Both the position numbers and the translations under genes were made by a program. The notes beneath the pieces were generated by a model that searched no databases, was not told the DNA's origin, and saw only the letters and a program-made list of their open reading frames with translations. Shown here piece by piece: positions 1 through 64,000 of a stretch of DNA of 64,000 nucleotides. Source of the stretch: Pyropia yezoensis (taxonomy: Eukaryota > Rhodophyta > Bangiophyceae > Bangiales > Bangiaceae). The DNA lies in NCBI GenBank assembly GCA_009829735.1, contig CM020618.1:2602882-2666881 (forward strand), read 5' to 3'. How positions within the stretch are numbered: the stretch's first letter is position 1; the number at the start of each line of letters is the position of its first letter.

Positions 1-391
1 CGCCGGTACAGCATCGGTCGGCCGTTGCCCCAGCGCGCCCGCACCTCCAGAGGCTTCATCAGCTCAAGGTACATCCGCACGATGCCCAGCACCTCCTCAC
101 GCTGCGCGGCGTCCATCCAGGCAAAAGATGACCGTGCGACTGTGATCGCCTCACCAGCCGTGCGGGTGGGGGGAGCGGGCGCCACGTCCAGCGCGCATGC
201 TCCTACCGTCGTATCGAGACGCGGGGCGGCAGCGGAGGCCTCACACGCGGCGCAAGGCAGCGCAGCTGCACGTGTACGCAGCCCGTCCACAGGTGCCAAC
301 CCACAGCCGCTGTGAGGAGCCTCTCCGGGGCCACCGTGCTGGGAAGCAAGAGCCCGTCGGGTAGCCAGAGACCGGCATGCACGACAGACCA
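1..391 (-). CDS. unidentified partial exon running off the left edge
   Basis: One minus-strand frame is open from an in-frame TGA near 392-394 to the window edge, about 130 codons. The last third reads like ordinary globular protein, with AWMDAAQREEVLGIVRMYLE followed by LMKPLEVRARWGNGRPMLYR. This is unlike the Ala/Pro-rich noise elsewhere. There is no convincing ATG at the beginning, so it is probably an internal or terminal exon whose real 5' boundary is an unseen splice acceptor. I do not recognise the family. The upstream half of the open frame is Ala/Cys-rich and may be intron. Confidence 0.35.
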
Positions 392-1505
392 TCATCCGGT
401 CTCGCGGAGCGCGCGCCGCCTGCTCCAGCGCCACCTGCGGTCCCCAAAGGTGTGCGAGGATACCCGGTGTGGGGGTGATGGTGGGGGGCCCATCGGTCGA
501 AACCAACGGGTACAGAAGTGAACAGCACGCACCAGGGGGAGTGGGGACATCGTGTGGGGCCATGGCGGCGGACCCGACGTTCACCCGGTAGGATGCCACG
601 GTGCTCGGCGGACGTCACGATGTCTGATCTGACGGGGAGAGGGAATGCGCCGCGTGTGACGCTCTGATGTCCGGATCTGACCGTGGGCTCAAGAAGGAGC
701 GGGTGGGGCCGTTTGATTTGCGCTCCGGATCAGACCGATTCCCGAAAGAGTGTGAAATTTACATGCAAGGGCAAGAGCCCCTGAAAGTTGAATTCGCGCT
801 CGGGGTAATTGCCGAAGCACTCTGAGGTAACGCCTTTTTTTGCATGGAATAAAAGGCCCGCATTATGGGGCATTTTTTGGGTCTATGAGAAGGACAGTGC
901 AGTACCTCTTTGTTCTCTTGTTCCTTCTTTTTGTGTTCTTGCTCCTGTTTTTCTTGTCGTATATAGACGTATATGTTTTCTCTCGTCCAACCAGGAAGCC
1001 GTGTCGGGAGAGAAGTGGCCCGAACGTGGCACGTGTTGGATGTAATGCAATTTTCGCTCTGAACCCTAGTGTCCGCCCTTAACTGGGGGTGCCCAGCCCA
1101 CGCGGTCAGCCAACCACAGCGATGACGTTGTCTGCACGCCGTTGTTGGGCCAAAAACTACTTACAGTCATTCTCCATTCTTGTCCCTTCCTTTGCTTTCA
1201 CCGGGTGATAGTATCCAAAGTAAGTCGACCGACGGTCGGGGCCAGATGCAGCGATCGATCGCATGAGAAATTAGAGACGAGTTGCTGGCCAGATCAATTT
1301 ACTATCGCTCGATACGCCAGCCTGCAGCTGGCATGTGACGCAGGGCACCCACCGTCGTCGCACCCACCCACGCCGCGCCCACCGTCGTCGCACCCATCCT
1401 CGTCGCGCCTACCGTCATCGCACACACGGCTGTTGCCCCCACCGACCCCGACGAGCCCCCGCCCCCCCCGCCTTCTTCCTCGGTTGGCACTGTGCGTCCC
1501 CCACA
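392..1505. other. intergenic stretch, no gene recognised
   Basis: The sequence is more balanced in base composition than its surroundings, with AT-rich patches around 830-1000. No conserved protein, RNA gene or clear terminal inverted repeat was recognised. 1335-1505 is open in frame with the downstream transposase, but it is a repetitive Pro/His/Arg-rich stretch lacking an ATG and is probably 5' untranslated sequence. Confidence 0.5.
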
Positions 1506-3545
1506 ATGACCACGCCACAACCACCGGCACCCCCGCTGACATCCCCAGGCGTCGCGATTGCGCCGACCGTCGAGGCTGCGATTGAGAGGGCTGTACCAGT
1601 ATTGACGCATGAGTGGACCCATGCTGTCCGGGTAGCAGCGAGAGCGGCGGCTGCGACCTGTGAAGGTCTGATGGCTGCCGGGAACGAGGACCGTACGCGA
1701 GCCTACAACGCCGAGGAGGCCAATGGGCCACAGCCAGCCATGATGGTTGCCGGGCAGCGGCGGCCTCGGCACCGCCAACAAATACCAATGGGGGTCAAGA
1801 AGCAAATTGTTCGGCTACGGGACGCCAATGTACCGTGGGCCGTCGTCATGCAGCAGCTCTCCACGCCGTTCACGAAATCTACTGGCAAAGGCATCATGCG
1901 CCGTGCTCAGCAATATCGCGATATGCAGGATGACGCCCACACTCTGGCACGAGTGAACAGCCGAGGGAGCAAGTGGCCCGAGCTGGATACTCGGCTGTAC
2001 GATTGGTACATTGCCCTCTATTGCCTTGGCCACCGCCGAATTCCCATCACCACGGCGATGCTGCAGGAAGCGGCAAGTGTGATTGCGACCGACCTATCCA
2101 TCACTGACTTTGCCGCCAGCCACGGCTTTGTGCGCGGCTTTTTGAAGCGTCACAACATATGCAACGTGGCGATGCATGGCCAGGCGGGAGCGGTCAACCT
2201 CGCTGCCGCCGCTGCCGCCATTGCGGACATCAGACGTCGCCTGGAGAGTTATCCTCCCGATCGCATACATGACATGGACGAGACGGGATTGCTTTACCGG
2301 TGCCTTCCCTCCCGTTCCTACATCCCCCGCCGGGACCGCTCTCGCGCGCGTGGCACGAAGGCAATGCGGGATATGGACCGCGTGACGCTGGAGCTCTGCA
2401 CCAACGCAAAAGCCACGCACGAGCTGCCCGTGACGATGATTGGGACGGCTGCGGTACCCCTGTGCTTCAGGGCGGAGGGGAACGCCTGCCCGCTGCCATA
2501 CTCTTCACAAAAGCAAGCATGGATGGACAGGCATGCTTACAAGCGGTGGTGGGAAGACGTATTTTTGCCGGCTGTGCGGACACGCCACGGTGGTGAGAAG
2601 TGTGTGCTGATTATGGACAATTCTGCCACACACGATGTCAAGTTGGCGGCTCCTGACGTGGAGCTGATCTTCCTGCCGCCAAATACAACTGCTGCGAACC
2701 AGCCGATGGACGCCGGCGTGATTGCGGCCCTCAAGCGACGGTACAAGCGCCGGCTTCTGGCCATCATCGTGCGGTCATTGCCAGTTCCCCTCATCCCTTC
2801 TGCTCCCACCCCCCCCCAACCACCCTTCTCCCTACCACCCCCTCTCCCACCCCCCCCCCACCAAGCCAATCCCCTTCCGTCCCCCCCCGCGCCCCCCGCT
2901 GTACCCCTTTTCCCTCCCGTCCCGGCCATCACGGCGCAGCGGCTGCCCTTCGGCGGGGGGGCTCCTCTCCGCGGCTTTAGCGCTGAGGTGGAGCGTGCGT
3001 GGCTCGTCCTACCCAGCGATGTGCGCAGCTACGGCCCCGCGAGGGTCCCTACTCAAGAGGTAGCCGACGAGACGGCCAGTGACGCCGCGGACGCAGAAAT
3101 CCAGGCGGACCTCATCGCTGCCGTGCTCCCGCCGGCGGGACCGCACGTGCGGCGGGGGAGAAACTGCGGTCTCGCCGGTCGTGGGAGTGCACACCTGCTG
3201 GATGCAGCTCGCCTCATCCAGGAAGAGTGGGGCGCCATGACGCCTGCCTCCATCGTGCACTGCTGGGTAAAGTCGACTATTCTTCCTTTGTCGATGTCTG
3301 CTGTTGTTGTTTCCACTCACTCAGAGTACACGGGGGGGGGTGACGCTATTTCGAGGGATGTGGACGAGGTGCTGTCTCTTTTGAGGAAGACAACTCTTGG
3401 TACGGATGCTTTTTCTGGCGAGAGCGTGTGTGATGTGCGGGACGGAGTGATGTCTTGGCTTGCCGCCGAGCAAGGCGAAGAGGTTATCCTAGACACGGCT
3501 GACGTGCTGAGCACGTCCGAGGAAGAGCAGCCCACAGAAACATAA
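1506..3545 (+). CDS. pogo/Tigger-type (CENP-B-like) DDE transposase
   Basis: This is a cut-and-paste transposase of the Tc1/mariner-pogo superfamily. From the first in-frame ATG it has 679 residues. A pipsqueak-type helix-turn-helix lies at about 92-140. A Tc5/CENP-B-type second DNA-binding helix-turn-helix follows at about 155-218 (RGSKWPELDTRLYDWYIALY). The RNase-H-fold catalytic domain then carries aspartates D258 (MDETG), D371 (IMDNSATH) and D402 (NQPMDAGV), the spacing expected for a DDD pogo enzyme. A C-terminal helix bundle contains LIQEEWGAMTPASIVHCW. Residues about 422-478 are a Pro tract. Its DNA (2769-2939, GTGCGG...GCGCAG, 171 bp, a multiple of three) looks like an intron read through in frame. 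No disabling lesion was seen. Flanking TIRs were not found, so a domesticated gene cannot be excluded. Confidence 0.87.
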   Translation: MTTPQPPAPPLTSPGVAIAPTVEAAIERAVPVLTHEWTHAVRVAARAAAATCEGLMAAGNEDRTRAYNAEEANGPQPAMMVAGQRRPRHRQQIPMGVKKQIVRLRDANVPWAVVMQQLSTPFTKSTGKGIMRRAQQYRDMQDDAHTLARVNSRGSKWPELDTRLYDWYIALYCLGHRRIPITTAMLQEAASVIATDLSITDFAASHGFVRGFLKRHNICNVAMHGQAGAVNLAAAAAAIADIRRRLESYPPDRIHDMDETGLLYRCLPSRSYIPRRDRSRARGTKAMRDMDRVTLELCTNAKATHELPVTMIGTAAVPLCFRAEGNACPLPYSSQKQAWMDRHAYKRWWEDVFLPAVRTRHGGEKCVLIMDNSATHDVKLAAPDVELIFLPPNTTAANQPMDAGVIAALKRRYKRRLLAIIVRSLPVPLIPSAPTPPQPPFSLPPPLPPPPHQANPLPSPPAPPAVPLFPPVPAITAQRLPFGGGAPLRGFSAEVERAWLVLPSDVRSYGPARVPTQEVADETASDAADAEIQADLIAAVLPPAGPHVRRGRNCGLAGRGSAHLLDAARLIQEEWGAMTPASIVHCWVKSTILPLSMSAVVVSTHSEYTGGGDAISRDVDEVLSLLRKTTLGTDAFSGESVCDVRDGVMSWLAAEQGEEVILDTADVLSTSEEEQPTET

Positions 3546-3654
3546 ACATATCGTGTTGCCATAAAACCTTTAGTGGAAAAAAAAAAAAAGGATGCACAGG
3601 CGCTGACAATGATGCATGATAGAGAGAAGGAAAAGAGGCGACGCCAAGGCCGCT

Positions 3655-6600
3655 ACAGTAGTGCAGGCGGGCGGGGCGAGGCGCCCAATAGTTGTCGGGA
3701 GGGTGTGCGGGCGACATTCAAACCGCCGTGGTCGTGCTGGTGGGCGGGGCGCCGCGCCAGACAATGGTTCGGGGGAACGGGGACGACCCCCAGACCGCCG
3801 TGGTAGTGTAGGTGGGCGGTGCCAGGCGCCTAAAAGAAGTTGGGAGGGTGGGGGGGTGACGCCCAGACCGCTACAGCTGTGCTGCCGGGCGGGGCGAGCC
3901 GCCAAATAGTTGTTGGGAGGGTAGCGGTGCAAGGCCCACACCGTTTCAGTGGTGCAGGTGGGCGGGCACAGGCGCAAGATAATAGTTGGGCGGGAGTGGA
4001 ACAGTACCCAGACCGCTACAGTGGTGCAGGCGAGCGGGGCGAGGTGCCCAGTAATTGTCGGGAGGGTGTGCGGGCGACGTTCATACCGCGGTGGTCGTGC
4101 TGGTGGGCGGGGCGACGCGCGAAACAATGGTTGGGGGGACGGGGGCGACGCCCAGACCGCCGTGGTAGTGCAGGTGGGCGGTGCCAGGCGCCTAAAAGAA
4201 ATTGGGAGGGTGGGAGGGTGACGCCCAGTCCGCTACAGCTGTGCTGCCGGGCGGGGCGAGGCGCCAAACAGTTGTTGGGAGGGTGGGGGGCGACGCCCAG
4301 ACCGCTTCAGTGGTGCAGGTGGGCGGGCAGAGGTGCCAGATAATAGTTGGGCGGGAGGGGGACAGCACCCAGACCGCTACAGTGGTGCAGGTGGGCGGGG
4401 CGAGACGCCAAGTACTTGTCGGGGACGGTAGGGGGGACACACCCAGCCCGCCGTGGTAGTGCTGGTAGCTGGGGTGAGGCGCCCGATAACGGCTGGATGG
4501 GAGGGGGGCGACGCCAAGACCGCTACAGTGGTGCAGGAGGGCGGGGCGAAACGCCAAATAATGGTTGGGAGGGTGGTGGGCGACGCCCAGACCGCCGTGG
4601 AAGTGCTGGTGGGTGGGGCGAGGCGACAGATAGTAGGCGGGAGGGTAGGGGTGCGAGGCCCACGCCGCTTCAGTGGTGCAGGTGGGCGGGCACAGGCGCC
4701 AGATAATAGTTGGGCGGGAGTGGGACAGTACCCAGACCGCTACAGTGGTGCAGGCGGGCGGGGCGAGACGCCAAATAATGGTTGAGAGGGTGGTGGGCGA
4801 CGTTCAAACCGCCGTGGTAGTGCTGGTGGGCGGGGCGACGCGCCAGTCAATGGTTGGGGGGGAGGGGGGCGACGCCCAGACCGCCGCGGTAGTGCAGGTG
4901 GGCGGTGCCAGGCGCCTAAAAGAAATTGGGAGGGTGGGAGGGTGACGCCCAGTCCGCTACAGCTGTGCTGCCGGGCGGGGCGAGGCGCCAAACAGTTGTT
5001 GGGAGGGTGGGGGGCGACGCCCAGACCGCTTCAGTGGTGCAGGTGGGCGGGCAGAGGTGCCAGATAATAGTTGGGCGGGAGGGGGACAGCACCCAGACCG
5101 CTACAGTGGTGCAGGTGGGCGGGGCGAGACGCCAAGTACTTGTCGGGGACGGTAGGGGGGACACACCCAGCCCGCCGTGGTAGTGCTGGTAGCTGGGGTG
5201 AGGCGCCCGATAACGGCTGGATGGGAGGGGGGCGACGCCAAGACCGCTACAGTGGTGCAGGAGGGCGGGGCGAAACGCCAAATAATGGTTGGGAGGGTGG
5301 TGGGCGACGCCCAGACCGCCGTGGAAGTGCTGGTGGGTGGGGCGAGGCGACATATAGTAGGCGGGAGGGTAGGGGTGCGAGGCCCACGCCGCTTCAGTGG
5401 TGCAGGTGGGCGGGCACAGGCGCCAGATAATAGTTGGGCGGGAGTGGGACAGTACCCAGACCGCTACAGTGGTGCAGGCGGGCGGGGCGAGACGCCAAAT
5501 AATGGTTGAGAGGGTGGTGGGCGACGTTCAAACCGCCGTGGTAGTGCTGGTGGGCGGGGCGATGCGCCAGTCAATGGTTGGGGGGGAGGGGGGCGACGCC
5601 CAGACCGCCGCGGTAGTGCAGGTGGGCGGTGCCAGGCGCCTAAAAGAAATTGGGAGGGTGGGAGGGTGACGCCCAGTCCGCTACAGCTGTGCTGCCGGGC
5701 GGGGCGAGGCGCCAAACAGTTGTTGGGAGGGTGGGGGGCGACGCCCAGACCGCTTCAGTGGTGCAGGTGGGCGGGCAGAGGTGCCAGATAATAGTTGGGC
5801 GGGAGGGGGACAGCACCCAGACCGCTACAGTGGTGCAGGTGGGCGGGGCGAGACGCCAAGTACTTGTCGGGGACGGTAGGGGGGACACACCCAGCCCGCC
5901 GTGGTAGTGCTGGTAGCTGGGGTGAGGCGCCCGATAACGGCTGGATGGGAGGGGGGCGACGCCAAGACCGCTACAGTGGTGCAGGAGGGCGGGGCGAAAC
6001 GCCAAATAATGGTTGGGAGGGTGGTGGGCGACGCCCAGACCGCCGTGGAAGTGCTGGTGGGTGGGGCGAGGCGACAGATAGTAGGCGGGAGGGTAGGGGT
6101 GCGAGGCCCACGCCGCTTCAGTGGTGCAGGTGGGCGGGCACAGGCGCCAGATAATAGTTGGGCGGGAGTGGGACAGTACCCAGACCGCTACAGTGGTGCA
6201 GGCGGGCGGGGCGAGACGCCAAATAATGGTTGAGAGGGTGGTGGGCGACGTTCAAACCGCCGTGGTAGTGCTGGTGGGCGGGGCGACGCGCCAGTCAATG
6301 GTTGGGGGGGAGGGGGGCGACGCCCAGACCGCCGCGGTAGTGCAGGTGGGCGGTGCCAGGCGTCTAAAAGAAATTGGGAGGGTGGGAGGGTGACGCCCAG
6401 TCCGCTACAGCTGTGCTGCCGGGCGGGGCGAGGCGCCAAACAGTTGTTGGGAGGGTGGGGGGCGACGCCCAGACCGCTTCAGTGGTGCAGGTGGGCGGGC
6501 AGAGGTGCCAGATAATAGTTGGGCGGGAGGGGGACAGCACCCAGACCGCTACAGTGGTGCAGGTGGGCGGGGCGAGACGCCAAGTACTTGTCGGGGACGG

Positions 6601-7000
6601 TAGGGGGGACACACCCAGCCCGCCGTGGTAGTGCTGGTAGCTGGGGTGAGGCGCCCGATAACGGCTGGATGGGAGGGGGGCGACGCCAAGACCGCTACAG
6701 TGGTGCAGGAGGGCGGGGCGAGACGCCAAATAATGGTTGGGAGGGGGGGGGTCGACGCCCAGACCGCCGTAGCAGTGCAGGTGGGCGGGGCGAGGCGTCG
6801 AAGATATGTTGAGAGGGGGGGGGGGGGGCGCCCAGACCGCAACGGTGGGTCAGGTGGTCGGGGCGGAGGGCCGAATGTGTTATGAAGGTTGGGGGGGGGC
6901 TCCCGGACCGCCGTTGTGGTGCAGGCGGACCGGGCAGAGTGCCGAGTCGCGGTCGGGTGGGAGGGCGGTTGGCAGCGTTCAGAGCGCCGGCGTGCGTCTG
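3655..7000. repeat. satellite array of ~72-bp monomers
   Basis: A tandem array whose landmark CAGACCGCTACAGTGGTGCA, or a variant, recurs about every 72 bp (for example near 4226, 4298, 4371, 4443, 4515, 4588, 4660, 4733, 4805, 4877 and 4950). Monomers alternate between GCTACAGTGGTGCAGG-like and GCCGTGGTAGTGCTGG-like types and share GGTGGGCGGGGCGAG. Outer monomers (3655-4200 and 6750-7000) are more diverged than the core, as expected for array edges. All frames read as Gly/Arg or Pro-rich repeats with no conserved protein, so no gene is called here. Confidence 0.95.
4202..6745. repeat. 724-bp higher-order repeat, three full copies plus part of a fourth
   Basis: Units start at 4202, 4926, 5650 and 6374, exactly 724 bp apart. 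Each holds ten 72-bp monomers that differ from one another, while whole units are almost identical. I see only isolated substitutions between units, such as gcgacaga/gcgacata near 5350 and caggcgccta/caggcgtcta near 6360. The fourth unit diverges after about 6745. This is a textbook higher-order repeat created by recent unit-level amplification. Confidence 0.95.
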
Positions 7001-7595
7001 TGGAGCGCATGGCCAAGCGAAAGGCCAGGAGGGGTGGAGGCACTCGTTTTGCACCAAGTCAATCGTCCATTCCCAGGTCCAGACGCGCCTTCCACATGTG
7101 GTCGAGCGCCGCTGAATGCCACACCACTGGTGCTGACGGCAGAGCATCCCGGAATTTTCTTGCTTGTCGCCTTCAACTTTGCGCGATGTGTCAATCGTAA
7201 GTGTTCCAAGGCTTGGAAGTCCGCGTCTTGATCGCTTTGACACTTGGTTGATTGGCATCCATTCACAGAGGACCCGCGAGAGACGGACACCTTTCTGAGG
7301 ACAAGTGGCCCACAACATGGATCGACCGCAGCGCACTTTCGCTGCTCTCGCGAGCGACGATCGACGAAAGGGGGTGATAGTATTGGAGAAAGACTATATC
7401 CTCCTCTGGAGTATGCACGTGGGGGGACCGGCCCCGGGGGAGAAACACTGCGTTAGCAGAGTAACCCCCCTCACACGCACACTGAACATCCGACGACAAC
7501 CCGCACGCGGCTCGTCGGAGAGACGGGTGAACCGAGCTCGTGGCACTCGGCGACCGGTGGCGATCGTGCCGTGAGTACCGCGGTGTGGAACCGAC
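7001..7595 (-). ncRNA. candidate guide-RNA (omega/fRNA) region 3' of the Fanzor gene
   Basis: No protein is recognised between the satellite edge and the Fanzor stop codon. In characterised Fanzor and TnpB systems the guide RNA is transcribed from the 3' end of the nuclease gene and its downstream flank. By that rule this stretch, read on the minus strand, is the place to look. This is inference from position; I did not identify a conserved fold or an element end. A CACGTGGGGGGACCGGC motif near 7416 resembles one near 11873 and might mark a boundary. Confidence 0.2.
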
Positions 7596-10500
7596 TCACG
7601 CCACGAAAGTTGCCCCACCGCCGCCCGCGACCGCCGGCGCACCGTCTCCCGCCCCTGCCGCTCCGGAGAGCTCCGTGGATGCCACCGTGTGCGTGTCCGC
7701 CACCACCGCCGCCCGCGCCCCGCCGTCGCCACCCGGTCCGACGGCCCCTTCCCTGCCCGCGTCGCCCGTGGCGCCCGCCACCACTGCGGCGCCAGGAGGA
7801 CGGCCGCCGTCGCCGCCGACAGCTCGGCCCGCGGGGGTGGCGCCCGCCGCCTCGCCGTCGTCACCGCCTTCCAGCACCGGCCGTCGCACGCGTTGCGGGC
7901 GCACAAACGGGTGGCACGGCAGCTGCCGCATCTGCCGCAGCGCCTTCCACCCCATGTTGGCCGCCGCGTTGACGTCGCAGTTGACCAGCCGCCGCGCGCA
8001 CGCCCGCTCCACGCAGCGCTTGACGCCCCACACCCCCGCGGCGTCGGGGGCACGAAACACCACGCCCGCCGGGGGTGGGTGCTTGACCGCCCGCTCTGCC
8101 GCCATATTGGCTCCCTCTGCTCGGCAGGCCGCCCGCCGCGCGGCGGAGCGCACCGGCTGGGTGCGCTCCCAGCCGGCCGTCGGCGGCGCACGCGGCCGCC
8201 CCTGCCGGCCACGGCGGCCCCGCCGCCGTCCACAGATCAGGGTACCGCGGGGTTCGGGCGGCGGCGCCGCTGTCAACGCGTACACAACCGCCAGCTGCTG
8301 GCGGCAGCCGGCGCACGCCTGACTCGAGTTGTGCTCGTCTGCGTCCACCATCCAGCACAGCCGCCGAATGTGGCGGCGGAGCCACGTGGCGCCCCCTCGG
8401 GTAGCCGCCTGCCCGACCACCACCACCACCGCCGAGCGGTTGATGCCGCGGCGGAGGCGGCCACCCGTCAGCTCTCGCGCCACGGCTTCGCCCAGCCGCC
8501 GCGGTTGGATGACTTGATGCACCCGCGCCTTGCGCTGGCCCGCCGTCGCCGCGGCGCCCCACACCGCCCTGTACTGTGGCTGGCGGCGTGACTCCATCCA
8601 CTGGCGGCTGGCCGCCAGCACCGCCGCCGCGTCGCCCGTCCGCACCGTGTCGTGCGCGGCCACCACCTCTGGGGTCGTTGCCGGCGGCAGCTGGAGCTCG
8701 GCCAGCCGCTGCGCCGCCTCCCGCCAGTGCGCCGCCGCCGCCCGCGCCGTCATGCCGTTGCCTGCAGCTTCGGTATAGCGGCCCCTGCTCAGGGTGTACA
8801 CGGCGCCCGTGGGGGGGGCCGCCCGCCACCCCCGTGTCGCCCCGACCGCGTCTGCCACGCGCGCCGTCAGGCCGTCCAACGCGAACGCAAACGCGCCGGC
8901 GGCGGCCACGTCCTGCTCCGCCGCCGCCGTCTTGCACGCCGCGAACGCGGCGCCGTCGGGCTGCCCGCCTTCCACGCGCGGCCGGCCCAAGCCGGCGGCG
9001 GCCCGGCGCAGGCATCCGAGTGCCACTTCGACGGCCGCGTGACGCGGCACCCGCCACCGGCCGTTGCCGGTGGTCGCCACCAGGCGCTGCGCCGCGGCCC
9101 GCAGGCGCCGCACGGCGCCGCGCCGGAGGGAGGCCGCCGGCCCCCGCGCCGTTCTCGCAGACCGCGGGCGCGCCGGAGGCGCTGGCGAGGCTGTCCCGCC
9201 CGCGGCGCCGCCGCGTGGCGGTCCAGTCCTGGCCGCCTTGCCGCACGGCGGCTGCCGTTGCTCTGCGCCTCCGGGGCCGGCCTTGCGCTTTCTCCGCGCC
9301 GGCAAGGGGGGGAGGGCGCCCGGCCGCGCCCCGGCCGCCGCCGGCGCCGGCGCCGCGCCCGCTGCCGCCGCGTCGGCCGGCGCCAGCGCGGCGGCCCACC
9401 AGACGACGGCGTCTAGCGCCAGCGCCGCACGGGTGAGCGCGTCCGCGGCCATCAGCCGCGACCGCGCCAGCCGGCGGCGGCGCACGCACGGGCGGTCGCC
9501 CCATGCCGCCGCGATCGGCCCAGACGAGACGGCCGTCAGGACGGTGGCCTTGCCGGGGTCTGCCGACACCACGGTGAGGGTCTCGACGGTGGCGGCGGGA
9601 AAACCCTGCTTCTCCAGCTGCGTGGTCGGGCTCCCCGCCACCCGCTGCTGCACCCGGCTGCCGTTCGCCTTGCGCGTCGCCGCCGCCACGTCGGCGGCCT
9701 CGGCCTCGGCGGCCGTCGCCGGCCGCAACAGCGTAAAGACCACCCCCTCCCCGTTGGAGCGGAGGTCGGCGCTGGCGGTGCACCGCACCGTCTCCAGCCC
9801 CAGGAGTCCCGCAGTGGCCGCCGCCCCCCGCCGACGGACGTCGTCGTACAGCTCGCGGTGTGTGAGCCAGGCGCGCTGGATGAGCGGGCCCAGGCGTGCC
9901 TTGGTCACCGTGCTGTACCCGTGCAGGGTGGCGACCTTGCCAGGCACCAGCGAAAAGGGCTTGTCCACCACCCCCTCCACCTGCACGTGCAGCAGGTACG
10001 GGATGTTCTGTGCCCACCGGCGCTCGACTGCGTGCGCCCCGCCCGTAGGGAACAGCGGCGGGATACCCTGCGCGGGCGCCAGCTGCGCCCGCGCCCGCGC
10101 GTCGGCAATCTCCGTCAGCGCGGCCGCACGCACGTCGGAAGGTAGGGCCTCGAGCTTGGCTGCGTGCGCCGCGCGGGGCGCGTCGCGCTCTCGCTCCAGG
10201 CAGCTCCTGGCGGCGGTGTAGACGGCGGCGCGGCGCCGTCCGCGTTGCTCGTCGCCGCAGGCGGGAGCGTCGGCCGCATCCACCACCTTTGTGGCCACCC
10301 GCCACGCCAGCCGCCGGGTGGCGACCGCCACCGTTCGCGCCGTGTGGGTGACGATGGTGGTCACCACCCCCCGCCACCGCGCGAGGCTGTTGCCGTGAGG
10401 CTCGTGGTGGCGGCACGCGGCGTCAAAGGACGACGCGAGCGCGTCCATGGCGTTACGCGTGGCGTCCATCAAAGCCGGGTACGACACCAACAGCCGACGC

Positions 10501-11542
10501 GCAGCAGGCCCGCACAGCGTGTTGTCCCGCGCCCGCCCGCAGCTGCCGCACTTCACGCCGGCGGGCAGGCTGCCGCCGTGTGCGCCGCGTCAGCAGACCG
10601 CGTACGCCACCCAGTTCCATTACTCGCCCCACTGGGCAGAGCCGGGCAGCGCCGCCGCCCACCCGTCCGCCTTGACGGCGCCAAAGAGGGTGTGCACGGT
10701 TTTGAGCCACACCAGCGTCAGTGTGAAGTGCAGCTGCGTGTGGTGCTCGGCGGTGGAAAGGAACCCGCCGCGCGGGACGGCGTGCGCCGTTCCGTCGGGG
10801 GCGCGGGAAGGGCGCGCAGAACCGCCGCCACGGGCACCGTCACCGACGACGTCACCGTCGCCCGGCAGGCGTACGGGTCGGACGCGGCGGGGTCCCCCCC
10901 GCGGTCGTACGCGCGCGGGCTCTTGTCGCCGCACAGCGCCGTGGCCGGGCACGTCGCCGCCCCCGTCTTGTGAGACCGGTGGCGGCATCGGGCGCAGGGG
11001 CGGCCTCCGGGCGCAGCCCCGCGGCGGTCCTCCACCTCTACCACGTGCCGCGCCATGCCGCGGGAGGTGCTCTCAATCAGGGACGCCGCCCGCCGCGCCC
11101 GCTGCGCCAAAATACCGTCGTCGTCCAACGGGTGGTGCGCGTCCACCCACACGGTCGCGCCCGCCACCGCCGGGGTGGTGGCCGCCTCCAGGGCGGCGCC
11201 CGCCGCCGCCACCGCACCGTCGGTGGTGGGCGCGGCTTCATGCGGCGCCCCGGCTGCGGCGGCCGCCGCCGCCGTCAGTCCTGCGAGGGCCGCGTCCAGC
11301 GCGGCGCCGTCGGGCAGCTGCGGGCGCCGCGCCCGTGCCTCGCCCACGTGGCGCAGCAGCCCGCGGAGGCGCCCCTGCTTAAGGTGTACGGCGGCCTCCA
11401 GCTCGGACAACTCCCGCGGGTCGGCCTGGTCGCCCGACGCGGCGCCATCTCCGGGCGGGAGGGCGTCGTCGGCGTCTGCGCGTGGTCCGTGCGGTCCTTC
11501 GTCTTGAGGGCCGGCGCCCGGCTGCTCCTCGTCCGGCTCCAT
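7596..11542 (-). CDS. Fanzor1-type RNA-guided nuclease (eukaryotic TnpB homologue)
   Basis: Three exons on the minus strand fit together in frame: 11542-10844, 10733-10624 and 10569-7596. The introns are 110 bp (GTGACG...GCAG) and 54 bp (GTAATG...GCAG), giving 1260 residues. The C-terminal half carries the TnpB/Fanzor RuvC hallmarks. RuvC-I is VVSADPGK with D607. A DADEHNSSQACAGC motif gives E1015 and the first Cys pair C1022/C1025. The second pair is KRCVERAC (C1122/C1127), immediately followed by RuvC-III NCDVNAAANM with D1135. The canonical RuvC-II position reads VVVVVGQ and lacks Glu, so catalytic Glu is probably the relocated E1015, as described for Fanzors. Residues about 675-755 are an Arg/Pro/Ala insert. 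The N-terminal exon is acidic with a CARCRHRSHKTGAATC finger-like motif. The protein is longer than most Fanzors. Start ATG chosen over an upstream GTG. No lesion was seen in the core. Confidence 0.88.
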
Positions 11543-11893
11543 TGCGAGCGCCGCGGACGTCAGGAGCGGGTGGGGGGGACGCGTGCTCCTTGGCACGGGG
11601 ACGGGCGGCGATCCCGTCGGGGTGGGGCGAAAAAGAGAGGGAAGAAGGGAGGGGGCGGGGGGTCAGCGTGGTTGGGGGGAGCAGCGAAGGGGTGGGGGTA
11701 GCGATAAGGGGAGGGGGCAGCGATGGGGGGGGGGGGGGAGCGAGCGGGGGGGGTGCAGCGAGCGGGCAGAGGACAGCAAGGGGGCGGGTGGGAAGAGAGT
11801 CGGGGAGGAAGTACAGGGGGTTAGCTGACGAGCCACCCAGCGTGAGCCAATGAGAGGCGTGTTTGTTAGCCTCACGTGCGGGGACCGGCTATG
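11543..11893. other. G-rich intergenic region upstream of the Fanzor gene
   Basis: A degenerate purine-rich repeat (GGGG-GCAGCGA-GGGG) runs through about 11620-11780. It would form the 5' flank of the minus-strand Fanzor gene. No coding sequence or clear promoter motif was recognised. Confidence 0.5.
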
Positions 11894-11927
11894 CTGGGGG
11901 GACCGCGGGGGACCCCCCCACAGACGC
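11894..11927 (+). repeat. dispersed GGGGGGACCGC repeat, copy 1
   Basis: CTGGGGGGACCGCGGGGGAC followed by a C-run and CAGACGC is repeated almost exactly at 14417-14450 in the same orientation, about 2.5 kb away. It may be an element end or a dispersed short repeat. Confidence 0.6.
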
Positions 11928-12291
11928 GAGCCCCCGCAGGGAGGAAGCCTGATGCGCGCCCTCTGCGCAAATGGTCTGCGAAAGGGGGTGCGAGGGTGAG
12001 CGGGACCAAGCAAGGAGAGGGGGAACGGCGGAGACGAAGCACCAGCAAACTGGTTGAAGCAAACAGAGAAATACAGCGCCACGATACAGCCCGAGAGGCG
12101 CAGCACCATCACCGCCCATCATCCATCTCTTCTGCCCTCGTCAGCCCCCTCACCGACGTTGCGCGGCGCAGCGCAGCGCGGCGTGCGCCTCTAGGAACGG
12201 GCGCGCCCCCGCCCGTCGACTGCACAGCCGCGTCGGCGGCGACCGGCAGGCGCCATCCACAGCGTTCCCGCCACAGCACTCGCCTCTCGCA

Positions 12292-13114
12292 ATGGTGGCC
12301 GGCGTGGCGGCGGGCGACTCGAACGGCAGCGGCGGCGGCGACGGCGGCGATGCCGCCGCCGCGGGTGCCCCTTTAGTCGTGGCAGCAGCGGCGGCGTCGA
12401 CAGTCTCGGCGCCGGCCGCCCCCTCTGACGCTGCCCCCGTCGCCGCCTCGCCCCGTCCGTTTGCCTTGTCCTCTAACGTTGCCGCAGTGGACGCCTCAGA
12501 CGCCGCGCCGGCCGTCCTCGCTGCCTCGTCCGCTGTCGCGGCGTCGGCCGCCACATGCTTCGCGGCCAGCACGGCCTCCCCTTCTGCCGCCGCCTCCTCT
12601 TCCAACAGCAACTGCCCTACAGCCGACACCTGCGCCGCCACCGCCGCATCCTCGTCCGCTGCCACGTCGGCCACCGCCGCCGCCGCCGTCCTCGCCGCGT
12701 CACCACCAGCCGCCGTGATCGCACCGTGTGCTTCCCCGCCTGTCGCTGCCGCCGCCGCCCGCCACGAGCCGCCCCCCGCCGCCGCCGCCGCCGCCGTTGC
12801 CAGGGCCCCCGCCGCCACCACCCCCACCACTCCCGCCACTGCTACTACCGCCACCGCCTCGACCAGGCCGGCGCGACACGCCACCCCGGGCGGGCGTGTC
12901 CCCCCTGCCACCGCCCGCCGCGGCGGTGACGGCGGCCGCGGCGGTGGCGGCGGCGGCCGCCGCCACGGGCGGCCGCCCCCTACCACCAGCGGCCGTTCCC
13001 TTGCCGCCCCGCGCAGTGCGCCCCCCCCCGTCGGCGCGCCCCCCCCCTGCCGGCTTGGCGTCGACAATGGTCTTCATCGGCGGCCCGCTCGGCGCGGCAG
13101 CCAGCCCCGACGGC

Positions 13115-13145
<31 letters not shown>

Positions 13146-13635
13146 AACCAAGCGCATCGCCGCCGCCGCCAGCTTCACCGGTCGCCGCGGCGGCACGCCC
13201 GCAGATACTGCCGCCGCCGCCGCCGCCGCCTTTGCCCCCCGCCCGCCACCCTTGCCGCCATCCCGCCCGCCGCGGGTGGCGAGCGTGATGAGCGACGCGG
13301 CGGGGCCCGCCGCGGCCGCACCCGCCCCTCCACCCCCCCTTCCGCCGCCACCGCCGCCGCCACCGCTGCCGCCGTTGCCGTCACCACCACCACCACCCCT
13401 GGCGCCACCACCCCCGCCCTTGCGCCTCCCCCCCCGCGGCGGCGTCGCGGCCGCCCGCCCGCCGCCGCCCCCTGCCGCAGCCGCCGCGGCCGCCGCGGCG
13501 GCGCGGCGTGCGGCCTTGCTGTCCGCCGGGGGGGGTGGCGTCCCCGCCGCCGCCGCCGCCGGCATCGTGGCCGGCGCCGGCGTGGCCACCGCCCTCGGCG
13601 CGGGCGACGCACCCCGCGGGGAGGCCCGTGCCGCT

Positions 13636-13675
<40 letters not shown>

Positions 13676-14196
13676 ACGACGCCGACAGTAGCAGCGACGA
13701 CGGGCCCGCCACGAGCGCGAGCGGCACCGCCACCCGGCGGCCACCGCCGAGCAGCCGCTGCGTAACGCCGCCGCCGACGCCGGCCGGCGCGCCCGTCAGG
13801 CCCGATGCCGCCGTGCCACCGCCGCCGCCACTGCCGCCGCCGCCGCCGCCGCCGCCGGGAGCACCACCGCCGGCCGTGCCGGCGGCACCGACGGCAGCCG
13901 CGCCAGGGGCGGCGGCGCCGCGGCCGAGGAGCGCGGGCCCGCCGGCGCCCCCCCCCCGTTGCCGCCGCCGCCGCCGCTGGCAGCGCCGACCACCCGTCAG
14001 CACCGCCGCCGGCGGGAGGCGGGGGAGGACGTCGCCGCGGCGAGTGGCGGCGGCAACGGGGGGAGAGGGAGCGTCCACGGCAGCGGCAGCGGCAGCGGCC
14101 GCGGCGGCGGCGGTGCGCACGCAGCAGGCCGTGGCGGCGGGGCTGGCCGCGGCAGGCGCCACGCGCGCGACACGTCCTCGCCGTGCGCCGCGGTAA
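12292..14196 (+). CDS. hypothetical Ala/Pro-rich low-complexity protein (strand uncertain)
   Basis: An ATG-initiated frame of 634 codons is open on the plus strand and an AATAAA lies about 115 bp beyond its stop. The product is almost entirely Ala, Pro, Ser, Gly and Arg: an Ala/Ser-rich first third, polyproline runs near residues 345-395, and an Arg/Ala tail. No domain, signal peptide or catalytic motif is visible. The minus strand also has long open frames here (12150-13067 and 13074-14240), equally Ala/Gly-rich. Such double openness is expected from GCC/GGC-rich DNA, so this frame may not be a gene. Nothing supports a function. Confidence 0.25.
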
Positions 14197-14400
14197 GGTG
14201 CGCGAGGAGCGGCGCGCACGACCGGGCGGCAAGGACGCACAGCATGCCGCCGATCGTGGCGGAGAGCATAAGATAGACCTGAGTGGCATTTGCTCTTTGC
14301 CTCAAGAGGAATAAAGGCTCACGCAGGTCTACCTGCTCGTACAACCTTAGCAGAGGAACTATACTGTTTCTAATGCGTCCAATATTTTCGTAGATACTGG
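13997..14400 (-). CDS. possible unidentified coding segment
   Basis: A minus-strand frame entering from about 14400 encodes SIYENIGRIRNSIVPLLRLY, then EQVDLREPLFLLRQRANATQ and the hydrophobic run VYLMLSATIGGMLCVLAA, before passing into Pro/Ala-rich sequence. The first 40 codons lie in DNA much less GC-rich than its surroundings and read like ordinary protein with one potential membrane helix. It could be an exon of a minus-strand gene continuing left, or the edge of a repeat. The family is not recognised. Confidence 0.25.
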
Positions 14401-14412
14401 GGGGGACCGCTT

Positions 14413-14480
14413 GGCCTGGGGGGACCGCGGGGGACCCCCCCCAGAGACGCAATGTGGCGGGGTTGCGGTCCCCCCAGGCC
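14413..14480. repeat. inverted repeat with copy 2 of the GGGGGGACCGC repeat
   Basis: GGCCTGGGGGGACCGC at 14413-14428 is perfectly complementary to GCGGTCCCCCCAGGCC at 14465-14480, with 36 bases between. The left arm and loop contain the second copy of the repeat also seen at 11894-11927. A further partial copy sits at about 14398-14410. Confidence 0.85.
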
Positions 14481-15235
14481 GAATGAGGGTAGATTACATC
14501 ATCTGCACGTAATCGGCTCGTGATCAGCCCGCACGCCCTCGGTTGGCGGGCTTGCACTGGGGCGTCTCCGCTACAGGCAACACGTGTCTAAGACCAATAA
14601 CCGACAGTAATGCAGCGGCATCCGCCGTAACTAAGTCCAACTCCGGCGAGTAACTTCATTCTGACTGTTGACTGCTGTCACCAGGGAGGCAGTGTTTGAC
14701 CAATGTGGGTGGGGTCTGCGGCGATCCGTCTCCGCACTTTTTCTTTCGGTGGGAGTCACGTGCCTTGGGGGTCGTCCCCGCCGCACACGCCACGCTGCGT
14801 GCGGACACCGGCTGCTCGCGCGGTGCTCCCCTCGGCCGCGTCGCCCAGTCTTGCTGACCGTGCCCGACAGGTGCGTGGCCCTCGGAGTCGGCAGCATTCG
14901 GCAGACGAGCGTCGGTGTCGTCTCCTCACCTCCCTCCAGTCCGCGTTTGTCCAGGGGAGCCGGGGCGTCATGGACGGGCAACGAAGGCGGCCACAGCGGA
15001 CCGACCATGGAGACGGGGAGATAGGGTCGGCCAATGGGGCCAGCCCTTATGCGCCTCACTATGTTCGAGGTACGTGGGGGAGCGGGCTTCCAGGGCTGGT
15101 TCACCTGCGATGCGGACGGCAGTAAGTCCCTCGCTTGAATCGGTGGGGTTTCCATGGCGAGGTTTTTGAGCTGCTGGCGGCGCGCCCGACGGTGAGGCTG
15201 GCCACTGACACCTACCATTTGGCTTTCTATGACGT
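14481..15235. other. intergenic / 5' flank of the sulfotransferase gene
   Basis: Several modest open frames exist on both strands but none shows recognisable protein. A possible upstream exon of the sulfotransferase (ATG at 15031 with a GTACGTGG donor at 15069) does not splice in frame to the obvious acceptor at 15280, so it is not called. Confidence 0.4.
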
Positions 15236-16495
15236 TTGCCTGTGCCTCACTGCGTTGTGCGCTTCTCACATGGCTCCGCAGCACAAGCCGGGTCGAGCAG
15301 CAATGACCTGCGCATCTATTTCGCCTTGACGCTCCTCCTCGTGGCGCTGGCCATCACTGGTTGGGCCCATAGCGATACTGACGCGACGTGCGCGGCGCGG
15401 CTGGCCGCGGCCTCTGCGCTCGTCGCGTCCGCGGCGGCCAATGGCACTGCCGCCACGGCGGCGGTGGCCCAGCTCGACCGGCGGAGTACCCCGGACAAGG
15501 ACGCGGCCGTAGCGGCGGCGGTCGCGGAGGTGACGGAGTCGGCGTCTGGAAAGCGGGCGGCGGCGGTGGCGTCGGCCATGGGAGCCGCTGCGGAGGCGCG
15601 TTTGCCGCCGTGCGCGGCGGGCGGCTCGGTGCGTGCCAAGAGCTTCCTCATTCTATTTATGGGTCACAGCGGCAGTACGGCGCTGCTCTCTGAGATGACC
15701 CAGCACTCATCCATCATGGGGTCCCCGACGGGGCCCGAGCCGATTGACCATTTTGAGTTCGAGCGCAACACCTCCTTGGCCGTCTCCTTTACCCGCCAGT
15801 TTCTCGCCGAGGGGATTGCCGCTGGCAAGGTGCCCGGCTTTAAGTTGCGGCCGACGCACATCATGAACGACCCCGAGGCGTTCCGGGCCATCATCAAGGA
15901 CTTTGGAGTACGGCTGATCTGGAACACGCGCGGGAATCTGCTGAAACAAGCGGTCGGGGAGTACCGGTACCGGTACCTCAAGGACCTCTCTGTGATTGAG
16001 GGCCTCCGTGACGGGCAGACGCTAGAGGAGCGGTGCCCTGATGGGTCGTGCGCCTTTAACGTTTCCAATGTGCGCTTTTTCCATGACGTGCTGCGGGACC
16101 TGGCCAATAATGACCGGCTGGTGGAGGAGGCGGTGGCGACGCTGGGCCTCGATGGCTGCGTTCTTCCTGTGCCTTACGAGGAGTACCTGTACGGGCGGGA
16201 AACAACCATGGCGCGCGTCTACCGCTTCCTCGGTCTTCCTGTGGAGGACCACCCGCCCAACCGGCAAAAGGCCACGCACGACAGCATGTGCATGTCGGTG
16301 GGCAACATGGACGTTCTTTGTGACGCGTTTTACGCCTGCCCAGACCTGCGATGGATGTTTGACGACTGGCGGACTGGTTGCAAGTGTTCCGTCTTACCTG
16401 TATCCCACTTCCGCCCTATGGGGGGGTACTGCGACCTTTCCAAGCCGCTTGCGGCAGATGTGCGGCAAGTGGGTGAGGTCGCGCCGGCGGAGTAG
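15236..16495 (+). CDS. type II membrane sulfotransferase (carbohydrate sulfotransferase-like)
   Basis: Predicted to transfer sulfate from PAPS to an acceptor, most likely a polysaccharide, in the Golgi lumen. The 419 residues begin with a short cytoplasmic tail and one membrane anchor (about 27-44, YFALTLLLVALAITGWA). An Ala-rich stem follows, then the sulfotransferase fold. The PAPS-binding P-loop is at 139-151 (ILFMGHSGSTALL). The 3'-phosphate-binding segment is around 226-246 (RLIWNTRGNLLKQAVGEYRY). Late Cys residues (CMSVGNMDVLCDAFYACPDL) probably form lumenal disulfides. The reading frame is uninterrupted. The start at 15236 is the first ATG giving the anchor; an upstream spliced exon is possible. 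Sulfated galactans of red algae are a plausible acceptor, but the substrate is inference. Confidence 0.85.
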   Translation: MPVPHCVVRFSHGSAAQAGSSSNDLRIYFALTLLLVALAITGWAHSDTDATCAARLAAASALVASAAANGTAATAAVAQLDRRSTPDKDAAVAAAVAEVTESASGKRAAAVASAMGAAAEARLPPCAAGGSVRAKSFLILFMGHSGSTALLSEMTQHSSIMGSPTGPEPIDHFEFERNTSLAVSFTRQFLAEGIAAGKVPGFKLRPTHIMNDPEAFRAIIKDFGVRLIWNTRGNLLKQAVGEYRYRYLKDLSVIEGLRDGQTLEERCPDGSCAFNVSNVRFFHDVLRDLANNDRLVEEAVATLGLDGCVLPVPYEEYLYGRETTMARVYRFLGLPVEDHPPNRQKATHDSMCMSVGNMDVLCDAFYACPDLRWMFDDWRTGCKCSVLPVSHFRPMGGYCDLSKPLAADVRQVGEVAPAE

Positions 16496-16973
16496 ATCTG
16501 CGGAGCGGGATGCTACGCTCTCCGTTCTCCCGCCTCTGCCCTTTGACCGGGCGGATCGTCTGCTTCGGGTGCCACCGTCGTTGTGCCCGAGTGTACCGAA
16601 GCTCCTCGGGGCGTAACTATGCATCTTTTTTTTATGATCATTCCCAGCACGTGTGGATCAGCGCAATTGTAGTTCCTCCGTTGCTTCTCTCCATCTGCTC
16701 TCTTAAATCACTACTAGTAGCTTCCTGTCATTCTTGCGTGCGGAGCGTGGCCTTCCACTTCGCCAGCTGCCTACACAACCTCCGCAGCAGCACACCCGCC
16801 TTCCCACCACAGCCTCGTAGTCGGGGTACAGACTGCAGCTGGCGGGGATAAGCTGCTTGGCGGCCAGCGCCCACCCGCGGGCTCCGCGGAAAGCGGCTGC
16901 GCCAACCCCCCAGCACACCGCCGCACAGCCACAGACAACTAGCCGCGAGGAACACCCCCTTCGGGCCTGGTTA
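16496..16973. other. intergenic, 3' flank of the sulfotransferase gene
   Basis: AT-richer sequence around 16600-16740 is consistent with a 3' untranslated region. No gene recognised. Confidence 0.5.
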
Positions 16974-17080
16974 GGTGCGCGACACAGGTGCGCGACACAG
17001 GTGCGCGACACAGGTGCGCGACACAGGTGCGCGACACAGGTGCGCGACCCGCGCGACACAGGTGCGCGCCCCGCGCGACA
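16974..17080. repeat. 13-bp minisatellite
   Basis: The unit GGTGCGCGACACA repeats in tandem six times from 16974, followed by diverged copies (GCGCGACACAGGTGCGCGCCC) to about 17080. Confidence 0.9.
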
Positions 17081-17323
17081 CCCCGGCCGTGGAACGCTCC
17101 CTCGCTACGACAAACCAACCCCACCCCCATAGATGACGGCGCAACCCCCCTAGACGGGCCGCTCAATGCGTACAGGACTGACGGCGCCCACGGCGCAGGG
17201 CCGGGCACACCGGGCGATGAATGCTTGCGAGGCACGCACGTCGCCGGCCATGACCACCCGACAGCGCCTTCCTGCCCCCTCCCGGCCATCCCCCCCACGC
17301 GTCCCCCCATCCCCCTCCGGATG

Positions 17324-17579
17324 TCAATACAGGTGCACGGCACTATAAAAGAGGGACCAAAAAAGCAGGTAGGAAAGCAACAGGGGGCGTTCGTAGGCGG
17401 CAGCTCCCCCTAGTACCGCCGCCGGGTGGTGCCAGTACGCCGCCGCCGCGCCGCTAGCCTTGAACAGAACCACCGCCGCCGTGGCGGCCACGAGCACGAG
17501 GTAGAAGAGGATGCCGTAGATGCCCCGCACACCAAGAATACCGGCGGTGGCCCCACCAACGACGGTAGCAAAGGTGCGG
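17324..17579 (-). CDS. EMC6: ER membrane protein complex subunit 6, last exon
   Basis: EMC6 is a small two-to-three-helix subunit of the EMC insertase, which inserts tail-anchored and multipass proteins into the ER membrane. This exon encodes about 84 residues from [20 protein letters not shown] to the stop, including hydrophobic helices ILFYLVLVAATAAVVLF and LLLSYLLFWSLFYSAVHLY. Animal EMC6 has the same pattern, with CRT before [20 protein letters not shown] and the end YVLFWTFLYGMVHVY. The exon starts after a pyrimidine-rich acceptor (CCTCCCTCCCCTCCCAG) at 17580-17581. One base completes a split codon before CGC ACC, matching the conserved Cys-Arg-Thr if the missing exon ends in TG. The N-terminal exon (about 40 residues) should lie to the right; I could not place it. 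Confidence 0.85.
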
Positions 17580-18779
17580 CTGGGAGGGGAGGGAGGAGAG
17601 GAGGAAAGGGATTGTTGCCAGATGGCGGTGAGGAGACCAGCATACGGGCCGAGTGTGACGATAAGGGGGTGGAGTGGGCAAAGCAAGCGCAACCGCGACA
17701 AAAGAGAGCCCCACGGGTGTCAGTCCAAGCGGGTGGCCCGATGGAGTTTGACGGGAACGGCAGCGGACAGCCCCGCGGGCATCCTCACCCACACCCCCAC
17801 CAACCAGGATCGCCGCTGGCCTGGGGCGGCACCCCCGCCGAGTTGCCACACGTACCACGTTTGCACGAGCTGCGTGTTGTGGGCATTAGCCGACGGGCCA
17901 GCCCGACCTGTGCGTCAAAAACAGCAGGCAGGGATATGAGGGATGGGCACGCACAAACCCGTCGCAGCACGGCACCACGTGGCGTGTAAACAGGGGCGGA
18001 GGGAAGGGCGGAGCGTCAGTCGGGCAGCCACTACATCACGCAGGTCCACACCGCCGCGCCCAGCCAGGCAGCGGCGGCGGGAGAGCCAGGCCGCACCGCA
18101 AGGGAAACCGGGATCTGCATCTGCAAATGGCCGCCGATGGGTGCACGCCGGGAAAAAAAAAGAAGAGGGGGAACGGCGTACGGCTGACCACCATATTGAC
18201 GGGGGGGCGCAGGAATGGGAGGGATGGAGGGGGGAAACGCCGCCTGCAGGCGCGTGTGTGCCGCCGAGGCAGTGGACGGCGGAGCGCCTACACCGAGGTG
18301 TCGAGGAGGACCATGACATTGACCACCCATTGTGTATCGCAACCACTTCGTGCATTTGTGATGACAGAGTGGACGGATTGTGGCATTGCTGAACGAACAC
18401 TATTTTTATCGCACAGAATTACAAAAATGTTGCATTGATCTGCACCCTGTTCAGCTGTGCGGCCCTCGTGTCAGCCAGGAGCGCAGTGTCGGCAGCGCCG
18501 GCAGAGACCGTCCTCGACGGCCCAGGAGCCCACGCGCCCAGTGCGCCCCCCCACCCACTAGTGACGGCAGCGAGAGCGCCTGTTGCGTTCCCCATCCCCA
18601 TCTGCTACGAGGCAAGTCCGACGCCGCTAGCAACAACTATCGTCTCCCCCCCCGCCCTCTCACATCCGTGGCGACACCGCCGCCGTTGCAGTTGCTTCAG
18701 GTGCGTGGGCATCGCGGAGCGGCGGGGCAATCCCCCCTCGCCCGTATCGGGTGGGTGGCGTCTTGGCCAACTCGGCGCC
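17580..18779. other. intron/5' region of EMC6 and 5' flank of the TM9SF gene
   Basis: Transcription diverges across this stretch: EMC6 leftward and the TM9SF gene rightward. A minus-strand ATG near 17892 followed by a GTACGTGTGG donor is a weak candidate first exon for EMC6. A TATTTTTATC box lies near 18405 on the plus strand. Nothing else was recognised. Confidence 0.4.
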
Positions 18780-21293
18780 ATGGCGCCACCGCGGCTGCTG
18801 ACGGCGGCGATGCTGGCGGCGGCGACACTTGTCGCCTCCGCCCCCCCGGTGGCTTCCTTTTACCTCCCTGGCATTGCGCCTGTGGACTACCCGACGGGCG
18901 CGCCCGCCGAGGTGCTCGCCGCGCGGCTGACGTCGGAAAAGAATAAGGTGCCCTACGACCTGTACAGCCTGCCGTTGTGTCCGCCACCCGCGGGGGTGCC
19001 GCGCACCAAGCGGCACCTCAACCTGGGGCAAGTCCTCGTCGGTGAGCGCGCGCAGGCGACGGGCTTCCAACTCAACATGCTGGTGCCCGTCACCTGTCAG
19101 GTGCTGTGCCACTTTGAGGTGCCGGCTGGGAAGCCGCTCGACCGCCTGCGCGACCGCCTCGCGGATGAGTACGTAGTGCGGCTCAACTTGGACAACATGC
19201 CGCTGGTGACACGGCTGCCGCCACCCAAGGCGGGCTCGGCCGCCGCGGGGAGCGCTGCCGCGTCGGCGGCGGGCTCCTTCATGCTTGGCTACCCGCTAGG
19301 GGTTGAAGACGCCTCTGGGTCCATGTTCCTCTACAACCACCTGCGCCTGCGGGTGCTCTACCACCGGCCCGCGTCGACGGACGTGGCCATGGCGGCGGCG
19401 GCGGCAGCGTCGGCGGCGTCGGGCAAGCCGCGCAACCCGGTCTACCGGATTGTTGGCTTTGAGGTGCAGCCGATGAGCGTTAACCACCAGAATGTGGATG
19501 GGAAGCTCGCCACCTGCCCGGTCAATGGTACCGACATTGAACCGCTTCGCGTGCCTGGGCGTGCCTCTTCGCGCCAGGTCGCCGCGGAGACGCCGGTAAT
19601 GTCTAATGCCATCACGTATGACGTGGAGTGGGTGGAAAGCCAGCAGGCGTGGGCCACCCGCTGGGACGCTCTGCTCAACGCCAACGCCGTCCAGGTGCAG
19701 ATCCAGTGGTTCAGTGTCGTCAATTCGGTACGTTTGAGAGATGCGTGGGGTGATGCGGCACTTGTTGCTGTTTGTCATTTTCATGGTGGCCGCTGCGTTG
19801 TGGGCTTTGCTCGTTGTTCTGGTCATCTTGGTTGTGGACTCACGGTCGGCCTTCTGACACTGTTCTTGATGCGCTGCGTTGTTCTCTCTTATCTTGTGCA
19901 CTGAGCTCTGCCTTCCGTGGTGGGTGTATTGTGGTTCTGTACCACCTTGTTCTCGGCCACAGGTCATGATCGCGCTGTTCCTGGCCGGCATGGTGGCCCT
20001 CATCCTGCTCCGCACCGTTCATGCTGACTTTGCGCGCTATAATCGCCTGGACGGGGACGATGACCTAGCCGATGACGCCGGGTGGAAGCTGGTCCACGGT
20101 GATGTCTTCCGCTCCCCCTCCCACCCGGCGGCGCTGGCCATCGCGGTAGGTACCGGCGCGCAGGTGACGGGGGTGACGGTGATCACGCTGGTCTTTGCTC
20201 TGTTGGGCCTGCTGTCGCCTGCCAACCGCGGTGGCCTTCTCAGTGCCATGCTGTTGCTCTGGGCGCTGACGGGTGCAGTCCCGGGTTACGTTTCGGCCGT
20301 TCTGTACGGCCGCTGGGGCGGCCTGGACCGAAAGGCGGTGACGCTTGGCGCGGGGATGGCTTACCCCGGCCTGGTGGGGGCCCTCTTCTTTTCCCTCAAC
20401 TTGCTGCTGTGGGCTGCGCGGAGCACCATGTCCGTCAGCTTCTTTACGCTCCTGCTGCTGCTGGCACTTTGGCTGTTTGTCGCCTTGCCCCTTTCTATCA
20501 CTGGCGCGTACGCCGGGTACAAGGTCAAGCCCGCTGACTGGCCGACTCGCGTCAATGCGATTGCACGGGCCATCCCGCGGCCGCCGATGGGGATCTCCCC
20601 CGGCTGGTATGCTGTTGCGACGGGGATCCTGTGCTTTGGGGTGGTCTTCATCGAGCTGGTGATGGTGCTGACGTCGCAGCTGTACTACATGTTTGGGTTC
20701 CTATTCATTGTGTTTGCGTTGCTGGTGGTGTCGTGCGCCGAGGTATGTTGGTTGCGTTGCTGCTGTGCTGTGGGTGCTGGCTTCTTTCCTGCTTGATCGA
20801 CCGTGGCGTTCTTTGTTATTTCCTTCTGGCCTGTGCTGCAGGCTCTTGATGAGTGGGCTTGCGTGGTGGCCCAGCGGATGCGAGGCCTCGGCGGATGACT
20901 CACTGGGCCCCTGCGTGTGTCGGCGTTGACGTTGTCGCTCGACCCCTTGCTGGGCTGGTGTTCCCTTGATGTGACTCCCTCTGGCTTTGACGCTCCCCAC
21001 CGCAGGTGTCAATCGTGTTTGTGTACCTGTCGCTGACGCACGAGGATTGGAGGTGGTGGTGGAACGCTTTCACCTTCACCGCGTCGTCCGGGCTGTGGGT
21101 GTTTGCCTACAGCCTGTGGTTCTACACGATGCAGAGCGGCCTCGAGTGGTCGACGCACCTGCTGTCATCGACGATCTTCTTTGTGTACAGCGCGATCGCG
21201 TCGAGTGCATTTGCTCTGATGACAGGGGCAATAGGCTTTGCGGCCTCGTACATCTTTGTCAACAAGATCTACAGCGTCGTTCGCGTCGAGTAG
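18780..21293 (+). CDS. TM9SF / nonaspanin (nine-transmembrane superfamily protein)
   Basis: Endomembrane protein of the EMP70/TM9SF family, acting in Golgi and endosome sorting. Three exons (18780-19727, 19963-20742, 21006-21293) with phase-0 GT-AG introns encode 671 residues, normal for the family. A signal peptide at 1-23 is followed by the start of the mature lumenal domain (SFYLPGIAPVDY). The lumenal domain runs to about residue 300. Nine membrane helices follow, beginning with VMIALFLAGMVALILLRTVH. The YYMFGFLFIVF signature helix is present. The C-terminus NKIYSVVRVE matches the family's KxD/E-type COPI/Golgi retention tail, with Arg in the Lys position. Lumenal additions (Ala-rich loops near 150-170 and 200-220) distinguish it from animal members. 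The frame is intact. The orthologue within TM9SF1-4 is not decided. Confidence 0.95.
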
Positions 21294-23264
21294 TAGCGCT
21301 CGGGGATGGCAAGACCCCTTACCGGACGGCTGTGCCTCCACTGACAGGTCGCTCACACCTGGGTACCGTGGCTTGGATGCTGTATTTGCTTGGCATGAGC
21401 GCGTGTTCCCATGTCCTCTTGGATGGGGAGTCTTCGAGACACACTTTGGTTGTGGCCGTCCTTTTTGGGGGCCACGCATGGGTCGGTGCTCTTTTTTGCG
21501 TCGCGAGAGCCGTGCATGGACATTCTCGCGACGAACTGCGGATGGAAACAAAGAACGGTTACGCCCGCCGCCGGCTACATTCGCCCGCCTTTCCTTCGCG
21601 CCCCTCACCCCCCCTTGCGCACCTCCCGGCACCGCTGGCGCATCTCCCCAACGCCCCCGCCACACTGTCAGCCATGATATTTTTCGAGGTGAAGAACGTA
21701 GCGCCCATTGTTGGGGACCACCGGGGGGAGGGGGGTCTGCAGCTCCCCCCCCCAGTTCCCCACCTTGCACCCGACCGCAGCGTGACACAGCCGCCAGAAG
21801 AAAAGATGCGCTTCTCATCTCCCGCCCCCTCCAGCCCGTCCCCCTCGCTACAAGGGCCACGCGGTCCTCCACGCCCCCCCCCCGTCCGCCTCCCCCGTCC
21901 GCCCCCCCTTTGTCAATCACGCAATGTACATACATGTCCTCCCAGAGCGGGTTGCCGGTTGCACCACTGACGTGCTGGCTCCCCTCGCCGCTCGGCGAGA
22001 CTGTCGGCGTCGCGCGCACACTGCGTCGGCCATCGCCTCCTCCGTTTACAGCGAGTGCCTGCCCATATGCCCCGTCCCAAGGTCCCCCCCACCACGGGGT
22101 CAATGAGGAAGTGGTCGCGACCAACAATCGTTCGTGCTGCCGCTGTGTTGGCATCCGCTCGCGCCGCGCCACTGCGCCGCTCCCCCCCAGACCGCCTTCC
22201 CACGCAGAGTGGCTCACCTCACCGGGGGGTCGCCTGACTCTGGCCGAGACCGCCCCTCAGGAGCGCGCGGCCCGCTACATGCTGTGTCCCAAGGCCCAAT
22301 TCTTGGGGACTCTCGACGTGTTGGGGGGGGCCGCAGCGGTGGACCCCGTCCCGGCCCTCCACGTGAACACCGTCGCGTTGCATCGACTGTTCACCAACGG
22401 AGCGCTCTCGGTGGGTGCGCTTTTGTCAGAGTGGCTGCTTGGGTCCTGGCGCTTGTTTTTCTTCTTTTGTTCTAGGAAGGGGGAAGGGGGGGGGGGGCGT
22501 AGCAGGCGTGAGGACGAATGCGACACGCGCTTTGGACGCTGCTGTCCGCGCCGTCTGGGCTACCGCCGCGGGGCCACAGCGGGCGATGAGGGAGCGCGGG
22601 ACGGGCGGTGACACCAACCGCGGCCGCCCGCGAGCCCCGCGCCGCCAGCCCAGCGCGCAGCGGGCCGCTGACTGGCCGACCCGCCCCCGCACCGCCCAGA
22701 CGGTGCGTGCGCCGTGGGCGGCCGGCCGGCGGGTACCTGTTTTCGTTTTCCGGGCGGGGGCGCCTTCCGTCCCGTCCTCCGACCACGGTCGGGTCGTCGG
22801 CTACAAGCGGAGGCAAGGTCTGAGAGGGGAGGGGGGGGGGTGCCGGCGGCAGCCAATGGCGGGTCTCCTGGGAAGGGGAGGGCTTCAACATGCACCTTGG
22901 GCCCCAACGCGTGCGCGCGCGGCGTGCGGGGCGCAACTCCCCCATCTCGCGGCTCTTGGCAGCTCGCCAGTGGACACGCCACCGCCCATGGTTAGCCGTG
23001 GCGCGTTCCCCAGCAGGAGCGGTACATAAAGAAAGAGGCAGGGCGTTGCCAGCCCGACCATGCCGCGCGGGGGTGCGCGCGCCCCGTTGCCCGGGCACCC
23101 ACCGCAGGTGACCGCCCGCCAGGCCGTCTAAGACGGAGTGGGCACCCCGCGAGGCCGCGGGGGCTTTCACCGAGTGCGCGCGGCGTCACACACCCAGCAG
23201 GCCGCGGCCGGCCAGCAGTCTGGTGCACACAACTAGTCGCTCCCCTTGCCCTCCACCCCCCTAC
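21294..23264. other. intergenic, no gene confidently recognised
   Basis: Long overlapping frames exist on both strands, but none shows a known domain. A plus-strand segment at about 22230-22470 (ERAARYMLCPKAQFLGTLDV, then a hydrophobic run ending near a poly-G tract) reads somewhat like protein, but is not recognised. Homopurine and homopyrimidine tracts are common. Confidence 0.4.
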
Positions 23265-23634
23265 CCCCCCCCCCCCCCCCCCCCAACACCCTGTATGCAG
23301 TGGCGCCACGCACAGGCGCGGCGCCACCTTGGCATCGCAGGGTGGAAGCGGGTGCCCACGTGAAAGAAAGCCGAGGTCATGGGGAGTGGAGGATGGGGGG
23401 GTGGTGCGCCTCGCGGCGCGGGTGAATGGCGCGGGGGGGGCGCGTGGACCCCGCGCCACCCGTCGTCCCGTCGCTGGCCCCGGGGGGGAACGTGGGGGGG
23501 GGGGGGGGGGGGGGGGGCGGCGGTGCGGGAAGGGGGGAGGTGGGGGCGCCTCGCCGACCGGCTGGCCGGCCGGCTGACTCGCCGGCCGGCTGGCCCGCCG
23601 GCTGGTCGTGACCGTCTCGTTGGTGGCGGCGGCG

Positions 23635-23669
<35 letters not shown>

Positions 23670-23680
23670 CGCGCCGAGGC
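23265..23680. repeat. homopolymer and simple-sequence cluster
   Basis: A poly-C tract at about 23267-23284 and a poly-G tract at about 23487-23516 are followed by a GCCGGC-rich stretch (23555-23610) and a CGG trinucleotide run (23630-23670). Confidence 0.9.
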
Positions 23681-23713
23681 GGCTGGCCGGTCATCGTCTG
23701 TAACAGGTGAAAC

Positions 23714-23750
23714 CCCATCGAAACCGCGGCTTCGATGGGAACTCGGCGGG
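23714..23750. repeat. CCCATCGAA palindrome, copy 1
   Basis: CCCATCGAA and TTCGATGGG are perfect 9-bp arms around an 8-bp core (ACCGCGGC), followed by AACTCGGCGGG. The 26-bp core is the exact reverse complement of the one at 50829-50854. Further TCGATGGGA motifs are scattered to 23850. Confidence 0.85.
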
Positions 23751-24332
23751 CCTCGGAAGGCCTGTTGAGGGGAGGTCTCGATGGAAGCTCGATGGGAACT
23801 GGATGGGAAAGCCCTTCGACGAGCCTCGATGGGAAATCCCATCGAGCATAAGCTCTTACAGTCTCGGTACGCCACACATAGTATCACGTTCCTTCTGTTT
23901 CGGTCTCGAGTGAATCGAACATTACGCAAGTACTGCCAGGCCTGGGCGCGGCTCACGCGGCCATTCTTCCAGCGTATCAGTGGGGTTCTTTTATTTTTTT
24001 TATTCTTCTATTACATATCCCTGCCCGTACCCCCGGGACTGGTAGTGGACTGGGGCGCACCCCCAGGCACAGGCAATGGACGGGGAGGACCAAACGTGGT
24101 AGCGTTCCACACGTTGACGGCGATGTACACTGACCGACACACTGTGGAACGGGGGCGTGGCGACGCCTCTGACCGGCTCCCAGTGGACCGGCAGGCTGCT
24201 GCCGTGCCTCGCCGCTCAATCGGAAGCACGACCGTCCGCCACCGAGCTAGGTCCATCAGGGAGCACACCGTCACAGCACTCGCCTCAGGAGCCTGTGATA
24301 CCACGCAGAGAATGAAAGGAGCAAAAGCGCAC

Positions 24333-24905
24333 TGTGGTATAAAACTCGATCCTCTCAGACACGTGTCAATATCCCTCGGGGGAAAGGGACAGGTAACGCA
24401 GAAAGGGGAACTACGAGAATGGTATGCCTGTTGCCTCACGTGCCTGCTCGCAGAGCAAACAGATACGCACGGTAGTGCACACGGGGAAGAGGAAAGCAAA
24501 CGCGCAGTTGTCTTTTTCCCTGAGGGCGCGGGCCGAGGGCGCCTCGCTGTCCCTCTTAACGTGCATCTGGGGGAACCCCGGCACGTTGGCCCGGTAGCCC
24601 CCCCCATAACCCCGAGTGGCCCCGACCCGAGTCTAACCTCGTCAGGTCGGGGGCCACTATCACTACTAATTCTATTCCCACTCACTAATCTCACACTCAA
24701 ATTCTCTCAAATCAAGTCCCTCACAAATATGCAAAAACACATCAGAAATCCCTCTCTCGCGTGTGGATAGCGTAGTCCACCGCATCCCAGTGCCGGGCAC
24801 GGGCCACGGCCGCCAACCATCGCCACACGGCGGGCGTGTTCTGGCACCTGGTGCCCTCTGGTTGCAGTCCCGGGTCGGCGCCAAGTCGGGGCCAGGGATG
24901 CTACA
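24333..24905 (-). repeat. element 1, 3' LTR
   Basis: Begins TGTGGTAT and ends GCTACA on the plus strand (TG...CA termini). Nearly identical to 33410-33982. A TATAAAA near 24338 points rightward, toward the antisense frame. Confidence 0.95.
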
Positions 24906-25088
24906 TAGCTCCCTCCCTAGTCCGGCACGTCCTCGGGCCGAACCAGGTGCCACCGTGCACAGCCTCGAGCACGTCCACACCGGTGCCGAGGTCGAGCGTC
25001 TTCACCCGGTCACGATCACCTGCCCCGATTCTGCCCCCCCCCTCCGCTCCTTCACCTTGGCCCTCTCGTTCCCCGGAGTCTGGACGGT

Positions 25089-27206
25089 ATGTCCAGTTCC
25101 GAGATCCAAGCTGGGCCCGTGGTTCCGGCGGCGAGTGTTGCGGAGGAGAACTCGGGTCGTCGTGCCCCTCTCCCGCCTCCGGTTCCTCGGATGTCGGTGC
25201 CGGCGCCGGTCGCCACGGCGGGGACGGATCGAGTTCCCCCGGCTTCCGCGATGCACCCGGTCGAGGCCCCCCCGGAGGGTCTCCCGGAGATGCTTCTTGG
25301 GCAGGACCCTCTGGCGGCCCGGCGTTACTCCACGGTGGTCGGCAACGCCGGCGCGGCCCAGTGCCAGCAGGATTGCATGGACCTCTGGCGCAAGGAACTC
25401 CAGCGCGGGGTCTTGACCGAGATGGACAAGGCACGTCTTCACACGGCGGACCAGATGCGCCTGGCACAAGACCGCTCCCAGAGCTTCTCGGGTTCCTCTT
25501 GGGTTGCTCGTCTGGAGGAATTCCCCTTCGCGCTGGTACTGGATCTACCCTTGACCGAGCGTCGCGTGTCCGCGTCCGTTCTCCGGTGGCCGGAGGAGGA
25601 AGGGTACGTCTACCGGGCGCTCAAGGTCTGGGATGAGGCGCTCAAGGGGTCGGGAAGCTTGAACTGCGACCCCCGTCCGAGCATGGTCGCTCTGGAGCCG
25701 CCTTTCTTGACCCGGAAATACTCCAAGTTGTCGCCGGCACGGGAGCAGGGTGAGCGACGCGGGCGTCAGCGTGACTTCCTTGTGAGCTGCAACCACCAGG
25801 AGTTCTGGAAGCTGGACAAGGCTAACCGGGCGGCATACTACCCCAAGGTCATCCCGCAGCAGCAGGAAGTCGAGATCCCGGTCGGGTTTGCTCCTTCCAG
25901 CATCCCTTGCACCTGGTACTTCTTGGACGCCTTGACTCAGGCGTCGATCAAGGGCTTCTTCCACTCAATCCCGTACATGATGTACACGTCCGAGATGACA
26001 GTCTTGGCGGCCAACCACTGGCTTCATGAGGTCTTGGTGTCCAACCGGCTTTGGTTTCTCCCTGACCTCCTGATGGTCTGGATTGTCGACAAGTTGACCG
26101 TCGACTTCCTGTGCAGCCAGGACGAGGAGTACAAGGAGCTCTTCCAGGCGATGATCGACTTCCGGCGTCTGGTGCCGGTGCATGACCGGAACTTCTTGAA
26201 CGCGATTGCCGACCAGAACCGCCCGCGTCGGGATGGCTTCGGTTGGGCGCAGGTGGTCTACCAGTCTTCTCCGGCCAAGGTGCAGCTGGCGACGCCGCTT
26301 CCGGCGTGGCCGCAGCTAGGTAGCTTTCCTGCTCCGGCCGCCCTTGATCTTCTGCCAGTTGGGCCGCCGGTGCAGGAGTCGGGATGGGCCGCGGCGGTCG
26401 GTCGGGCGTCTGCGGCGGCTCCGCTTCCTCCGGTTGCCCCTGTCGCCCCGGTCGCCTCGCCTGAACCGTCACCGGCACGTCCGCGCCCTGTTCCGGCTGT
26501 GCCAGTACTTCAAGCTCCTCCGGCACCGCGCTTGTCTGCGGCGAGTCTGGGAGTGGCCGTGCGGTCGCCGATTACTCCGGCCGCTCTACCCCGGACGCCT
26601 TCTTCCAACGCCGGCGGCGCTGTGCCTCCGCTGGAGTTGGGCACTCCGGTCTCGGGGGCCGTTGTGGACCGTCCGGTAGTGTCATCCTCAGGCCGGTTCG
26701 AGATTCCGGCGCCGACTCTGCGCCTTACCCGCTTCCGGGTGCCTGACTGGTACCTGAACCAAGGTGGTCCAACATGCGACCAGTACGACGTCGGTATGAT
26801 TGAAGACCAGCTGGGTCGTCTTCCGGTGCAGGTTGAAGGCGTCGGGTCTTCTCTGGTGCTGGGCACTTACGCCAGTGTCTTGAACGACGTGGTCGACCGG
26901 GTGTTTGCTTGCGCGGACAGCGGTCAGATGTCGAACAACCCGGTGGTTGGCGAACTTCTGGCGACTTTGACGCGGCATGGCTTGGCCCAGCAGTGGTCAG
27001 AGACCTTCACGGGCTTCCAGCGGCGCCGACGGACATATCTGGATGAGCGGGAGCCACCGGCAACTACTGGTACTACTCCGATGGCGTCATACCGGGATGC
27101 GCCGCGTCCACCGCACTACGTCATCCCGTCTTCCTCCGGTTCCCGTCGTACCGCGGAGGCAACGCCGGAGGACACTCCCGCGGCTCAGCGTCCGCGCCGG
27201 GAGTAG
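25089..27206 (+). CDS. antisense additional ORF of element 1, function unknown
   Basis: A 705-codon ATG-initiated frame on the opposite strand to gag-pol, lying between the end of pol and the 3' LTR. A Pro/Ala-rich N-terminus is followed by a globular part at about 90-390 (for example VIPQQQEVEIPVGFAPSSIP and LFQAMIDFRRLVPVHDRNFL). A Pro/Val/Ala-rich linker spans about 395-540, and a second globular part at about 545-670 contains RFRVPDWYLNQGGPTCDQYD. No known domain is recognised. The neighbouring, more diverged Ty3 element has a recognisably related stretch in the same place and orientation, so the frame is a conserved component of this lineage and not chance openness. Extra antisense frames between pol and LTR are known in some plant Ty3 elements; whether they are related to this one is unknown. 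Confidence 0.8.
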   Translation: MSSSEIQAGPVVPAASVAEENSGRRAPLPPPVPRMSVPAPVATAGTDRVPPASAMHPVEAPPEGLPEMLLGQDPLAARRYSTVVGNAGAAQCQQDCMDLWRKELQRGVLTEMDKARLHTADQMRLAQDRSQSFSGSSWVARLEEFPFALVLDLPLTERRVSASVLRWPEEEGYVYRALKVWDEALKGSGSLNCDPRPSMVALEPPFLTRKYSKLSPAREQGERRGRQRDFLVSCNHQEFWKLDKANRAAYYPKVIPQQQEVEIPVGFAPSSIPCTWYFLDALTQASIKGFFHSIPYMMYTSEMTVLAANHWLHEVLVSNRLWFLPDLLMVWIVDKLTVDFLCSQDEEYKELFQAMIDFRRLVPVHDRNFLNAIADQNRPRRDGFGWAQVVYQSSPAKVQLATPLPAWPQLGSFPAPAALDLLPVGPPVQESGWAAAVGRASAAAPLPPVAPVAPVASPEPSPARPRPVPAVPVLQAPPAPRLSAASLGVAVRSPITPAALPRTPSSNAGGAVPPLELGTPVSGAVVDRPVVSSSGRFEIPAPTLRLTRFRVPDWYLNQGGPTCDQYDVGMIEDQLGRLPVQVEGVGSSLVLGTYASVLNDVVDRVFACADSGQMSNNPVVGELLATLTRHGLAQQWSETFTGFQRRRRTYLDEREPPATTGTTPMASYRDAPRPPHYVIPSSSGSRRTAEATPEDTPAAQRPRRE

Positions 27207-27351
27207 TAGTTGGATGCAAGGAGGGTGAGGGTCTTGGGAGAAGCGAGGAGGGAAGAGGCGGAGAGAAGGGTTGCTCGAGCGGGTGCTTGTTTTCCTTGAT
27301 TGCTCCATGCTTGCATTGCGTGTTCTCCTTGATATACCCGTTCCCTTCTTC

Positions 27352-30300
27352 TCAATCCTCTTGTTCCGCATCCGTTGCGGGTGAGCTCGTCTCGTCCCGA
27401 GGGTCTTGGTTGGCCCCGTCCTCTTGGTCCTCCTCCGTGTCCGACTCCAGAATCTTGCCGGCTCTGGCCACTGGAGTGCCCTCAATCCCGTTCCGTCGCG
27501 TGTAGGCACAGACGTCCGCGATGGGTAGCCGGTTTGAGGGTTCCCATGTATCATCTGCTGGGTTAAAACCGAACCAGCGTACTCGCAGGTACAGGCGCCC
27601 GTCTCTCCAGGCATGGTCGACAAACTTGACGTAGACAAATTCCCGGCCTTCTCCTTGGGATAGCCAGGGTATCGCAGTCCGCTTACGCCGGGTCAAGTCC
27701 CGTTGGCTTGGCGGTGGAGCTCGGGTGACATGGTCGCTGCTCACCCGGTACGGGGAACCATCCACGTCTAGAAGGAAGGTCCAGCCATCCGTATTGAGGA
27801 TCTCATAAGGTCCATCCGTCTTAGAGTCCAGCTTCCCCCGGGTCTTGCTATGGGTGTCCACAAAAACCCAGTCGCCACCACCCAGTTCCTTGTTCTTTTC
27901 CCGGACACCCTTGTCATAGTCCCGCTTGTATCGCTCCTGGGTCTTTGAGATTGACTCCTTGACTCTTGGGAGCAGGAGCTTTAGTTGTTCCAGGAACTCA
28001 TCCTTTGCCTTGGGACCTGACTTCAGTGCAGGCTGGAGACCATCCGGTATTCTTTCCAGGGAGAAGTTGGTCAGCCGCCTTGGGGTGACAAAGTCGAGTG
28101 GAGCGACTCCCGTTGTCCGGTGAACTCGGGAGTTGTAGGCTAGAGTGAGGACAGCCAGGAGCTCGTCCCAGTCTTCTTGGTGCTCCTCCACGTAGTGTCG
28201 TAGCATGTCCACTAGGGTCCGGTTGAATCGTTCCACCTGGCCGTTCGTTTGAGGGTGGTACGTCGTGGTGTATAAGTTCTTGATGCCCATCAGGTCACAG
28301 ACTCCTTGGAAGAACAGGGATGCAAACTGGGGACCGTTGTCGGTTAAGACGGAGTCTGGAGGGCCATAGGCAGCTATCCAGTACTCGCAGAAGGCTGACG
28401 TGACATCCAGAGCCGTGATGGTCCTCAGCGGGATTGCTCGAGTGAACTTGGAGAACCGGTCACAAATGATGAGCAGGTATATGTTGCCACTGGATGTTTC
28501 AGGTAGGGGCCCCAGGATGTCCATGCTTAAGCTTGCAAAGGGCTCCGCCGCAGGGAATAGGCGTAGCTTAGAAGTCTTCTTCCTCTGGGACAACCGGTTC
28601 CTTGCACAAGAAATACAAGCCTCCAGGCACTTATGGACGTCACTGGCCATGGTTTCCCAGTAATAGTGTCGTCTCATGGAAGCATACATCCGATTGATAC
28701 CAGGATGTCCGGCCTGGGGAGACGAGTGCTCCAGGCGTAGGATGTCAGTCCGTAGGCTCCGGGGTACGTAGACTTGAGTTGCCCCATCGAAGGGTGACAC
28801 CCGTACTAGGAGTCCGTCTGTAGACTCGGAGAAGCGACTGTTCCGGTTCAGGTCCATTTGGTGGCGAAGCTCCAAGCATTGAGGGTCCGTCAGTTGTGCC
28901 TCCAGCATCCGGTGAATGGTTACCGGTTGATGAGCTTCAGGTGTCTCGTACAGGGGAGCGTGCCAGCCACGTCCGACATTCGGGAGGATGAAGCAAGGTA
29001 TTTCCTCCGGGATAGGACCGGTATCGGCTGCAGGAGTCTCCAGCCGGGACATGGTGTCGGCGCAGTGGTGCTCCCTCCCTGCTCTGGTGCACACCTTGTA
29101 CTTGAACTCCGAAAGGCGTAGGCGCCACCGGGCGACCCTTCCTTGACTGCTGTCCATGCATAGCAGCCACCTTAGACTGGCGTGGTCCGTCCGGATGAGG
29201 AACTCTTGTCCTTCAAGATATGGACGTAACAGGAAGCAAGCCCAGACGACCGCCAAGCACTCGCGCTCGGTCGTCGAATAGTTCTTCTCGGCTGGAGTCA
29301 AGACGCGACTGTAGTAGCCTATCGGGAGGAAGTGCCCATCAGGTTGCTGCTGGAGTAGTGAGCACCCCACCTGGACGCCACAGGCATCAGTCTCCAGAAC
29401 AAACTGGCCCTCCCGCTTGGGTAACGCCAGTACTGGAGTGGTGGTCAGGCGCTTCTTGAGCTCTTCGAAGGCTGCTGTCTGCTTCTCGTCGAACACCGGG
29501 AGTTGTGCTGGAAGCTTCTTGCTAGTAAGCTTGGTCAAGGGCCGGGCAATCAGAGCGTAGTCCCGTACGAACCGGCGGTAGACGTTGCACATACCCAGGA
29601 AGCTCTTGAGTTCCGTCTGGGTTTTAGGTTGCCGTGCATGCCGGAGGGCCTTGATATTCTTCTCATTGACTCGGAGCTCCCCCGGACTCAACACGTGCCC
29701 CAGGTACTCCACCTCAGTCTCAAACAGGTGGCACTTCTCGGCCTTGAGGGTAACTCCAGCCTTGGACAGGAGGGCCAGGACCTCTCGAAGGTGCTCCAGG
29801 TGTTCCGCTGGGGTCTTGGAGAAAACGATGATGTCGTCCAGGTAGACCAAACATGTTCTCCACCTTAGCCCCGACAGGATGATGTCGATGGCTCTCTGGA
29901 AGGTTGCCGGAGCATTAGTGAGACCAAAAGGGAGACGCTTGCACCGGAATAGTCCCATGTGGCACGTGAAGGTAGTCTTGTCCTTGTCCTCGTCAGCCAG
30001 AGGGATCTGCCAGTAACCGGCATTACAATCCAGCGTCGAGAAGAGGGTGGCATCACCAAGATAGTCGAGGCAATCATCCATCCGGGGTATCGGGTATACA
30101 TCCTTGACTGTCATCTCGTTCAGGCGTCTGTAGTCAACGCAGAAACGGAAGTGACCGCCAGGTTTCGGGACGACTACCACCGGGAAAGCCCACTCGCCAT
30201 CAGACGGCTCGATAACATCCATCTTGAGCATCTTGTTAACCTGCTTCTCAATCTCATCCCGGCGATGAGATCCAGCCCGGTATGGTTGCATGTGCACTGG

Positions 30301-31311
30301 TTTGGCATCTGGCTTGAGTTGAATCCGGTGTAGGGTGGCGTCCATCTTGCCCAGCTCTCCGGACCACAGGTGCCGATATTCCTGGAGAAGCTTCTCCAGT
30401 GCCTCCTTCAAGTCGGGAGGGACGTTTTCTTGGTTGACCTTCGGCATCCCGGGCGGTGCTTGTTCGGGCTTCGGAGTAGTACGGCCAGCCTGCTCTTGTT
30501 CCGGAGATACGTCTAAGGCCGTCAAGTTGGATGCCAGCTCTTGTTGCAGGTTGAAGAGGTCTTCCTTGCTCATAGCGCGGGCGGACCCCCGGTAAGGCTC
30601 TGCTGTACCAACTCGAGTGCCCTTGGCGAGGGTTATTGGCTTCCGGCTCACGTTGACGATCAGCACCGAGAACGGGGTGTGCCTCTCCACCTTCTTGTGA
30701 TGTCCATGGGCTAGGTATAATCGGTGTTTCGCCAGAAATTCCTTGCGTCCATAGATCAGGCATTGACCTGCAGTCCGGGTCGTGACTTGAACCTTGGTCT
30801 CCGAGCGAGGAGGTAGGAGCACCGGTTTGATGAGGGTCAAGGTAGAGGGTGGGATGCGTTCCTTCTGGTTCTTGGCCACACGAACCTTGGTGTCCAGGTG
30901 CTCCAGCACTGGTGACACAAACCCATGGTTGAACTGCACCTTTCCTTCTCCGGGTAGGATGCTCTTGACATGCTGCTTCTGGAAGTCCCAGCCTAGGATG
31001 AGGGGGACTGATAAGGTCTTGACTACTAGAAAGGGAAAAAGCATTGGTTCATTGTTGACATAGATGGCGACGGGAAGACGGCCAAGCGGTCGTAGGGTTT
31101 GACCTGATGCGTCTACAATATGGGTTCTGGTAGGCGCTCTCCAGGCATGTCGACGCCAGCCCGGAGGTAACAGGTTCTCAGTGATGACGCTTGGTCCGGC
31201 TCCCGTGTCGACCACCGGCGTAACAGCTTGGGGGAGGCTATCCCCCACACGCATACGAGCATTAATCTTGAGGTTTTCCTTACGCAGGACGAGCAAGGTC
31301 CCCTTGAACAA
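27352..31311 (-). CDS. pol: element 1 pol polyprotein
   Basis: A long frame of about 1319 codons with the Ty3/gypsy domain order. It has an aspartic protease near the N-terminus, reverse transcriptase (about residues 340-560), RNase H, a zinc-binding integrase with the catalytic core, and a chromodomain-like C-terminus (YLRVRWFGFNPADDTWEP). Order RT-RH-IN plus the chromodomain-like tail places it among the chromovirus-type Ty3 elements. It lies downstream of gag on the same strand. The element looks whole. Confidence 0.95.
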   Translation of the reverse strand: MFKGTLLVLRKENLKINARMRVGDSLPQAVTPVVDTGAGPSVITENLLPPGWRRHAWRAPTRTHIVDASGQTLRPLGRLPVAIYVNNEPMLFPFLVVKTLSVPLILGWDFQKQHVKSILPGEGKVQFNHGFVSPVLEHLDTKVRVAKNQKERIPPSTLTLIKPVLLPPRSETKVQVTTRTAGQCLIYGRKEFLAKHRLYLAHGHHKKVERHTPFSVLIVNVSRKPITLAKGTRVGTAEPYRGSARAMSKEDLFNLQQELASNLTALDVSPEQEQAGRTTPKPEQAPPGMPKVNQENVPPDLKEALEKLLQEYRHLWSGELGKMDATLHRIQLKPDAKPVHMQPYRAGSHRRDEIEKQVNKMLKMDVIEPSDGEWAFPVVVVPKPGGHFRFCVDYRRLNEMTVKDVYPIPRMDDCLDYLGDATLFSTLDCNAGYWQIPLADEDKDKTTFTCHMGLFRCKRLPFGLTNAPATFQRAIDIILSGLRWRTCLVYLDDIIVFSKTPAEHLEHLREVLALLSKAGVTLKAEKCHLFETEVEYLGHVLSPGELRVNEKNIKALRHARQPKTQTELKSFLGMCNVYRRFVRDYALIARPLTKLTSKKLPAQLPVFDEKQTAAFEELKKRLTTTPVLALPKREGQFVLETDACGVQVGCSLLQQQPDGHFLPIGYYSRVLTPAEKNYSTTERECLAVVWACFLLRPYLEGQEFLIRTDHASLRWLLCMDSSQGRVARWRLRLSEFKYKVCTRAGREHHCADTMSRLETPAADTGPIPEEIPCFILPNVGRGWHAPLYETPEAHQPVTIHRMLEAQLTDPQCLELRHQMDLNRNSRFSESTDGLLVRVSPFDGATQVYVPRSLRTDILRLEHSSPQAGHPGINRMYASMRRHYYWETMASDVHKCLEACISCARNRLSQRKKTSKLRLFPAAEPFASLSMDILGPLPETSSGNIYLLIICDRFSKFTRAIPLRTITALDVTSAFCEYWIAAYGPPDSVLTDNGPQFASLFFQGVCDLMGIKNLYTTTYHPQTNGQVERFNRTLVDMLRHYVEEHQEDWDELLAVLTLAYNSRVHRTTGVAPLDFVTPRRLTNFSLERIPDGLQPALKSGPKAKDEFLEQLKLLLPRVKESISKTQERYKRDYDKGVREKNKELGGGDWVFVDTHSKTRGKLDSKTDGPYEILNTDGWTFLLDVDGSPYRVSSDHVTRAPPPSQRDLTRRKRTAIPWLSQGEGREFVYVKFVDHAWRDGRLYLRVRWFGFNPADDTWEPSNRLPIADVCAYTRRNGIEGTPVARAGKILESDTEEDQEDGANQDPRDETSSPATDAEQED

Positions 31312-31439
31312 ACAGGGTGTCCAGGCGGCTACCGGTTGAGCAGGTAACTGCCGTCCTTTCTCCCGGCACGCAAGGGGAGAACAGGTAGAAGTACCCTGCC
31401 GTTGGAGATTCGGGAAGACACTTGGGGAGAGCGCCTGCC

Positions 31440-33200
31440 CTACTCGTTTCCCGGGTCCGAGGAGTCCTTAGAGGTTTCGGTCTCCAGGTCAAAGTCCGTA
31501 GGAGCTTCCCTTGCCAGAGCCTCCGTGATGCTCTGTAAGGTTGCCACTCGGATGGCATGTACCTGTGCCTTGTCCATCTTGGAGGGTGCCCGCCGGTCAG
31601 CCCAGTTGACCGCCTTTGCAAACACCAGTCCTTGACGCTTGAGTTTCTCCTGGAGATCCTTGGGAATGGTCGGGCACTGGTAGGACATATGATCCTCCTT
31701 CTGGCAGAGCCAGCAAGACCGGAATCGCTGGTTCCTGATCTGCTTGGGGGCGACCAGGGAAGGTTGCTCCTTAGAAACGAAGCCGCCCCACTTGTCCCTT
31801 GACTCCATGGGTAAGGCCTCGCCAACTGCGAGTACCGGTACAGGGTAATCACCTCCCTTATACTTGTCGGGTCCGGGACGAACTCGCGACAACGGCTTGG
31901 GAGTTGATACCATAGGAGCCTGGAGGGCCTTGGCTTGCCGGTGCTTGCCCTGGGTGTAGGCCATCAACTGCTGGAAGGTATGTTCTTGATGTTCCTGGTT
32001 GTAGTTCTCCGCATCCACTTGAAGATATTCAGGAAGCCCCTCCGAGAAGATCATCTTGAGCCTGTCCTCAGGGTAAACGTTGCCACAAGCATCGCTCATC
32101 TCCCGGACACGACGGGCGAACGCCTCTGGAGTCTCTTGTCTCTCCATGGTTGCCCGGTTCAGCCTACCGACTGCCTTACGGAGGGAGTCCGCGTCTGCGT
32201 AGTTGGACAGGAGCCAGTTGACCGCCTCCGGATAACTCGCGACGGTACGTCCAACAATGTGCCCGGCAGAGTCTGGTAGAACCTGTGCAAACCGCTGTTC
32301 CGCTTCTCCGGTCATGAAGTTAACCAGGAGATAGAGAGCCTTGCCCTCGGACACATCGTTGTCATTGCATGCCTTGACAAACCGGCGCAGGAAGGCAAAG
32401 ATAAGCGCCGGTCTCTTCCCGGAAAACTTAGGATGTCCCCCAAAGCTCGGCTGCATTCGCCGGTTCAGGGATGCCATCTTCTTGGCCATCTTCCGGGTGT
32501 AACCTTGGTCTTGGTTCTCCAGCCGGTAGTTACCCCAATACGTGACCTTGTTCAGGGTGGCATCTCCCACTTGGTGGGCAGGGAAGTCGAACTCGACTAG
32601 CCTGCGCCGGGTAGGACCGGGAGATGCATCCCAGTCATATCCCTCCTCAGAGCTGGAGGAACTGGTCTCGCTGGTGCTAGAGCGACGGCGACGACGCCGA
32701 CGCCTACGGCTGCTCCGGTCACCGGTCTTGGAGCTCCCCGCCCCATAGGACGCAAGGGGAGGAAAAGCTTGGCCGGTCCCAGGAGTCGAAGTCTCAGGAA
32801 GACCCGTAGAACCAGTCATAGCGGTGCCTCTGGCACTGCCAGTGCCCACAGGAAGAGGTGTATACACCCAGCTGCCATGTGTGGGTCCAGGAGTAAACAC
32901 ACCAGGGGCTATCCCTGGAGGTTGAGGAGTAGAACCGACAGGAGGGAGACGTCTGCTGCGAGCGGACTCAAACGCCGTTGACCCCGGGGTGGCTCCCACA
33001 GGAGGAACAGCCGGAGGAACGGGAGCAGGCGGTACTTGGCCGCCTGTAGACTCCAGTCCACTACCGGATGTCACGCCCAGGTCTGCTTCACCCGTAGGGA
33101 GAACGCCGGGTTGGGCACCGTCCCCCGCGGTGACCAGGGATGCGTCAAGGGACGCGGGGTCTACCCCTTCGGGCACCGTCGTGCCAGGGAGGGTAGCCAT
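31440..33200 (-). CDS. gag: element 1 gag
   Basis: A 586-codon frame just inside the 5' LTR. It has a Pro/Thr/Ser/Gly-rich N-terminal third and an Arg-rich stretch (RRRRRRRRRSSTSETSSSSS). A helical capsid-like region (about 270-440) is followed by a CCHC-type zinc knuckle (CWLCQKEDHMSYQC). This is the expected structural-protein layout of a Ty3 element. Pol follows downstream. Confidence 0.93.
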   Translation of the reverse strand: MATLPGTTVPEGVDPASLDASLVTAGDGAQPGVLPTGEADLGVTSGSGLESTGGQVPPAPVPPAVPPVGATPGSTAFESARSRRLPPVGSTPQPPGIAPGVFTPGPTHGSWVYTPLPVGTGSARGTAMTGSTGLPETSTPGTGQAFPPLASYGAGSSKTGDRSSRRRRRRRRRSSTSETSSSSSEEGYDWDASPGPTRRRLVEFDFPAHQVGDATLNKVTYWGNYRLENQDQGYTRKMAKKMASLNRRMQPSFGGHPKFSGKRPALIFAFLRRFVKACNDNDVSEGKALYLLVNFMTGEAEQRFAQVLPDSAGHIVGRTVASYPEAVNWLLSNYADADSLRKAVGRLNRATMERQETPEAFARRVREMSDACGNVYPEDRLKMIFSEGLPEYLQVDAENYNQEHQEHTFQQLMAYTQGKHRQAKALQAPMVSTPKPLSRVRPGPDKYKGGDYPVPVLAVGEALPMESRDKWGGFVSKEQPSLVAPKQIRNQRFRSCWLCQKEDHMSYQCPTIPKDLQEKLKRQGLVFAKAVNWADRRAPSKMDKAQVHAIRVATLQSITEALAREAPTDFDLETETSKDSSDPGNE

Positions 33201-33409
33201 GTTGGTCTCTTGACAGCCACAGTCCAGTTACCTGCGTGTCCAAAGATCGCAAGACCACAAGAGAGGGGTTGGAGAGCCAGGAATGGGGTTCCCGTGAACG
33301 GGTGCAAATAATTCCCAAACCACAGAAAAAGACAGAATAGGAACAACGCAACCGCTGCTCCCAAATGTCTCTTCTCAAACACTCCAATCCCCTGCTGCTC
33401 CACCAAATA

Positions 33410-33982
33410 TGTGGTATAAAACTCGATCCTCTCAGACACGTGTCAATATCCCTCGGGGGAAAGGGACAGGTAACGCAGAAAGGGGAACTACGAGAATGGT
33501 ATGCCTGTTGCCTCACGTGCCTGCTCGCAGAGCAAACAGATACGCACGGTAGTGCACACGGGGAAGAGGAAAGCAAACGCGCAGTTGTCTTTTTCCCTGA
33601 GGGCGCGGGCCAAGGGCGCCTCGCTGTCCCTCTTAACGTGCATCTGGGGGAACCCCGGCACGTTGGCCCGGTAGCCCCCCCCATAACCCCGAGTGGCCCC
33701 GACCCGAGTCTAACCTCGTCAGGTCGGGGGCCACTATCACTACTAATTCTATTCCCACTCACTAATCTCACACTCAAATTCTCTCAAATCAAGTCCCTCA
33801 CAAATATGCAAAAACACATCAGAAATCCCTCTCTCGCGTGTGGATAGCGTAGTCCACCGCATCCCAGTGCCGGGCACGGGCCACGGCCGCCAACCATCGC
33901 CACACGGCGGGCGTGTTCTGGCACCTGGTGCCCTCTGGTTGCAGTCCCGGGTCGGCGCCAAGTCGGGGCCAGGGATGCTACA
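33410..33982 (-). repeat. element 1, 5' LTR
   Basis: Direct repeat of 24333-24905. The adjacent internal sequence, read on the minus strand, contains TTTGGTGGAGCAGCAGGGGA, a candidate tRNA primer-binding site that is also present in element 2. Confidence 0.95.
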
Positions 33983-33988
33983 CGCACG

Positions 33989-34457
33989 TGTGGCAGTATT
34001 GACCCCCAGGTAGGGGGGCAACACGTGCCATGCAAGGGGCGGCAGGCCACTAGCCTGATCCGTTCCTCCCCCTGCATTTGGGTCCATATTCCCTAAGTTT
34101 GGGATAGTTAGCTTAGTAGTAAATCCAACTTGGATTTGAGGGTTTTCTGCATTTATCGTCTTGAATTTTCGTGTGGCCCGGTGGGCAGGTGCTGGGGTGG
34201 GAGATTCTGAGTGGCGAGATTCTGAGTGGACCCTGGGGGGATAAGGGGAGGGACAGCGGGGCTTGGCCCTGCGTCCCCGTCCCGACCAAGAAACTGTTGG
34301 ACCACACACCATCCTCTTGTTTGTCCGTGGGGGGTTTGCCCCACAACAGGGACAGAGTGTGTGCGACTTGCACTTCTTCCGGTTCCCCCGACACGGGAGG
34401 CAGCCCTAGCACACCGCCCCAACTTGGGTGCCGTGTGTGCTAGTGGTTTTTGCCACA
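33989..34457 (+). repeat. element 2, 5' LTR
   Basis: About 469 bp with 7-bp inverted termini TGTGGCA...TGCCACA. It is followed directly by the candidate primer-binding site TTTGGTGGAGCAGCAGGGGA at 34458-34477. No second copy was found in the window. Confidence 0.85.
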
Positions 34458-34552
34458 TTTGGTGGAGCAGCAGGGGACAGAGGTAAACTTTACCTCCGGG
34501 TGCACCCGGGTGTAGGGGGCCCTCTGTCTCAGAGGAACAGTGGTCTTGGACC

Positions 34553-36523
34553 GTGTCATACGGATCGTCAGCCAACATGGCTAGCTCGGACCCCCCGTCG
34601 TCCGGGGAGTACACGGGTGACGCACGTACTTCAGTGCCTTTGAATACTGGTGAGACACAGGTGGGTTTACCTGGGGTCGCAGAGGGACTAGAGGTCCCTC
34701 AAGCCAGCAGGACTGGAAGTACGGGCGGGCAACAGGCCACCCCGACTCAGTCGGGAGTTCACTCGGGTGACACTTCTGATGTGGGTGGGCCGAAGTCTGG
34801 CCACCGTGTGGTATACTCAACGGGAACGTCCCAAGGGGTGAGGACTGTCCCCGCGGGTTCCACTCGGGTTGGAGCCAACTTTGGCTTGGAGTCGTCGCCA
34901 ACTAGGCTTTCGGAGGACGGTGGACCTCCGTTGGTCGGCGATGGGCTCGCGCCCATGCCCCCGGTTGAGACCCCTGAGGAACGTGGTTACCCCTCAGGTG
35001 GACTCCCGGAGGCGGACCGAGACTCAACTGGAGTCGTCAATCCACTCCTCGCGGAAACTGTCCGTCGGGAGGCGACCAATGTGTTGCGGCAGACTTTGCC
35101 GGACCTGGTGGTCACGATGACGAATACTATTCTGAATCAGATTGTGGCGAGTTTGCCAGATGGCCTTAATGTCCAAACCGGATTGGGGCTTTCGAGCCCG
35201 CAGGCGCAGGGGGAATCCCCCCTTACGCCTATCTCTGGTCGCCCCGAACTGGGGGCGACACCTGTGACTCCCAACGAGGGAGCCACACCATACTCGGTGG
35301 GGCGTACGCCCTTCACGGGGGAGTTCCCCCCGGAAACGCCGGCGGCTACACCAAGCGCGCCGCGCCGGACTACAGGCACTGAGAGTGAACTTACCCCAGT
35401 GCCACAGCGGCTGTTCCCTCAACGTGAGGTGCCGCCCAAGATCCAGGTAGCCAACCCGGTCTACCAGAGGATCTTTGACTGTGAGACCTACGCCCTCCAC
35501 AACAAGTCGGTGGCGTATGGTCCTGACCAGGCCCGAGCCATGGGCCGTGCCAAGAAGAATGCACTTCATTCTTTTGGGCACAAAGCGGAGTGGGACGGAA
35601 CTTCCCCCCTCCGTGTCTTTGAGTTCCTACGTCGTTTCACAAAAGCCTGTGACGACAATGCCATAAGTGAAGGCATGGCTTTTTACATGCTACAGGAGTT
35701 TACGAAGGGCGACCTACGGACAGAACTTATGTCCGTCATGCCCAGCTCCTCAAGTGGAGGCGCTGGGGAGGTGACGTCCTATTTGGAGCTCGTCAACTGG
35801 TTGTTGAGAGCCATGGTTGATGAGGCAGCGTTGGCTTCTCAAGTCGAGGAGTTTACGCAAGCCCATCAGGAAGAGGCGGAGGACGAGTTGTCCTTTGCGG
35901 AGCGAGTCCGTAAGCTCAACAATCTTTGTGGGTTTCTTCATCCACAAGCTGTGGTGAAGAGTCGGTTTGTGGAGGGACTCCATCGGTCAGTCCGGATGGA
36001 GACCCGGGAGCATAACACTGCCCGGGCGACCCTGGCCGAGTTGGCCAGGTTCGCCTATCGCAGAGGCGAGGCCTACCGCAAGTTGCGGGAGGAACAACGC
36101 CAGGAGCGTCAGGCCGAGTTGGCCAAGGAACGGGAGGAGGCGCGCCAGGCCAGAGAGTTGAGAGAGGCACGCCGAATCCGCAAGGAGAGGGTGGTAGCTG
36201 CCGTGGGAACTTCCCAGTGTATCCCTTCGTCTTCCCCAGTTGGGAAGACCCCTCCCGGAACAGACCATCGGTGTTGGAACTGCAACTCCGATGGACACTG
36301 GGCATATGATTGCCCCAAGTTGAGTAAACGCATCCAACAACTTGTTAGGAATGCGAGTAAAAAGTCGGCTACGAACGAAGTACGTTCACGCCGCGAGGGT
36401 GGGTCTCGACCGGTCGTTGCGGTCGCCACACCCTCGGCGGAGGAGGCGGACACGTCGTCCTCGGACTCGTCGTCTTCCTCCCCGCCCTCAGATTCGGACG
36501 CCAAGTCGGCGGGAAACGAATGA
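34553..36523 (+). CDS. gag: element 2 gag
   Basis: A 656-codon frame with a Gly/Thr/Pro-rich N-terminal region, a helical capsid-like region (about 300-520), a charged Arg/Glu coiled segment, and a CCHC knuckle (CWNCNSDGHWAYDC). The acidic Ser-rich tail is a common end for such proteins. Similar in layout to element 1 gag but clearly diverged in sequence. Overlaps the beginning of pol by a few bases. Confidence 0.9.
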   Translation: MSYGSSANMASSDPPSSGEYTGDARTSVPLNTGETQVGLPGVAEGLEVPQASRTGSTGGQQATPTQSGVHSGDTSDVGGPKSGHRVVYSTGTSQGVRTVPAGSTRVGANFGLESSPTRLSEDGGPPLVGDGLAPMPPVETPEERGYPSGGLPEADRDSTGVVNPLLAETVRREATNVLRQTLPDLVVTMTNTILNQIVASLPDGLNVQTGLGLSSPQAQGESPLTPISGRPELGATPVTPNEGATPYSVGRTPFTGEFPPETPAATPSAPRRTTGTESELTPVPQRLFPQREVPPKIQVANPVYQRIFDCETYALHNKSVAYGPDQARAMGRAKKNALHSFGHKAEWDGTSPLRVFEFLRRFTKACDDNAISEGMAFYMLQEFTKGDLRTELMSVMPSSSSGGAGEVTSYLELVNWLLRAMVDEAALASQVEEFTQAHQEEAEDELSFAERVRKLNNLCGFLHPQAVVKSRFVEGLHRSVRMETREHNTARATLAELARFAYRRGEAYRKLREEQRQERQAELAKEREEARQARELREARRIRKERVVAAVGTSQCIPSSSPVGKTPPGTDHRCWNCNSDGHWAYDCPKLSKRIQQLVRNASKKSATNEVRSRREGGSRPVVAVATPSAEEADTSSSDSSSSSPPSDSDAKSAGNE

Positions 36524-39500
36524 CCGTTGGGGCTGGTCGTCCGAAGCTCACAACGGCAGCCTCGGCCAAGTGGGCCAGGAGGACGAACCAACCGTGCCGG
36601 ATACTGCGGCGACCTAAGGGAGTCCGCCCACCTCGGGTAGGACTCCCCAAGAACGTAAACCCACGTCGGGTCATCGCGGTGCTGACGGGTGAGAACTTCC
36701 AGGTGGCTGGACGGGTGCAACTTTCCCCCGGCTGTGCATGCTGTACCCGTATCGTACTTGATACCGGGTCAGGAGCCTCCTTGATACGCAAGTCGCTATT
36801 ACCAAAGGAGGTGAAGCTCCAACGCTGGAGGTCCAAAGCTGACCATATGATTGACATCAATGGTGGGGTACTTCCCATCGTTGGTGCCGTGACCCTACCA
36901 ACTAGGTTGGGGACCCATGAGGTCGACGTGACCTATGGCGTAGTTGAGAGTATATCGGTACCCCTGCTTCTGGGTACCCCTTATGTTGTTACACAAGTGC
37001 CTTTGATTTGTGGCCCTGAGTACTGGGTCAAGTTGATGAATGGGGAGACTATCCCCATCCTTGGTAAGGGAAAGTCTGTGGCTCCTGTGACAGTCTCACA
37101 GTCGAAGCCTGTTTGTTCGGTGAGGGAAGGGTTTACTGCTACCCTGCGTTTAGCCCGCAAAGTCACGTTGCCCCCCAACTCGGTGGCGCACGTTGATGTT
37201 GTAACTGATTTTACGGGGAACGGGTTGGTGCACCCTCACCCCCGTCTTGCTCGCAAGCACCAAGTGCATGTTGCCCTTGGCACGATGGACTCCAAAGCCG
37301 GAGTCCCGTGGAGGATCCAGGTGATGAACCTGAGCCCGACGCCCAAGTACTTCAAGTCGGGAGCCAAGTTCGGCTATATCGACCAACACGAGGGACCGGT
37401 AGTAGCGGTCACCCTCAACGCGGGCGCAAGTAGCGACCCGAAGTCCGGAAAGGAGAAGCATCAAGCCAAGTCGGCCGCCTCTCCTCGACCCCATGTGAAC
37501 ATGGAGGGTGTCCCCCCAGGTTGAGGGTTCAAGTTGAACGCCTCTTGGACCAATATCACAAGTTGTGGGATGGTCAATTGGGACTCATGAGAGCCACCCA
37601 ACACCGGATCGAGTTGAAGCCCGGTGCACCCCCTATACGCCAACAACCGTATAGGGGAGGACCTCGTTCAAGGGCCCTCGTTAAGGAGCAAGTTGCTCGC
37701 ATGGAGGCCCTCGATGTGATCGAGGCCAGCAACGCCGAGTGGGCGAGTCCGGTGGTTATCGTCCCCAAAGTTGATGGGACCCCCCGGTTTGTATCGACTA
37801 CCGTAAGTTCAACGAGAGCACGGTGAAGGACAGTTATCCCCTACCTAGGATGGATGACTGTCTGGACTCTCTGGGGGAGGCAAACGTGTTCTCTACCCTG
37901 GACTGTAACGCGGGGTACTGGCAAATTACCATTGCCCCGGAGGACAGGCATAAAACTACCTTTACCTGTCACTGTGGTACCTACCAGTGCAAGCGTCTAC
38001 CGTTTGGTCTGTAACGCGCCGGCAACTTTCCAGCGCGCTATGGACATGATTCTGGCCGGAGTACGGTGGCAGATCTGTCTTGTGTACCTAGACGATATCA
38101 ATGGGTTCTCCCGAAGTCCGGAGGAACACATTGGCCATCTTGGCCAGGTGTTCAAGCTACTTGCTGACGCCGGTGTGTCACTGAAGGCGAGTAAGTGCCA
38201 CCTCTTTACTCAAGAGGTGGAGTACTTGGGACATGTTGTCCATCCGGGGCGTCTCAATGTTAACGAGAAGAACTTGAGGGCCATTCGTAAGGCTCAGTAC
38301 CCCCGGACCCAGACCCAGATGAGGAGCTTCCTCGGGATGTGTAACGTGTACCGACGTTTCACCAAGGGCTTCGCCAAGGTGGCGAAGCCGTTGAATGAGC
38401 TAGTGAGCTCAACGCTACCGAAGAACCTGCCTCCCCCAAGTCGGGTGGAGCAGGAATCCTTTGAGACTCTTCGGGACCTTCTGCTGAAGCCCCCATCTTG
38501 GCTATTCCCAGGTTGGGAGGCCACTACATCCTGGATGTGGACGCTAGCTACGACCAACTTGGTTGTGTGTTGCTTCAGCAGCAGCCGGACAAGGAGTACT
38601 TGCCGGTGGGATACTTTAGTAAGGGGCTGAACTCGGCCGAGAAGAACTACGGAGTCACCGAGTTGGAAGGACTCGCAGTGGTGTGGGCGGTGACGGTCAC
38701 TTCGTCACTACCTGGAGGGTGAGAAGTTCCTCATCCGCTGTGACCACCGCGCGTTGCAGTTCATCTTTAAGACGGACTGTACGAACACTCGTCTCAATCC
38801 GGTGGAGGGTGCGACTGGCACCCTTCAACTTTGACATTGAATACCGACCTGGCAGGGCAACATGCCCTTGCCGACGGCCTCTCTCGGGTACCTACCGAGG
38901 GGCTGGACACTAACCCAGTCGATGAGGACATCCCCATCGTGGGGGTAGTCACGCGCTCGGGTCAGGCGTTGAACCCGAGGCGCCAGGGAACAAGAAGTAC
39001 TTGCCCCTGTCCCTGGACGAGGTGGTGAAGGCCCAGGCCGAGGATCCCTTCTGCAAGTCGCAGAGGGATACACTGGATACAGTGCGGAGACGCGTTTCTT
39101 TCTGGGAGACGATGGCCTCCTCATGAGGAGGGGGTATTCCAGGGGACCGAACAACTTGTCGTCCCCGCATCCCTCAAGGACAGTATCCTTGAGAGGGAGC
39201 ACAACGCTCCCACGGGTGGACACCTGGGGTCTAGTAAACTGTACCAGACCCTGAGGACCAGGTACTACTGGCCGTCCATGGTGGTGGACATCTACAGTTG
39301 GGTGGCTGCCTGCACAAGTTGTGCACAGAACCGTTGATGGAACGGCGGCCTACTACGGCTATGCTTTGTTCCCGGCCAAGGAGCCCTTCGCCGCGTTGGC
39401 GATGGACATCCTTGGGCCACTGCCGTGACCGAGGAGGGCAACCAGTACCTCCTGGTCATCTGTGACCGCTTCACGAAACTTACGCGAGCGATCCCACTGG

Positions 39501-40470
39501 CAGAGATCACGGCCCATGTCGGTCGTGTCAGCCTTCCTAGATCACTGGGTTGCCGCGTATGGCATCCCAGATAGTACACTATCGGACAATGGACCGCAAT
39601 TTGCGTCTGTACTGTTTCAGGGAGTGCTGGATATGTTGGGGGTTAGGCAAACTATGCCACCCCCTACCACCCACAAACTAATGGGCAGGTGGGAGCGCTT
39701 CAACAAAACTATTGTTAGGCAGCTGCGCCACTATGTGAGTGAGCACGTGAAGACGTGGGACCAATACATTTCTATCCTTACTACTGCCTACAATTCGCAG
39801 GTTCACTCATCTACCGGGGAAGTACCCCTCGCTTTTGTGACCCCCCGTCGCGTGCGGTCTATTGCCGTGCGGCGGTCGCTCCCAACTAGGGAGGGATGGT
39901 GGCAGTACGCCTACTCCTACTGAGAGTAAGGCGGAGTTCGCTGCTAGGCTTTGAAAACCTCATCCTAAAGTCAGGGCTGAGATGGACAAAGCACAAAAGC
40001 GCTACAAGCGTACCTTTGACAAAAAGGTGCGCAATGCTAAGCATGTCCCCGAGCAGGGTGACTGGGTGCTGGTACACTCGCACACCCCAACTGGGGGTAA
40101 GCTGGTATTCCAGACGAAGGGACCGTACCAGGTCCTTCGTACTGATGGGCGGCGCTTCACCATCGAAAGTGACGATGGGGTCCGCACAGTGAACGGACAG
40201 GACGTGGTCAAAGTTGCACCACCGCCTGCAGGCGACCCAGCTTGGGCGCGTGCGTTGGAATCGTGGCGCCTCCCCTCACTGCCTGCGGCCAAAACAGGGC
40301 CCGCAGGAGTACGTGTTCGATAAGTTCATCGACCACGGATGGGATGAAGGACACTGACCGCCTCATGTTGAGGGTGCGTTGGTTTGGCTACAAAAGCCAA
40401 GGATGATACGTGGGAGTATGTGGAGGACCTTCCCGCTGAGAAGGTCCGGGCGTACTGTGCCCGGGAATGA
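36520..40470 (+). pseudogene. element 2 pol, decayed
   Basis: Remnants of protease (about 36.7-37.0 kb), reverse transcriptase (about 37.5-38.3 kb), RNase H (about 38.5-38.9 kb), integrase (about 39.2-39.9 kb) and a chromodomain-like end (about 40.4 kb) appear in the Ty3/gypsy order. The coding region is broken in several places, so it is treated as a fossil. Confidence 0.9.
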
Positions 40471-40599
40471 GATAGACCCTAACAGCCCTCCCTCAACGTG
40501 AAGGGAAGGCCGAGCAACAGTGCCAAGAGAGTGCTTCAAGTCGAAGTGGTACGCAGAGTGGCTTTTAACTACAGCCCTAACCCTCACACTCTCACAACA

Positions 40600-42569
40600 A
40601 AGGCAGCTGCCAACTAGGCACGCATGCTAGACTCTCCCACTCCACGGCCCTCGCCCTCACGTGGAGGCGAGCGGCGAGACCCACGCCGATAACGGTCTCC
40701 ACTCGTGGGAGGGGGCGGCGGCTCCAAGTCGGAACCGTCGCGCCCCTCACGGTCGCGCAAGTGGCGCCGACCGGTGCCTCTTCTGCTGGTCTTGCGCGCA
40801 AGTTTGCGACGCAGACGCTGGACCGACTCCGTCTCGACGGGGTAGAGGACTCCGAGACGGAGTAAGACAACTCGTCTTCCGATACGGAGGGAGAGCGCCG
40901 CGAGTGTCCGGCGACGACGGCGAGGAGGCGAGTATGCCCGGCTCGCGGACGTTTGCCACGCCCAAGTGGGGCTGGCTGGGGCATAATAGCCCCAATGCGA
41001 GCCAACTCGGCGTCATAAACTCCGCCACCGACTCGCAACTCGCGGTCGCCACTGCAGTACGAACGCGCTCCTCAAGTTGAGGAGTCTCGGACTTTGTAGG
41101 GTTGCGGTCGACGCGGCCAACCAGGAAATGGTGCGCACCAACGTGGTGATCATCATCTCTGAGGTTAGAGGCGTGGGCGGCAACACCAACTTGGGGTATA
41201 CCGTCAGGAGGGTGGCCCCCAAGTTGGGGGACACCGGGGTGGAAGACTCCACGGCCACGCTGATCGGGATGTTCCCGTGAGGTTGGAAAGGAACAGGAGG
41301 AAGCGGAGGGGCCCGCCGAGGTGGCGGTACCCGGGTGTAACTGCGACCCGACTTGGGGCCCCCGCAGTGGGTTGAGTCATATGGTCATCATAGGACGGCA
41401 CGGCCATAACTATGGGCTTTCCGGGGGTGGCGCAGTGTGGCGATCCACCCCGGGGCATACGGGTAGTCCCCGATGCCCAACCCCTCTCGTAGGACCACAC
41501 GGCCGTCGTGAAGTTCACGAGCGACCCACACGAACTGGCGAAGTGCGCCATCGTCCTTGGGCCCACGAGTGGGGCGGCGCAACTTGTGCTCAATGCTCTC
41601 CCACTCGATAAACTTATGGAGCCGGAGCATCTCCTCAAGTAGAGTGAGTTGTCCTGATGAGCACCCCTCAGCAACTAGCTGAGGGGTGAGCTGTTCCAAA
41701 CCTTGGAGGAGCCGGAGGGGGAGATGCCAGAGCATCCCCGCCGCTGAACACAGGACACCCAGGTCGACATGACCTCGAGGAGCCACTGGGTGGCCAACAT
41801 GGCCCACACCAGGTGATCAGGGGCAGCCGTCAACATGACGGAGCCGAAGTGGTCAAGCAACCGTGGCAACAACGCCGGGAACCCGTAGGGGACCTCAACT
41901 TGAGGCCACCACTCGGGCTTCTTCGGATAGTACTGCTCCTTACTGGCAGCAGACTGTTGAGGAAACTCAAGTTGAGCCGAGGTCACCAAGTAGGGACCTC
42001 GCCGGAAGTCTTTCTCCATCCGCACATCAAAGTGATGAGTGTGCGGATCGGCCTCGTGGAGGTACGGTGGGCGAGTTGCCACAGCGTCCCACGTGAAGGT
42101 CGGCAAGTCGCCGGGACCCGGGATAGTTCCCCCGCGGTCCACCATGGCCTTGGCACGCTGAACGTCCTCAACCTCCTCATCGTCCAGGAAGGCAAACTGG
42201 TCCGTCCTGAAGCCGGCAGGGAACCCGACCCTACGGGGATACTTCTCCGTAGGCGGTCCCATACCCGGCCCATCGCTGCGCCAAGTCGGCCACAGCGAAG
42301 AACAGTCAGCCCCTCCTCATGGAGAGGCCAAGCGGGGTAAAACCACCGCCCCAAGGCCTCACGCGGGACAACTTGTCCCGCCTCCGGGGGAGACCCCGCC
42401 GTCAACCCAAAGCCGGGTGACGCGGGAGTCCCGTCCCCCGGAGCGATCGCGGAGCCCCCGCCGGAAGTCCCGGCGGGTGCTGCCCCGTAGGAGGTGTCCT
42501 CCATGCGCTCGTCAAGAGAGTCCGTCTCCACTCCCGGAGTCGCCATGGCTCTCCCCAAGTTGGGAGAGA
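40600..42569 (-). pseudogene. element 2 antisense-frame remnant
   Basis: Minus-strand protein-like stretches downstream of pol, for example EQYYPKKPEWWPQVEVPYGF followed by a hydrophobic region. These resemble the globular part of the antisense frame of element 1 (YYPKVIPQQQEVEIPVGFAP). Position between pol and the missing 3' LTR, and orientation, are the same. The frame is broken here and continues into the gap. Confidence 0.7.
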
Positions 42570-43069
42570 NNNNNNNNNNNNNNNNNNNNNNNNNNNNNNN
42601 NNNNNNNNNNNNNNNNNNNNNNNNNNNNNNNNNNNNNNNNNNNNNNNNNNNNNNNNNNNNNNNNNNNNNNNNNNNNNNNNNNNNNNNNNNNNNNNNNNNN
42701 NNNNNNNNNNNNNNNNNNNNNNNNNNNNNNNNNNNNNNNNNNNNNNNNNNNNNNNNNNNNNNNNNNNNNNNNNNNNNNNNNNNNNNNNNNNNNNNNNNNN
42801 NNNNNNNNNNNNNNNNNNNNNNNNNNNNNNNNNNNNNNNNNNNNNNNNNNNNNNNNNNNNNNNNNNNNNNNNNNNNNNNNNNNNNNNNNNNNNNNNNNNN
42901 NNNNNNNNNNNNNNNNNNNNNNNNNNNNNNNNNNNNNNNNNNNNNNNNNNNNNNNNNNNNNNNNNNNNNNNNNNNNNNNNNNNNNNNNNNNNNNNNNNNN
43001 NNNNNNNNNNNNNNNNNNNNNNNNNNNNNNNNNNNNNNNNNNNNNNNNNNNNNNNNNNNNNNNNNNNNN
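42570..43069. other. assembly gap (500 N)
   Basis: Exactly 500 N. The round number suggests a placeholder of unknown true size. The 3' end of element 2 should lie here. Confidence 1.
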
Positions 43070-43548
43070 CTGGTCAGGGGGGTAGTCGGGATGGCGGCCA
43101 CCCCCCCCCCCCCCATCCCATCCCCCCGCCCACCCGTCGCCAACTAAGGAGGTGGCCATTGTGCGCGCCTGAGTGGACCTCCATTGTGCGTACTGTGGAC
43201 TAGTGTTCCTGTTCGGTGAGGGGTGGCCACGGGAGATGGCCATGCCCGTGTGGTTCACCGTTGTCCTGTGTTTGCTGAAGATGGATCCCCGCCGTGTCGC
43301 TTGAGCGTGTTTTCGATCACACTGGCACAATGAGGAGGCTTACGCTGGCACTGCTATCACAATGAATGAGAGGCTGCGGTGGCTTGTCTCTTCGACCCCT
43401 GCGTGTTTATGGTTGAACTTAACTGGTTTAGTTCCTGGGCCATCAGTCAGGGATGCGGCTGACGCCAAGTAGCCGGGGCGGGACACGCGTGACGTCTTTC
43501 CTGGTTGTGCCGCAGCAGCGACGGGGAAGTGGACGGCAACACTACTGC
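43070..43548. other. flank between gap and transposase gene
   Basis: No gene recognised. CCATTGTGCG occurs twice within 25 bp near 43155-43190. If the transposase gene belongs to a DNA transposon, its left end should be here or in the gap. Confidence 0.4.
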
Positions 43549-46500
43549 ATGGCGACGCTGTTTGCTGAGGTGAGTTTGACCTTGCTCTTGCTCCTTGGTG
43601 ATGGTGTGCGCGCTGAAGTCGTTCGCTTGCGTGCCGGCCCTGGTGATGCACTCTCGATAGGCACTGACATTTTTATTCGTTATCCGCTCCAAGCTCTTCA
43701 CAATGTCGTTGTTTGTTTGGTGGCCACGCCTGATTGCTCAGGTGCAATAGACTTTTGTGCCTCCATGCCCGGTGGCAAGCGAACGCGAGCCCTCGTGTGT
43801 GCTGTTCTGTGGCTTTGAAGCGCGGACTCGGAATGGCCTGGTGCTACATCAAAAGGCAATCCACAAGAAGCAAGGCGGGAACGGAATTCCACCTTCAAAG
43901 CGGCCTTGCCTGCCTCTCCCAGCAGGTCGTGGGGGCCCTTCCGGGCCATCAGGCGATTCTCACCAGCCAGCAGCCACCTTCATAGGTCTCGGTGGTGCAG
44001 GTTCTGGAGAAGTTGGCGCTAGTGGAGCTGCTGGTGCAGCGGGCGGTGTGTCGCCCGCCCCCGTGCCGGTCGTAGGTGGTGTAGGGGCGATGGCAGTGGA
44101 CAAGTGGACGTGCCTGGGGCTTATTCGCTACCCGACGAGAGCGAAGGCTACGACGGTGCCATACGCGACGAGCTTTACGCGCTTATGGCGTTGACTGGCA
44201 ACGGAGCGGAGGGCAATCAAGAAGTTCGTATCGGCGGTGGTGATGGGGTTCATCCGCGTGACTACGACTACCAATCCTTGTCGACTCGGGTGCGCAATCT
44301 TTACGAGGTACTGGACGACGCGGCTTGCTCTGTTCCACTTCTCGAGAGGCGCAAGTACAGTCGGCCTGGGCAGTTCAACACGAGGCGCCTGCGGGCGCTG
44401 CAGCAGTTCGTGCTCGGTATTGGCGGAGCAGGGATGTCCAGGCGAGCAAAAGCTGCTGTACGCATTCTTGTGTACATGGGACGATCACGAGGGCGAGTGC
44501 CAATGGTGGCGTCAGAGGACTTCTCTCTCCGCGAAGTGTTCCCGTCTGTCAACCTCATTTATGAACGCACTGCGCGACGACCTTGACGAGGCGGCGCTCG
44601 ATGCTGGCTGGATGAAGGTGCGCATCAAGGAGGGCGGGGTCGAGCACGAGGCGTACTACCGACCTGTGCTGAAGACGGTACTGAAGCTTCTGCGCACGTC
44701 CAAGTGCTTCGCAACGTGGAGCGGCAAACGACGTTCCGGCCGGGCCGACGGATCGGCGTGCGACGCCGCTGGATGGCGACGCACTTCGGTTGTGCGAGAA
44801 AGACGTCATCGAGGCTCATGGAGTTCACGCCTTCGTCCTCGGGCTACACCTGTACAGTGACGCCAGTCAGCTCTCTTGGTCTGGAGGTATGTTTGGTCTA
44901 TTGGCCGTTCCCTGGCGCCCATGTGTGTGTCTTTTTGTTTCCGCAGGTTCCTGTGCGTTGTACTGTTCGACGGCGCAGCCGATGCTAACTTAATAACTTT
45001 GCGCCCGTCTCGTTTTGCTCTGCGTGCATTTCTCATCTTGGTTTTGTCTCAATCTACCTCCACTCCCACAGCGCACAAACTTTACCCCTGTCCGCGTTCG
45101 GCTCGTCAACGACGTGTCGGGGGCTGTCACTTGGGTAACGGTGGCGTACATTCCAGTGGTTCGGAAGCTGACCGAGACGGCTGCAGAACACCGGTCCCGC
45201 CTGCGACGATGCGGCATTCTGCAGAGAGTGTTGTACGCTTGCTTGCGTACCACCATTGCGGCGAGCCACGTTGGCGAGCAGGTGCATGTCGGTGGCCGGA
45301 CGTTGACTGCCTTTCCTCGCGTGCTTCTGTACGTGTGTGACCAGCCGGAAGAGCGGGCCGTGCTGTGTCTCAAGGCAGGCAAATGCCAGCGGCCGTGCAC
45401 CCTGTGTGACGTCAGGGTGGAAGTCACAGGGACCTCCGAGGCACTCTCTGCCAGGGAGCGCAACGTCGTTGAGATGTTGGAGCGGCAGCTCGAAGTGTCA
45501 TTTCTCAGACAACAAAACGTAGAGGGGCAGCGGCGCGAGACGCTGGAAGGTGATCACAGCCTCACGGGATTTGTTCCCGCTCTCGCTGGCATGGCTGGTC
45601 TCTCGAGCGCACCGTACCTTCTCTACAAGATGATCGGCTTTGACGCCCTGCACGTACGTTCCAGTTCTTGATGCACTGACGCGGGCTGTAGGCAGGAGCC
45701 GGTGGGCCGGTTTGGTTGGTGGGAGTAGGGGCCTCCATCTTGCAACAGGTGTGGTCGGCTTGCCGTTCATGCCTCTCACCGTCCCGGCACCGCTTTCCCA
45801 TGTGCTGGTCTTCTCCTCGCTCCCTCTTTTGAACTCCAGAGCAGGTTTTGGACCTCGGTGTGACGAGGATCATTGCTCAGAAGCTGGTCGAGGTGTTTCC
45901 GCACATTTGTCGAGGTGACGTTCCACTTGCCGGCTCTGACGCTGCCACGCGCCGCATCACGAACGCAAGACTGCAGCACCTGGGGCGGCGCAGTGACGCT
46001 TGTAAGATTCCACCAGGGTACGTTGGTTCACTGCTTCCTGTGTTGACCCTGAGTGCATACTTCATCGATAGCGGACGCCGACCGGACGCCAGCCTGTCCG
46101 TACTAGGCAGTCCCTCACAATCTCTGCTTTGATTCCGTGCCACACTTTGCCTATGCTCCGTTCGACTGCGTATGGCTTTGGTCGCCTCTCTACAGGTTCT
46201 TTAATAAGGCGGACGAGACGCAGTCCGTGTACACCGGAAGGCATCAACGAGAAGGAGTGGCTACAATGGCTTTTTTGGTGGCGGGACTCTGGCGTCCTCT
46301 CGACGGACGTCCTGTCGGTGCTGCATCAACTGGTGGGGCAACCCCACGAGGCGGTGACAATCCCACCAACTTCGACCAGGCCGAGGTGGCGGTTTCAAGC
46401 TCTGTCGGTGACCTGTCAGCCGAAGTGGACGGCGTCGCTGCTGTTGACGGGGGCGACAATCCCACCAACCTCGAACACGAAGAGGTGGCGGCTGGACGCT

Positions 46501-47792
46501 CTACAGAGGCACCATCGCACCGCGTGGAAGGCGATGCTAGCGCTCACGGGGACAGCCGGCCCACCAACGCCAGCAAGAAGGCCCAAGCTGCTTTCGATTG
46601 GGCTGCGTATCGTGCCGTCTGGAGGGATGTTCCTATTGACGAGGCTATCACCGCGATGTTTGCGGAATTTGCCTTGCTGCACGCGGAGCTGGTGGGGTCG
46701 GTTCGTTCCACTGCAGCACCCACGATGACTTTGAACGTTGGCAAGGGCATCGCGGACCGGGCGGAGCGGTTTGTCATCAAGTATGTGACGCCGATCCTGG
46801 GACAACAACAGAGCATCAAGGTGCACAAGCTGATGTGCCACGTACTAGATGCCATAAGGATGCATGGCAACATCGAGAACGGGAACGCGGCCGTGAATGA
46901 GAGCTTGCACAAGGATGATAAGCCTTACTACGGCAGAACGAGCCGAGACTTGGACAACTTTACTGCACAGCTCGTTGTCCAGGCCCAAGGGTCCCGCGGC
47001 CTTTTGGAGCGCATTGCTGAGGAGGAAGATGGCGCCGCTGCTTCGAGCCACGCGGAGAGCGTCGATGGGGAGGTTGCGGAGGCGGACTTCACGGACGACG
47101 ATGACAGGGCATCGGGCCTTGGCGGCACCTGTCCCAAGAGTCAGGAAGAGAGCCAAGACGAGGAGCAGGACCCTCTCAGCGCCGGCGGCAGCCCTGGGCA
47201 GCCTTCCGGATGGACAAGGGCTTACCACCTTCCACTGGTCAGACTCTCTCGTCTTGCACTCGTCCCTGGATTGGCAGGCGTGGAAGCGGCTCTTGGTATG
47301 GACAGTGACGCCCAGGTGCGCGTCGCGTCGCGTGTGCCGCTCATCGCACGCTTTGACGACGGGACGGAGGCGCGCCAGTTGCTATACGCCTCACAGTCCT
47401 TCCGCGGCAGCCCGTGGTACGACGCAGTGATGTATTCTCCCACAGGTGATGGCACGGCAGTGTCCGTCGGGGAGGTGCGGGCGATCGTGCGCAAGCCAGA
47501 GGGGGACATTGCTGTGCTGGCGGACATGCGGGTGGTCTCTCCTGCGCCTCGTTGTCCCTTGGTTGCCCGCGGCTGCACGCGCCTCGCGTGGCTTGTGCCT
47601 GAGGGCCAGGGCGACGTCTGTTTGCGAGCGGTGCCGCTGTCGATAATTCGGCGAGTACTTCATGTTGTGCTTGACTTTCAAGACCTCGTCAACAGACGCG
47701 GTCTCGAGGCCTTGCCGGCTGCCATGACGGCTCCTCCTGAAGAGCGGCTCGCAATGAGGTACTTCTTGAACGACTTTTACGTTTGGGGCTGA
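43549..47792 (+). CDS. KDZ/Plavaka-type (CACTA-like) DNA transposase, multi-exon
   Basis: A spliced gene, with exons at about 43549-43569, 43751-44070, 44100-44895, 45072-45653, 45845-46017 and 46196-47792. Some junctions in the 44-kb part are unresolved. The N-terminus carries a C2H2-like finger (CVLFCGFEARTRNGLVLHQK plus a second His), usual in Plavaka elements. The catalytic region begins with LHLYSDASQLS, equivalent to the 'lYsD.t.ls' first-Asp motif, continuing across an intron to VRLVNDVSGAVTWVTVAYIP. A Cys cluster (CLKAGKCQRPCTLC) and YKMIGFDALH|VLDLGVTRII follow, the bar marking a splice point. The 46.2-47.8 kb exon has IKVHKLMCHVLDAIRMHGNI and the family C-terminal segment GSPWYDAVMYS. 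GT-AG borders at 45654/45844 and 46018/46195 are clear. No TIRs were identified. Assignment between KDZ, Plavaka and CACTA groups is tentative. Confidence 0.78.
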
Positions 47793-47989
47793 TTTTTCGG
47801 CACCTCTGCTCACCACGGGAGCCATCTTCTGCTCCGTCTGTGATGCCCACTCGCTGCGAGCGGCCCATCCTGCCTACCTCCCATCCGTGCGCCCGCCCAT
47901 CACCAATCCGCCGGCCCCCCCACCGCCCGGTCCCAACACGACAGTGGCGCTGCAGGACTCCTCCTCCACCGCATTCACGCTCCCGCCCT
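47793..47989. other. spacer between transposase and minisatellite
   Basis: Short gap with no recognised signal, leading into Pro/Ser-coding repeats. Confidence 0.4.
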
Positions 47990-48740
47990 CCATCTGTACC
48001 ACGTTCGCGCTGCGGCCCTCGACCTCCTCCAACGCGCGGCCGCTGCTGTTCTTCACCCCCACCCCGTCGGTGCCATCGCCCTCTCCCTGCACGGCGCGGG
48101 CGCTCCCGCCCTCAACCTCCTCCAACGCGCAGCCGCTGCTGTTCTTCACCCCCACCCCGTCGGTGCCATCGCCCTCTCCCTGCACGGCGCGGGCGCTCCC
48201 GCCCTCGACCTCCTCCAACGCGCGGCCGCTGCTGTTCTTCACCCCCACCCCGTCGATGCCATCGCCCTCTCCCTGCACGGCGCGGGCGCTCCCGCCCTCA
48301 ACCTCCTCCAACGCGCAGCCGCTGCTGTTCTTCACCCCCACCCCGTCGGTGCCATCGCCCTCTCCCTGCACGGCGCGGGCGCTCCCGCCCTCGACCTCCT
48401 CCAACGCGCGGCCGCTGCTGTTCTTCACCCCCACCCCGTCGATGCCATCGCCCTCTCCCTGCACGGCGCGGGCGCTCCCGCCCTCTACCTCCTCCAACGC
48501 GCGGCCGCTGCTGTTCTTCACCCCCACCCCGTCGGTGCCATCGCCCTCTCCCTGCACGGCGCGGGCGCTCCCGCCCTCGACCTCCTCCAACGCGCGGCCG
48601 CTGCTGTTCTTCACTCCCACCCCGTCGGTGCCCTTGCCCTCTCCCTGCACGGCGCGGGCGCTCCCGCCCTCTATCTGTATCACGTTGGTGCTGTGGCCCT
48701 CGACCTACTCCACCGCGCGGGCGCTGCTGTTCCCCACACT
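47990..48740. repeat. 93-bp minisatellite
   Basis: The landmark CTGCTGTTCTTCACCCCCAC recurs every 93 bp (48043, 48136, 48229 and on) for about seven units. Ninety-three is a multiple of three, so all six frames stay open as 31-residue repeats, which explains the long frames on both strands. Edge units degrade into a shorter 30-33-bp periodicity (CCCTCCATCTGTACCACG), probably the ancestral unit. Confidence 0.95.
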
Positions 48741-48847
48741 CTGATCACTTCGTGGGCGCGGCCGCCCGTCTCCTCCGCGACAACCGCTCGGCTTCTCACG
48801 CTGGTGCTCGTCCCGTCGAGGTCGCGTCAGGACTTATCTTCGTAGTC

Positions 48848-49702
48848 ATGCCGTTGACGACACTGGAGTGGGAGCCCCCGCGGTACATGCCGGCCTACTC
48901 GAGGCTGTCCGCCGCGATTGTCGACGAGCTCTACGCGATGTGTACGATGTCGCGTGAGTTTGTGGGACATGACCTATACCGCCTTCCGCTGCACGACTGG
49001 CCGCCTGCAGCGGTGGATGTCCTGCAGTCCCAGATGAGGGTCCTCCGGGAGACAGGGCAGTCGCGGCTGCTGGAGGCCGACGCTAAAGCAAATGGGACGA
49101 CCGTGTTGCCGTCGACTGTCCCCGGGGCGGGATTGGGGGTCTTTGCCACCCGGCAGCTGTCAGTCAACGAACACATCTTGCCCTTCTTCGGGCAACTTGT
49201 GTATCATGACTGGCAGGTGCCCGGGCGCTCCGGTCGGGAGCGCTCGTACAACCACTTGTACGGGGCGCGCACGATCCGTCCCTCCCTGGCCACGACCGCG
49301 CGCGACTGGATGCTGACTGGGCTCCAGTTGCGCACCGGCAACTCAATGTGGCAGGTGGCCTCAGGCACCACGCCGGCGGATATGGTGCCTAGTGCTGTTC
49401 TTACCCGGATCGGCTCTCCTTCTCTCTGTACCTACAATCGCCCGGTGTGGATCGTCCCTTCTGACCTCTGCGCAAGTGGGCGGGTGAATGACCCCCGCCC
49501 GAGCCTGACTGCCAACGCCAAGTACGTCCAGCGGTTTGACCCTGTGTTCTTCTGCGACCAGTTGGTGATGGCCGACTGTGCGCATCTCCAGGTTAAGCGG
49601 ACGATCCTCCCTGGGCAAGAGGTGTTGGCGGCGTACGGGCGAAGATATCCGCTGCAGGAGGCGCTGGGGTGCCAGTCGCAGTCGGCGTCGGGCGGGCGTT
49701 GA
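48848..49702 (+). CDS. SET-domain protein (putative lysine methyltransferase)
   Basis: A 284-residue frame from an ATG just beyond the 93-bp repeat. The SET signature starts VPGAGLGVFATRQLSVNEHI then LPFFGQLVYHD, matching the 'GxGvfAt..i..ge.i..y.G' N-SET motif. The C-terminal part has NDPRPSLTANAKYV (the 'N...pNa' substrate/SAM loop, here without the usual NH pair) and VKRTILPGQEVLAAYGRRYP, the 'i..GeEl..yYg' motif. It would use S-adenosylmethionine; the target is unknown. The same frame is open back through the minisatellite to 47783, but those Arg/Pro repeats are probably not translated. It lies on the same strand about 1 kb behind the transposase, so it may be cargo of that element or an independent gene. 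The altered NH pair makes activity uncertain. Confidence 0.7.
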   Translation: MPLTTLEWEPPRYMPAYSRLSAAIVDELYAMCTMSREFVGHDLYRLPLHDWPPAAVDVLQSQMRVLRETGQSRLLEADAKANGTTVLPSTVPGAGLGVFATRQLSVNEHILPFFGQLVYHDWQVPGRSGRERSYNHLYGARTIRPSLATTARDWMLTGLQLRTGNSMWQVASGTTPADMVPSAVLTRIGSPSLCTYNRPVWIVPSDLCASGRVNDPRPSLTANAKYVQRFDPVFFCDQLVMADCAHLQVKRTILPGQEVLAAYGRRYPLQEALGCQSQSASGGR

Positions 49703-50025
49703 GTGTGGTGCTTCCTTTGCGTACTGAGAGTGGGATCCAGTGGGGGGACTGTGTGGGAGGGTGGATGGGGCCGTTGTTGGGAAGGGTGAGGGAGGGACGT
49801 GTGCCGGTCTTAGATATAGGGCATGGTCGCTGTGCCATTGCATTGCGTTGTTGAGTCGTTTTAATACCACACGCGTATCTCTGAGGCCCTATCGTCAAAG
49901 CGGCTCAGAGCCCGTTCCAAAGAGAATCCAGAGTAACATGACACCCCGTCCTACCAGCGCCAGTACCCGTTACATTCTGCTACTAGAGACGTCGGCACAG
50001 CACCGATCGTGCTCAGGAGGAAGGC
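49703..50025. other. intergenic, 3' flank of the SET gene
   Basis: No gene or repeat recognised. Confidence 0.4.
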
Positions 50026-50463
50026 TCATGATATGTCTGTCAGGAACGATGGCGGCGACGCGGTGGTCCGCTGCGTCCGGGGACGGTATCGTCGCCCACT
50101 GCGTCGGCGGGACGGCCGCGGGGGAAGGGGCGGTGGGGGTGGTGGGGGCGGGGGGGGCGGGGGGGGCGGTGGCCGGGGGGGTCCCACGAATATCTCGGTG
50201 AGATCGACGCCACGGGAAGCGGCGGCAGACACCCACTCGGGAAGCAGATCCGCCAGCGCCGCCGTTTCCGCCATTGCGACGTCTCCCGTGGCGACGTCAA
50301 TCACCACGGGTACCCCAGTATGAAGATGTGTCGTGGGTGTGCGGTCCCCGACAGGTGCTTCCGCCGCGGCGGCCGCGTCCGCCGCGGTGGATACACCTGC
50401 GCCATGGGCTTGAGGCGGCACCGCCGCTGCCGCTTCAGTGTGATGGAAGGCTGGGGAAACCAT
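50026..50463 (-). CDS. small hypothetical protein
   Basis: From an ATG at 50463 this minus-strand frame encodes about 145 residues. An Ala-rich N-terminus is followed by a protein-like segment (HLHTGVPVVIDVATGDVAMA and LADLLPEWVSAAASRGVDLT). A polyproline run then arises from a G/C tract at 50120-50185, followed by an Arg-rich tail. The middle segment is the only part with unbiased composition. No family recognised; it may be a chance frame. Confidence 0.22.
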   Translation of the reverse strand: MVSPAFHHTEAAAAVPPQAHGAGVSTAADAAAAAEAPVGDRTPTTHLHTGVPVVIDVATGDVAMAETAALADLLPEWVSAAASRGVDLTEIFVGPPRPPPPPPPPPPPPPPPLPPRPSRRRSGRRYRPRTQRTTASPPSFLTDIS

Positions 50464-50817
50464 GCTAGGTGTCGGGGATGGGCAGGAGTAGTAGATGTCC
50501 AGCGTCGGGGCAGGTCGGAGGGTCAAAGTCGAAGTCGACGAGCTGGGCAGTCGGTGTGCTGCACGTGTGCTGGACCCTGGACCCTGGCGGCGGCAGACCC
50601 CAACCCTGGGGGCAGAAAACACCGGCAAGAGTGTCGATTCGGAGGCGAGTCCAGAGAGACTCCTGGCCGGTGGCTGCCGTGCTGCTGATAGAACAGAACT
50701 GGCCAATCACAGTGTCTTCCAGTGGTCGGACTCCCGATTTCGGAGGTGTCCCAAGACAGCTTTCCCAGCGCCCGAGACAAAAGCCCGTCAAGCTCTCGGA
50801 CGACTCCCGAGCCGGGT
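50464..50817. other. intergenic, nothing recognised
   Basis: Balanced composition, no conserved protein or RNA signal seen. Confidence 0.4.
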
Positions 50818-50960
50818 CCCGTCGAGGTCCCATCGAAGCCGCGGTTTCGATGGGAACTCGACGGGCTCGAAACGCCCATCGAGGGCCCGTCGAGACCACT
50901 CTCTCGATGGCTCGACGTGCCTCGACGGGCCTCGACGGGCCTCGATGGGTTTTCAGCGGA
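50818..50960. repeat. palindromic TCGA(C/T)GGG repeat region, copy 2
   Basis: 50818-50865 is a 48-bp near-perfect palindrome, from CCCGTCGAGGTCCCATCGAA to TTCGATGGGAACTCGACGGG around GCCGCGG. Only about two base pairs are mismatched. Degenerate TCGA(C/T)GGG and CCC(A/G)TCGA octamers continue to 50960. Its 26-bp core is the reverse complement of that at 23714-23739. Confidence 0.9.
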
Positions 50961-51059
50961 AATAGACGATGCGGCGGCCGGCCGGTCGGCCGGCGGGTGG
51001 CGGCGCCCCGTTGCCCCACGCGCGCGCGTCGACGGCGGTCAGGCGGTCGGGCGGGAGGG

Positions 51060-51222
51060 AGCCCGGGCGGGCGGGCGGGCGGGCGGGTGGGTGGGCGGGC
51101 GGGCGGGTGGGTGGGTGGGCGGGCGGGCGGGTGGGTGGGCGGGCGGGCGGGCGGGTGGGTGGGCGGGCGGCGGGTGGGTGGGCGGGCGGGCGGGCGGGTG
51201 GGTGGGCGGGCGGGCGGGTACA
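51060..51222. repeat. (GGGC/GGGT)n tetranucleotide tract
   Basis: An almost uninterrupted run of GGGC and GGGT units of about 160 bp. Every four-unit stretch meets the G-quadruplex pattern on the plus strand. Confidence 0.95.
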
Positions 51223-51399
51223 GACGACAACCCGCCACACCCCCACCTGGTTCGGGAGGCAGTCTGGTGGTGGGGGTCTAGAAACGGCCCAGTTTGCCAT
51301 GAACTCTGGATCGTGGACCCTGCACTGGCCCGGAACTGGTCCTGGGAACGTGTTACCGAATTGGGCCCCGGGCCGGGACTCGGCTTCCACCGCCCGCGG

Positions 51400-53027
51400 C
51401 CGCCCCCGGCCACACCCACCCCCCCCCCCAACCCCCCCCCCAACCCCCCCCGCCCAATTTCTTTCTTGGTTGTTTGATCCGCGGCATGCGACGGGGAGCG
51501 GGATCCCGCCGGGGCTGCACGTCCCGGCGTCCCCACGTCGGTCATTGGCCACGTACTGTATGTACTGTACACGTATGTATGTACGTCACAGACTTCCAGA
51601 CTGTTTTGTACAGTATTTTGCCCCGCTGCGCACGATACCTACTTTGATAGATACCTATCTACCTCAATGCGGCAGCGGCAGCAGCCCGCAGGCACCGTCC
51701 CGCGCGGTGCGCGGTGGGCGGTGGCAACAGACAGCACACAGGAGGGAACCACACACCCCACCGCGCCGATTCCAAGGCCACCCCCCGCCTTTTATCAATC
51801 ATCCACGTGGCAGTCTGCTCTCCCCCCCCCCCCCCCCTGCCCTGCCCCGTCCCGCCCCCCGCGCGCGGTGAGGTGTGCCACGCCCCGACACCAAACCGCT
51901 GCTTCCCCCCCCCCCCCCCCCACCACCAGCGTCAGGCACCCCCCCCCCCCCCCCCCCCCCTCCGCGCTGTCCCCCCCCCAGCAGCAGAAGCTCCCACCCA
52001 CCCACCCCCCCACCCCTTCCCGCTTCGCCGCGTCGGCTGGCCCGTTGGCTGCCTCGCCTGCCAGACGGCACACCCCCGCTTGGCACACGCCTCGTGCAGC
52101 AGCAGCAGGGCGCGCTCCCCACCTCCCGAACAAACCCCCCCCTCCCAAACCCCCAGCCCACCCCCCCCCCCCCCCCCCAATAAGGCCCGGCTGTGCCATT
52201 GGCTGCCGGTGCCACCGCGCGCACCGCCGCCGTCGTTGTCGTTGCTCCAGGACAGTTACCTACTGGAGATAATAGCGGCGCGCTCTCCCCCCACCGCCGC
52301 CGCCGGCCCCAGCCCCAGCGAGCGTCACCCCCCAGGGCGCGCCACCCCACGCACACCCACTCACCTACTCACCCGCACCCACCCCACCCACCCCACCCAC
52401 TCACCCACCCACCCACTCACCCACCCACCCACCCACCCACCCACCCACCCACCGTCGCTCCCTCTTCCCTACCGGCGGTCAAGACGCTGCGCAGCCATAC
52501 CCCCCCCCCCCTCCCGCTCCCCCCTCTCCCTCCCCTTTCCTCCCCCCCCCTCCTTCCTCCCCCCCCCCTCCTTCCTCCCCCCCCCCTCCTTCCCCCCCCC
52601 CCCCCTCCTTCCCCCCCCCCCCCTCCTTCCCCCCCCCCCCCCCGCCGTCGGCCTTGGTGGCGCACCCAACCCCCACCCAACGCCCCCCCCCCCCCAACCC
52701 CCACCTCCCCCCACCCAACGCCCCCCCACCCCCAACCCCCACCTCCCCCCACCACCACCCCACCCCCCCACCCCCCCCACCCCCCCCCCTCCCACCACCA
52801 CCACCACCCACTGCTCGCTGCCGCACCGCTGCCGCCGCCCAGACCGGCCGGCCCCACACTCCCACCCCGTCTTCCCTCCCCCCCTCCCCCCCCCCCCCCC
52901 CCCCCCCCCCCCCCAGCGTCCGCCCCCCGCCTACCCGTCCCGCCCGCCCGTCCACCAGCCCGCCCTCCCTCCCTCCCTCCCCCCCCCCCCCCCCCCCCCA
53001 GTCGGCGTGCGTATGCGTGCGTTGGTG

Positions 53028-53075
<48 letters not shown>

Positions 53076-54340
53076 GGTGTGCCTTTGGAGTGCGTGCCGC
53101 GGCAGCGACCGCAACCGCAACCGCAGCGACGAACGGCGCGAGCGGCGCGCAGCGGCGCGGTGCGGGGGGGGGGGTGGGGGGGGGGGGGGTGGGTTGGCAC
53201 GCGTTGGGAGGTGGGGGGGGGGGGGAGGGGGGGGAGGAGCAGGGGGCCACGTCAGCCAGACGGCCAGTCTGCTGTCTGCGCCCGCGAGCGGCGGCCGGCC
53301 GGCAGCGCTGCTGCGGTCGGGGCAGCCGCGCAGGGGCGCTCGCCGGGTGCGCCCGCTGGGAGCGCACCCACCGCCGACGCTGCCGCCGGTGGCGGCGGCC
53401 GCGGGTCGCCAGAGCCACCCCCCCCCCCCCTAACAGCCCCATCTCCTCCAGTGCCGCTGTCGCCCAGCCCGACGCCTGTGTGTGGGGCGGGGGACGGCCG
53501 ACGGCCCGACGCGCTCGCGCCGCGTCGGGGTGGTGGTGGTGGTGGTGGTGGTGGCAGTGGTGGTGGTAGTGGCGGCGGCGGTGGGGGTGGTGGGGGTGGT
53601 GGGGGTGGTGGTGGTGGGGGTGCCCCGCCTCTGTCGCCGCGCCTCGCCTCCTCTTTCCCTCTTCCCGTCCCCCCTCCCCGGCTCCCCACCCCCCCCCCCC
53701 CCCCACGACAACCTCCTCCTTCCCACACCACCGCTTCCCTTTCCCTCATCACGCCCCCTACGGATTACTTACCACCCCCCCCCCCCCCCCCACCCCCCCG
53801 CCGGTGCAGCACACCCCTACCCACCCACCCACCCGCGCGTCCCAGGGGGGGGTGGTGGTGGTGGTGGTGGTTTGGGAGGGGGGGGGGGGCGGGAGGGGCG
53901 CGGGGGGGGGGCGGGGGGGGGGGGGGGGAAGCCCTCTCGCCGGCGCTCCCCGCACCCGGCCGGCGGGGAGCGCCGCGTGGTGGTGCCGCCCCGCCCGTCG
54001 GGCGGTGACGACCGTGGGGGGGCCGGGGGGGTGCGTCGCGGCACGACCCCGGCGGCGCGGCCGCCGGTCGCCCCGCACCGTCCCTGGCCGGCACCCCCCG
54101 CCGCGTGGGGGGCCCCCTGCCGCTCATCCCCGCCGTTTTTTTTCGCTCCCGCCGAGACGCTGCGCCTGCCGGGACAGGCGCCGACGCCGGCACCCCTCCC
54201 CCCCCACCCCCCTCTCATTTTTTTCGTGCCTGACGCACCGCCCTCTTTCCCCCCCCCCCCCCCCCCCCCTACCACCTACCTCCTTACCACCACCACCACC
54301 ACCAGCCCCACCAGCCCCAGCCCCACCACCCCCACCCCCA
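51400..54340. repeat. strand-asymmetric C-rich then G-rich simple sequence
   Basis: From 51420 to about 53000 the plus strand is dominated by poly-C and CCCA/CCCT tracts (for example (CCCA)n near 52390-52455). A (TGCG)n run sits at 53025-53075. From 53160 to about 54000 poly-G and GGT tracts dominate, returning to C-rich after 54180. An AT-richer island lies at 51545-51660. Long Pro-rich or Gly-rich frames here are composition artefacts. Confidence 0.9.
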
Positions 54341-54351
54341 CCACCCCCACC

Positions 54352-57300
54352 ATGGGCAACAGCCCCCTCCACCTGCTCCCCCCCCGCTCCTATGCCGAGG
54401 AGGCCACCCCCGGCCTGTCCCGGGCGACGGCGCGCAACACGCGGACCAACGGGCGGACCCGCCACGCCGACGCGGACGCGTTTGTGCAGCTCCACCGCAT
54501 TGAGGGGATCCTGGAGGAGGCGCGCGCGGCGGCCGCCGCGGGCGCCGCCGCCGCCGCCGCGTCTGCCGCCGCCACCGCCGCCGCCGCGTCGGCGGGGGGG
54601 GCCGCCGAGGCGGCCGTTGCCGCGGCCGCCGCCGCCGCCGCGGCGGCCGGCGGCGGCGGCGGGGGTGACGGCGGCGGCGGCGGCGGCGGCGGTGGTGGTG
54701 GTGGTGGTGGTGGTGGTGGTGGTGGTGGTGGTGGTGGTGGTGACGGCGACGGCGGCGGGGGTGGGGGGGTGGCGGCGGCGGCGGGTGGGGGGGGAGCGGC
54801 CAATGGTGGTGGGGGGGGGGCGGGGGGAGAGGTGGTTGGCAATGGCTGGGGGACGCCCCCGCCGCTCGTGGCGGCGGGGGGGACGACGGCGGGGACAATG
54901 GCGGGGTGCCCCGACGTGGCGGGGGCGGCGCCGCCGTACCCGCCCCCCCCCCCCCCCCCCCCCCTGGCGGCGTCGCTCCCCCCCCCGCCGCCGCCCCTGC
55001 CGGTGGCGCGGTCCGAGCTGCTGGCGCTCCTCCGCCTGCGGGACGCGCTGGCGGCGGGGGCGGCGCCGCCGGTCAAGCTCCTCCGCTTCCTCGCCCCCGC
55101 CACCCTCCACCGCATCTGGACGGGGGCGGTGGACCCGGCGGCGCTGGCCGCAGAGGTTGCCCGCCTCGACGCGGGGGGGGGGGGGCCCGCGCCGTCGGCA
55201 GGGGGGGGGGGGGGGGGTGGGGGGCTGCGGCGGCGGGCGGCCCGCCGACCCGCCCCCGACGGACCCGCCCCCCGCCACGGTGACGACGCTCGTCGACGGG
55301 GTGCCCGCCGCCGCGGCCGCCGCCGGGCCGGGGGGGGGCGGCGCGCCGCCGGCCTTGCCCGCTGACGACGCTGCGGCTGCCGCGGTCACCGCCACCGCCA
55401 CCGCCGCCGAGCCGGCGGCGGCGGCGGTGACGACGGTGGCGACGGCGGCCAAGGTGGTGGCGCACGTCGACACGGTGGTGGCGTCGTCGCTGCCCCCGCG
55501 GTGGGGCAGCGGCATGAGCAGCGGGAGCTTTGGGGGTGGCAGCTTTGGGGGCGGCGGCATGGGCGGCAGCTTTGGTGGCGGTGGGGGTGGGGGTGGTGGC
55601 GGCGGCGGCGACGGCGGTGGGGGCGACCGCGGCGCCCTGCCCGCCAGCGCGCTGCGGCGGCCCCTCCCTGGCGCGCGGCTGCCGCGGTCCCCGTCGACGG
55701 CGGTCGCCGTTGTTGGCGGCGGCGGCGGGCGGCCACACTCGCCGCCGCCGCCGTCGTCGAGTGACGGCGGCGGCGGCGGCGGCGGTGGCGGGGGTGGGGG
55801 TGGGGGTGGGGGCGGGCGGCGGCGGCACGTGGGGTTTGCCGAGCTGGTGCTGGTGCGGGAGATCTCGGGGCTGGGCAGCTGGTCGTCGGCGGCGCTGGGC
55901 GCTGCTGCCGCCGCCGCCGCCGCCGCTGCCGCCGCCGGCCGTGCGCGGGGGCGGGACGCGGTCGGCGCGGGGGGGGGGGCGGGCTGGCCAACGGGCGGAG
56001 TGGGGGGGTGCCGGCGGCGACCCCGACGCCACCGCCACCACCCGCGGCGGGGGCGGTGGCGTCCGTGGCAGGGGGGGGGTGGGGTGGGGGGGGGCGCCGG
56101 GGCGTGGCGGCGGTGGTTGGCGCCGCCCACGGGTCGTCCTCGTCGTCGTTTGTCACGGCGGCGGCGGCGGGGGGGGGGGGGGGGATTGGCGTCGGGGATG
56201 GTGGGGGGGGGTGGAGCGGGGATGGGTGGCGGTGGTGGTGGGGGTGGTGGTGGGGGTGGTGGTGGAGGGGGGGGGGTGTTGCAGGAGGGGGCGTTGGGGG
56301 GGGGGAGGCACGCGCGGGCGCTCCCCGGGCGCCCGCTCCGCAGCGTTTCGCCGGCTGGTGGCAGGTGGCTGGTGGCGGCGGACGGGGGGCGGCGGCGGCG
56401 GCGGCGGCGGGGGGGGGGGGGGGGGGGTGGGGGCCTGGGCGCGTGTGCGGGCTTTTCCGCCGGCGGCCGGGGGGGGGGGGGCGACGACGCGTGTGGGGCG
56501 GGGGGGGGGGCGGCCGCCCCCGCCGCCCCCCGCGGCAGCGGCGGTGGACGCGGGGGGGGGGCGGGGGTGGGGGGGGGGGGGGGGACCCCCCGCCGTCGGT
56601 GGCGGCGGCGGCGGCTGCCGCCGCGGCGGCCGGCGGGCGGGACGGGGGGGGGGGGGGGATGGCGTCGGCGGCGGCGGGGGGGGGTGGCCGGTCAACGCGG
56701 GGGGGGGGGGCGGCGCTGGCGGCGTTGTGGCGGGAGAGCGCCGTTGGGGGGGGGGGGCGGGGGGGGGCTGGGCTGGGGGGGGGGTTGGCAGCGGGGGGGG
56801 GCGCCTGAGCATTGACGCGCCGCCGCCGCCGCCGCCGCCGCCGGGACCACTGGGGGGGGGGGGCGGGGGGGAGGGGAGGATGGGCCGTGACGGCCCCGAC
56901 CGGGGGCTGCCGCTGACCCCAACCCCGCCGCCACCGCCGCCGCCGTCGCCGCCGCCGCCGCCGCCGCGGCGTGGGCGGGGGGCGCCCACCGACGGCGCCG
57001 ACGCGGCGCGCTCCCGGCGGCGGCGGTCTGCGTCTGCGTCGGCGGCGTCGCCGTCGGTGGCCACCGGTCGCGGCGGCGGCGGTGGCGGCGGCGGCGGTGA
57101 CGGCGGCGACGGCGACGGCGCGGCCGCGCTGGACGCGGCGGCGGCGGCGGCGGCGGCGGGGGTGCCCGCCCGGCGGCGGCGGTCGTCGGCATCGTCGGCG
57201 ACGGCGGGGGCGCCGCCGTCCCGGCGGGCGCGGCGGCAGGGGGGGGTGGCTGCCGCCGCCGGCCTGGCCGGCCGCACCGGTGGGGGGGGGGGGGGCGGCG

Positions 57301-57716
57301 GCGAGGCGTCGCCGCCCTTTGGGCCCCTCCCCTCCCGATGGGGGGGGGGGGCGTTGCCGACGACGGGCGGTGTCCGCAGCGAGGCGGCTACCGACGGCGG
57401 CGGCGGCGCGGGGGGTGGGGACGGTGGCGGGGGGGGGGACACGGGTGACGGCGGCGGCGACGCCACCCCTACGGCCAGTGGGGCCACCCCCGCTGACGAC
57501 GTGGCGGCGGCAGCAGCAGCAGCAGCGGCGGCGGCGGCGGCGGCAGCAGCCGCACCCCCCCGGCGGCGGCGACGCATCACGACGCACCGCATCGCCGCGG
57601 GCGGTGCCGCCGCCGCCGCCGCCGCCGCCGACGGCAGCGTCGCGGCGACCCGCGGCGTCGTGGCGGCGGTGCTGGACGGCGGGCACAGCCGCGGTGACGG
57701 GCGGCGGCGTCAATAA
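54352..57716 (+). CDS. hypothetical Ala/Gly/Pro-rich low-complexity protein, exon structure unresolved
   Basis: The ATG has a good context (CCACCATGGGC) and the first 60 codons read as protein (MGNSPLHLLPPRSYAEEATP, later QLHRIEGILEEARAA). A helical patch (ELLALLRLRDALAAGAAPPV then LLRFLAPATLHRIWTGAVD) follows an Ala/Gly run at 54530-54840. Later protein-like islands occur in other frames: RHVGFAELVLVREISGLGSW near 55830 and the region ending at 57716. Frame changes between islands imply introns or miscounted homopolymers. No known domain is seen. It is best treated as a gene of unknown function with disordered spacers. Confidence 0.4.
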
Positions 57717-58658
57717 CCCCCCCCTCGGTCCTCAAGAGGCCCTGCCTTTTGCCCCCCCCCCCCCCCCCTTCTCCAGCCGGCTGCCACGAGGCTCACCGCG
57801 CTCGGGGTGACACCCGCTGGTGGGGGGAGCTGGTGGTGGTGGGATCTCGCCCCACAGGGAGAAAAGGGGAAGAGGGGGGGGGCCGGGGAGGGGGAGGGGG
57901 GGTGGGGGCGGCGGGTGCCGCCAGGGCGCCGACCACCCAGTCTCCCAGCCGCGGGACGGCGGCAGCGCGACCGGCGACGCGCGGGGAGGCCGGACGGGGC
58001 GCCGCCGGTGGGACTGGGGCGGCGGGAGGAGGCACACGCTGATGGGGGGGAGGTGGTGGTGGGGTGCTCGACGGGCAAGGTGTGTCTTTTGGACGAGAGG
58101 GGGGGGGGGGAGGGGAGGGGCGGCGGTGGTATGATGGCCACCGGTCCGCCGGCGCGGGCGCGCCGGCGGGTGGGGGGGGGCCAATAGGGGATATGGTGGG
58201 TGGGTGGGTGGGTGGTGGGAGGGGCGTGCCGCGGCGGCGGCGGCGGCGGCGGCGGCGGGAGGGGTGGGGGGAGCGACAAGGACATACGGCGTGGGGGGGG
58301 GGGGTGCGTAGCGCCGGCTGGCGGCTGGCGGCTGCCTCGCCGCCACTGGCGCCCGGTGCGCACCGGCGCGGTGGGGCCCCCGCGGCCGGCGCGACGGCCG
58401 ACGCGCGCCCCTGCGGCCTTGGCCTTGACGTCCTCTGCGTCGGAACACGAGACCTACATGTAGGTACCTACCGCGACCGCCGGTTCCTTCTTTTTTTTTT
58501 TTTTCTGCCTCCCTCTGCAATCCGTCGATGCCGCGGCAGTCCGTCCACCCCCCCCCCACCGCCGTGCGGGGGGGGGGGGGCCCAGCGACTGGCAGGCCAT
58601 GGCATAGACGGGAGGGGCGGGGGGGGGGGGGAAGGGCGGCGCCGGCCGCCATCAGCAC
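57717..58658. other. intergenic between two convergent low-complexity genes
   Basis: Poly-G and poly-C tracts and a (GGGT)n run at about 58195-58215. A small palindrome CCTACATGTAGG is at about 58453-58464, next to a poly-T tract near 58490. No gene recognised. Confidence 0.5.
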
Positions 58659-58712
58659 CTATCTAAGACCCCCACGGGGCGCGCGCGCGGCGGGGAGACC
58701 CCCACGCCCCCG

Positions 58713-58745
<33 letters not shown>

Positions 58746-58896
58746 GGCGCCATCCCCGCGCAGCCCCCCCTCGGCGGCAGCCACTCTGAATCCGTCACGA
58801 CCGTGTGGGGACCCCCCCCGCCGCCCCGGCTGGCAGCGCCGCCGCCGCCACCGCCACCGCCACCGCCACCGCCGCCGTCGACGGCGACGGCGGCGG

Positions 58897-58931
<35 letters not shown>

Positions 58932-59699
58932 GCGGCGGGGGCCCCCGCTGGCACCCCGCCAGCCGCACCCGCGCCGCCGCCCGCCGCGCGGCGGCGACGG
59001 CCGCAACGGCGGTGCCGCCGTCACGGGCGCCCGCCACCACCGCCCGGCCGACGCTGGCGGCCGTCCCGGGGGGGGGGGGGGGGGGGGGGCGCGGCGCCCA
59101 GCGGCGGCAGCGCCGCGGCGGCGGCGGCGGCGCGCGCGGCGGCCGCGTCGGCGGTCGCCGCCGCCAGGGCGGCGGTCGTTGCCGCCAGCCGGGCGGCGGC
59201 GGCGGCGGCGGGGAGGGGGGCGGCGGCGGCGGCGGCGGCGGCGGCTGCCGCCGCCGCCGCCGGGGGGGGGGGGGGGGGGACCCCGACCGTGACCGCCGCC
59301 CCCGCCGCCGCCGCACGCTGCCGTCGCCACCGCCGCGGCCGCCGCCGCCGCCGCCGCTGCCGCCGCCGCCGCCGCTGTCCATGCCGCCGGCGGGGGTGGG
59401 GGTGGCGGCAGGGGGGGCGGTCGTAGGGGCCACCCCCGCCGCCCCCGCCCCCGTTGCTGCCGTTGCGGTGGCGGTGGCCGACGCGGCGGCCGCCGCCGCC
59501 GCCGCCGCCGCCGCCGCTGCCGCGTCGGCGGCCCGCCGCTCGGCGGCGCGCGTCCGGCGGCGGCCCGCCGCGGCGGCCGCGGCGGCGGCGGCGGCCACGT
59601 CGGCGGCCGCCGCGGCCGCCGCGTCGGCCGCGTCGGCACGGCCGGCGGCGGCGGCGGCGGCGCGCCGCGCCGCCGCCGCGTCGGCGGTTGCCGCGTCGG

Positions 59700-59755
<56 letters not shown>

Positions 59756-60895
59756 GTGGTGGCGGCGGCGGCGGCGGCGGTGGCGGTGACGGCGGCGGCA
59801 ATGGTGGCGGCGGCGGCGGTGAGGCGGTCGGGGGGGGGGGGGGGGGGGGGGGGGGCGGGCCGCCGCCGCCGCCGCCGCCGTCGTCGGGGGCCGTGGCGGT
59901 GACGGCGGCGGCGGTGCCGTCGGCGGCGGCGGGCGGCACGGCGGCGGGGCGGGGGGGTGGGGGGGGGGAGGTGGCCGTGGCCGTGGCCGTGGCCCTCCCA
60001 GTGGCGCCGCCGGCAGCCACCGCAGGGGGGCCCGCCGGCGCCGCGGCGGCCGCGGCGGCGGCGGCGGCGGCGGCGATGACGGTCGCCGCGGCGGCGGCGG
60101 CGAGGCCGTCGGCCTGCACGCGCATGAGGGCGGACCGCCGGTCCAGCCGCGCCGACGCTGCCACCGACGACACCGTGCCAGTGGTACGGGCGGCGAGCAA
60201 CCGCAGCGCCCCCACCACCCCACCCACCGTCGTCCCGGTCGGTGTCGACGCCGCGGCTGCACCCGCTGCGGCTGCTGCTGCTGCTGCTGGCGTTGCTACC
60301 GCCGCTGCGGCGGCCGGCCCAGCTGCTGCCGCCGCGTCTCCGCCGCCGCCGCCGCCGCCGCCGCCGTCGGCACCACCACTACCGGCAGCCGCGGCGGCAC
60401 CGGGCGTGACGGCGGCGGCGCCGTCACCCCCCACCGTATCCCGCTTTGGCACGTCTGCAGCCACCCCCCCCGCCCTCACCGCCGTCCCCTCTGCCGCCAC
60501 GGCGGCATCGTCGACGGCAGCGGCAGTGGCGGCAGAGACGGCAGCAGCGGGCGCAGCCGCCCCGACGCTGTCAGCGGTGGCGGCCGCCGCCGCCGCCGCC
60601 GCCGCCGTCGCCGCCGCCGCCGCGTCGACCGCGTCGCCAGCAGCGGCGGCGGCGGCCGTGGCGGCCGCCGCGACCGCCTCGGCGGCGGCCGCCGCGGCGG
60701 GCCCGACCGTCGTCAGCGCCCGCCGCACGGCGGCGAGGCCGTCGTGCGCCGCCGACGCGCCCGCGCCGGGGGCGATGGCGTCAACCGCCGCGACGCCGGC
60801 GTCGGCGCCCGCGGTGGCGGCGGCGGCCAGCGTCAGCGCCTCGGTCCACAAGCCCAGCGGCGGCGGCGGTGGGGGGGGCACGCCGGGGGGGGTGC

Positions 60896-60947
<52 letters not shown>

Positions 60948-61946
60948 TCCGCTGCCGGCGCCGTCAACGCCGGCGCCGCTGCCGCTGCTGCTGCCGCCGC
61001 CGCTGATGCCGTCGCCAGCAGCGCCGCCGGCGCCACCGCCGCCACCATCCCCAACACCCCCACCACCACCGCCACCGCCGCCCCTACCACCACCACCACC
61101 AGGCCACGGGACCGCCACTGGCGGCGGCGGCGGGGTGGCGGCGGCGACGGCGGCGGCGGCGGCCGCCAACGCGGCACCCGTCCCCCCCCCCGTGGCGGCG
61201 AGGAGCGCCAGCCCCCGACCGGCGGCGGCCAGCACCGCCCGCGCGCCCGTGGCGGCACGGTGGCCGGCGCGGCTGCCGCTGACGCCGCTAGCGCCGCCGC
61301 CCCCACCACCCGCACGCACCCCCCCCCCGCTCCCACCACCGCCGCCGCCCCGCCCGCCGCTGCCCGCCGACGCGCCACCGCCGGGCGCGCCCACCGGCGA
61401 CGCGGGCGTGTGGGGGCTGGTCGCCGCGCTCCACCCGCCACCGTCGGTGGAGGGGCCGCCGCTCGGCGCGGCGGCCGACCCGTCGGCGGTGGCGTAGCCG
61501 TCGGCGGTGGTGTAGCCGTCGGGGCCGTCCTCCCCTTCGGTCCACTCCCCCGCGTCGAGCCGCGCCACGCCGCCGCCGCCGCCACTGCCCGTCACCCTGG
61601 TGTCGGGCGCGTAGGCCGCCCCCCCCACCCCCCCTCCCACCCCTTCGCCGTCGTCGTCGTATTCGTCATAGACGTAGCCGTCGGCGGCGTCGGCGTCACC
61701 GGTGCCGTCGCCGTCGACAATGCCGTCGCCGTCGCCGTCTTCTTCATCGTCGGGGGCGTAGCCTGGGTCTGCCTGCGCCAGCAGCTGCCGCAGCCGCGCC
61801 ACGTCGTCGCGGAGGACGCAGACGGCGTGGTAGTGTGCCGAGGCGGCGTTGATCGCGTCGTCCCGTTCCGCTTCGGCGGCTTCTGCGCGGGCCTCGGCGG
61901 CTGCCAGGGCGGCACGTGCCGTAGCGGAGGGGTGACGGTCGACCAT
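58659..61946 (-). CDS. hypothetical protein with N-terminal coiled coil, acidic segment and Ala/Gly-rich body
   Basis: From the ATG at 61946 the protein begins MVDRHPSATARAALAAAEAR and continues as a heptad-like helix to about residue 60 (VLRDDVARLRQLLAQADPGY). An Asp/Glu/Gly-rich acidic segment covers about 60-110 (DEEDGDGDGIVDGDGTGDAD). The remainder is long Ala-rich helices and Gly/Pro tracts. An island with normal residues (VVGALRLLAARTTGTVSSVA, then LDRRSALMRVQADGL) lies near 60110-60230. The C-terminal part beyond about 59880 is polyproline/Arg from G/C homopolymers and the true frame or exon end there is uncertain. No known domain is recognised. Confidence 0.45.
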
Positions 61947-62496
61947 ATTGGCGGCGGGGCACACCAGGGGGGGGGGGAGGCGAGGGCACCTTCCAGTCAG
62001 GCGGGGGGGCGGGAAAACGCCCATGCGGGAGAGAAGACCCCCGTACGCTTGAGAGCCATGGGACGTCAAACGGGCATGAACCACGGATGCCACGGAAGAG
62101 CAGGGGATCCCACCATTCACATTCATACTCTGTTTTTCACATCAGCAAGCGGCATTGAAGATTACGTATTGTACTCATGAGGAGTTTAGAGCTGGCTTAG
62201 GAGCCATCCTGGCCAAGTCCATGTCTTCAAGTCATACGGGGCAGGTTGTCTTTGCCGAATGCTTGAGCACCGTTTTTCCCCGACGATCGAGACTCGGTCC
62301 ATAAGATCGATCGGGGAAAAGGTGCGAGCCGAGCGCGAATCGCGGCGCCGACGTGACCGTCGTCGTGCCCACGCGCGCCAGCATCCCGCTCCCGGTGGCC
62401 TGTCCTACCCGTTGCCGCTGCCACATCGCGGGGCACTTCTTCCTTCTTCCCAACCTCTGGTATTCTTGTCCTATCCCCCCCTCCCCCCCTGCAGCC
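61947..62496. other. divergent intergenic region / RPL23 promoter side
   Basis: Lies between the minus-strand hypothetical gene and RPL23, so it should hold both promoters. A pyrimidine-rich stretch just before the RPL23 ATG (CTATCCCCCCCTCCCCCCCT) would suit a ribosomal-protein mRNA leader. No TATA box is evident. Confidence 0.5.
62274..62320. promoter_or_regulatory. inverted repeat upstream of RPL23
   Basis: TTTTCCCCGA (62274-62283) and TCGGGGAAAA (62311-62320) are perfect 10-bp arms with GATCGA motifs inside, about 180 bp before the RPL23 ATG. A regulatory role is only a guess. Confidence 0.4.
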
Positions 62497-63514
<1,018 letters not shown>

Positions 63515-63612
63515 GGCGAGTCGCGCATGGAGCCAAAGAATCGTTTTCATTGTACCCGTCGTCTGGTGGTCGTCACCTCTTTGTTTTTTCAATTGCTGTG
63601 TCGAGTTTGACG

Positions 63613-63688
63613 AGCGGGCGCAGCACGCCGTCCGCGACCGCCATTCTGCCAGCGGGCGCAGCACGCCGTCGGCCACCGATCATTCTGC
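63613..63688. repeat. 38-bp tandem duplication
   Basis: AGCGGGCGCAGCACGCCGTC and the following 18 bases are repeated at 63613 and 63651, the second copy slightly diverged. It lies in the shared 3' region of RPL23 and the convergent aminotransferase. Confidence 0.85.
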
Positions 63689-63857
63689 CTGCCTTACGCA
63701 TCGCAGGACGAGCAAACACCAATAATACATAATCAAGTTCAAAGGTCACTTTCTTCGCTGCCCGCACCTCATGCCCTACCAGTCGCTTCCACCCACTGGC
63801 GTTCCTACTCAGCACCCACAGGCAGCGCGTGCCCTCAATCATCTCCGACTGTGCCCC

Positions 63858-64000
63858 TCACGGAATGGTCAGCACGGCATCTTTGATGGCGTCGGCCACA
63901 CGTTGCACGGTCAAGGAAGTCAGCCCCGCCATACTCACCCGTCCGTCGCTGGTCATGTAGATGTGGTGAGTGGTCCGCAGGTAGGCCACGTGCGCTTTCG
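63858..64000 (-). CDS. aspartate aminotransferase, C-terminal end (partial)
   Basis: The minus strand from the window edge to the TGA at 63858-63860 encodes about 47 residues, including HHIYMTSDGRVSMAGLTSLT and VQRVADAIKDAVLTIP. This is the C-terminal signature of class-I PLP-dependent aspartate aminotransferases ('HiYmtkdGRiSmaGl...v..va.aI..v'). The family interconverts aspartate and 2-oxoglutarate with oxaloacetate and glutamate. Only the last part of the small domain is in the window; the PLP-binding lysine lies beyond the edge. The gene is convergent with RPL23, about 340 bp between stop codons. The cytosolic, mitochondrial or plastid isoform cannot be told from this piece. Confidence 0.85.
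   Translation of the reverse strand, partial: KAHVAYLRTTHHIYMTSDGRVSMAGLTSLTVQRVADAIKDAVLTIP

What the first reader, a model, noticed from the sequence alone, without database searches (positions are those of the whole stretch)
7596..11542. Spliced Fanzor1 RNA-guided nuclease gene
The minus-strand gene has the full set of TnpB/Fanzor marks: RuvC-I Asp (SADPGK), Cys pair after DEHNSSQ, second Cys pair, and DVNAAANM RuvC-III. Two short introns make a 1260-codon model that closes in frame. Fanzors are eukaryotic OMEGA nucleases that use a guide RNA from their own 3' region. A long version with an N-terminal acidic, Cys-containing extension in an apparent alga would be a new member. The core looks intact, so it may be active or recently so.
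Basis: partly seen in the sequence, partly recalled or inferred. Interest (0 to 1): 0.88.

Follow-up and report, generated by a model that had tools for sequence, protein, structure and literature searches.

The report
Broken giant Fanzor1-like gene
A red-alga (probably nori-type) genome holds a worn-out copy of an unusually large relative of Fanzor, the eukaryotic RNA-guided DNA-cutting enzymes; this copy looks broken rather than spliced, but less damaged relatives exist in other sequence data.

Summary
Window 11542-7596 (minus strand) matches an 89%-identical relative, P0003, over 711 residues without alignment gaps, but is broken by a frameshift between 10802 and 10796, a TAA at 10622-10620 and a TGA at 10592-10590. 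The supposed introns fall on sequence that is coding in three relatives (first) or four (second). 169 of 1047 two-intron GT-AG models close in frame, so closure is weak evidence. This copy is most likely a pseudogene, although its D-E-D residues remain.

Nine relatives were found; three are named 'hypothetical protein [Pyropia yezoensis]', so the host is probably a Bangiales red alga. The two longest have 1331 and 1408 residues, about twice the usual Fanzor1 (600-700, PMC11423790). Fanzor1 membership rests on ordered motifs, a Cx4C second Cys pair and a profile score that 0 of 200 column shuffles reached, although HHalign's own probability is only 3.8%. Curated family libraries, PDB searches and structure prediction gave no significant support. 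Verdict: a divergent, very large Fanzor1-like subfamily, present here as a decayed copy.

The parts
7596..11542 (-). Degenerate gene of the large Fanzor1-like family; start ATG at 11542, stop codon 7598-7596
   Evidence: tblastn of relatives; ORFs
10796..11542 (-). N-terminal piece in frame -1 (249 codons), with an acidic start and a CARCR...CPA Cys motif
   Evidence: 89% identity to P0003 residues 1-249; Cys shared by P0002, P0003 and P0004
10796..10802 (-). Frameshift, in a C-rich run
   Evidence: frame changes from -1 to -3 against P0003
10620..10622 (-). In-frame TAA stop at a position that is Tyr in P0002, P0003, P0004 and P0007
10590..10592 (-). In-frame TGA stop at a position (P0003 residue 318) that is Cys in P0002, P0003, P0004 and P0007
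7596..10589 (-). Open 997-residue remainder, holding the RuvC and Zn-finger motifs
9750..9758 (-). SNG, aligned with the Fanzor1 WED 'TDG' motif (TNG in P0002, P0004, P0005 and in the fungal Fanzor1 P0041)
   Evidence: TDG motif named in PMC10711439
9558..9560 (-). RuvC-I Asp of DPG
9090..9374 (-). Ala/Pro/Gly/Arg-rich linker inside RuvC, part of an enlarged stretch between RuvC-I and RuvC-II
   Evidence: DPG-to-E spacing 405 here vs 66-272 in 70 Fanzor1s
8334..8336 (-). RuvC-II alternative Glu (E-x6-CxxC)
8304..8315 (-). First Zn-finger pair CxxC
7998..8015 (-). Second Zn-finger pair Cx4C
7974..7979 (-). RuvC-III: Asp kept; the residue before it is Cys where P0004, P0005 and P0006 have Arg (RD)
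7399..7485 (-). Predicted three-stem RNA fold 3' of the gene; a lead for a guide-RNA scaffold, not claimed
   Evidence: z -2.23, 4 of 200 shuffles as good; picked after seeing a 206-base fold with z -0.94
1275..3545 (+). Neighbouring Tc5/pogo-type transposase ORF (DDE_1 + HTH_Tnp_Tc5); link to the gene not shown

Best explanation
The locus is a decayed copy of a very large Fanzor1-like RNA-guided nuclease gene carried by Bangiales red algae. Shown: the supposed introns are coding sequence, and the reading frame is broken by a frameshift and two stops, while relatives read through. Supported: the family belongs to the Fanzor1 side of the TnpB/Fanzor superfamily, with RuvC D-E-D residues, the alternative Glu and a Cx4C Zn-finger pair, an enlarged stretch between RuvC-I and RuvC-II and a Cys-rich N-terminal extension. 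Inferred from known Fanzors: an intact member would bind an RNA copied from the 3' end of its element, whose terminal stretch guides it to matching DNA next to a short motif; it would cut both strands there and help its element persist. This copy probably makes no full-length protein.
For: Gap-free alignment with P0003 on both sides of the frame change and through both stops, 711 residues. Excess of changes on the window branch: 33 vs 13, p 0.003, with P0002 as outgroup; 25 vs 13, p 0.05, with P0004. Signature motifs, 0 of 20000 shuffles for the fuller form. Second Cys pair Cx4C (28) or Cx5C (44) in the 72 Fanzor1s that my pattern parsed, of 120; Cx4C in the window family. Profile score 31.1 at the E-x-[ST]S-CxxC site, 0 of 200 column shuffles as high (maximum 26.2). 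Shared conserved columns 18 vs shuffled mean 11.3. MAFFT places TNG, DPG, G and E..CxxC on their counterparts in Fanzor1s including SpuFz1. Sub-threshold PF07282 match in 4 of 4 C-terminal pieces.
Against: No Pfam or NCBIfam hit for the window protein, no PDB sequence hit for it and only chance-like ones for the family profiles. HHalign's own probability against Fanzor1 is 3.8% (E 0.011). A Fanzor1 HMM scores the family weakly: 8 of 10 members got any score, and of the four tested against 500 shuffles each, three do not beat all of theirs. The published DPG/alternative-Glu pattern is met by 0 of 10. Both AlphaFold models are poor (pLDDT 36.8 and 43.4) and Foldseek found nothing significant. 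The shared-column margin is thin: 18 against a shuffle maximum of 17. The DNA of the relatives was not seen. No guide RNA, TIR or copy number was established.
Confidence: 0.8

Rival explanations
1. An active, spliced Fanzor1 gene: two short introns remove the frame change and stops.
For: GT and AG stand at the proposed sites.
Against: The removed stretches are coding in P0002, P0003 and P0004 (the second also in P0007) and about as conserved as their surroundings; 169 of 1047 two-intron models close in frame by opportunity alone.
Confidence: 0.04
2. The gene is intact in the alga, and the frameshift and stops are sequencing or assembly errors.
For: The frameshift lies in a C-rich run, where indel errors are common (general knowledge).
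Against: Two separate nonsense codons and an excess of window-branch changes (33 vs 13) point to real decay; RD has become CD.
Confidence: 0.1
3. The family is not Fanzor1 but another RuvC/Zn-finger lineage (Fanzor2, TnpB or an unrelated RNase-H-like nuclease) with similar motifs.
For: No standard profile or structure match; very long spacings.
Against: Cx4C matches the sampled Fanzor1s, whereas the published pattern for Fanzor-like TnpBs has CxxC; TNG and DPG align with Fanzor1; shuffle control. SpuFz1 itself has no Pfam hit in the same scan, so the lack of one is not telling.
Confidence: 0.1

Closest known systems
Fanzor1 (SpuFz1, PpFz1, GtFz1)
   Same: Order of motifs TDG/TNG, DPG/DPN, G(D/N), E-x6-CxxC, second Cys pair Cx4C (seen in SpuFz1 and PpFz1), (N)RD; D-E-D residues; eukaryotic host. 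GtFz1's sequence was not seen.
   Different: 1331 and 1408 residues in the two longest members against mostly 600-700; DPG-to-Glu spacing 405-446 in four of five measurable members (212 in P0007) against 66-272; Cys-rich N-terminal extension; 14-21% identity to P0005 in one alignment
PpFz1 FRI (Fanzor RuvC insertion) domain
   Same: An insertion within RuvC (PMC11423790, passages)
   Different: The stretch here is longer, with an Ala/Pro/Gly/Arg-rich linker; relation to FRI and cyclophilin binding were not tested
CMe-1A Fanzor1 of the red alga Cyanidioschyzon merolae
   Same: Fanzor1 in a red alga, no TIRs recognised (PMC3627910, section 12)
Fanzor2 and prokaryotic TnpB
   Same: RuvC plus C4 Zn finger
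   Different: CxxC second pair in the published pattern for Fanzor-like TnpBs and in the LaTranC and Cas12g alignments printed; no Fanzor2 sequence set was compared

Membership tests
TnpB/Fanzor superfamily | RuvC-I D, [TS][TS]xxCxxC, second Cys pair and RuvC-III D, in order | tested here: met
   0 of 20000 shuffles for the fuller pattern
TnpB/Fanzor superfamily | Published spacing D-x(125,275)-[TS][TS] | tested here: not met
   The D of DPG is more than 400 residues from the [TS]S site; the regex as run was met, but through other Asp residues
TnpB/Fanzor superfamily | RD at RuvC-III | tested here: not met
   CD in the window copy; RD in P0004, P0005 and P0006
TnpB/Fanzor superfamily | Pfam PF07282 (Cas12f1-like TNB) above threshold | tested here: not met
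   4 of 4 C-terminal pieces match below threshold, best E 0.01; whole window protein no hit; PpFz1 is also below threshold and SpuFz1 has no hit
Fanzor lineage (DPG + alternative Glu) | DPGx(120,160)Ex6CxxCx(12,18)CxxCx(4,8)D | tested here: not met
   0 of 10 family sequences; DPG and Ex6CxxC are present in the window but spacing is 405 and the second pair is Cx4C
Fanzor1 | Second Cys pair Cx4C/Cx5C, as in sampled Fanzor1s | tested here: met
   CVE..C in P0001, P0004, P0005, P0006 and P0007; 28 Cx4C and 44 Cx5C among 72 parsed of 120
Fanzor1 | TDG motif in WED before RuvC-I | tested here: inconclusive
   SNG/TNG at the aligned place; Fanzor1 P0041 also has TNG
Fanzor1 | Profile similarity above shuffles | tested here: met
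   0 of 200 column shuffles reach the score, but HHalign probability only 3.8%; single-sequence HMM scores weak
Fanzor1 | WED/REC/RuvC/TNB fold | tested here: inconclusive
   pLDDT 36.8 and 43.4; Foldseek nothing at E<=0.001
Fanzor1 | Guide RNA from the 3' end and carriage by a DNA transposon | tested here: inconclusive
   no TIR; weak 3' fold; Tc5-type transposase nearby
Fanzor1 | RNA-guided DNA cleavage | not testable with these tools
   needs biochemistry

The most novel reading that the evidence does not exclude
Bangiales red algae carry a distinct, still-mobile giant Fanzor1 subfamily (about 1,300-1,400 residues) with a new Cys-rich N-terminal domain and a large RuvC insertion. It would form a two-part system with a neighbouring Tc5/pogo transposase and a 3' three-stem guide RNA, and the window is one dying copy.
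Probability: 0.2. Interest if true: 0.72.

Novelty: new variant of a known kind. Interest (0 to 1): 0.5.

Why it matters
Most Fanzor1s have 600-700 residues. A subfamily twice that size with extra parts would show how far a eukaryotic RNA-guided nuclease can be elaborated, and gives red-algal candidates (P0004 first) for testing activity and guide-RNA use. It also warns that short 'introns' predicted to rescue a transposon gene should be checked against relatives.

Tried and rejected
Sequence searches of the window protein against PDB, Pfam and NCBIfam found nothing. A profile of five family sequences found one chance-like PDB chain (E 1.2); a C-terminal profile found two beta-microseminoprotein chains (E about 0.7); NCBIfam gave a Cas12b match in 1 of 4 C-terminal pieces at E 0.09. 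A viral-contig scan with the family: 161 pattern matches, no relative by tblastn. Viral-contig pattern scans for Fanzor-like motifs gave 0, 18 and 0 stretches; of the 18, five had an ORF with the motif, two of these TnpB-like (L005, L012), and none met my fuller pattern. Inverted-repeat searches around the gene and the transposase found no convincing TIR. Rfam: no match. First AlphaFold model (8 family rows): pLDDT 36.8. Second (17 rows mixing 5 family and 12 other sequences from the Fanzor1 search, so partly circular; RuvC-III misaligned): pLDDT 43.4; Foldseek: 128 matches at E<=10, none at E<=0.001, no Fanzor among the 50 shown. A larger mixed alignment misplaced RuvC-I. HHalign of the C-terminal profile with one bacterial TnpB aligned only the SSxxCxxC site. 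The 3' RNA fold was chosen after the event; the 206-base flank shows no excess (z -0.94) and other windows reach similar z. Rows dropped or cut: the family profile used 8 of 10 sequences (P0009 and P0010 left out), with P0003 cut to 711 residues and P0002's divergent tail removed; the shared-column test used 6 family sequences and 25 of 50 Fanzor1s. Papers: four were seen as passages, one of them also by one section (PMC3627910; PMC10711439, PMC10432273, PMC11423790); supplementary tables were not seen, so Bangiales copies may already be listed there. No paper of the library holds Fanzor with Porphyra or Pyropia; 5 hold Fanzor with 'red algae' (4 listed, none opened) and 3 with Rhodophyta (only PMC3627910 opened). 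A search of TnpB with Bangiales names listed 6 of 734 papers, none of the 6 holding TnpB.
Full report
What is there. The minus strand holds a 997-codon open stretch, 10589-7596, and upstream, in another frame, an open stretch with an ATG at 11542. A database search gave four relatives, and a second search with an alignment of trimmed pieces gave five more, nine in all (P0002-P0010). P0003, 89% identical, aligns in two gap-free pieces from window 11542 to 9411, 711 residues; along it the window changes frame between 10796 and 10802 and has two stops, TAA at 10622-10620 and TGA at 10592-10590. P0002 and P0004 also carry residues across this stretch. I saw only the proteins of the relatives, not their DNA; even if some were predicted with introns, these residues are in their coding parts. 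P0003 ends in what I recall as translated sequencing adapter.

Introns or damage. P0003 and P0002 agree there at 23 of 37 and 11 of 18 positions, against 449 of 703 over the whole; P0003 and P0004 at 14 of 37 and 10 of 18, against 345 of 693. These are ordinary coding sequence; the first stretch also varies in length among relatives. The TAA falls on a Tyr of P0002, P0003, P0004 and P0007, the TGA on a Cys of the same four. Closing in frame says little: 15 of 124 one-intron and 169 of 1047 two-intron GT-AG models around this place do so. In a relative-rate comparison the window has 33 private changes against 13 for P0003 with P0002 as outgroup (701 positions, p 0.003), and 25 against 13 with P0004 (690 positions, p 0.05). 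I conclude decay; the frameshift, in a C-rich run, is the one lesion that could easily be an assembly error.

Host. Three of the nine relatives carry the name 'hypothetical protein [Pyropia yezoensis]'; the other six have no name. The window is GC-rich, with Ty3-type retrotransposon genes and a Tc5/pogo-type transposase. A Bangiales red alga is the likely host; the species was not established.

Is the family Fanzor1? The signature is present in order: DPG, E-x6-CxxC with [ST]S, Cx4C and D..AA.N. A relaxed form was met by 1 of 20000 shuffles of the window protein, a fuller one by 0 of 20000. To compare with real Fanzor1s I obtained 211 proteins at E<=10, 120 listed, including SpuFz1 (P0011) and PpFz1 (P0012). 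Among the 120, 72 could be parsed for the second Cys pair: 28 Cx4C and 44 Cx5C; 48 did not parse. The window family has Cx4C, where the published pattern for Fanzor-like TnpBs has CxxC (PMC10711439, passages). In MAFFT alignments the family's TNG/SNG falls on the Fanzor1 TDG (TNG in P0041), DPG on DPG/DPN, G on GD/GN, and E..CxxC on E..CxxC. No single alignment placed every motif: mis-set the second Cys pair, A7 misplaced DPG, A8 misplaced RuvC-III. HHalign of eight family members against 52 Fanzor1s (selected from 88 that passed a length filter) scored 31.1 at the E-[ST]S-CxxC site; neither any of 200 column shuffles (maximum 26.2) nor the reversed family reached it, and a second scoring setting gave the same verdict; HHalign's own probability is only 3.8%, E 0.011. 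A count of shared conserved columns gave 18 against a shuffled mean of 11.3 and maximum of 17 in 60.

Against this, a Fanzor1 HMM scores the family weakly: 8 of 10 members got a score at all; P0001 (1.8 bits) beats all of its 500 shuffles, but P0006, P0005 and P0004 do not beat all of theirs. PDB, Pfam and NCBIfam searches of the whole window protein are empty; the C-terminal pieces match PF07282 in 4 of 4, all below threshold, best E 0.01. SpuFz1 has no Pfam hit in the same library and PpFz1 only sub-threshold ones, so empty scans are weak evidence. Structure prediction gave no usable model. I put membership on the Fanzor1 side at about 0.85; it remains remote.

What differs. P0004 has 1408 and P0002 1331 residues, against 'the majority ... 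between 600 and 700' for Fanzor1 (PMC11423790, passage); the 120 listed here have a median of 623 and a maximum of 998 (the search's own length limits bound this). The DPG-to-Glu spacing is 405-446 in P0001, P0002, P0004 and P0005 (212 in P0007, whose gene model lacks stretches), against 66-272 in 70 Fanzor1s. Part of it is an Ala/Pro/Gly/Arg-rich linker (9374-9090). PpFz1 also has a RuvC insertion (FRI), of about 100 residues, that binds cyclophilin; whether the two are related was not tested. The N-terminal extension contains Cys positions shared by P0002, P0003 and P0004 and has no Pfam match above threshold.

How it would work. In SpuFz1 metal ions are held by residues that include D383, E541 and D606 (PMC10432273, passages); these are the Asp of DPN, the Glu of DEYKTSS and the Asp of WNRD in P0011. 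The window's D344, E752 and D872 are the counterparts by alignment, and all three survive. By analogy an intact member would be guided by an RNA from the 3' end of its element. In the window the 87 bases 7399-7485 can form a three-stem fold (z -2.23, 4 of 200 shuffles as good), but the 206-base flank has no excess (z -0.94) and other windows score alike; without further copies this is only a lead. No TIR was found. A 17-base near-identical direct repeat flanks the gene (7416-7432 and 11873-11889); at the three mismatches allowed, 88 of 100 shuffles of the window give at least as many matches.

Known or new. Fanzor1 has been reported from one red alga in the paper's own table, Cyanidioschyzon merolae (PMC3627910). 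No paper of the library holds Fanzor with Porphyra or Pyropia, but supplementary tables could not be opened. I rate it a new variant of a known kind, with the window copy itself a relic.

Noticed in passing
1275-3545 (+): Long ORF with DDE_1 and HTH_Tnp_Tc5 domains (Tc5/pogo-type transposase), about 4 kb from the Fanzor-like gene; no TIR found.
   Followed up: partly
3637-6865: Tandem array of a 72-bp unit with longer-period higher-order repeats, between the transposase and the Fanzor-like gene.
   Followed up: no
11880-11927 and 14402-14450: Direct repeat of 49 bases (86%) with an identical core GGGGGGACCGCGGGGGACCCCCCC, on both sides of a low-complexity GC-rich stretch.
   Followed up: partly
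27352-33227 (-): Ty3-type retrotransposon: protease, reverse transcriptase, RNase H, integrase and a weak chromodomain match, with a gag-like ORF upstream (judged by eye).
   Followed up: partly
48007-48671 (+): 93-bp tandem repeat, about 7 copies at 96% match, inside a 653-residue open frame without Pfam match.
   Followed up: no
42570-43069: Run of N of 500 bases (assembly gap or mask).
   Followed up: no
P0003, last residues: Database relative ends in what looks like translated sequencing-adapter sequence (recognised from recall).
   Followed up: partly
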